From contig JAKVBQ010000025.1 in NCBI GenBank assembly GCA_022447205.1, positions 13,965-46,027 on the forward strand: a DNA stretch of 32,063 nucleotides, in the 5' to 3' direction. A program made the position numbers and the translations under genes. Below, in pieces: positions 1 through 32,063 of this stretch. Under the pieces are notes generated by a model. The model did not search any database. It worked only from the letters and a program-made list of their open reading frames with translations, and was not told the DNA's origin. How positions within the stretch are numbered: the stretch's first letter is position 1; the number at the start of each line of letters is the position of its first letter. Origin of the DNA: Phycisphaerales bacterium (GTDB taxonomy: Bacteria > Planctomycetota > Phycisphaerae > Phycisphaerales > SM1A02).

Positions 1-713
1 TTCTACCAAACGTGATCGGGAGAACTGTCTGGTACAAGCTGATCAATGGCAAGCTCGTTCCCATGGTGGTGTCGGATGAAAGGGGCGGGCACGGTATTGG
101 CACAGGTGACATCGACCAGGACGGCCGGACGGATCTCCTTGGACCGGACGGGTGGCACCAGGCACCGGCACGATCCGGGGACCCATGGATTCACCATTCG
201 GATTGGACGCTCGGCGCGGCAGGCATCTCGATCATCGCACATGATTTCGATGATGATGGTGATGTCGATCTCTTCTGGGGCATGGGGCATGACTACGGCC
301 TTTACTGGCTCGAACAGGGCAGGAACGACATGGGCCAACGCACATGGACCAGGCATGCCGTCGATGAGGAATGGTCGCAGGCCCACGGCCTCGTCCTGGT
401 CGATCTCGACATGGATGGCAAGATGGAGGTGCTAACAGGGAAGCGCCGACATGCTCACAACGGAAAGGACCCCGGCGGCGATGATCCGCTCATTGTCTGT
501 ACCTACGGCTTCAACCTGGACTCCCGCGAGTTCACGAAGACCAACATTTCATCCGGTGGAGAAGTCGGAGCCGGCCACTATCCTGTTCCTGTCGACATTG
601 ATCGTGACGGCGACCTCGACATCGTCCTTCCGGGAAAGAGCGGTCTCTACCTGCTGGTCAGAGAGGACCCGGAAACCCGGGACGAGGAATCGATCAAGTC
701 GATTACTGAGTGA
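1..713 (+). CDS. Secreted-type VCBS/FG-GAP repeat protein, C-terminal part (5' truncated by window edge)
   Basis: The reading frame is open to the left edge, so this is the 3' part of a longer gene; the GTG at 12 is probably internal. The visible 235 residues contain at least four Asp-rich calcium-loop repeats of the FG-GAP/VCBS type: DIDQDGRTDLL, DFDDDGDVDLF, DLDMDGKMEVL and DIDRDGDLDIVLP, spaced as blades of an integrin-like beta-propeller. Such proteins are usually exported and bind carbohydrate or protein surfaces, or act as scaffolds; no catalytic residues are visible here. It ends in a short charged tail without the dockerin-like repeats seen in the next gene. The N-terminus, and so any signal peptide or enzyme domain, lies outside the window. 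The family call is firm; the function is unknown. Confidence 0.85.
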   Translation, partial: LPNVIGRTVWYKLINGKLVPMVVSDERGGHGIGTGDIDQDGRTDLLGPDGWHQAPARSGDPWIHHSDWTLGAAGISIIAHDFDDDGDVDLFWGMGHDYGLYWLEQGRNDMGQRTWTRHAVDEEWSQAHGLVLVDLDMDGKMEVLTGKRRHAHNGKDPGGDDPLIVCTYGFNLDSREFTKTNISSGGEVGAGHYPVPVDIDRDGDLDIVLPGKSGLYLLVREDPETRDEESIKSITE

Positions 714-918
714 GCCTCAGCACCCGAACAAAGCACGTTCTGGAACAGTCCACTTGTTCCAAATGCTCTCAATCCCTGACCAGTGGCACGAGAAGTTACA
801 CGGACCATTTCTGTGATTTACAGGACGCTGTGACTGCAAGAAAAGCCCGCTTTCAAAATCGGGCATCGTCCGCACAGTGATTTTTCAGGCATCGGACCAT
901 TGCCGGCATACTCTTCAT

Positions 919-2337
919 ATGGCGGTACAAATGACCTGGAAAGGGTGCACAGAGCGATTCTGCATGTTCACGATTTTCGTGAGTGCTGTCGCTTCATCTG
1001 CATGTTCCGACACCATCACCGTCGACGATGACGGGTTCGCCGACCACGAGGACATCCAATCAGCGATCTTCGCCTCTCAGGACGGAGACACCATCCTCAT
1101 ACTGCCTGGAAACTACTCGTCGATGTTCTCTCAGAACATCTTTGACACGAACGGGAAGAAGATCCACATACGTTCAAGTGATGGGCCGGGTGTGACCTTC
1201 ATCGATGGCCGCAACCAGTATCGATGCATTGAATGCAACTCCGGAGAGAATTCAGAGACGATCATCGAGGGCCTGACCATCATGAACGGACTTGCTCCGT
1301 TCGGGGCCGGAATCTACCTGAGCAACTCGAGTCCGACCATCAGGAACTGCGTCTTCAGGTCGAACGTTGCGGATTTCTATGGTGGCTCGATTCTCTGTCA
1401 GACAGCGCATCCAAGAATCGAAGATTGCACGTTCACAGAGAACAGTGCGGGTGCATGGGGCGCAGCTCTCTACTCCATGTACGACAGCATTCCGCAGATC
1501 CATGGCTGTGTCTTCACGAACAACGCATCGATCGAGAACGGCGGCGCGATAGCCGGCGGATCGGGCAGCCACACGATCATCGCCAACAGCTTGTTCTCAT
1601 CAAACGGATCCGGAACGGGCGGGGCGATCTACAACAACCAGAGCGACTGCACGATCCACGAATGTATCTTCATTGACAACACCTCGCTGGAACGTGGAGG
1701 CGCGGTATCCGCCAAAGATGGATGTTCGATGAAGATCACTTCATCGGCTTTCCAGGGAAACCTTTCAACGGAAGGCGGCACATTCAGCGTGAATTCGAGC
1801 GACATCGAGATCGTTCTGTGCGAGCTCACGAACAACATCGGAACAGCTCGAGGCGGATGCCTTGACGCCACGAACGACAGCACGGTCCTGGTAGAGGACA
1901 CCTCGATTCGCCTCCACAGCTCCACTATCGGAGGCGCGATATTCGGTGACAACAGCATGCTCCAAATCACCGGATGCACGGTCACCGAAAATTCAGCGAA
2001 TTCAGGTGGTGCGATCTACACCCTCATGGGACAGACCTACATCACGGAGAGCCTGATCTGCAACAACTCGCCCGACCAGATCGTCGGGAAATGGCAGGAA
2101 GATGTTCGGTCCTGCATCGCGAGGTGGTGCGAGACAGACGAGGATGGTGTGACCGGATGCCTCTGCCCTGCAGACATTGACCGGAACGGTTTCGTCGATG
2201 GAGCAGATCTCACCATACTTCTGAGCAGTTGGGGATGGTGTGGAGCAGGCTACTGTCCGGAAGATCTTTCCAATGATGGTCTGATTGACGGGCTTGACCT
2301 GGGAATCTTCCTTGGATTCTGGGGACCGTGCGAGTAA
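919..2337 (+). CDS. Secreted right-handed parallel beta-helix protein with C-terminal dockerin-like repeats
   Basis: About 472 residues. The first ~28 residues form a signal peptide (hydrophobic MFTIFVSAVASSA, then SDT). The opening IDxxFADHEDIQSAI-like segment followed by GDTILILPGNY is the usual cap of pectate-lyase-like or polymorphic-membrane-type beta helices. Residues ~80-400 are ~22-25-residue coils with recurring GGAI/GGS turns and NCVF, DCTF and GCVF strands. The C-terminus carries two calcium-loop repeats, DIDRNGFVDGADLTILLSSWG and DLSNDGLIDGLDLGIFLGFWG, dockerin type I in style. No catalytic site is recognisable, so it may be an adhesin or polysaccharide-binding protein. The start is uncertain: GTG 877, ATG 919, ATG 931 and ATG 964 are in frame and none has a good ribosome site. 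ATG 919 or 931 gives a sensible signal peptide. Confidence 0.85.
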   Translation: MAVQMTWKGCTERFCMFTIFVSAVASSACSDTITVDDDGFADHEDIQSAIFASQDGDTILILPGNYSSMFSQNIFDTNGKKIHIRSSDGPGVTFIDGRNQYRCIECNSGENSETIIEGLTIMNGLAPFGAGIYLSNSSPTIRNCVFRSNVADFYGGSILCQTAHPRIEDCTFTENSAGAWGAALYSMYDSIPQIHGCVFTNNASIENGGAIAGGSGSHTIIANSLFSSNGSGTGGAIYNNQSDCTIHECIFIDNTSLERGGAVSAKDGCSMKITSSAFQGNLSTEGGTFSVNSSDIEIVLCELTNNIGTARGGCLDATNDSTVLVEDTSIRLHSSTIGGAIFGDNSMLQITGCTVTENSANSGGAIYTLMGQTYITESLICNNSPDQIVGKWQEDVRSCIARWCETDEDGVTGCLCPADIDRNGFVDGADLTILLSSWGWCGAGYCPEDLSNDGLIDGLDLGIFLGFWGPCE

Positions 2338-2397
2338 GCCAGGTGATTCAAAGTCATTCCTGGCAGACACAGGCCGAACGGAGTCGTCCGATCTCCG

Positions 2398-2403
2398 TAT
2401 GAT
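2398..2403 (+). promoter_or_regulatory. Possible -10 element (TATGAT)
   Basis: TATGAT differs by one base from the sigma-70 consensus and sits 22 bases before the ATG at 2426 in a short intergenic gap. No convincing -35 box is found about 17 bases upstream, so the call is weak. If correct, it would give the methyltransferase gene its own promoter and a very short leader. Confidence 0.25.
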
Positions 2404-2425
2404 GTGCGTCTGAACATCGGAGCTC

Positions 2426-3628
2426 ATGTTGTCCCACATCGAACGCGAATCCAGCAGTTCCGAACGCCCGGAGACCCCACGCCTTCTCAGGCTGACCTGT
2501 GCCCCGGGTCTGACACCCTGGCTCGAACAGGAGGTCAGGGATCTCGGCTATGACGTCGAAGGTTCAGACCACACCGGCGTGGAACTCAGGGGCCGCATGG
2601 TCGATGCGATGCGACTGACCCTCAGGCTCAGGACCGCATACCACGTACTCCAGAGATTCGGCGACCTGAGAGCACGGGACGCGGAAGCCATGTACCAGGG
2701 AGCGATACGCCTCCCATGGGAAAGAGTCATCTCCCCTGACGGCCACGTGACCGTGACGTCGACCGTCCGAAACGACAGCATTCGGAACTCGATGTTCGCG
2801 AACATGCGACTCAAGGATGCGATCGTGGACCGAATCAGTCAGGTGCATGGCCGACGTCCTGATGCCGGTTCCGACGGGGATCGGACCGTCGTCCATCTCT
2901 ACTGGCAGGACGACTTCTGCCGAATCACACTCGACATCTCGGGCCGCAAGCTCTCCGACCGCGGTTACCGCAGGATCCCTCGTCGGGCACCGATGCGTGA
3001 GACGATTGCCGCGGCCATCCTCATGCAGGCTGACTACGACGGCTCACGCCCCCTGGTCATCCCCATGTGCGGAAGCGGCACAATCGCCATCGAGGCAGCC
3101 TTGATCGCCGCGAACCGGGCACCCGGACTCCTCAGGAGCAATTTCGGTGTCAAGCATCTTCTGACGTTCGACGAGGGCACCTGGACCGAGGAACGAGTCA
3201 GCGCGCGGAAGTTGAAGGCGAAGCAGTCCCCCGCTCCCATCATCGCCTCCGACATCGATCCTGATGCCGTGGACGCGGCTCGCAAGAATGCGTCAACCGC
3301 AGGCGTCGACCACTTGATCGAATTCCAGGTGTGTGATTTCGCAGAGACCCCCCTTCCCGAGGAAGCGGGAACAATCATCCTCCATGGTGAATACGGACAG
3401 AGACTCGGGGATCCGGTTGAGCTCCAATCGACCTACAAGCGCATCGGAGACTTCCTCAAGCAGTCATGTGGCGGCTGGGACGGGTATGTCTTCACCTCGA
3501 AGGAGCTGGCTGGCACCATCGGACTCAAGGCTGCACGAAGAACTCCATTCGAGAATGGAAGCATCGATTGCAGGCTCCTTCAGTTCGAACTCTACTCGGG
3601 AACCAGACGAACCTCCGACGCCAGTTGA
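2426..3628 (+). CDS. THUMP-domain class I SAM-dependent RNA methyltransferase (RlmL/YpsC-like)
   Basis: 400 residues, the usual length for the UPF0020/THUMP rRNA-methyltransferase family (N2-guanine methylation of 23S rRNA or tRNA in known members). Residues ~18-165 match the N-terminal ferredoxin-like plus THUMP part (APGLTPWLEQEVRDLGY at the start, HVTVTSTVRNDSIRN in the middle). Residues ~170-185 hold the LDISGRKLSDRGYRR linker typical of the family. The Rossmann part has SAM motif I as P213-MCGSGT, preceded by Ile where the family often has Asp, and ASDIDPDAVDAARKNA as motif II. The catalytic motif IV, normally NPPYGxRL, reads H320-G-E-Y-G-QRL. GGAG at 2419-2422 lies just before the ATG. 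The fold is certain; the exact substrate and whether it is active are open. Confidence 0.85.
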   Translation: MLSHIERESSSSERPETPRLLRLTCAPGLTPWLEQEVRDLGYDVEGSDHTGVELRGRMVDAMRLTLRLRTAYHVLQRFGDLRARDAEAMYQGAIRLPWERVISPDGHVTVTSTVRNDSIRNSMFANMRLKDAIVDRISQVHGRRPDAGSDGDRTVVHLYWQDDFCRITLDISGRKLSDRGYRRIPRRAPMRETIAAAILMQADYDGSRPLVIPMCGSGTIAIEAALIAANRAPGLLRSNFGVKHLLTFDEGTWTEERVSARKLKAKQSPAPIIASDIDPDAVDAARKNASTAGVDHLIEFQVCDFAETPLPEEAGTIILHGEYGQRLGDPVELQSTYKRIGDFLKQSCGGWDGYVFTSKELAGTIGLKAARRTPFENGSIDCRLLQFELYSGTRRTSDAS

Positions 3629-3655
3629 AGAAGCCACGCCCGTCGGACCGAATTG

Positions 3656-4921
3656 ATGAAAGAGGAGCCGGAGTCACGGAGCCATCCGGGGACGGCCTTT
3701 GACTGGAAGCCTGCAGATCGACACTCGATGACCGACCATCCCCAACACCAAGTCAGGATCCTGCGCTCCGATGAAGAGCTCCGCCCCCTGGTGCCGGCAT
3801 GGAACGACGCGACCATCCACCCTCAGGCGCACCCCAGGCTTTTTCTCGATCTCTGTACCGCTGATGACGTGATCCAGAGACCGCATGTGCCGGTCATCAC
3901 GAACCCCGACGGCTCGATCCGGGGCATGATGACATCGAGACTCGAACATTCGAAGCTGGTCAGGGCCGGTCGCTACCTGCCCCTCCCCCAACCGATGGCA
4001 CGAACCATCGTCGTACCCTTCGACGGGATCATCGGAACCCATCCCTCGGAAACCGCACCACTGCTGCTGGACGCACTCCTCGAGAGCATCGACGGGGGCG
4101 AGGCAGAGGTCGTCGAACTGCCCCTGATGCCACTCGATGATCCGATTCGCCTCGCACTTCTCGACCACGACGATCCCAGGTTCTCCAAAGCGACTCCAAC
4201 GAATGTGGCGCACTGGCACATCGACATCGCACCATCCTTCGACGAGCAGCTTCTTTCACTCGGAAAGAGCACTCGTGGCACCCTGCGGAACAACCTCAAC
4301 AAGTTCCACAGGGAATTCGACGGTCGTCACGAGATCCAACGCCATGATTCAACGACCGATCTTGACGAACTCCTCTCCAGCAGCGAGGTGATCGCTCGCC
4401 AAAGCTATCACCGGGGACTGGATGTGGGGTTCTCCGTCTCGAAGCGGGAACGTGCCATCTACGAGGCTGCATACGAAATGGGTGCGATGTGGGCGAGAAC
4501 CCTCGTCATCGACGGCAGGCCCGCCGCCTTCCTGCATGCATTTCTCTGGAAGCGCACACTCTTCGGAACCTACATGGGGTTCGACAGGGAGATCAGCCGG
4601 CTCCCACTCGGGACGATCCTGCTCTTCGAAACGTTGAAGGAACTCTGCGAAAACGACTCCGTGGACACCTGGGACTTCGGCCCGGGAGAAGCCGATTACA
4701 AGACACGACTCTGCTCGAGACGGGTCGAGGAGGAGCAACGGACGATCTTCGCAAGCACGCTCAGGGCCCGGCGCATCAGGATGCAGACCGGCTTCTTCTC
4801 TTCGGTGGAGTCGACCTTGAGAAAGGGAATCGAGTCTCTGGGCCTCGACCAGAAGCTCAAGACGGCTCTGCGGAATCGAGCCCGGACAAGACAGCCCGAA
4901 GACCACGACGAAGCCGAGTAG
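3656..4921 (+). CDS. CelD/BcsL-like GNAT acetyltransferase (FemAB-like fold)
   Basis: About 421 residues. The middle and C-terminal half match the Acetyltransf_6 (CelD/BcsL, FemAB-related) family: LGKSTRGTLRNNLNKF near residue 205, then WARTLVIDGRPAAFLHAF, GTYMGFDREISRLPLGTILLFETLKELC, and the closing WDFGPGEADYKTRLCS. These proteins transfer acyl or aminoacyl groups, often onto exopolysaccharide or peptide components; the substrate here is unknown. No signal peptide or membrane span, so it is cytoplasmic. It follows the methyltransferase gene by 27 bases on the same strand and may share its transcript. The start is uncertain: TTG 3653, ATG 3656 and ATG 3728 are in frame, and the first ~24 residues look poorly conserved, so ATG 3728 (397 residues) is a serious alternative. 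Confidence 0.8.
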   Translation: MKEEPESRSHPGTAFDWKPADRHSMTDHPQHQVRILRSDEELRPLVPAWNDATIHPQAHPRLFLDLCTADDVIQRPHVPVITNPDGSIRGMMTSRLEHSKLVRAGRYLPLPQPMARTIVVPFDGIIGTHPSETAPLLLDALLESIDGGEAEVVELPLMPLDDPIRLALLDHDDPRFSKATPTNVAHWHIDIAPSFDEQLLSLGKSTRGTLRNNLNKFHREFDGRHEIQRHDSTTDLDELLSSSEVIARQSYHRGLDVGFSVSKRERAIYEAAYEMGAMWARTLVIDGRPAAFLHAFLWKRTLFGTYMGFDREISRLPLGTILLFETLKELCENDSVDTWDFGPGEADYKTRLCSRRVEEEQRTIFASTLRARRIRMQTGFFSSVESTLRKGIESLGLDQKLKTALRNRARTRQPEDHDEAE

Positions 4922-4981
4922 GCGTCCGAGAAACCCGGTTTTCTCGCTCCACGGCTGAAAACAGCATCGAGCTCACGGTGA

Positions 4982-6193
4982 ATGTGGCCTGACAGGGCCT
5001 TTGATGCCGACATCAAGATCCTGATGACGTCACCACTTCCACCCGATGAAGCGCCTGAGCTCCCGCCCGAACTGCTGGCACTCCGTGACTCGATCGATTC
5101 CATCGACCACGAGATCCTCGAACTGTTGTCCCGCCGAAGGGAGATCGTCAGCGGGGTCGCGAAAGTCAAGCGTGACAACGCACTGAAGGTCCGCGACAGA
5201 ACCAGGGAAGCGGCGATCCTGAAGGACCGGCAGATCCAGTGCGACCGACTCGGTCTTCACCCGGGAATGGTCGAAAGCCTGTACCGCCTTTTGCTTTCCG
5301 CGAGCCGTGACCAACAGGCTGCACTTGGAACGGAAGTTCCGGAAGACCTCCCCTTGAGGAAGGTGGCCGTGATCGGCGGAAATGGAGCCATGGGTTCGCT
5401 CTTTGCGGGTCTCTTCCGCGACCTGGGACACGAAGTCCTCATCGCCGATCTGGATACGTCGTTGAGACCGGTCGAGGCGGCCCGTATGGCCGATGCCGTC
5501 CTCATCAGTGTCCCGATCCGCTCGACGCTCGAGGTCATCGCAGAGATCGGTCCGGAATGCAGGGAGGACGGCCTTCTCTTCGACCTCACCTCGACAAAGG
5601 TGGATCCCGTGCGAGCGATGTGCGAGTCGTCGCGAGCGAACGTGATCGGGACCCACCCGATGTTCGGTCCCGGTGTCCATACCCTGCAGGAACAGAGGAT
5701 CGTCCTCGTTCCCGGAAGGCTCCATGAAGGATCGTCATGGGACGACTGGCTCCGAACCTGCCTGACGGCCAGAGGCCTTTCGATTCTGAATGCCAGCGCC
5801 GAAGAGCACGACCGCTCGATGTCGATCGTCCAGGTCCTGACCCATTTCTCGACCGAGGTGGTGGGCCTTGCCATGGCCAGGCTTGGAGTCTCCGTCGAGG
5901 ACACGCTGCAGTTCGCCTCTCCCGTCTACCTCATAGAACTCCTGATGACTGCAAGACACTTCTGCCAGAGCGGAGACCTCTACGGAGCGATCCACATGGC
6001 GAATCCGAATCGAGGAGAAATCGCCGCCGCCCTCGAGGACAGCCTGAGATCCTGGAGACAGGCGGTTGACGAGACCGACCAGGAATCCTTCTCAAGACTC
6101 TTCGATGAATGCAGTGCTTTCTTCGGGTCGTTCAGCGAACGTGCCATGGAGCAGTCAAGCCACCTCATTGACCGACTCGTCGAGCGAGGTTGA
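4982..6193 (+). CDS. tyrA: Bifunctional chorismate mutase / prephenate dehydrogenase (T-protein)
   Basis: About 403 residues. Residues ~28-110 are an AroQ-type chorismate mutase: LRDSIDSIDHEILELLSRR, then VAKVK and VRDRTREAAIL, which carry the Arg, Lys, Asp and Glu expected at the active site. Residues ~125-400 are an NAD-dependent prephenate dehydrogenase with nucleotide loop G132-G-N-G-A-M-G138, ISVPI near residue 175 and catalytic H225 in THPMFGP. Order and length match the enterobacterial T-protein, which converts chorismate to prephenate and on to 4-hydroxyphenylpyruvate for tyrosine synthesis in the cytoplasm. ATG 5024 (MTSPLPPDEA) is an equally plausible start, 14 codons in. The 3' end overlaps the convergent gene at 6155 by 39 bases. 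No leader attenuator is visible in the 60-base gap upstream. Confidence 0.93.
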   Translation: MWPDRAFDADIKILMTSPLPPDEAPELPPELLALRDSIDSIDHEILELLSRRREIVSGVAKVKRDNALKVRDRTREAAILKDRQIQCDRLGLHPGMVESLYRLLLSASRDQQAALGTEVPEDLPLRKVAVIGGNGAMGSLFAGLFRDLGHEVLIADLDTSLRPVEAARMADAVLISVPIRSTLEVIAEIGPECREDGLLFDLTSTKVDPVRAMCESSRANVIGTHPMFGPGVHTLQEQRIVLVPGRLHEGSSWDDWLRTCLTARGLSILNASAEEHDRSMSIVQVLTHFSTEVVGLAMARLGVSVEDTLQFASPVYLIELLMTARHFCQSGDLYGAIHMANPNRGEIAAALEDSLRSWRQAVDETDQESFSRLFDECSAFFGSFSERAMEQSSHLIDRLVERG

Positions 6194-7528
6194 GTCGGAG
6201 ACGCCACGGCCACCATCCATCGTCCGGGCCCATTTCAAACCCGTCCAGAGGATCATGAAGTAGAGGGCCAGAAGACCCCAGATCGGCATTCCCTGTGAAC
6301 GGAGTGACTTTCTCAGGTCATGCATCTCGTCGGTGATGGGTGGCGGAAGCACCAGGACGAGGAACACGAGGATCATGACCGTGAGAAGCGGCAGCCTCGG
6401 CACGGCCGGGCGCTGGACGATGAGCAGCAACACCCCCATCATCGCAAGAATCAGAAGCAGCGCCAGGTGACGCATCTTGGTCTGTGGTGCGAAACTGATT
6501 GCAGCGACCAGCAGACCGATCCATTCAAGGGCGATGAGCGGTTGAACGAAATCCGCCGTCCTTCCGGCCGCACCGAAACGTCCACGGAAGAGCGGCATCC
6601 CGGATCTGCGGTGGATGACGACCCCAAGCATGAGGCAGGCCGCCGCCGCCAGGACGACCATCAGGAGCATCCCTCCATCACCGAAGCCCGCCGAGTCGGA
6701 CCAGCGCGCGAAGGTGCTGGTCAGCGAGATGCTCTCCGGCCATTCGACCGGAAGTATGAATGGAGGATTTCCTTCACCAGGAGGCATCCCCATCATGTTT
6801 CCGAGACCGGAGAAGGCACGACCAAGGTAGCCGAGGTTGGTTGCCCATCCGATGACGAGGGCACCCGACAGCGCAGCAGCCAGCGCGCCGGCGACGAATC
6901 CGACCGCCGAACTCCACCAGCCCCTGATCAGGAAGTATGGAACGAAGATCACCGTCTGGTACTTGACGTTCGCCACGATGCCCAGAAGGACACCAGCCAG
7001 GAACGGATGACGCCGAACGAGCATCAGGCTCCAGATGATGCCTGACAACACGAGGAAATCCACCTGTCCCTGGTCGAATTCGGCATCTATTCTCGGATAG
7101 AAGAAGACGACGGACAGCAGCATGAGCGTCGGAAGCGTCGCGGAATCGAGACGCGCATCGAAACGACGCATGAGCTCTCGACCTCCCAGCCAGAGGCAGG
7201 CGAGGAGCAGTGCGATGTTGACGATCGTCCACGCGACCCCCGCACCTTCGGCGGTGAGATAGGTGAACGGCATGAAGAGAATCGCGAAGAACGGTGGATA
7301 GATGTAGGTGAGCGGTGCCTGGTGGAAGGTGCCGAACATGTCGCCACCGGTCCGGAGTGCCAGGGACGCCTCGTAGTAGATGCCGACATCCATGTGCGGA
7401 TTCTTCAGGAACGAGAAGCACTTGAGCACACCGGTGACAAGCACGATGACGAAGACCGCGCTCGTGGCCAGAACGGCCGCTGCACGTTGGCTGGATGTTC
7501 CTGATTTGTCGGGTTTGATCGAGTTCAT
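6155..7528 (-). CDS. Polytopic membrane protein, DUF2029/GT87-type mannosyltransferase-like
   Basis: About 457 residues with roughly ten hydrophobic segments. Landmarks of the DUF2029 (GT87) family are an early periplasmic loop with the acidic residue in NPHMDVGIYYEASLAL, then FHQAPLTYIYPPFFAILFMPF, and FDQGQVDFLVL followed by a GVLLGIVANVKYQT stretch. Known members are mycobacterial polyprenyl-phosphate-mannose-dependent alpha-mannosyltransferases that work on the outer side of the membrane; the sugar and acceptor here are unknown. The frame is open further upstream, but ATG 7528 (MNSIKPDK) has AGGTGG about six bases ahead and starts just before the first membrane span, so it is chosen. It is divergent from the acyltransferase gene 105 bases away, and its tail overlaps tyrA by 39 bases in antisense. 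Confidence 0.82.
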   Translation of the reverse strand: MNSIKPDKSGTSSQRAAAVLATSAVFVIVLVTGVLKCFSFLKNPHMDVGIYYEASLALRTGGDMFGTFHQAPLTYIYPPFFAILFMPFTYLTAEGAGVAWTIVNIALLLACLWLGGRELMRRFDARLDSATLPTLMLLSVVFFYPRIDAEFDQGQVDFLVLSGIIWSLMLVRRHPFLAGVLLGIVANVKYQTVIFVPYFLIRGWWSSAVGFVAGALAAALSGALVIGWATNLGYLGRAFSGLGNMMGMPPGEGNPPFILPVEWPESISLTSTFARWSDSAGFGDGGMLLMVVLAAAACLMLGVVIHRRSGMPLFRGRFGAAGRTADFVQPLIALEWIGLLVAAISFAPQTKMRHLALLLILAMMGVLLLIVQRPAVPRLPLLTVMILVFLVLVLPPPITDEMHDLRKSLRSQGMPIWGLLALYFMILWTGLKWARTMDGGRGVSDSTSLDESVNEVA

Positions 7529-7633
7529 GGGTGGCCACCTGATTCTAACGTGCCTCGGACGCCATGGCTTTCCGGAGTAGAATGGCCGGCACGAAGCCTG
7601 CCGGTCGATGACCAGAGAACCGCAACCGAATCG

Positions 7634-8953
7634 ATGCACGTCACTCCCACCCGAGAACGCTACCACGGCCTAGACTTCATCAGGGCGTCGATGATGCTCC
7701 TGGGCGTCGTCATCCACGTGGCGATCAGCTACCTTCCACCCCTCGAGGGAATGCCGGACGAGGCTCGCTGGGCGTACACGGATCCGAATCACACCGCGCT
7801 TGCCGGCATTCTCATACAAGTCATTCACTCCTTCAGGATGCCGGTCTTCTTCGTCCTCTCCGGGTTCTTCGCCGGCATGCTCATCGAAAAGAGGGGCTGC
7901 CGCTCCTTTGCTGGCAACAGGGCCGCCAGGATCCTCGTCCCGTTCCTCGTCGGCTGGTTCATCCTCTGGCCGTTGACGATCTTCGCCGCCTCGTTCGCCA
8001 CCATCATGCAGGACGCACCACCCGGGAGCGATTCGATCACCTCGGTACTGGCCAGGATCGACTACGTCGGCTGCCTGCCGTTCATGGATCATGACCAGAC
8101 CCGATCACCGGCACTCCGGGAACCGAACCTGCTCCATCTCTGGTTCCTGTACTACCTGGTCCTCTTCTGTCTCTTGACGGTGCCGTTGGCGATGTTTCTC
8201 CAGCGGCCTGCCGGTCGCCTCCGTCGCTTCATTGCCGGTTGTCTTCATCGGATCACGATCGGAGACCTTCGCCTCCTGAGGCTCCCACTTCTCATCGGCG
8301 CGACGTTCCTGATGCTCATGAGTTCGAAGGACGGAACCGGCATCGACACGAGAGTCGACTTCATTCCAGACCTTCGCATCTTCGCGACCTATCTGATCTT
8401 CTTCATGACCGGATGGGTTTTTCATCGTCATCGGGAGCTGGTCGAAGAACTCCAGGCCGGATGCTGGATACGGCTGGCACTCGGATTCATCTTTCTCATG
8501 CTGGGCCTGGTGTTCACGGTGGCACACCTCGTTGTCACAACGAACATGAATGAGACGGATCAGGCCGTCTCCATCGTCATCATGCGCCTTCTCTTCGTTG
8601 CAAGCCAGGCGACGATAGCGGTATCGATGTGGCTCGTGATCTTCGGCCTGTTCGGAGCCTCTGAAAGACTCTTTGACAATGCGAGCCCGACCATACGCTA
8701 CCTGGTCGACGCCTCCTACTGGATCTACCTTGCACACCTCCCCCTCTGCATCCTGCTTCCACCAGTCTTCAGGGACTGGGATGCGCCCGGGTTCGTCAAG
8801 ATGTGGCCGGTCATGGTCGTCGTGACGATCCCGCTCCTGGTCAGCTACCATTTCCTGGTACGAGGCACTTTCGTGGGCAAGATGCTGAATGGCCGTCGGT
8901 ACCCACTTGTCGCTCCATGGAAAGAACCTGAGTCACGATCGGACAACTCATGA
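7634..8953 (+). CDS. Acyltransferase family 3 membrane protein (OpgC/OafA-like)
   Basis: About 439 residues with some ten membrane spans. The N-terminus RYHGLDFIRASMMLLGVVIHVAI is the hallmark first helix of the acyltransferase-3 family, followed by FRMPVFFVLSGFFAGMLI, an RILVPFLVGW segment, LLHLWFLYYLVLF and a late SYWIYLAHLPLCI helix. Family members O-acylate (acetyl or succinyl) extracytoplasmic sugars, glucans or lipids. The upstream in-frame region (from 7550) lacks a signal or conserved residues, so ATG 7634 is taken. The stop codon overlaps the next start (ATGA at 8950-8953), so this gene and the beta-lactamase-like hydrolase are probably translationally coupled; an acylase/esterase pairing acting on the same acylated product is possible but unproven. 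Confidence 0.88.
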   Translation: MHVTPTRERYHGLDFIRASMMLLGVVIHVAISYLPPLEGMPDEARWAYTDPNHTALAGILIQVIHSFRMPVFFVLSGFFAGMLIEKRGCRSFAGNRAARILVPFLVGWFILWPLTIFAASFATIMQDAPPGSDSITSVLARIDYVGCLPFMDHDQTRSPALREPNLLHLWFLYYLVLFCLLTVPLAMFLQRPAGRLRRFIAGCLHRITIGDLRLLRLPLLIGATFLMLMSSKDGTGIDTRVDFIPDLRIFATYLIFFMTGWVFHRHRELVEELQAGCWIRLALGFIFLMLGLVFTVAHLVVTTNMNETDQAVSIVIMRLLFVASQATIAVSMWLVIFGLFGASERLFDNASPTIRYLVDASYWIYLAHLPLCILLPPVFRDWDAPGFVKMWPVMVVVTIPLLVSYHFLVRGTFVGKMLNGRRYPLVAPWKEPESRSDNS

Positions 8954-10104
8954 ACGCTTCACGATTCTCCACCGCGCTCACAGTTGCACTGGCAACCCTG
9001 TTCATCACAGCTGCGAACCGGGCCACCGCCCTGCAACAGGAGGCTTCTGCCTCGTTCGCACCAGCACTCGAAGAGGCGGTTCGCGATGAGATGACGAGAC
9101 AGGAGGCCGTCGGCGTTGCCGTCGGCGTGATCAAGGATGGGGAAGTCGCCTGGATCGGCTGTTTCGGATGGGCGGATCGGGAAAACCGGATACCCGTGAG
9201 CAGGGACACCATGTTTCGCTGGGCCTCGATATCGAAGCCGCTCACGGCAATCGCAGCCACGCAGCTCGCGGATGCGGGCGAACTCGATCTCGATGCAGAT
9301 GTCAGGACGCTTGTCCCTGAATTCCCGGACAAGGGCGATCCCCTGACCACCCGCCAGTTGCTCGGCCATCTTGGCGGTGTCGTTCACTACCGCAATGGCG
9401 AGGTGATCAAGACGCAAAGGAAGCATGATGTCGAGCATCCGTACGAGGATGTGGTCCTGGCCCTCGACACATTCAAGGAATCACCATTGGTCTCGAAGCC
9501 GGGCGCGGACTACTCGTACACGACGCATGGCTTCATCCTCGCAAGTGCCGTCGTCCAACGAGCCGGTGGATCACCATTCCATGAACAAGTCCGAGAGCGC
9601 ATCTCGCACAAGATCGGATTGGAGACACTCCAACCGGACTACCAGTGGAAGAAGATTCCACATCGCGCGATCGGCTACAGGAAGACCCGGAGCGGTCGGG
9701 ATGCCGACACTGAACCCGGTGTCGTCAGGTCCACGGACACCGACGTCTCCTGGAAACTTGGTGGAGGTGGCTTCATCTCGAACATCGACGACCTCGCTGA
9801 ATTCGCGGCAGCACTCGACGATGCATCATTCATCACGCCAGCAATGCACGAGATGCTCTTCACCAGACAGAAAACCGGATCGGGAAAATCCACCGGCTAC
9901 GGCATGGGCTTCGGGGTCAGCAGTCGAGGCGGCGCCAAGATCGTCTCACATACCGGAGCACAGGAGAAGACACGTTCCATGCTGGAATTCAGCCCCGATA
10001 CAGGGGATGGCATCGTCGTCTTCACCAACAGTGAATATGTCGATATCAGGGAGTTCGTCCAGGCGATCCGGAAGTCGCTCAGTGGAACGCCTGAACGCCG
10101 GTGA
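8950..10104 (+). CDS. Secreted serine hydrolase, class C beta-lactamase/DD-peptidase superfamily (LACTB-like)
   Basis: 384 residues with a signal peptide of ~27 residues (hydrophobic TALTVALATLFITAA). The catalytic motif SxxK is S93-I-S-K96 within FRWASISKPLTA. The second motif is the Tyr-type Y190-T-T in GADYSYTTHGFILASAVV, close to the form seen in LACTB-like enzymes. The third box is H-T-G in VSHTGAQEKTRSML instead of KTG, as in many esterase or peptidase members. Such enzymes act in the periplasm as esterases, D-amino-peptide hydrolases or similar; true beta-lactam resistance cannot be inferred. It is coupled by an ATGA overlap to the acyltransferase upstream. Its last 26 bases overlap the convergent acyl-CoA dehydrogenase gene. 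Confidence 0.88.
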   Translation: MNASRFSTALTVALATLFITAANRATALQQEASASFAPALEEAVRDEMTRQEAVGVAVGVIKDGEVAWIGCFGWADRENRIPVSRDTMFRWASISKPLTAIAATQLADAGELDLDADVRTLVPEFPDKGDPLTTRQLLGHLGGVVHYRNGEVIKTQRKHDVEHPYEDVVLALDTFKESPLVSKPGADYSYTTHGFILASAVVQRAGGSPFHEQVRERISHKIGLETLQPDYQWKKIPHRAIGYRKTRSGRDADTEPGVVRSTDTDVSWKLGGGGFISNIDDLAEFAAALDDASFITPAMHEMLFTRQKTGSGKSTGYGMGFGVSSRGGAKIVSHTGAQEKTRSMLEFSPDTGDGIVVFTNSEYVDIREFVQAIRKSLSGTPERR

Positions 10105-11257
10105 GCCACCTGCCGAGGACCAGGCGGTGGATGTCGCTGGTCCCCTCATAGGTCGCGACACTCTCGAGGTTGATCATGTGGCGCATGACGACGTGCTCGT
10201 CGAGGATCCCGACGCCACCGAGCATCTCACGACAGGTCGCGGCGATCTCCTGTGCGATCCGGACGTTCGCATACTTCGCCATCGAGATCTGCTCCTCCAG
10301 GAGCCTCCCACCATCCTTCAGATCGGCCAGCCTGGATGCAGTGAGACGGGCATGAGTGAGTCTGGTGAGCATGTCGGCGAGCTTGCCCTGGATCATCTGG
10401 AATGAATTGAGGGGGCGCGCAAAGACCACACGCTGCTCGACGTGGCGCACGGCCTCCTCGAGACAGGCTTCTGCCGCTCCGATCACGCCCCAGGCGATGC
10501 CATAGCGGGCCTGATCGAGACAGGTCAGGGCGGAACGCAGTCCGGATTCGGTACCTGGAAGCATCGCCTCACCGGGAAGCCGAACGCCGTCGAGACGTAT
10601 TCGGCCGGTCCTGGCGATTCGCAACGAATACTTGCCCTCGATGAGGGAGGCGTTGTAGCCGTCGGCCTTGCACGGAACGAGGAAGCCACGTATCGAACGT
10701 GCCCCATCACCGATCTTCGCCCAGACGATCGCGACATCCGAGACATCTGCATTGCCGATCCACATCTTCTCGCCGTCGATGATCCAGTCACTCCCCTCCC
10801 GCCTGGCACGAGTCTCCATGCCGGCGGGGTTGGAACCGAACCCGGGCTCGGTGAGGCCGAAGCAGCCCAGGCACTCGCCACGGGCCATCGGCGGCAGCCA
10901 CTCTTTCTTCTGCTCGTCCGACCCGAACAGATCCAGCGCGCCCATCGACAAGGCACCCTGAACAGACGCCAGCGTACGCAGTCCACTGTCTCCACGTTCA
11001 AGTTCGCGCATCACGATGCCATATGAGACCGCGTCCAGACCGGGACACCCGTAACCATCGATCGAGGTCCCGAAGGCGCCGAGATCCGCGACCTCCTTGA
11101 CCAGATCCATGGGGAAATCACCCTGATCCCAGTATCGATTGATGACGGGAACGAAAGTGCCGGTGACCCAGGAGCGCACACGCTGCTGCAAGGCGCGCTG
11201 GGCCTCGTCGAGGTCCTCGTCCAGGGCATAGAGATCTGTCGTGGGTGGCGGTGTCAT
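10079..11257 (-). CDS. Acyl-CoA dehydrogenase, glutaryl-CoA dehydrogenase-like
   Basis: 392 residues, full length for the family. An all-helical N-terminal domain (residues ~15-130) leads into the FAD/substrate segment GCFGLTEPGFGSNPAGMETRA, a beta-domain with DGEKMWIGNADVSDVAIVWA, and the C-terminal helices with QARYGIAWGVIGAAE, VVFARPLNSFQMIQGKLADML and the Q-x-x-GG-type REMLGGVGI. The catalytic base is E371 in ATYEGTSDIHRLVLGR, the position used by glutaryl-CoA and short-chain enzymes. Glutaryl-CoA dehydrogenase is the nearest family I recognise, converting glutaryl-CoA to crotonyl-CoA with electrons passed to ETF; other short-chain substrates are possible. ATG 11257 faces the divergent TVP38 gene across a 51-base gap. 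Confidence 0.88.
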   Translation of the reverse strand: MTPPPTTDLYALDEDLDEAQRALQQRVRSWVTGTFVPVINRYWDQGDFPMDLVKEVADLGAFGTSIDGYGCPGLDAVSYGIVMRELERGDSGLRTLASVQGALSMGALDLFGSDEQKKEWLPPMARGECLGCFGLTEPGFGSNPAGMETRARREGSDWIIDGEKMWIGNADVSDVAIVWAKIGDGARSIRGFLVPCKADGYNASLIEGKYSLRIARTGRIRLDGVRLPGEAMLPGTESGLRSALTCLDQARYGIAWGVIGAAEACLEEAVRHVEQRVVFARPLNSFQMIQGKLADMLTRLTHARLTASRLADLKDGGRLLEEQISMAKYANVRIAQEIAATCREMLGGVGILDEHVVMRHMINLESVATYEGTSDIHRLVLGRWLTGVQAFH

Positions 11258-11308
11258 GTGGTAGATTCATAGTGTAGGAGACAACTCGGCGGAGCACATG
11301 CCAGGACC

Positions 11309-12076
11309 ATGACCTCTTCTCAGGCCGAACACGGCACAAAGCATCGGGCACTCAAGGGCAAGTCGATCCTGCTCAGGATCGCCATCGCGATCCTGGTCAT
11401 CGGGATGCTCGCGATCGCCGGTCGATGGTTCGGCTCCGAGATCGGCCCGTTCGAGGACTGGATCAGGAGTCTGGGATTCTGGGGCCCGATCATCTTCTGC
11501 GTGATCTTCCTGGTGATCACCGGTCTCCAGCTCCCGGAATCGATCATGGCGATCGCTGCCGGAGTCGCCTTCGGACTGCCCGAAGGACTTGCGATCCTGG
11601 TGGCGGCGAACATCATCGGTGCCATCCTCTGGTTCTGGATCGCGCGCAGGTTCCTCACCGGCATGGTGCACCGCATCCTCTCCAGGCACCCGAAGATGGA
11701 AGCGATCGAGCAGGCCACGGCCATGGAGGGCTTCAAGCTCATCGTCCTCCTTCGCCTTGGTCCGTTCAGTTACGGTGCTCTCAATTTCATGCTTGGCGCG
11801 AGTGACGTTCGATTCTGGCCGTACTGCCTGGCCCTGATCGGTGTGATTCCCGGCAACTTCGCGACCGTCTACTTCGGCTCGATGGCCAAGCACGTCGCAA
11901 GCAAGGCTGCGAACGCCGACAATCTCTCAGACACTCATTTCGTGATCATGGCGATCGGTTTCGCCGTCACCCTGGCCGTGGTCGGCATCATCGCCAGAGT
12001 CGCCCATGATGCCCTGAAGAAGTACCAGCTCGAGGTGGTCGACGAACCCAAAGGTGCGCCGGATCCGACAAACTAG
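11309..12076 (+). CDS. TVP38/TMEM64 family membrane protein (DedA superfamily)
   Basis: 255 residues. One N-terminal span (residues ~20-40), then the conserved VTT domain: re-entrant helix region LQLPESIMAIAAGVAFGLPEG, a GAILWFWIARRF span, and the second re-entrant motif LLRLGPFSYGALNFMLGASDV carrying the family Arg, Pro-rich turn and Asn. A further span (VIMAIGFAVTLAVVGIIA) lies near the C-terminus. The family is related to eukaryotic TMEM41B/VMP1 scramblases and bacterial DedA lipid transporters; the role here is presumably lipid or undecaprenyl-phosphate movement in the inner membrane. The stop codon TAG at 12074-12076 lies within a CTAG palindrome that also supplies the stop of the convergent gene. 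Confidence 0.87.
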   Translation: MTSSQAEHGTKHRALKGKSILLRIAIAILVIGMLAIAGRWFGSEIGPFEDWIRSLGFWGPIIFCVIFLVITGLQLPESIMAIAAGVAFGLPEGLAILVAANIIGAILWFWIARRFLTGMVHRILSRHPKMEAIEQATAMEGFKLIVLLRLGPFSYGALNFMLGASDVRFWPYCLALIGVIPGNFATVYFGSMAKHVASKAANADNLSDTHFVIMAIGFAVTLAVVGIIARVAHDALKKYQLEVVDEPKGAPDPTN

Positions 12077-13101
12077 TCTTCGTCCGTTTCAGCCGCCTCG
12101 ACAGGCACGACATCCTGCACGCAGCGAAAACCGAGATGTGACATGCCGGAATCGACCGCCGTTCCGATCCGAGCGCTCGGGCGATAGCGAAGACAATAGG
12201 ACTCGTGACAGAGGAAGGAACCCCCGCGTGTCACGCGCTTGGGAACGCCCGGTTCGGCAGGATCCAGCGAGGCGCGTGGCCCGGTGGGATCGATCTGGAG
12301 CTCCATCTCGCGCCCGCAATAGGCATCGGGACGATACCAGTCGCTGCACCACTCCCAGACGTTGCCCGCCATGTCATGCAGGCCGTATCCATTGGGCGAA
12401 AAGCTCCCGACGGGAGCGGTTCGGAGGAATCCATCGTCGCCGGTGTTCTTGTTCGGGAACTCGCCCTGCCAGATGTTCGCTCTGGCCGGACCCTCGGTCG
12501 GATCCTCGGAACCCCAGCCATACACCGCTCCTTCCAGCCCACCTCGTGCCGCCCTTTCCCACTCGGTTTCGGTCGGCAGCCTCTTGCCAGCCCAGTCGGC
12601 GTATGCCCGGGCATCCTCCCAGGCGACCATGACCACCGGATGGTCATCACGACCCTCGAGCGTGCTCCCAGGGCCTTCTGGATGCCTCCAGGATGCCCCT
12701 GGACTCCAGATCCACCAACGGGTGTAGTCACCCAGCCCCACCTCTTCCCCCGGTGGCGTGAAGACCAGCCCTCCGGGCTGGAGCAGTTCCGGGGCGGGTT
12801 CCGGCGTCCCCGGGGGAAGCTGCTCAGCCAGCTCCGCCCAGTTGATCGACCGCTCAGCCACCGTCACGTAGTTGGTGTCCTCGACGAACTTGGCGAACTG
12901 GGCGTTGGTGACCTCGTGCCGATCCATGAAGAACCCGTGCACCCGGGCGCGATGAACCGGATTCTCCTCGGGTCGGGCATGTTCGGATTCACTGCCGACC
13001 TGGAAGGTGCCTCCCGGGACCCAGACCATCCCTTCGGGAACGGCACCCGGAGGATCGTTGCTCCCGTAGATGGCCATGATGATCAACAGGCAGGATGACA
13101 T
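12073..13101 (-). CDS. Formylglycine-generating enzyme (FGE/SUMF1 family sulfatase activator)
   Basis: 342 residues covering the whole FGE-sulfatase domain: MVWVPGGTFQVGSE at the start, DRHEVTNAQFAKFV, HPVVMVAWEDARAYADWAGKRLPTETEWERAARGG, then GYGLHDMAGNVWEWCSDWY and a C-terminal VTRGGSFLCHESYC with C298 and C303. That pair matches the copper-binding redox cysteines of true FGEs such as human SUMF1, so activity in oxidising the sulfatase Cys/Ser to formylglycine is likely. An in-frame TGA two codons upstream of ATG 13101 rules out a longer N-terminus; the short hydrophobic start (SSCLLIIMAIYG) is weak as a signal. It lies 65 bases after the large esterase/ThuA gene on the same strand and may be co-transcribed. 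No sulfatase is in the window. Confidence 0.93.
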   Translation of the reverse strand: MSSCLLIIMAIYGSNDPPGAVPEGMVWVPGGTFQVGSESEHARPEENPVHRARVHGFFMDRHEVTNAQFAKFVEDTNYVTVAERSINWAELAEQLPPGTPEPAPELLQPGGLVFTPPGEEVGLGDYTRWWIWSPGASWRHPEGPGSTLEGRDDHPVVMVAWEDARAYADWAGKRLPTETEWERAARGGLEGAVYGWGSEDPTEGPARANIWQGEFPNKNTGDDGFLRTAPVGSFSPNGYGLHDMAGNVWEWCSDWYRPDAYCGREMELQIDPTGPRASLDPAEPGVPKRVTRGGSFLCHESYCLRYRPSARIGTAVDSGMSHLGFRCVQDVVPVEAAETDED

Positions 13102-13166
13102 TCTTCACTCCGAACCCATGCGCCGATCAAGGAGCACCCTGAACCGTGACGGATGCAACCGACTGA

Positions 13167-16100
13167 TCAGTCCGTGCCGTCGGAATCCTCCAGGCCCGCC
13201 GCCCAGACGATCGAACCCCGAAGGTGATCGACGAACAGCTCCTCCTCGAAGCTTTCGCTGGTGTGCCCGCCACCGGTATAGAGGGCTCGACCCTTGCCGA
13301 CATCATGACACCAGGCGATCGGATGATCTCCGTTCATGCCACCACCGGTGTAGGACATCTCATCAAGGCTGGCGAGCACCCGGACGTTGGGTCGGGGACT
13401 GAGTCGATAGACATACCATTCATCGGTCCTTCGCCACAGGCCAGGCAGCATCCTGGTCGACGGGTGATCCCGATCCTCGACGGTCACCACGGCCGGCTGG
13501 ATCCGTGGATGGGTCTTGAAGTACGCACCGACGAGGTGTCCGTAGAAGGGCCAGTCGTACTCGGTATCCGCCGCCGCGTGGACTCCGATCCACCCCCCGC
13601 CGCCGTTCACGTAGCGTTCCAGAGCCGCCTCCTGGGACAGGTCGAGCACGTCACCGGTTGTATTGAGGAAGACGACAACCGCACAACGAGCCAGGGTCTC
13701 GTCATTGAATGCGGATGAATCCTCCGTGGCCAGGACCTTGAGTCCGAGTTCCTCGCCAAGGTCACGGAAGCACCTGACGCCGTCGGGGATCGAACCATGC
13801 CTGAATCCAGCGGTCTTCGAGAAGACCAGCATGGTGTCCGGCTCTGGCTCATCGGCCTTCGGGCCCGGCAATGTGTTGAGGGTGTACCAGGCCTCGGTTG
13901 CATGGATCGGCTGCCCGGATTCGTCCTCGAGAGAAGCATGAAAACGGACCACGCGGTTTGGTTTGAGTCCGTTGATGACGAGCCGGACCGAACGGCCGTC
14001 GTCCATCACCGACGCGGATTCGACGTCGAGGTTCCGATTGTCGATCTTGCCACCACCGTAGTCCGGGGTCGGTCGATACCCCCACTGGTCGATGGTCCAG
14101 TTCCCCGGGTCTGAAGCGATCCCTTCATCGACGGGACGGGTGAAGTGCAGCATGAAACCATCCGGTTCAGCCGAGATGTGGTGGTACTCGAAGACATCAT
14201 CGCCGGTCGGGACGAGGCGCTGGAGTCCGGTGCGGGTGCCACGCCAGCTCCATGTCGCCTGTTCACCGATACAGCCGACGATGAGCGAGCCGTCCGGAGC
14301 CCACTCGAGCCGGTTCACACCGCCTTCGAGCCCCTGGGTGTGGCGGAACACCGCACCCTGCAGCTGTCCGTCGACCTCCTCAAGCGCGATGCGACGGAGT
14401 CCGCCCATCTTCAGTTCACCAAGGAACATCTGTCCCTCGAACGGGCCGTCCTCGATCATCACCATCGAGGTCGGTGAATTGGCAGCTTCGTTCTGGGGAA
14501 GCCAGACGGCGGGTGGGGTGAGCGGTCGGTCCGAGTTCAGAGCGGGCACTCCCCCTTCCGGATACATGGAGCTCCACGCTCGTGACTCGTTGTAGTGCCC
14601 GTAGAAGTGACCGGGTCGAGCATGGTTGACCTTGCTCGCGGGCATCCAGGCACCCTGATTGTCGCAGACGAATATGTTGCCGGAGGGATCGACCATGATG
14701 CCATTGGGCGTCCGGAAACCGCCGGCAAGATGCTCGATCGTCCCATCCTCGAGCGAAATGCGCATGAGGTTGCCACGGTGTTCCGGATTGGGACCATTGA
14801 TTCCGCGGATCGAACCACGCTCGAGTTCGACGGGCGAGCCGATCGAAGTCGAGAGCGACGCGTACAACGAGTCATCATGGTGCTTCAGGCCGAATGTGAA
14901 ATGATGGTAGTTGTCGCTGGTCCAACCGTCTGCGAACGTTTCGCGACCCTCGTAGACCCCGTCACCATCGGCATCGGTGAATCGAGTGATCTCGTCCCGC
15001 TGCGCCAGATAGACGTCCCCATCGACGACACAGAGACCCAGAGGATGGTAGACGTCGTCGGCGAAGACCTCGTATTCGATCTGCTCCGGATCACCACAGT
15101 CCCAGTTGCTGATCACGTGCAGCATGCCGTTGGGTTCCTCGAGCCAGACACCGTTGTTCTTCGGTTCGAACGTTCCGATGAGCAAACGGCCGTCCGGCAG
15201 GAACGTCATGCAACCGACCATCGGGTTGTTGTCGGGATCATGAAGGGTCTCGACAGCCCAGCCGGGATGGAGATCCTCGAGCGGCACGCCATCCCCGGGC
15301 CTGACCACCCCACGTCCGTCATCCATCGCCTTGAAACCGGGAGCAACCACCCGCGTGACCCCGGCTTCGGTCCTGAGTGCGGACTCCGGAACGATCTCGA
15401 AGACATCGGATCCTGGCTTCTTCCATTCGAGGGTCAGGTATGCACCACCCTGGTTCTCGAAGAACAGCAGACGAAGCGGGTGAAGACCGGCATCGAGATC
15501 CACCGTGGCGTTCTCGGTCACGACGGGATGGACACCTCGAATCCAGATGACCCGCTCGTCGTCGAGAAAGAGCATCGAACCGTCATCGCTCGCCAGGCGG
15601 AACTCATGTTCCCCAGCCTCCTCGACGAGCAGGTACCCGGTGACATCGACCACGAACTGATCCATCAGCCCTGCGAAGTCCGAATCCTTGCGCCAGTCGA
15701 TCGACGAACGCAGCTCATCGACGTTCGGCGTCGTACCGGGAATCGGCTCGACCATGCTCCTGAGCTCACGGCCGACGCTGTAGATTCGCATCGAGACACC
15801 GGGCTCGAGGTCTTCCTCCGAAGGAACATCGCCACGGACCGCGCCTGGTGACACCGAACCGACCACCAGCTCGAACGGCGAAGCAGGCATGCCTTCGGTG
15901 TTACCAAGGTGGCTCCAACCGAGGTCTGCGCCACGTGGTTCACCCTCCCATGCGTAGCGAACCAGACGGGGTTCTCCCGCGATCGAGTCAGGGGGCATCA
16001 CGAGAAGCTGATGCCCGTTCATGATCTCGGCCTCTGCCCATTCGAACCTGCCATCACGTCCCGCAACCATGAACCCGCCGAGCTGGGTGCCGTCAGACCA

Positions 16101-17756
16101 CGTACCGAGGTCGGAGCCGAAGGTCTCGAATTCGACGAGGATGCCCCGTTCGGAATCGATGGCGGTGACTGGAAGCGGCCCGCTCCTCACACCGGAATCT
16201 CGTCCATAGACTTCCGGAAGTGCGAGCAGGGCAAGTCGGCGACCGACATCATGCTTGTTGCCCGGATGAATGTCGTTCGCCTCCCCAAGGTCCATGGTGA
16301 CGGCGACTCCGGTGCGCGGATCCCCTTGTGCGACTCGTCTCTGGGCATCGCGGATGCGCGCATAGTCCCAGCTCGGTGCGTGCCGGAAGTTCGGCAGCTG
16401 AACGATGTAGAACGGAAGCTCGGGATCAGCCATGGCATCACGCCAGTCGGCGATCATGCCCTCGAGCAGCACCTGGTAGCACTGAGGATCACCCTGCTCG
16501 ATGGCGTTGTTCTCGCCCTGGTACCAGATGACCCCTGCGAATGGGACGTTCCGGACCGCATGCACCATGCCGTTGTACAGATGGCTCGGGCGGTGCTGGT
16601 GCGGCATGTCGCGGGCCTGGGAGGTGAGTTTCATGCGGGCAGGTCCGGCCAGTGAGATCCGTTGATCAGGCGAACCGATCGGATGGACGTTCAGGTCGGA
16701 TGCATCGCCATGAATACCACCGGGACCGGAACCGTCGATGCATCGGATGGCGATGACCGATCGTCCGGGCCGCACCAGTTCACCGGGCACCTCGTAGCGT
16801 CGATCCCGATTCCAACCGTCGGTCCTGCCGATCTCGACACCGTTGAAGTAGGTGATGTCGTGATCGTCGATCTTCCCGAGCGAGAGCGCGAGCCTTCGAC
16901 CCGACCAGTCTTCAGGCAGGTCGACGACGATTCGATGCCAGAAGATCCCATCCACCGAATCGTCGATGCCGAACGCGTTCACGTGACCGGGAACGGTACC
17001 CTCGAGCCACGCGGAATCATCGACATCGATACCGGTGAAAGGCGCTGGATCCGCATGGATCTCTTCCAGTGCAAGCGCCCACTTTCCCTGCCATGCCTGA
17101 CCACAGGGTCCGCTTGCCTGAAGGGCATCGGGACGCATCCATGCCTCGACACGACTTCCTCCCCAGCTGGCATTGACCAGTCCGATCGGGACATCGAGGA
17201 CCGAGTTCAATTCTCGACCGAAGTGATAGGCGACGGCGGAAAAGCGACCGACAGTCTCGGGAGAGCAGATCACCCAACGGCCGGGGAGCCGGTCTCGAGG
17301 TTCGTCGACGGACGTGTTCCCAACGGTGAACATCCTGATCCTGTCGTTCGTCGCAGCAGGCCGGAACTCATCCGCACGATCGGAACCATCGACGGTCCAG
17401 ACCATGTTCGACTGTCCTGAGCAGAACCAGACCTCACCCACCAGGATGTCCCCGAATTGAAGAACGTCCTGCCCCGAGGCGAGACGCAGGTCAAGTGTGC
17501 TGCCATCAGCCGAGCCAGGGTCGAATTCGACCTGCCAACGGCCTGACGCGTCGATGACCACCTTCTCGGCGATCCGGTCACCGAGGACGAAATCGACCGA
17601 ACTGCCGGGAACACCGGTCCCACCGACTGTGTTGATGGCGTTCTGCTGCAGCACCATGCCATCGCCCACGATGGAGTCGACCGTGAAGTCGAGCGCATGA
17701 CAGCATGAAGCGGCGAAGAGAACAGGCGCGCAGGCATTGACGAGGAACGGGGACAT
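13167..17756 (-). CDS. Secreted multi-domain protein: sialate O-acetylesterase - PA14 - beta-propeller - ThuA
   Basis: 1529 residues. Signal peptide ~1-21. Residues ~22-630 are a SIAE/SASA-type sialate O-acetylesterase with nucleophile S116 in CSGQSNM, NASWGGSRVEAWM, WYQGENN at 411-417, and the Asp/His pair D495-I-H497; an inserted jelly-roll module (~245-370) is usual for the family. Residues ~655-795 are a PA14 domain (LASDDGSMLFLDDERV). Residues ~820-1190 are a glucose/sorbosone-dehydrogenase-like beta-propeller (HPLGLCVVDGDVYLAQRDEI, GGFRTPNGIMVDPSGNIFV). An Ig-like stretch follows, then a ThuA-like flavodoxin-fold domain (~1308-1525; VFSKTAGFRHGSI, GGGGWIGVHAAADTEY). ATG 17756 has AAGGAG at 17764-17769, seven bases away. 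It probably deacetylates and binds polysaccharide outside the cytoplasm. The reading frame is continuous and no frameshift is seen. Confidence 0.92.
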   Translation of the reverse strand: MSPFLVNACAPVLFAASCCHALDFTVDSIVGDGMVLQQNAINTVGGTGVPGSSVDFVLGDRIAEKVVIDASGRWQVEFDPGSADGSTLDLRLASGQDVLQFGDILVGEVWFCSGQSNMVWTVDGSDRADEFRPAATNDRIRMFTVGNTSVDEPRDRLPGRWVICSPETVGRFSAVAYHFGRELNSVLDVPIGLVNASWGGSRVEAWMRPDALQASGPCGQAWQGKWALALEEIHADPAPFTGIDVDDSAWLEGTVPGHVNAFGIDDSVDGIFWHRIVVDLPEDWSGRRLALSLGKIDDHDITYFNGVEIGRTDGWNRDRRYEVPGELVRPGRSVIAIRCIDGSGPGGIHGDASDLNVHPIGSPDQRISLAGPARMKLTSQARDMPHQHRPSHLYNGMVHAVRNVPFAGVIWYQGENNAIEQGDPQCYQVLLEGMIADWRDAMADPELPFYIVQLPNFRHAPSWDYARIRDAQRRVAQGDPRTGVAVTMDLGEANDIHPGNKHDVGRRLALLALPEVYGRDSGVRSGPLPVTAIDSERGILVEFETFGSDLGTWSDGTQLGGFMVAGRDGRFEWAEAEIMNGHQLLVMPPDSIAGEPRLVRYAWEGEPRGADLGWSHLGNTEGMPASPFELVVGSVSPGAVRGDVPSEEDLEPGVSMRIYSVGRELRSMVEPIPGTTPNVDELRSSIDWRKDSDFAGLMDQFVVDVTGYLLVEEAGEHEFRLASDDGSMLFLDDERVIWIRGVHPVVTENATVDLDAGLHPLRLLFFENQGGAYLTLEWKKPGSDVFEIVPESALRTEAGVTRVVAPGFKAMDDGRGVVRPGDGVPLEDLHPGWAVETLHDPDNNPMVGCMTFLPDGRLLIGTFEPKNNGVWLEEPNGMLHVISNWDCGDPEQIEYEVFADDVYHPLGLCVVDGDVYLAQRDEITRFTDADGDGVYEGRETFADGWTSDNYHHFTFGLKHHDDSLYASLSTSIGSPVELERGSIRGINGPNPEHRGNLMRISLEDGTIEHLAGGFRTPNGIMVDPSGNIFVCDNQGAWMPASKVNHARPGHFYGHYNESRAWSSMYPEGGVPALNSDRPLTPPAVWLPQNEAANSPTSMVMIEDGPFEGQMFLGELKMGGLRRIALEEVDGQLQGAVFRHTQGLEGGVNRLEWAPDGSLIVGCIGEQATWSWRGTRTGLQRLVPTGDDVFEYHHISAEPDGFMLHFTRPVDEGIASDPGNWTIDQWGYRPTPDYGGGKIDNRNLDVESASVMDDGRSVRLVINGLKPNRVVRFHASLEDESGQPIHATEAWYTLNTLPGPKADEPEPDTMLVFSKTAGFRHGSIPDGVRCFRDLGEELGLKVLATEDSSAFNDETLARCAVVVFLNTTGDVLDLSQEAALERYVNGGGGWIGVHAAADTEYDWPFYGHLVGAYFKTHPRIQPAVVTVEDRDHPSTRMLPGLWRRTDEWYVYRLSPRPNVRVLASLDEMSYTGGGMNGDHPIAWCHDVGKGRALYTGGGHTSESFEEELFVDHLRGSIVWAAGLEDSDGTD

Positions 17757-18117
17757 CGACAGGCTCCTTGAATGTGATTCGTTCCGGCCATGATATGAAA
17801 TGAAGTGGACACTGAGCGCTCACGGCACCGAGGCATCATCAGAGGAATCGCACGAACAGCGCTTCGGCGATCCACAATGCCATGAATTCCACCTCGGAAG
17901 TCCGCCTTGCAGGCGTCTGGGAGGAATCAACGGGAAATCGCGGACTCGAGATCCCCATCCCGACGGGATTCCCCAATCATGTCGGGAGGGAGCTCCCAGA
18001 CGACGAAAGACGGACACCCGATGATCAGACGTGCTGATGGTTCAGTCCGGAAGCCCGCTCAGTCGAGTGATTCCGACACTCGGGTGAAGACCTGCACGAT
18101 TCATCGACGAACACGCT
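17757..18117. other. 361-base divergent intergenic region between the SIAE fusion gene and the esterase gene
   Basis: No convincing gene is seen. At the left it holds the ribosome site of the fusion gene (AAGGAG on the minus strand, 17764-17769) and a possible minus-strand -10 (TATCAT, 17790-17795). A GAGCGCTC palindrome lies at 17815-17822. The centre is dominated by inverted repeats listed separately (17914-18002). The short open frame at 17800-18024 has no family features and an Arg/Pro-rich composition typical of chance frames. Confidence 0.6.
17914..18002. repeat. Long-range 10-bp perfect inverted repeat with inner hairpins; possible structured RNA
   Basis: CGTCTGGGAG at 17914-17923 is exactly complementary to CTCCCAGACG at 17993-18002, enclosing 69 bases. 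Inside, TCCCGAC (17958-17964) pairs with GTCGGGA (17981-17987), and GGGAGCTCCC (17988-17997) is a perfect palindrome overlapping the right arm. CGCC (17903-17906) could instead pair with GGCG (17912-17915), competing with the outer stem. No T-run follows on either strand, so it is not an ordinary terminator. It sits in the gap between divergent genes and could be an RNA leader element of the gene at 18118 (116 bases downstream) or a DNA-binding site. No known riboswitch class was recognised. Confidence 0.35.
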
Positions 18118-19371
18118 ATGGTCGACGCCATGAAGGCCATGTCATGCTCGATCCTCATCGCCCTCCTCTCCGCCCAGGTATCCGGGGCGGACGACACGGA
18201 GCGTTGGCCACCCTCACATGAGATCCCAGTCGAGGATGGACGACGCGCCCTCGATGAGATGAGAACAGCGTGGCAGGAACGTGACGGGTGGCAGCTTCGC
18301 GCTGCGAACATTCGCGCTCACGTGCGCCAGACACTCGACCTTGACGAGCTCCCCCCACCCTGCCCACTGGATCCCGTCATGCATGACAGACACCTGCATG
18401 ACGGATATTCGGTGGAATCCGTCCACTTCGAGAGCTTCCCGGGCTTCTTCATCTCCGGGAACCTGTACCGCCCTGCGGACATCGAAGGTCCACATCCGAT
18501 CGTCCTGTGCCCGCACGGCCACGCAAGAGCCGACGGCACAAGACCCGAAGGGAGGTTCAGGGCCGACTACCAGAGGCTCTGTGCGACTCTTGCCCGCATG
18601 GGTGCACTGGTGCTCACCTGGGACATGGTGGGATGGGGCGAGAATGAACAGGTCCCCCATCGAAGACCCGAATCAACGGTACTGCAGACCTACAACACGA
18701 TGCGTGCAATCGATTTCATGCAGTCGTTGGAAGATGCGGACGGAGACAGGATCGGCATCACCGGCTCCTCCGGTGGCGGAACCCAGACATTCCTGGCGAC
18801 GATGCTGGATGAACGCATCGACGTCTCGGTGCCGGTGGTCATGGTGTCAGCACACTTCTTCGGTGGTTGTTCCTGTGAATCCGGCCTGCCCATCCACGAC
18901 GGACCGGGATTCAGGACGAACAACGTGGAGTTCGCGGCCTGTGCGGCACCACGACCGACCCTGTTGCTTTCGGTTGGCGGGGACTGGACGACGAACACCC
19001 CTGAAATCGAGTTCCCCTACCTGCAGGAGGTGTATCGAACGATGGGCGTTCCGGATGCCTGCGCGAACGTCCATCTTCCAGAAGAGGAACACGACTACGG
19101 ATCTGGCAAGCGATTCCCCGCATATCGATTCCTGGCACGGCATCTCGGACTGGATCTCGCCAGTGTGACGAACCCGGACGGGTCGATCGACGAGGCACCG
19201 GTGCATCTCCACCCGAGACACGAACTGCTGGCGTTCACTGACGGACACCCGAGACCACCACGTGCCCAGATGGGCGCCGAGGCCGTCGACAGTGCATGGG
19301 CCCGACACAAGCGAAGGCGCTCAACCCAGGGCAACGACACCCGAGACGAGGTTCGGCCCGAGGACAGTTGA
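18118..19371 (+). CDS. Secreted alpha/beta hydrolase, acetyl-xylan-esterase-like
   Basis: 417 residues. A signal peptide is visible (MKAMSCSILIALLSAQVSGA), beginning four codons after the first ATG; ATG 18130 is therefore an alternative start. The alpha/beta hydrolase core shows the oxyanion region IVLCPHGHARADG, then LVLTWDMVGWGENEQVPHR, nucleophile S218 in GITGSSGGGTQTFLATMLDERI, VVMVSAHFFGGCSCESGLPIH, and catalytic H325 in EEEHDYGSGKR. The layout matches the acetyl xylan esterase/Abhydrolase_7 group frequent in Planctomycetes, which removes acetyl or other acyl groups from plant or algal polysaccharides in the periplasm. It is divergent from the SIAE fusion gene, which suggests a shared de-O-acetylation theme. 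The tail from ~residue 375 is charged and probably disordered. The substrate is not determined. Confidence 0.85.
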   Translation: MVDAMKAMSCSILIALLSAQVSGADDTERWPPSHEIPVEDGRRALDEMRTAWQERDGWQLRAANIRAHVRQTLDLDELPPPCPLDPVMHDRHLHDGYSVESVHFESFPGFFISGNLYRPADIEGPHPIVLCPHGHARADGTRPEGRFRADYQRLCATLARMGALVLTWDMVGWGENEQVPHRRPESTVLQTYNTMRAIDFMQSLEDADGDRIGITGSSGGGTQTFLATMLDERIDVSVPVVMVSAHFFGGCSCESGLPIHDGPGFRTNNVEFAACAAPRPTLLLSVGGDWTTNTPEIEFPYLQEVYRTMGVPDACANVHLPEEEHDYGSGKRFPAYRFLARHLGLDLASVTNPDGSIDEAPVHLHPRHELLAFTDGHPRPPRAQMGAEAVDSAWARHKRRRSTQGNDTRDEVRPEDS

Positions 19372-19388
19372 AAGCTTGCGAGTCAAGG

Positions 19389-20297
19389 TCAGTCCTTCGG
19401 GGCAGGATCGTGTACAGGCAGTGCCCGATCCCCGATCAGCGCGAAGCGCCCATTGACCTTCCGGATCGCTTCGTCCATCGGAATTTCCTGACCAGGCAGG
19501 AAACCAGGAATCGCGAGCACCTGAATGACGGCGCCACCCAGCCCGCGATGGGTCACACCACGAGGGATCAGGATCAGTTGCCCGGCTTCGAGTGGAATGG
19601 ACCGGATGAGTTCGTCCACGTCACCTGCTTCGACCGCGCCGGCCAGGAGTTCACTCGTCCGGCGAGAAACGATCAGTCTCGCACCCGCAGGCGCTTCCTG
19701 CACGAGATAGAACTCGTCGAAACCACCTTCAACGGGATGGTAGTGGGAGAATGAATCATCGATCCTGACGCGGTGGCAGTTGAAACCATGCAGGACATAC
19801 GGTCCCCGCTCTGGATTCCACGTCAGCAGCAGTCGTCGATAGGCACCCGGGTCGGTCGCACAACCGCCGGGCCGGTCAGTGAGACGGGGATCGAAGTCCG
19901 GCCGGATGAGCGTCGGGATGTCGGGATCGATCATCACGTCGGTGGGAAGCACGAAGCTCACGAGTTCGTCGCCCGTACGAATCGACGAAGGGCCATCGGA
20001 TCGATGGATGACCATGTCTCCGATGCGCAGGCTGAGAGGCTGGGAACCCTCCCCGACGAACTCGCCCTCACCCTGCAGGAAGGTGACTCCCTGTGCGCCC
20101 GGAGGAAGCGGGCTCGAGGCATCATGCACCACGACGCTGTAACCGGGAGCGACCTGCCCCAGCCGTTCATTGAGCTCGGCGACACCTTCGCCTCGTTTCG
20201 AACCCGAGACATGAGCCACGACGACATCGGGAGGCAGTGCAGCATCCTGAAGCAACGGGCAGTTCGCGCTCAGCAGCACCGTAGCGAACAGGATCAT
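19389..20297 (-). CDS. Exported bicupin-like protein of unknown function, coupled to sodN
   Basis: 302 residues, starting with a short hydrophobic leader (MILFATVLLSANCPLL) that looks like a weak signal peptide. The N-terminal half (~40-125) has cupin-like strands but no metal motif. The C-terminal half holds a metal-type cupin: H185-Y-H187 in SHYHPVEGGFDEFYLV with E195, and H250 in PRGVTHRGLGG after EAGQLILIP. The central segment resembles sugar- or homogentisate-dioxygenase-style cupins only loosely, so no reaction is assigned. Its ATG overlaps the sodN stop (ATGA, 20294-20297 on the minus strand), so it should be translated with the superoxide dismutase. A role in metal delivery or in the oxidative-stress response is a guess from context. 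It ends 18 bases from the convergent esterase gene. Confidence 0.72.
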   Translation of the reverse strand: MILFATVLLSANCPLLQDAALPPDVVVAHVSGSKRGEGVAELNERLGQVAPGYSVVVHDASSPLPPGAQGVTFLQGEGEFVGEGSQPLSLRIGDMVIHRSDGPSSIRTGDELVSFVLPTDVMIDPDIPTLIRPDFDPRLTDRPGGCATDPGAYRRLLLTWNPERGPYVLHGFNCHRVRIDDSFSHYHPVEGGFDEFYLVQEAPAGARLIVSRRTSELLAGAVEAGDVDELIRSIPLEAGQLILIPRGVTHRGLGGAVIQVLAIPGFLPGQEIPMDEAIRKVNGRFALIGDRALPVHDPAPKD

Positions 20298-20902
20298 GAA
20301 CCAGCTCGATCCGCGATCCTCATCCAGTCGCCCTCACCTTCACCGGCATCAGCCCCGACGGCTGGCGGATACCAGGGAGCGACCGCCTTGATCGCATCGG
20401 AGAGTGCCTTCTGTACCGCCGGGTCAAGCGACTGGGCGGCCTTCATCGCCGCAACGCTGATGCGGTGATGCGCCGAGAGCCTCTCGAGGTACGCGTCATG
20501 GCCGGCTTCTCCAGCGGGCACGAACTTGACTCGCTGGGTCATGAAGTACCAGCTGTTGTCATGCTGCAGTTCACGGGAATGTTCCTCCTTGATCAGAACC
20601 CACCGTGAAATGGTGTTGAGGCTCGTGGCGTCGACCTTGCCCGAGAGCAGCGTGATCTGGGCCGATGCCTTGCTGATGGTCTCTCCCGCAAGCAGCATCT
20701 TCTTGATCATCATCGAGTCGTCGTAGATGCCGCAGGGAATCTCGCAATGCAGGGCCGTGGACGAGACCGGTGTCGCTGGCGCGTACGGAACCGTTCCAGA
20801 CAGGCCCTTGCTGCCTGCATCCGCGGAAGTGGCCAGGAGTGAACAGAAGAGTGCGGTCACGCCGAAGAGGACTGCCATCATGACGGGGGACTTGACTGAC
20901 AT
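20294..20902 (-). CDS. sodN: Nickel superoxide dismutase, exported precursor
   Basis: 202 residues. The nickel hook is HCEIPCGIYDD at residues 52-62; His52, Cys53 and Cys57 correspond to His1, Cys2 and Cys6 of mature NiSOD, which disproportionates superoxide. The rest is the four-helix bundle typical of the family (MMIKKMLLAGETISK, WVLIKEEHSRELQ, SLDPAVQKALSDAIKAVAPWYPP). It begins with a clear Sec signal (MAVLFGVTALFCSLLATSADA), then ~22 residues before the hook, so two processing steps are expected. No SodX-type maturation peptidase lies beside it. The frame is open 139 codons further upstream, but ATG 20902 directly precedes the signal peptide and has GAGG about nine bases ahead. The stop overlaps the start of the bicupin gene. 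Confidence 0.93.
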   Translation of the reverse strand: MSVKSPVMMAVLFGVTALFCSLLATSADAGSKGLSGTVPYAPATPVSSTALHCEIPCGIYDDSMMIKKMLLAGETISKASAQITLLSGKVDATSLNTISRWVLIKEEHSRELQHDNSWYFMTQRVKFVPAGEAGHDAYLERLSAHHRISVAAMKAAQSLDPAVQKALSDAIKAVAPWYPPAVGADAGEGEGDWMRIADRAGS

Positions 20903-20998
20903 GGATTCTGACCTCGAATGGGTTTGAGTGATTGCGAACACCGGCATGGTAGCCATGTAGGCAGTCGTCCCCTGAAACCGGAGGTCTTGAGGAAAATA

Positions 20999-21024
20999 CG
21001 GGGCCCGTCCTTGGACGGGCCCCG
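20999..21024 (-). terminator. Strong hairpin followed by a U-run on the minus strand
   Basis: A perfect 12-bp stem (CGGGGCCCGTCC with its complement) closes on two unpaired bases. Reading the minus strand, it is followed by TATTTTCC, the same kind of tail as the terminator at 26151-26180. No minus-strand protein gene ends before it: the next gene in that direction is sodN, about 97 bases further on. It could end a small RNA, act as an attenuator in the sodN leader, or block antisense transcription. Confidence 0.55.
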
Positions 21025-21033
21025 CGCTCCTCC

Positions 21034-21057
21034 GCAGCCGGTTCGAGAACCGGCTGC
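21034..21057 (+). terminator. Second strong hairpin, with a pyrimidine tail on the plus strand
   Basis: GCAGCCGGTTC at 21034-21044 pairs perfectly with GAACCGGCTGC at 21047-21057. On the plus strand it is followed by AATCTTCATCTTTCTCCCCC; the nine bases TCATCTTTC recur after the sthA terminator hairpin (29761-29769). It lies ten bases from the hairpin at 20999-21024, and each of the two has its tail on the outer side. Confidence 0.4.
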
Positions 21058-21211
21058 AATCTTCATCTTTCTCCCCCAATTCGGTTTCGGGGCGATCCGA
21101 AGCGGCCAGCAGGTCGAGAACGACCACTGACACTCGGATCCATGCCCCGTGTGCATCACCTGGATGCCAATCGGAGGGTTGGCGCGTGGAAGCGCCGATA
21201 CGGGGCCTGGA

Positions 21212-21229
21212 CAAGCGGATGACCGCTTG
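21212..21229. repeat. Small perfect hairpin in the sodN upstream region
   Basis: CAAGCGG at 21212-21218 pairs with CCGCTTG at 21223-21229 around a four-base loop. A second small stem, GGCGC (21181-21185) with GCGCC (21192-21196), follows on the minus strand. Together with the two large hairpins they would fold most of a minus-strand transcript starting near 21245. Confidence 0.35.
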
Positions 21230-21333
21230 AAGAGACCGGACCGTACGGGCCGATGTTAGCGCCAGGGCTTCCTGTTCAACGAGCACTGATTCCGGCAATC
21301 GGACAATCAAAGTTTCCATGTGAAAGACAAATC

Positions 21334-22419
21334 ATGGCTGAACGGCTGCCTCGGGAGACAGAAGACCTGTTCGATGAACTCGGAGTGGAATCGCCGCCTC
21401 GGGACATCGGTGGTGACAGAGCGAGGACAGGAACGGTCCTGCGAGTCACGACGAAGCGCTGGGGCGTCGCCGTTCTGAAGATCCCCAACCATCGCTCCAT
21501 CGCGGAACGATACGACCGGGAGGCCGCCATGCTCACCCTCCTTGAAATGGAATCTTCCCCGTCGACGCCCGCCCTCCTGAAGTACGAACCAGGCACGATC
21601 GCCTCGAACAAAAGCAACATGAACCGCCATGGGCAGTTCCTCCTCATGAATGAGCTGCCAGGTCGCCCGGGCGATGCGGCCATCGGTCTCCTTCAGTCCG
21701 AGGTTCAGATGACGCTTCGTGCCATCGCACCACTGCATGCAGCCTGGTGGAATCGTTCACCCCATGCGCTCGAACTGCCGAGATGGGGAAGCGGAAGCAG
21801 GAACAGCTCGAACCCCCATGAACGACGGATTCGCAGGTACCAGAATCGGTGTGTTCCGTTCCTGAACAGGCTCCAGAAGACCGGCGCGTTCCTGGAAGAT
21901 GATGAAGAAGGCATCCTCAGTCTCATGCACCAGGTCCAGGGTTCGCTGGCAGAAGACATCGCGAGTCTCACATCCGGCGAGACGACCTTGATCCATGGAG
22001 ATCTTCATCCCGAAAATCTGCTCTTCAGTGACGGTGCCCCCTCGGTGATCGACTGGCAGACCGCCTCGATCGGTCCTGTCATGCAGGACATCGTCCGACT
22101 TTCCGCCGAGGCCCTGAGAGGGCCGGATGCCGCATCAGACATGATCGACGTCATCGAAGAGCACCTGCACGAACTCGAGCGGCTCGGGGTACATCCAGAC
22201 GCCATCGACGGCGCACGAGGGGCCATCGACAGCTGCCTGCGGCTTCTGTTCGCGGGCGTGGTGAGCGGCTATGGTACGGATGCCCCACTCACGCCACGAG
22301 ACGAGACCGTTGCCCGGGTCCATGCGTCGAGGGATGGCCTGGCAGGCATCCTTTCTCGACATTTCAAACTGGACATCAGACTCCCGAGGGCTCCCCAGGA
22401 AGAGCACCACCATGATTGA
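21334..22419 (+). CDS. Aminoglycoside-phosphotransferase-like kinase (APH/CHK superfamily)
   Basis: About 361 residues. The kinase-like fold shows an N-lobe with TVLRVTTKRWGVAVLKIPNH (Lys of the ATP site), ERYDREAAMLTLL (the helix C-type Glu), the catalytic loop H221-G-D223-L-H-PENLLF and the metal-binding IDWQ motif. These are the Brenner motif and DFG-equivalent of APH, choline or ecdysteroid-type kinases, so it probably phosphorylates a small hydroxylated metabolite in the cytoplasm; there is no reason to infer antibiotic resistance. ATG 21334 is chosen because the frame upstream to 21253 has no conserved residues. The stop overlaps the start of the MBL-fold gene by eight bases, so the two are probably coupled. 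Confidence 0.82.
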   Translation: MAERLPRETEDLFDELGVESPPRDIGGDRARTGTVLRVTTKRWGVAVLKIPNHRSIAERYDREAAMLTLLEMESSPSTPALLKYEPGTIASNKSNMNRHGQFLLMNELPGRPGDAAIGLLQSEVQMTLRAIAPLHAAWWNRSPHALELPRWGSGSRNSSNPHERRIRRYQNRCVPFLNRLQKTGAFLEDDEEGILSLMHQVQGSLAEDIASLTSGETTLIHGDLHPENLLFSDGAPSVIDWQTASIGPVMQDIVRLSAEALRGPDAASDMIDVIEEHLHELERLGVHPDAIDGARGAIDSCLRLLFAGVVSGYGTDAPLTPRDETVARVHASRDGLAGILSRHFKLDIRLPRAPQEEHHHD

Positions 22420-23341
22420 ATCCGGCGCACGGAGCGAAGGGATCACCACCATCGATCTCGGATACAGATCCTGCCCCAGATGCGTCGCGGCGTTTCTGGT
22501 GCGGACTTCCGAGGGACCGGTCCTCGTGGAGTGCGGCCCGGCAAGCTGCATCGACGCACTTCGTGCCGGAATCGAAGCAGCAGGAACGACGCTCGAGGAG
22601 ATCAACCACCTCTTCCTCACGCACATTCATCTCGATCACGCCGGCGCGACAGGGACCTGCACCAGGGCTGGGGCGACCGCTCACGTCCACGAACGCGGAG
22701 CCCGTCATCTGATCGATCCGACGCAATTGATGGCGAGTGCGACCCGTGTGTTCGGGGATGCGCTGAAAAGGGACCTTGGAGCACTCGAGCAGTCCGACGA
22801 GAGTCGAATCGACTCGATGAACGACAATGACCGGGTGAAGGTCGGTGACGCGACGTTCACGGCACTTGAGACACCGGGTCATGCCCGGCACCATCATGCA
22901 TGGCTCATGGAGACCGGCGGAAACAGGCACCTGTTCTCCGGGGACGTCGCCGGCATGTGCCTGCCCGGCACCCGATTTGCAACGCTCCCCCTCGTCGCGC
23001 CAGAGCTTGATCCACCCACGTGGCTGCAATCGATCGATCGGATCCGATCAGTCGATGCGGACGCCCTCTGGCTGACGCATTTCGGACTGATCGAGCGACA
23101 TGGGGACTTCCTCGATCATGTGGAGCACAGGCTGAGGAGCGAACTCCAGTTCGTGGAAGAACTCATCAAGAGCCAGGGAGATCAGGCTTCCAATGCCCTC
23201 CTCGGACCCTACCGGGCATGGCACACCCAGGAAGCGAGGAAGCACGGCGTCGACATCGAGCTCCTCGACCTGCACTGCACCGACCAGCACTACCAGGCCA
23301 ATCTGGCCGGCGTGGGGCGCTGGATCGAAAAGCGCCCCTGA
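22412..23341 (+). CDS. MBL-fold metallo-hydrolase
   Basis: 309 residues. The zinc motif is H71-I-H73-L-D75-H76 within LFLTHIHLDHAGATG. A further metal His is in LETPGHARHHHAWLM, the bridging Asp is in HLFSGDVAGMCLPG, and the last His is in ALWLTHFGLIERHGD. This is a standard metallo-beta-lactamase fold of the glyoxalase II/lactonase type. It has no signal peptide and so is cytoplasmic. The C-terminal ~90 residues are helical (FLDHVEHRLRSELQFVEELI), a lid-like extension; the substrate is unknown. ATG 22412 lies inside the end of the kinase gene and has AGGAAG about nine bases ahead; a longer in-frame start at 22271 would overlap the kinase by some 150 bases and is unlikely. Confidence 0.87.
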   Translation: MIESGARSEGITTIDLGYRSCPRCVAAFLVRTSEGPVLVECGPASCIDALRAGIEAAGTTLEEINHLFLTHIHLDHAGATGTCTRAGATAHVHERGARHLIDPTQLMASATRVFGDALKRDLGALEQSDESRIDSMNDNDRVKVGDATFTALETPGHARHHHAWLMETGGNRHLFSGDVAGMCLPGTRFATLPLVAPELDPPTWLQSIDRIRSVDADALWLTHFGLIERHGDFLDHVEHRLRSELQFVEELIKSQGDQASNALLGPYRAWHTQEARKHGVDIELLDLHCTDQHYQANLAGVGRWIEKRP

Positions 23342-23391
23342 GGAGCCCAACGGTTTGACGGGATACGGCAGATCGTGGACCATTTCCCGCC

Positions 23392-24552
23392 ATGCCCACC
23401 ACTCTCCAGCTCAAGCGGGTCGCCGTCCTGATGGACCGGGCTTTTGGTTCCAATCGCGAGATCCTGAGGGGCATCCAGAGCTGGAACGCCACCGAATCAG
23501 ATTGGACGATTCACCATGCGGTCTCCGCTCCGCATGTGCTGCCGGCACTGCGTGAGTGGCAACCGGATGGGGTCATCGCCCATGTCACCGATCCAGAACT
23601 CGCTGAAGGCCTCGAGGCCTGGGGCGGACCGGTGGTCAACACCACCAGCACCCTGAATGACGCTGGATTTCCTCTCGTCGAAGTGGACCACCAGGAGACC
23701 GGTCGCCTGGCCGCACACCACTTCATCGATCGCGGGCATCTCGATTTCGCGTTCTTCGGCAGCAGCATGACGGGATTCAGCCTCGAACGGGAGCAGGGGT
23801 TCCGCGAGGTGATCGAGGAGCATGGTGCAACCCTCCACGTATGCCATGCCGACCAGACGCTCACCCGGACGAGACAGGAGAGCTGGATCCGGAACGAGGA
23901 GGAGATCGAACGCTGGCTGCTTGATCTCCCTCGTCCCTGCGCCGTCTTCGTGTCGAACGATGTTCCCGCTCGAATCGTGACGACTGCCTGCGAACACCTC
24001 GGCCTCAAGGTCCCTGAGGAATTCTCGATCCTTTCCGTCGACAACGACGAGTTCGAGTGCCTCTTCGCCCACCCGACGCTCTCCAGCATAGAAATCCCAT
24101 CGGAGAGGATCGGACGAGAGGCGGCAAGAACACTGCGCGCCTTGATGAGAGGCGAGCAACCACTTCACGACCGCAACTACCTCCCACCCGTGCAGATCAT
24201 CGAACGTGAATCGACCGATCTCGTCGCGACACCGGATCAGGCGATTCAGGCAGCCGTCGCCTTCATCAGGGCCCGTCACCCGGATCCCATTTCAGTGGAG
24301 GATGTCGCGAAATCGGCCCACTGTTCCCGAAGGACCCTTGAACGCAAGTTCCGCCAGTCCCTCGACCGGACCATTCACGAGGAACTGGCACGACAGAGGC
24401 TCGCGCACGCACGCCGCCTGCTGGCGGAGACGGATGCCGACCTGGAGACGATCGCCCAACGTGCCGGCTTCACCGATGCCCGCAGGCTCGCAGTGGTCTT
24501 CCGACAGCACTTCGACAGCTCACCGTCCAGTTTTCGCAGGACCATCCGCTGA
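23392..24552 (+). CDS. XylR-like transcriptional regulator: LacI-type sensor plus AraC HTH domain
   Basis: 386 residues, close to E. coli XylR (392). Residues ~8-275 form a periplasmic-binding-protein-like sugar sensor (RVAVLMDRAFGSNREILRGI, VEVDHQETGRLAAHHFIDRGH, FVSNDVPARIVTTACEHLGLKVPEEFSILSVDNDE). Residues ~283-386 are an AraC/XylS DNA-binding domain with two helix-turn-helices (ISVEDVAKSAHCSRRTLERKFRQ; LETIAQRAGFTDARRLAVVFRQ). In this family sugar binding triggers activation of sugar-use genes. No obvious sugar operon is adjacent; the closest candidates are the esterase genes and the mutarotase elsewhere in the window. It follows the MBL gene by 50 bases. Its last 33 bases overlap the convergent glycosylase gene. 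Confidence 0.9.
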   Translation: MPTTLQLKRVAVLMDRAFGSNREILRGIQSWNATESDWTIHHAVSAPHVLPALREWQPDGVIAHVTDPELAEGLEAWGGPVVNTTSTLNDAGFPLVEVDHQETGRLAAHHFIDRGHLDFAFFGSSMTGFSLEREQGFREVIEEHGATLHVCHADQTLTRTRQESWIRNEEEIERWLLDLPRPCAVFVSNDVPARIVTTACEHLGLKVPEEFSILSVDNDEFECLFAHPTLSSIEIPSERIGREAARTLRALMRGEQPLHDRNYLPPVQIIERESTDLVATPDQAIQAAVAFIRARHPDPISVEDVAKSAHCSRRTLERKFRQSLDRTIHEELARQRLAHARRLLAETDADLETIAQRAGFTDARRLAVVFRQHFDSSPSSFRRTIR

Positions 24553-25278
24553 ATCGAGACAACCTGCAGGCAGACTGATGCCGAGTTTTTCCAGACCCGC
24601 TTCAGCCTGGGGAGCCCATCCCCTGTTGGCGATGGGAGAAGCCGGACTCGGATGAAGAATCGAGCCGACTGGAACGTCCATGTCCTTCACGACTCCGGCA
24701 GCACGCTTCATCGCGTACGCACCGATTCCGATCACCATCTGCGGACGAAGTGCCTCGACCATCTTGCGAAGCGCGTCATCACAGACCGCTTCCAACGCGA
24801 CGCGTTCCCCGGCAGGCAACTTGTCAGGAGTCCTGTTTCGACCGGATTCCTCCAGGAATGCGAGTGGACACCAGTTCCAGACGAAGAACCGGTCGAAGAA
24901 TGCATCGGCACTCCCGAATCGTTCCTGCGCCCATCCCCAGAACCGTCGACCGCTGACCTCGCTTCTCGGGCAGTCGAATCCCTGGACGGGACGTTTCGGG
25001 TGCTCATGATCGGGTTTCCCCACCGGACACTCGATCCCGAGGAAATCCCGCACATGAGCCACCTCCCCGAAGGGGACGCCGGTCTGCGCCATCCCCCAGG
25101 GCCCGGGATTCATCCCGAGCATCAGTGCCTCCCCACCAACCCGTGCATACTTCTCCAGATAGCGCTCCACTGCCTTGGAGGCATAGTCAAGTGGCGCGTA
25201 GACATGCGTGACCGGCTCCGCAAAGGAGAGGGCCGCGGTTCGTTCCCTGAGTTCCTGGACGATCTTGATGGGCTTCAT
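24520..25278 (-). CDS. SMUG1-like uracil-DNA glycosylase
   Basis: 252 residues. The uracil pocket motif GMNPGPWGMAQTGVPFGE (residues 55-72, with catalytic-site N57) is nearly identical to animal SMUG1. The second active-site motif is H209-PSPASPIANRGW, with the DNA-intercalation loop. Between them WNWCPLAFLEESGRNRTPDKLP fits the SMUG1 core. It removes uracil and oxidised pyrimidines (for example 5-hydroxymethyluracil) from DNA as the first step of base excision repair. ATG 25278 is used; the longer open frame to 25362 starts with GTG and would overlap the divergent MarC gene. The 3' end overlaps the regulator gene by 33 bases. Confidence 0.92.
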   Translation of the reverse strand: MKPIKIVQELRERTAALSFAEPVTHVYAPLDYASKAVERYLEKYARVGGEALMLGMNPGPWGMAQTGVPFGEVAHVRDFLGIECPVGKPDHEHPKRPVQGFDCPRSEVSGRRFWGWAQERFGSADAFFDRFFVWNWCPLAFLEESGRNRTPDKLPAGERVALEAVCDDALRKMVEALRPQMVIGIGAYAMKRAAGVVKDMDVPVGSILHPSPASPIANRGWAPQAEAGLEKLGISLPAGCLDSADGPAKTGR

Positions 25279-25349
25279 GTCGAGCAGGATGCTCGGAACG
25301 GCGTCGGTTGGCAACCGGATTCCGGACAATCGGCTATCGTCGACTCCTG

Positions 25350-26108
25350 ATGGACCTCGCACTCTACTTTTCCTGCCTCGCGACCCTCTTTGCGATCATG
25401 GACCCGATCGGCACGGTCGGGATCTTCATCGCCATCACACCGGGCGAAACCGAGCGCCACCGTCGGAACCAGGCATTGCTGGGCTGCTTCTGGGCACTCA
25501 TCTTCATGGTGCTCTTCTTCATGGCAGGGCGCCAGATCCTCGATTTCTTCGGAATCACCGTTGATGCCGTCCAGGTCGGGGGAGGACTCATCCTCCTCAA
25601 GATCGCATTCGACCAGCTCTCGACCTCCCGACAGACACGCCACACGGCGCAGGAGGATGCTGCCAGTCGACTCCAGACGGATGTCTCGGTCTTCCCCCTC
25701 GCCATGCCGCTCATCGCCGGACCGGGCGCCCTGACCCTGATGATCACCGAGGCTGCACGCGGCCGTTCCGGAACGCTCGAAGGCTGGCTATCCATCGGAC
25801 TTGCCGTGGTGTCCGCGCTCACCATCATGTGGATTGCACTCGATCGTTCCGTCCTCATCCAGCGCCTCCTCGGGGCGAACGGACTTGGTGCGATCACGAG
25901 GCTCATGGGGTTCATGCTGGCCTGCATCGCCGCACAGATGACGATCGTGGGCATTCGAGGTGTCGTCAACAATGACTCCGGGACGGCCGACACCAAGGTC
26001 GAATCAAATGCAGTCTCCATGCATGTCGACCAGCCATCCGAGGTGACCTGCACGATCGAAGAGCGCCCTGCCATGCATTTCGAACTGACGGACGACACGA
26101 CAGCCTGA
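25350..26108 (+). CDS. MarC family integral membrane protein
   Basis: 252 residues with about six membrane spans. The start LALYFSCLATLFAIMDPIGTVGIFIAIT carries the family DP-G motif; FFGITVDAVQVGGGLILLKIAFD and the repeat-2 motif VFPLAMPLIAGPGALTLMI are equally typical. MarC proteins are inner-membrane proteins of unclear transport role; despite the name, no link to multiple antibiotic resistance has held up. Residues from ~213 on (NNDSGTADTKVES onward) form a polar tail longer than usual for the family. ATG 25350 begins 72 bases from the divergent glycosylase start; the 5' open frame from 25308 is not conserved in style. Confidence 0.88.
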   Translation: MDLALYFSCLATLFAIMDPIGTVGIFIAITPGETERHRRNQALLGCFWALIFMVLFFMAGRQILDFFGITVDAVQVGGGLILLKIAFDQLSTSRQTRHTAQEDAASRLQTDVSVFPLAMPLIAGPGALTLMITEAARGRSGTLEGWLSIGLAVVSALTIMWIALDRSVLIQRLLGANGLGAITRLMGFMLACIAAQMTIVGIRGVVNNDSGTADTKVESNAVSMHVDQPSEVTCTIEERPAMHFELTDDTTA

Positions 26109-26150
26109 TCGGGTGAGCGATTCGCCATCGAACAGAGTGCCGGAAAATGA

Positions 26151-26180
26151 CAGGGGCGCACCCGAGAGGATGCGCCCCTG
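26151..26180 (-). terminator. Rho-independent terminator of the propeller-protein gene
   Basis: CAGGGGCGCA at 26151-26160 pairs perfectly with TGCGCCCCTG at 26171-26180 around a ten-base loop. On the minus strand it is followed by TCATTTTCC and lies 24 bases after the stop at 26205. The plus-strand side has no T-run, so it mainly serves the minus gene, although it sits 42 bases past the MarC stop and may help there. Confidence 0.75.
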
Positions 26181-26204
26181 ATATGAATCGTGGAGTCGAG
26201 GTGA

Positions 26205-27446
26205 TCAGCTGCCGCAGGCACCCCAGGCCGCAAGCAGCGCGGAAAGATCCGCGCCATCGACGATCCCATTGCCGTCGAAGTCGGAGGCGGCATTGCTGCC
26301 CTGCCATTCCCCAAGGAGCTGGGCAAGGTCGCCGCCGTCGATCACGCCATTGCCGTCGAGATCCTCCGGGCATTCCGAGCCGGTCTCAGGCACGAATGCC
26401 ATGACACCGTTGGTGCCTGCCGTCGCCCAGACCATCTCCTGCACGGAGAAAGCGAAGTCATTGACCGCTTCGGTGTCACCATTGTCAAGGACGATCTGGA
26501 CCGGAGCAGTGGTCTCTTCGCGCCAGTCGATCGCCGTCACTGAAAGCGTCGAGTCCGTGCGGCCACTGACCAGGAGCTGTTCCTCACTGGCCGTGAAGTG
26601 GATCTTTTCCGCGATGTTCTGTTCGAGTTCGCCGTGGTAGACGCGCTGGCCAGTGACTTCGCCGCTGCCGGGAAGAGCGAACACGCTCAACGTGGCATTG
26701 TCTGCATCAAAGGCAGCTTCCTCGCCCTCGCCACCGCCGCCGACATAGGTGCAGCCGGGAGCGAATGCGATCGAGACCATGTCCCCATCACCAACGGTGA
26801 AGTGCGTGAAGAGCGTATCTCCCGTGGGGAGGTCCCAGACAGTCATCGAACCCATCTCACCGACTGCGCCGACAACACCCTCACTCCCATCGTTCTCGGT
26901 CGCGATCGCGATCGAGTTCGGAGTGGTCATCGGGAGCTCGCAGACGAAGACTCGGGTCGATTCACCTGTCGAGAGACTCGCGACCTCGACGTACGGGGAG
27001 CCCGCACCGGCCACGGCCATCGAGACGCCGGAGCTGTCGAAGGCAACCATGGAGGTACCGGAGAAGGTACGCATGGGAAGGCCATCGGTACCGAAGAGGA
27101 TCGTCTTGGGAACACCCTGGAGATCCAGGAAGCTGATCGCAAGTCGTTCAACGGAGGAGCTGTAGGCAAGTCCGTAGATCTCCATCGCCGAGAGCGCGGC
27201 CACATCCTCGAGCTCCCCGGTGACGGAATCATTGACGGCGAACACGTAGTTAGTGCCGGTCGTCTGCTGGTAGCAGACGATGAATGCGTCCCCCTCGATC
27301 GAGGTCTCGATCATCTGAGCGACACCGGACATGTTGTCATCGCTCCACTTGGGAACTGCTGACGAAAAGTCAATGATGTCATCCCCCATTGCCGAGACAG
27401 CAATGGTGAGCCCCGTGAGAACGACAAAGGTCTTCTGGAAGCGCAT
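26205..27446 (-). CDS. Secreted WD40-like beta-propeller protein with C-terminal dockerin-like repeats
   Basis: About 413 residues with a signal peptide (FQKTFVVLTGLTIAVSAMG, cut near residue 20). The body (~25-350) has repeated strand patterns such as SMTVWDLPTGDTLFTHFTVG, SIAFAPGCTYVGGG and VNDFAFSVQEMVWATAGTNG, read as degenerate WD40/YVTN-like blades; no catalytic residues are recognised. The C-terminus has CPEDLDGNGVIDGGDLAQLL and DFDGNGIVDGADLSALLAAWG, a pair of calcium-loop repeats like those at the end of the gene at 919. ATG 27446 is taken because it opens the signal peptide and has GAGGTG about eight bases ahead; the frame is open to 27500. A strong terminator follows. The function is unknown, likely extracellular binding or structure. 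Confidence 0.85.
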   Translation of the reverse strand: MRFQKTFVVLTGLTIAVSAMGDDIIDFSSAVPKWSDDNMSGVAQMIETSIEGDAFIVCYQQTTGTNYVFAVNDSVTGELEDVAALSAMEIYGLAYSSSVERLAISFLDLQGVPKTILFGTDGLPMRTFSGTSMVAFDSSGVSMAVAGAGSPYVEVASLSTGESTRVFVCELPMTTPNSIAIATENDGSEGVVGAVGEMGSMTVWDLPTGDTLFTHFTVGDGDMVSIAFAPGCTYVGGGGEGEEAAFDADNATLSVFALPGSGEVTGQRVYHGELEQNIAEKIHFTASEEQLLVSGRTDSTLSVTAIDWREETTAPVQIVLDNGDTEAVNDFAFSVQEMVWATAGTNGVMAFVPETGSECPEDLDGNGVIDGGDLAQLLGEWQGSNAASDFDGNGIVDGADLSALLAAWGACGS

Positions 27447-27465
27447 CGTACCGCACCTCATTTCT

Positions 27466-27479
27466 GGCATGCCATGGCA
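27466..27479. promoter_or_regulatory. Overlapping palindromes in the divergent gap; possible operator
   Basis: GGCATGCC (27466-27473) overlaps TGCCATGGCA (27470-27479); both are perfect palindromes. They lie in the 128-base gap between the propeller gene (-) and the TetR gene (+), where a TetR-type autoregulatory site would be expected. No second copy was found by eye. Confidence 0.25.
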
Positions 27480-27574
27480 CGCCTGGACTGACACAATCAC
27501 TCCTCCGGGTACCGACTCTGGTCGTTCGGCAGGATCGTGTGCCTCTTCTGGCCTACACTAGGGTATCCTCGGAA

Positions 27575-28204
27575 ATGCAAATGGGGAATAGCCAAAGTAC
27601 AAATCCAACCCGGCGATATACCGTCAGGGGCGTCAAGACGAGGGAAAAACTCGTCGATGCCCTGCTGGAAATCGTCTCAAGCGAGGGGATGCAGGCCGCA
27701 TCTGTGCGAAAAATCACAGGTAAGGCGGGGTGCAACGAGGCGATTCTCTACCAGCATTTCCGCAACAAGGACGAAATGCTGCGGGAGGTCTTCGCTGAAA
27801 TCATGGCCGAAATGGCTGATGAGAAGGAGGGCCTGGTCGAGGAGCATCCCCTGCTGGATGATGCGATTCGAAGGTGGGTCGAGACGACTTTCTCCTTCTA
27901 CGACCGGAATTCAGATGCCTTCGCGTATGTCCTGCTGGCCTCTCCACCGGTGGTTCGCAGCCCAAGCCCGCTCTACGGGCGGATGACGAAACTGTTCGGA
28001 GAGCTGCTCGACAGCACCGAACCTCCTCCAGGCAAGCGACTTCGACGAGACCCGGAAGTCCTCAGCATGTTCCGGGGCCTGCTCCTGGGCGTGCCTCGCT
28101 CGATTCACTTCGGCTCGATGGAGGGACCGGCCTCCAGATACGTGGACATCGTCTCGGATGCGATCCTTCGACTGATCCTGGATGAACCTGACACCAACGG
28201 TTGA
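27575..28204 (+). CDS. TetR/AcrR family transcriptional regulator
   Basis: About 209 residues. The N-terminal DNA-binding domain is clear: KTREKLVDALLEIVSSEGMQ, then the helix-turn-helix VRKITGKAGCNEAILYQHFRNKDEMLREVF at ~45-75. The C-terminal ~130 residues form a helical ligand domain with no recognisable ligand signature. GTG 27539 is the longest start, but ATG 27575 or ATG 27581 is preferred because the residues before them are not TetR-like. It is divergent from the propeller gene and 41 bases upstream of sthA on the same strand, so it may share a transcript with, or control, the transhydrogenase. Confidence 0.9.
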   Translation: MQMGNSQSTNPTRRYTVRGVKTREKLVDALLEIVSSEGMQAASVRKITGKAGCNEAILYQHFRNKDEMLREVFAEIMAEMADEKEGLVEEHPLLDDAIRRWVETTFSFYDRNSDAFAYVLLASPPVVRSPSPLYGRMTKLFGELLDSTEPPPGKRLRRDPEVLSMFRGLLLGVPRSIHFGSMEGPASRYVDIVSDAILRLILDEPDTNG

Positions 28205-28245
28205 CCCGAGTCCCCCGCCACACCTGACCCGGACCAGACGAACCG

Positions 28246-29670
28246 ATGACTCATGACTTCGATCTTGTCGTACTCGGGAGCGGCCCAGCCGGACAGCGAG
28301 CGGCAGTCCAGGCCGCCAAGATCGGCCGCAGGGTCGCAGTGGTCGAGAGGATGCCCTCGCTCGGTGGGGTGTGCATCCTGACCGGAACGATCCCCTCGAA
28401 GACATTTCGACAAGCGGTCCTCACCTCGGTCGGCTCAACACCCTTCGAGCCCGGTTCGAGCATGGCGACGCCGCCCTCGATGAGTCAGGTCCTCGAGCGG
28501 GTCCAGAACGTCATGATGGCCGAATCAAGGGTCATCAGGGACCAGCTCGTCAGGAACGGCGTCGAGATCATCCAGGGAACGGGGCGATTCAGCGGCCTTC
28601 ATGAAGTCACGGTCAACGGCCTCTCGGGGACCCGCTCCTGCACCGCCGAGAACTTCCTGATCTCGGTCGGCACCTATCCGGCAGAACCCCCCGACGTGAC
28701 GGTCGACGGCAAGGTCATCCTCACCTCGGATGAGATCCTTGCGTTGGAACGCATGCCGGAATCCATGGCCATCGTCGGTGGCGGGGTGATCGGCATCGAA
28801 TACGCATCGATGTTCGGGCACCTCGGAGTCAAGGTGGATGTCGTCGACCGCCATCACCGACTGCTCGAATTCGTGGATCACGAGATCGTCGACGAGCTGA
28901 TCGCGCAGCTGGACGGAATGAACGTCACGGTGCACCTCGATGATTCCGTCGATGCGATCGAGGTCCACGGAGGAGAGCGTCCCCACGCAGCGCTGACACT
29001 CGCGTCGGGCAAGGTCGTGCAATCCGACACCGCGCTCTATTCGATCGGGCGCGTGGCGGCCACGTCCTCGCTCAACCTCGAGGCAATCGGTCTCGAAACA
29101 GGAAGACGGGGCCTCATCTCCGTCGACGAGGACTACCGAACCGCGGTGCCCCACGTCTGGGCGGCCGGCGACGTGATCGGATTTCCCGCACTTGCCGCGA
29201 CAAGCAGCGAGCAGGGCAGGATCGCCGTGTGCAGGATGTTCGGCATAGAGGCACCCGACATGGGGCAGTCCTACCCGTACGGCATCTACTCGATCCCCGA
29301 GATCTCGATGGTCGGCGCGACGGAGGAGCAGCTCTCCAGCTCCAACGTACCCTACGAGATCGGCATCGCTCGTTACGGCGAGATCGCACGTGGCCAGATT
29401 CTCGGAGACGACACGGGCCTGTTCAAGATGTTGTTCCACCGCGACACGGGACGCCTCCTGGGCGCGCACTGCATCGGCACCGGTGCGACGGAACTCATCC
29501 ACGTCGCTCAGGCGGTCCTGAAGCTGGGTGGCAGGATCGACTACTTCCTGGAGACGGTCTTCAACTACCCGACGCTTGCGGAGTGCTACAAGGTCGCCGC
29601 ATACGATGCCGCGAACAAGATGGGCTATCGCCATGTCACGGTGGATGCGCCCATGAATCCCGGCGATTGA
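28246..29670 (+). CDS. sthA: Si-specific (soluble) NAD(P)+ transhydrogenase
   Basis: 474 residues, near E. coli SthA (466). It opens with the FAD-binding DLVVLGSGPAGQRAAVQAAKIGRRVAVVE. The active-site segment reads GGVC43-ILTGT48-IPSKT: only the first cysteine of the disulfide pair of lipoamide-dehydrogenase-type enzymes is present, as is typical of soluble transhydrogenases. An NAD-binding IVGGGVIGIEYASMFGHLGVKV follows at ~178-198, then AAGDVIGFPALAATSSEQGR and the dimerisation domain with YGIYSIPEISMVG and a late TVFNYPTLAECYKVAAYDAANK. It exchanges electrons between NADPH and NAD+ in the cytoplasm. It is followed by a bidirectional terminator hairpin. Confidence 0.93.
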   Translation: MTHDFDLVVLGSGPAGQRAAVQAAKIGRRVAVVERMPSLGGVCILTGTIPSKTFRQAVLTSVGSTPFEPGSSMATPPSMSQVLERVQNVMMAESRVIRDQLVRNGVEIIQGTGRFSGLHEVTVNGLSGTRSCTAENFLISVGTYPAEPPDVTVDGKVILTSDEILALERMPESMAIVGGGVIGIEYASMFGHLGVKVDVVDRHHRLLEFVDHEIVDELIAQLDGMNVTVHLDDSVDAIEVHGGERPHAALTLASGKVVQSDTALYSIGRVAATSSLNLEAIGLETGRRGLISVDEDYRTAVPHVWAAGDVIGFPALAATSSEQGRIAVCRMFGIEAPDMGQSYPYGIYSIPEISMVGATEEQLSSSNVPYEIGIARYGEIARGQILGDDTGLFKMLFHRDTGRLLGAHCIGTGATELIHVAQAVLKLGGRIDYFLETVFNYPTLAECYKVAAYDAANKMGYRHVTVDAPMNPGD

Positions 29671-29723
29671 CGAAAGTTCATCCGGAGAAGAGGTCGGATC
29701 GGCAGGACGCACCTCCCAAAAAT

Positions 29724-29756
29724 GACGGAGACCGGTGCTGAGCCCGGTCTCTCGTC
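29724..29756. terminator. Bidirectional terminator hairpin between convergent sthA and mutarotase genes
   Basis: GACGGAGACCGG pairs with CCGGTCTC-T-CGTC, leaving one bulged T and an eight-base loop. On the minus strand it runs into ATTTTTGGG; on the plus strand it is followed by TCGGTCATCTTTC. The AAAATGAC sequence to its left also occurs directly left of the 26151 terminator. Confidence 0.6.
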
Positions 29757-29964
29757 TCGGTCATCTTTCATGAACCTGCTGGTCGCAAACGACACGCGGC
29801 CTCTCCGCCCCGCTGCCAACTCCCTCGTCGAACAACATGGTCTGCGTGCAACCGTGATGCGACGGGGAGTATGCACGTGACAATCTATGTGCCATGGTCA
29901 CGAACACAAGGAGATTCCCGAAATGGGACCAATTCGATCGGCTGCTGCCGACGGCTGGTTCGAT

Positions 29965-30303
29965 TCACTGGGCCTCGAGATCGAAGACCAGATCCATCGG
30001 TTTCCACCATGTGTCCTCGGAAGCACCCGGAACCCGGACCTGATACTCCCGCATCAGGTCGTCCCATTCACGACAGCGAGGATCCTCGGTGTACGCCTGG
30101 TAGTCGGTCGCAGGATCGAACCCCGGGGGCGCCTCGAAATACATGAACAACCTCGAGCCGGTGCGATAGAGACGCATCCTCCTGATGCCGATCCTGCGAA
30201 GGCCGGAAACAACCTCGGGCCATGCTTCGCGGTGGTAGGCGTCGTATTCCGCGATGCGCACCGGGTCGTCGACCAGATCGAGTGCCATGGCATGCGCTGT
30301 CAT
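29965..30303 (-). CDS. L-rhamnose mutarotase-like protein (RhaM/DUF718 family)
   Basis: 112 residues, the normal size for this dimeric alpha/beta-barrel family. Motifs seen are ALDLVDDPVRIAEYDAYHREAWPEV (family Tyr, His and Trp-Pro), GIRRMRLYRTGSRLFMYFEA, CREWDDLMREYQ and the closing WWKPMDLVFDL. The family catalyses anomeric conversion of L-rhamnose or L-fucose before the kinase or isomerase step; the version with LYRTGSRLFM is often found beside fucose or rhamnose genes. No such operon is in the window. ATG 30303 is chosen over TTG 30306; it shares its strand with the MazG-like gene 45 bases upstream. Confidence 0.87.
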   Translation of the reverse strand: MTAHAMALDLVDDPVRIAEYDAYHREAWPEVVSGLRRIGIRRMRLYRTGSRLFMYFEAPPGFDPATDYQAYTEDPRCREWDDLMREYQVRVPGASEDTWWKPMDLVFDLEAQ

Positions 30304-30348
30304 CAATCACTCTCCGAACGCAAAGCCGATCCGGACACGAGACGGCAC

Positions 30349-30633
30349 CTACTTGGTCCCATCCGGACCGCCATCGACCAGATACTTCGCATGAATGGCC
30401 GACTCAAGATCGACCTCGCAGACATTCGCGATGGTCGCCAGCCAGGCGAGGACATCGGCGAACTCCGAAGCCAGTGCCTCGTGGTCGCCACCACCTCGTT
30501 CGCGTTCCGCAAGCGCTGATGCAAGCTCCCCGATCTCCTCGGTCAGCCACAGGAAGGTCGCAGGCACCCCGCGCGCGGAATCAGTTGCGTGGTAACGATC
30601 ACGAATGAGTTGCTGGAATTCCTTGAGTTGCAT
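30349..30633 (-). CDS. MazG-like nucleotide pyrophosphohydrolase
   Basis: 94 residues, a single-domain MazG/all-alpha NTP-PPase. The metal-binding motif is complete: E-E-I-G-E in FLWLTEEIGELASALAE, and E-x-x-D in ASEFADVLAWLATIANV, followed by a conserved CEVDLESAIHAKY helix. Such enzymes hydrolyse (d)NTPs to NMP and pyrophosphate for house-cleaning. ATG 30633 begins the conserved MQLKEFQQLIRDRYHATDSARG; the open frame further upstream runs through a different gene's coding region and is not used. It starts 10 bases after the hypothetical gene at 30644-30973 and is probably co-transcribed with it and with the mutarotase gene. Confidence 0.9.
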   Translation of the reverse strand: MQLKEFQQLIRDRYHATDSARGVPATFLWLTEEIGELASALAERERGGGDHEALASEFADVLAWLATIANVCEVDLESAIHAKYLVDGGPDGTK

Positions 30634-30643
30634 GGGCCCCAAG

Positions 30644-30973
30644 TTAGCAGGAGCGACTCTCGTCATCGAGCCAGTCGGTCGAGCCATGTGCCCGGAACCC
30701 GTCATCACGGTGATCCTCGCAATGTGGCGGATCGGCTTCACCAGCGAGACGAGCGAGATCCTCATCGGTAATCGAGTTCAATTCGGACAGCACCAGCCGT
30801 TCGAGGAGTGCTGCCAAGCCCTGTTCGAGTTGATCGTCGACCCTGGAGACCAGAACGGCGCGAAGTCGCCCGAGCTCCCCCGAGCGGAATCGACGCACAC
30901 TGCCACGCCGCTCGAGTTCAACAGCGACGAGCTCCTCGATGATCTCGAACCAACCCGGATCCAGCGTGACCAT
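30644..30973 (-). CDS. Hypothetical small acidic/helical protein
   Basis: 109 residues from ATG 30973 (MVTLDPGWFEIIEELV), no family recognised. The middle is predicted helical and charged (ELVAVELERRGSVRRF, LERLVLSELNSITDEDLARL), and the last ~30 residues are rich in His, Asp and Glu. Third positions are GC-rich and the codon choices fit the neighbouring genes, so it is more likely coding than the opposite-strand frame. The frame is open to 31060, but the first 29 residues look random. It lies 10 bases before the MazG-like gene in the same direction, suggesting one transcript. The tRNA gene is 111 bases upstream. Confidence 0.6.
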   Translation of the reverse strand: MVTLDPGWFEIIEELVAVELERRGSVRRFRSGELGRLRAVLVSRVDDQLEQGLAALLERLVLSELNSITDEDLARLAGEADPPHCEDHRDDGFRAHGSTDWLDDESRSC

Positions 30974-31084
30974 GTCTCTGTTTCCCGCCGAAGGTGGAGC
31001 CCCATGACAAGACGACATCCGATCGTAGGCATCGATCTTCACCTCCCCCGGTGCAGTCACGAAAATTCAACAGGATCCGAAAAA

Positions 31085-31158
31085 CGCCCTCGGGAAGACT
31101 CGAACCTCCAACCTCTGCCTTCGGAGGGCAGCGCTCTATCCAATTGAGCTACGAGGGC
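31085..31158 (-). tRNA. tRNA-Arg (anticodon CCG)
   Basis: A complete cloverleaf is readable on the minus strand: acceptor GCCCTCG/CGAGGGC, D-stem GCTC/GAGC, anticodon stem CTGCC/GGCAG with loop CTCCGAA (anticodon CCG, reading CGG), a five-base variable loop, T-stem GGAGG/CTTCC with loop TTCGAGT, and discriminator G. CCA is not encoded. A TTTTT run follows directly and can end transcription. Confidence 0.96.
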
Positions 31159-31269
31159 CTTGCGGGCTGTATGCCCGGATGGAAGAGCCTACGGAGACCG
31201 ACGGGGACGCGCAACCGGGCTGGAAGGCGTATCTTGTCCGGATCGACATCGATATCACGGAGACCGACG

Positions 31270-31836
31270 ATGCCCAGAACCATTGCCCAAATCACCCTTT
31301 TCGGATCCCTTCTGCTGGTTCTTGCTGGTGGATGCGGACCGCTTCAAGCCTATGAAGGCCCCAGCCTGCCCAGCTACGAGACCGCCAGGCTCGACATCAA
31401 TCCTCCGCAGGCGGACATAGGCTTCCAGCTGACCGCGGTGAATGACCGACCGATCAACGCCCAGGTCGCGGTCAGCATCAAGTCCGGCTCGAACAAGCTG
31501 GCACTCGAAGTCTGGCCGACGACATCCACGACCTTCAGTGAATCCGACCCGGCCTTCGCCGAGCACTACCAGATGATCGACCAGAAGTTCGGCAGGATGA
31601 TGACCATCACCTTCGATGCGCGAGCAGGCGTGACCTACGGCCTGAACGGAACCTTCACCCAGGGCGCGACGCCCTCGGAGTCCTCCTATTCGATCCAGGT
31701 CTTCGAGCAGGATTCGAAGAACGTGGTCGCACGCGCCTCCAGCGATGGAATTCCAGGTGCGGCCGATGAGAAGGTCGACGCACTCCGTGACACCGAAGGC
31801 CAGGACTGGTCGGTGGAGGCGGGCCCCGGTAGCTGA
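31270..31836 (+). CDS. Small lipoprotein of unknown function
   Basis: 188 residues. The N-terminus is a lipoprotein signal with lipobox LAGGC (Cys at about residue 23). The following YEGPSLPSYETARLDI resembles the Y-x-GP-x-LP motif that many small bacterial lipoproteins carry just after the lipid anchor. The rest is beta-rich (GRMMTITFDARAGVTYGLNGTF), a single compact domain. ATG 31270 starts the signal; the longer open frame runs through the tRNA gene and is discarded. Its stop overlaps the next start by one base (TGATG, 31834-31838), so the two are likely coupled, which suggests a membrane-associated partner role. Confidence 0.8.
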   Translation: MPRTIAQITLFGSLLLVLAGGCGPLQAYEGPSLPSYETARLDINPPQADIGFQLTAVNDRPINAQVAVSIKSGSNKLALEVWPTTSTTFSESDPAFAEHYQMIDQKFGRMMTITFDARAGVTYGLNGTFTQGATPSESSYSIQVFEQDSKNVVARASSDGIPGAADEKVDALRDTEGQDWSVEAGPGS

Positions 31837-32063
31837 TGAGATCCGACCTCGAGGCTCACGACGCAGGGCATGCCGGAATCGATCCGGATGCCACTCCGAT
31901 CGTGCCACTGTTCATCCTCACCTTCCTGTTCTCGATCGCCACGGCGGTCCTCTGGAACGGACTCGGATTCGTCGCCAAGGAGGCGTACGCGTTTCCGGAG
32001 TGGTTGAACTTCCTGCTCTTCGCGGTGAACGGCTGCATCTACGCACTGGTTGCCTTCTTCTGC
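31836..32063 (+). CDS. Probable MFS-type transporter, N-terminal part (3' truncated by window edge)
   Basis: 76 codons are visible with no stop. A polar N-terminus is followed by two membrane spans: PLFILTFLFSIATAVLWNGLGFVAKEAYAF and WLNFLLFAVNGCIYALVAFFC. The first-helix pattern with an internal Asn-Gly and an aromatic end resembles N-terminal helices of major facilitator transporters, but the part is too short for a firm family. The start is fixed by the TGATG overlap with the lipoprotein gene. Confidence 0.6.
   Translation, partial: MRSDLEAHDAGHAGIDPDATPIVPLFILTFLFSIATAVLWNGLGFVAKEAYAFPEWLNFLLFAVNGCIYALVAFFC

Follow-up and report, generated by a model that had tools for sequence, protein, structure and literature searches.

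A four-module fusion of a CE20 acetylesterase with PA14, propeller and ThuA modules in one genus of Phycisphaerales, and its possible link to 3-keto-glycoside breakdown

In a Phycisphaerales bacterium, one gene of the window analysed here (a stretch of 32,063 nucleotides from contig JAKVBQ010000025.1) encodes a single chain of four modules, namely a CE20 acetylesterase, a PA14 domain, a six-bladed propeller and a ThuA domain (Table 1). The explanation we prefer, an evenly balanced judgement, is that the product is a secreted glycan enzyme in which the acetylesterase has been fused to the PA14-propeller-ThuA module of a 3-keto-glycoside toolkit. The parts are already known; their combination is rare and, in all that was searched, restricted to one genus. 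The chief value of the fusion is that it helps to expose a link between CE20 deacetylases and 3-keto sugars: the PA14-propeller, ThuA and secreted DUF1080 families of planctomycetes, all poorly understood, appear to form one 3-keto-sugar system that the deacetylases seem to feed, and the network of fusions described below offers a testable hint for these families.

Table 1. Features of the fusion gene and its neighbours (positions in the window)
Feature	Residues	Position	Strand	Basis
Whole ORF, CE20-PA14-propeller-ThuA	1529 aa	13167..17756	(-)	ATG start, no internal stop
Shine-Dalgarno-like AAGGAG, 7 nt before ATG of fusion gene		17764..17769	(-)	sequence reading
Putative signal peptide, hydrophobic, ending ...CHA before LD	1-21	17694..17756	(-)	from sequence, without prediction tool
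CE20 acetylesterase module	22-632	15861..17693	(-)	phmmer and Foldseek matches to CE20 structures
Putative catalytic Ser116 (GQSNM)	116	17409..17411	(-)	aligns with GQ(S)NM serine, Ser112 of Fl8CE20_II
Asp495-Ile-His497 (DxH, block V)	495-497	16266..16274	(-)	aligns with Asp513/His515 of Fl8CE20_II
CE20 ancillary beta-sandwich inserted in SGNH domain	about 241-345	16722..17036	(-)	alignment to 7kmm, 9h4u
PA14 domain	651-795	15372..15806	(-)	PF07691, 8.8e-16
Six-bladed propeller, PQQ-sugar-dehydrogenase-like fold	818-1189	14190..15305	(-)	VIA-align, hhalign, partial PF23500
Post-propeller beta region	1190-1300	13857..14189	(-)	model; also in PA14-propeller proteins of alignment A3
ThuA domain	1309-1519	13200..13832	(-)	PF06283, 4.7e-71
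Formylglycine-generating enzyme (FGE), CHESYC motif		12073..13101	(-)	PF03781, 1.3e-85; 6s07, 3.6e-87
XylR-like regulator, periplasmic-binding and AraC-type domains		23392-24552		Pfam

The continuous frame of 1529 codons reported in the initial annotation is borne out, as are its motif landmarks (S116 in GQSNM, WYQGEN from residue 411 and FSKTAGFRHG from 1312), and codon-position GC is uniform along the entire gene, with coding-type composition. Pfam finds SASA (69.9 bits, cut-off 24.8), PA14, DUF7133 (49.8 bits, cut-off 27) and ThuA in that order, every one above its cut-off. The assembly frameshift that had been named as a danger is unlikely: a second species of the same genus (G001) carries the same four-module chain in a single frame of 1568 codons, identical letter for letter to JAQWMQ010000010.1, and an artefact of assembly, whether frameshift or chimera, in the genome that holds the window (G000; 3.25 Mb, 86 contigs, 95% complete) is thereby rejected. 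The two chains are 75% identical, with homology over nearly the full length; across residues 21-1525 the identity is 76%, the alignment has a single gap column, and dN is 0.17 against a dS of 1.60. Since the same chain is found in both species with dN so far below dS, it is real and under purifying selection, strongest in the propeller, the best-kept module (residues 845-1180: 89% identity, dN 0.06, dS 1.55). Identity is 81% in PA14, 79% in ThuA, 70% in the CE20 module and 57% in the stretch after the propeller (1181-1300), falling to 47% in the short, poorly conserved linker ahead of PA14. Judging from its N-terminus, the protein is probably secreted; the n-region of the putative signal peptide, as read from the sequence, has no basic residue, and the homologue in the second species has a more typical one, MKSIVLSLFLLGLMASGVQA. 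The general picture in the initial annotation, of a multi-module, probably secreted, glycan-active protein, is supported.

Assignment of the N-terminal module as a CE20 acetylesterase of the ancillary-domain type, with a complete predicted Ser116/His497/(water-)Asp495 site, is strong. Its phmmer matches are Fl8CE20_II (9h4u, 9.6e-93), XacXaeA (7kmm, 2.9e-85) and PpCE20_II (9ega, 1.8e-83), which align over residues 25-629 including the ancillary insert, and Foldseek likewise returns 9h4u (3.8e-61) and 9ega (1.7e-59), then 7kmm, then the animal enzymes; sequence and fold thus match across the whole catalytic unit, for which a predicted structure of residues 20-800 has a mean pLDDT of 88. The GQSNM serine, the DxH motif and the oxyanion glycine (G199) are shared with the solved CE20s, the serine and histidine being invariant (99 of 99 aligned CE20 rows each) and the position of Asp495 holding D in 89 and N in 6 of the 99. 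CE20 enzymes with an inserted ancillary beta-sandwich use Ser-His-(water-Asp/Asn) catalysis, according to the accessible text of PMC12313940. Deacetylation by the fusion is therefore well supported by residues and predicted fold, in keeping with the deacetylase proposed at the outset; the 'sialate' specificity attached to that proposal is not supported, the closest matches being CE20 acetylesterases with the ancillary domain. An animal-type sialate O-acetylesterase (SIAE) is rejected, as the ancillary domain is present and the animal match is weaker (3.1e-33 vs. 9.6e-93); the accessible text of PMC12313940 places animal SIAE and the ancillary-domain enzymes both in CE20. The ancillary domain itself had gone unmentioned in the initial annotation. 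Its loop in the fusion reads Gly-Trp-Asn (W315-N316), as in the xyloglucan enzyme XacXaeA of cluster III (Trp329-Asn330), the enzymes of the xylan cluster having Tyr (PMC12313940, in the part accessible). As both residues occur among the relatives (W in 38 and Y in 43 of the 99 rows), the substrate of the fusion is only hinted at. The solved CE20s stop after this module, whereas the fusion continues with PA14, propeller and ThuA; the words 'planctomyc', 'fusion', 'multidomain' and 'PA14' do not occur in the accessible text of PMC12313940.

The PA14 domain scores 58.5 bits with PF07691 (cut-off 24), and in Foldseek it finds the sugar-bound PA14 structures of Marinomonas primoryensis (6x8a, 2.3e-10). 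For the propeller, the description 'sorbosone-dehydrogenase-like' given by the initial annotation stands as regards the fold and fails as regards the GSDH family. The predicted structure of residues 636-1529 has a mean pLDDT of 78 and a pTM of 0.63 (the structure alignments comprised 16 and 27 sequences). VIA-align of the six-bladed model gives Z 27.4 to both 2ism and 3a9g (rmsd 2.9 over 278 residues and 3.1 over 291) and 26.2 to 1c9u; its best 15 rows are all PQQ sugar dehydrogenases or AA12 enzymes (Z 25.2-27.4), and with DFPase-derived and other propellers appearing from Z 24.6 down, the margin in favour of a PQQ-dehydrogenase fold is moderate. By hhalign, the propeller profile also matches four GSDH proteins (96%, E 2.6e-9). 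The predicted fold is common to the PQQ sugar dehydrogenases and AA12 pyranose dehydrogenase (2ism, 3a9g, 3das, 1c9u, 6i1t), but PF07995 (GSDH) has no match in the fusion at E 0.1, nor at C18 in the search of its own genome at E 0.001. Against PDB sequences, the profile picks up mostly designed Pizza propellers, by way of a single short NHL-like segment, and 2ism only at E 0.47.

In the hhalign alignment the HFGSR histidine is matched by the His951-His952 pair and the PQQ-binding arginine by Arg1015, with Arg1149 close to the second pair of arginines, so that a conserved His and two Arg lie near equivalent places in the PQQ dehydrogenases. By contrast, Thr1016 takes the position of Asn229 (sGDH numbering) and the calcium aspartate is not kept. 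The position of Lys1116 is Thr in 17 of the 20 aligned rows and Lys only in the fusion, L039 and L120. The PQQ and calcium residues would therefore be partly kept. The fusion also has partial DUF7133 and TIGR02604 matches, a likeness to the PVC-type propeller-heme proteins; membership of TIGR02604 is rejected at 51.8 bits (cut-off 122.2), with no CxxCH in the fusion.

The C-terminal ThuA module is genuine, as the initial annotation held, with 239.8 bits to PF06283 (cut-off 33.4) and the ThuA fold (4jqs, 3.7e-21; 4e5v; 1t0b). Neither of the two species has another ThuA above the cut-off, and among the matches listed most relatives of the family encode ThuA as a separate frame. In rhizobia, the thuEFGKAB operon serves the assimilation of disaccharides via 3-keto derivatives (Ampomah 2013, as cited in the accessible part of PMC6683767).

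Of particular weight is what these modules are joined to elsewhere, namely the 3-keto-disaccharide hydrolase family (KDH, PF06439/DUF1080), a link of all the modules that is absent from the initial annotation. When the frames of six relatives were scanned with Pfam, two CE20 proteins and two PA14-propeller proteins were found to end in PF06439 domains, a Streptomyces ThuA protein carried PF06439 as well, and the sixth, from the same locus, was a PA14-propeller protein without it. Wider counts come from a home-made KDH profile built from six seed domains, which are also included in the counts, and cover all loci fetched by then, minus L002, L003, L009, L222 and L223. By this profile PA14-propeller-KDH occurs at 21 loci in 21 genomes (Pfam-checked in two), ThuA-KDH at four Streptomyces loci that each have a PA14-propeller gene too (Pfam-checked in one), and PA14-propeller-KDH-ThuA in one protein of genome G053, where KDH scores a weak 36 bits. 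The same count includes 15 PA14-propeller-ThuA frames (loci fetched twice among them) and 19 PA14-propeller frames without a KDH or ThuA partner in the fetched stretch. CE20-KDH is found in 11 frames in total, two by Pfam (L135, L029) and nine by the profile, the latter being CE20-KDH-KDH proteins from nine of 19 additional stretches that carry a long CE20 frame (L157, L163 and 17 collected for the KDH question); the other 10 stretches lack it. These 11 proteins (L135, L029, L225-L231, L235, L241; 1073-1188 aa) consist of a CE20 and two KDH-like domains; as in the fusion, the CE20 is joined to a carbohydrate partner of the same network, this being PF06439 in theirs and PA14-propeller-ThuA in ours.

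Looser associations are of the same kind. In genome G012 (L158), a single CE20 and a propeller frame lie on one strand, some 1.2 kb apart; the single CE20s of G848 and G723 (L233, L234) have a propeller, in partial frames, within the fetched stretch; and the PA14-propeller-ThuA gene of G226 has a PF06439 gene as its neighbour, with a DUF7133-cytochrome c gene alongside. Counting against such a link, only 8 of the 71 CE20 loci of the contig scan, which are of various lengths, also hold a ThuA or KDH frame, and 63 have none; the four loci of the nearest standalone CE20 relatives (L150-L152, L160) have no ThuA, propeller or KDH frame and no recurring partner. PF06439 itself has 11 matches in G000 and 10 in G001, one per genome lying beside a Gfo/Idh gene (C56 in G000), and PF13618 (Gluconate_2-dh3), which we take to be a mark of LacABC-type enzymes, has no match in either. 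In the accessible parts of the literature, one characterised member of PF06439/DUF1080 hydrolyses 3-ketotrehalose and another is a putative 3'-ketolactose hydrolase (PMC9007349), and DUF1080 proteins are abundant in planctomycetes and linked to xanthan breakdown, which differs from a keto-sugar reading (PMC5673643). With KDH fused to CE20, to PA14-propeller and to ThuA, all the parts are tied to 3-keto-glycoside breakdown, and the simplest reading of these architectures is that CE20, PA14-propeller, ThuA and PF06439 would make up one 3-keto-glycoside system.

On the preferred explanation, CE20 would remove O-acetyl groups by way of Ser116-His497-(water-)Asp495 beneath the ancillary lid, PA14 would probably anchor the protein on carbohydrate, the propeller would probably bind or oxidise the exposed sugar, and ThuA would probably act on the 3-keto-glycoside so formed, together with 3-keto-disaccharide hydrolases and Gfo/Idh oxidoreductases encoded by other genes. 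The propeller, ThuA and hydrolase steps are deduced from what the modules are fused to elsewhere and from what is known of ThuA and DUF1080 proteins; that the modules act in sequence on one glycan is an inference. A bolder and very improbable version has the one polypeptide do everything: CE20 would uncover a hydroxyl, the divergent, quinoprotein-like propeller would turn the sugar extracellularly into its 3-keto form, and ThuA would break or convert the 3-keto-glycoside, coupling deacetylation to an oxidative, hydrolase-independent cleavage of the glycan. Such a protein would parallel, outside the cell, the Gfo/Idh and LacABC routes, and a propeller that oxidises C3 of sugars would supply the 3-keto pathway with an extracellular oxidase; we know of no description of this propeller as a sugar C3-oxidase family.

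The surroundings of the gene raise a further possibility, tentative but the best placed of the others and compatible with the preferred explanation rather than opposed to it, namely that the fusion takes part in the breakdown of an acetylated and sulfated (e.g. algal) polysaccharide and is co-expressed with a sulfatase-activating enzyme. The FGE gene, which the initial annotation did not mention, lies 65 nt downstream on the same strand and adjoins the fusion in the second species too, the genes downstream keeping the same order in both; in each genome this FGE is the only close match to itself at E 0.001. No terminator- or promoter-like pattern was seen in 12900-13300, and FGE is possibly co-transcribed with the fusion. 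PF00884 has 11 matches in G000 and 15 in G001, but this family also takes in enzymes other than sulfatases, and among the 20 window ORFs scanned Pfam finds no sulfatase, nor any KDH, sugar transporter or sugar dehydrogenase, the lack of these last three speaking against the preferred explanation. On the other side of the fusion, the divergent upstream gene encodes an esterase related to 6goc (1.1e-74), presumably a CE19-type pectin methylesterase, which was not found in stretches L156 and L165 of G001. The XylR-like regulator is kept in both species, about 5.6 kb off in G000 and, with Tad-pilus genes in between, 14 kb off in G001.

A more doubtful alternative makes only the CE20 module enzymatic, with PA14, the propeller and the ThuA-like domain serving as a binding or spacing scaffold that fixes the esterase on its polysaccharide. 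PA14 domains and propellers often bind ligands, the PQQ-site residues are partly lost while those of the CE20 site are complete, and the propeller could indeed serve for binding and not for catalysis. Against this, it is the most conserved module of the chain and has many invariant polar residues over the 20 aligned rows, ThuA is also well kept between the species and stands in its own frame in most of the listed family relatives, and both are repeatedly fused to, or found near, a family of sugar hydrolases.

The initial annotation named a rare architecture limited to a few Phycisphaerae as what would support novelty, and in the surveys it is limited to one genus among the matches listed. Whole-protein surveys, which overlap, took in 61 relatives, 397 class genomes, 181 family genomes and 392 phylum genomes, and among the matches listed in all four only G000 and G001 have the four modules, though with candidates scored per genome (the best two for class and phylum, three for the family, up to nine for the relatives) divergent full chains could escape. 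In a scan of contigs, the best 80 of 591 loci gave the full chain only in L038, which is G001; where a second full chain might have lain hidden, the long frames surrounding further CE20, ThuA or propeller matches contained none, and CE20 is likewise missing from another eight long frames of ThuA or propeller type (1154-1875 aa) among the survey matches. Titles and abstracts on ThuA, planctomycetes, DUF1080 and 3-keto glycosides, in a search that covers subscription literature thinly, describe no such architecture. Fusions of ThuA to a propeller do exist elsewhere, as had been stated, with 11 distinct proteins among the loci examined. One of them, the 913-aa protein of Planctomycetes bacterium Pla86 (L039), has the same PA14, propeller and ThuA modules in the same order and is 53% identical over residues 624-1524, but lacks the CE20 in front.

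The trees give the modules different nearest relatives. In a quick tree of 44 rows chosen from 102, the CE20 of the fusion groups with single CE20s of the same family (SH-aLRT 99); the propeller forms one clade with that of Pla86 (99/97; 52 of 56 rows); and the ThuA groups with same-family single ThuAs (98/93; 37 of 40 rows) rather than with that of Pla86, a grouping no longer starred once outliers are removed, in a tree where about half of the inner branches have less than 80% support. A single clade of all fused ThuAs, a group picked after seeing a tree, is disfavoured (p-AU 0.029, with four rows left out: L053, L020 and L171 as outliers and L166 as a duplicate of L039). Simple addition of a CE20 to a Pla86-like PA14-propeller-ThuA protein is rejected on this ground, and replacement of the ThuA or separate assembly of the chain becomes more likely; fission of a formerly fused ThuA is also conceivable. 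The trees suggest a chain that would have been assembled from pieces of different ancestry. This, together with the short and variable linker ahead of PA14, is what would be expected of an accidental, genus-specific joining of three ordinary proteins with separate, uncoupled jobs, which we nevertheless consider unlikely, as chance joining does not predict partners that recur in other lineages (CE20-KDH, PA14-propeller-KDH, PA14-propeller-ThuA and ThuA-KDH) and both species have retained the fusion. As a minor observation, G000 has a second CE20, on a contig that also carries a GSDH gene and a Gfo/Idh gene.

The gene directly downstream of the CE20-PA14-propeller-ThuA fusion encodes a formylglycine-generating enzyme both in the window and in G001, the second species of the genus with the same four-module chain, and in each of the two genomes it is the sole close match to that enzyme. 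In the stretches of G001 that were covered, no counterpart of the esterase divergent from the fusion was detected. In G001 the fusion gene is separated from the XylR-like regulator by a Tad/Flp pilus cluster, and there is no such cluster at that place in the window. Away from the fusion, the window's genome has a second CE20 locus, and CE20, GSDH and Gfo/Idh families likewise lie close together on contig C14 of G001.

Features of the window, its genome and related loci
Feature	Location	Strand
Formylglycine-generating enzyme	12073-13101	-
Secreted-looking esterase, related to 6goc (1.1e-74)	18118-19371	+
Frame of 341 aa ending in a nickel superoxide dismutase domain, preceded by a long N-terminal region	20294-21319	-
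Second CE20 gene, with GSDH and Gfo/Idh genes nearby	G000:C39 2081-8725	
Tad/Flp pilus cluster	G001:C27, L156 15649-19892 and L165 120-5343	
PA14-propeller-KDH-ThuA, single 1194-aa frame	L010 (G053) 1160-4741	

CE20 acetylesterases joined to two 3-keto-disaccharide hydrolase (KDH)-like domains, in frames of 1073-1188 aa, were observed at L135, L029, L225-L231, L235 and L241, spread over several planctomycete genera. The KDH-like part of the G053 frame, which also holds PA14, propeller and ThuA, scores only 36 bits. In Streptomyces (L040-L043) a ThuA-KDH gene and a PA14-propeller gene share a locus, and at L040 both products carry a ricin-B lectin domain.

Elsewhere in the window, the C-terminal stretches of the proteins encoded at 877-2337 (+) and 26205-27500 (-) both match the same place in locus L155. 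The latter stretch falls just below the cut-off of the GC-type dockerin model (28 bits vs. 29), and the 877-2337 protein also has Chlamydia-PMP-type repeats.
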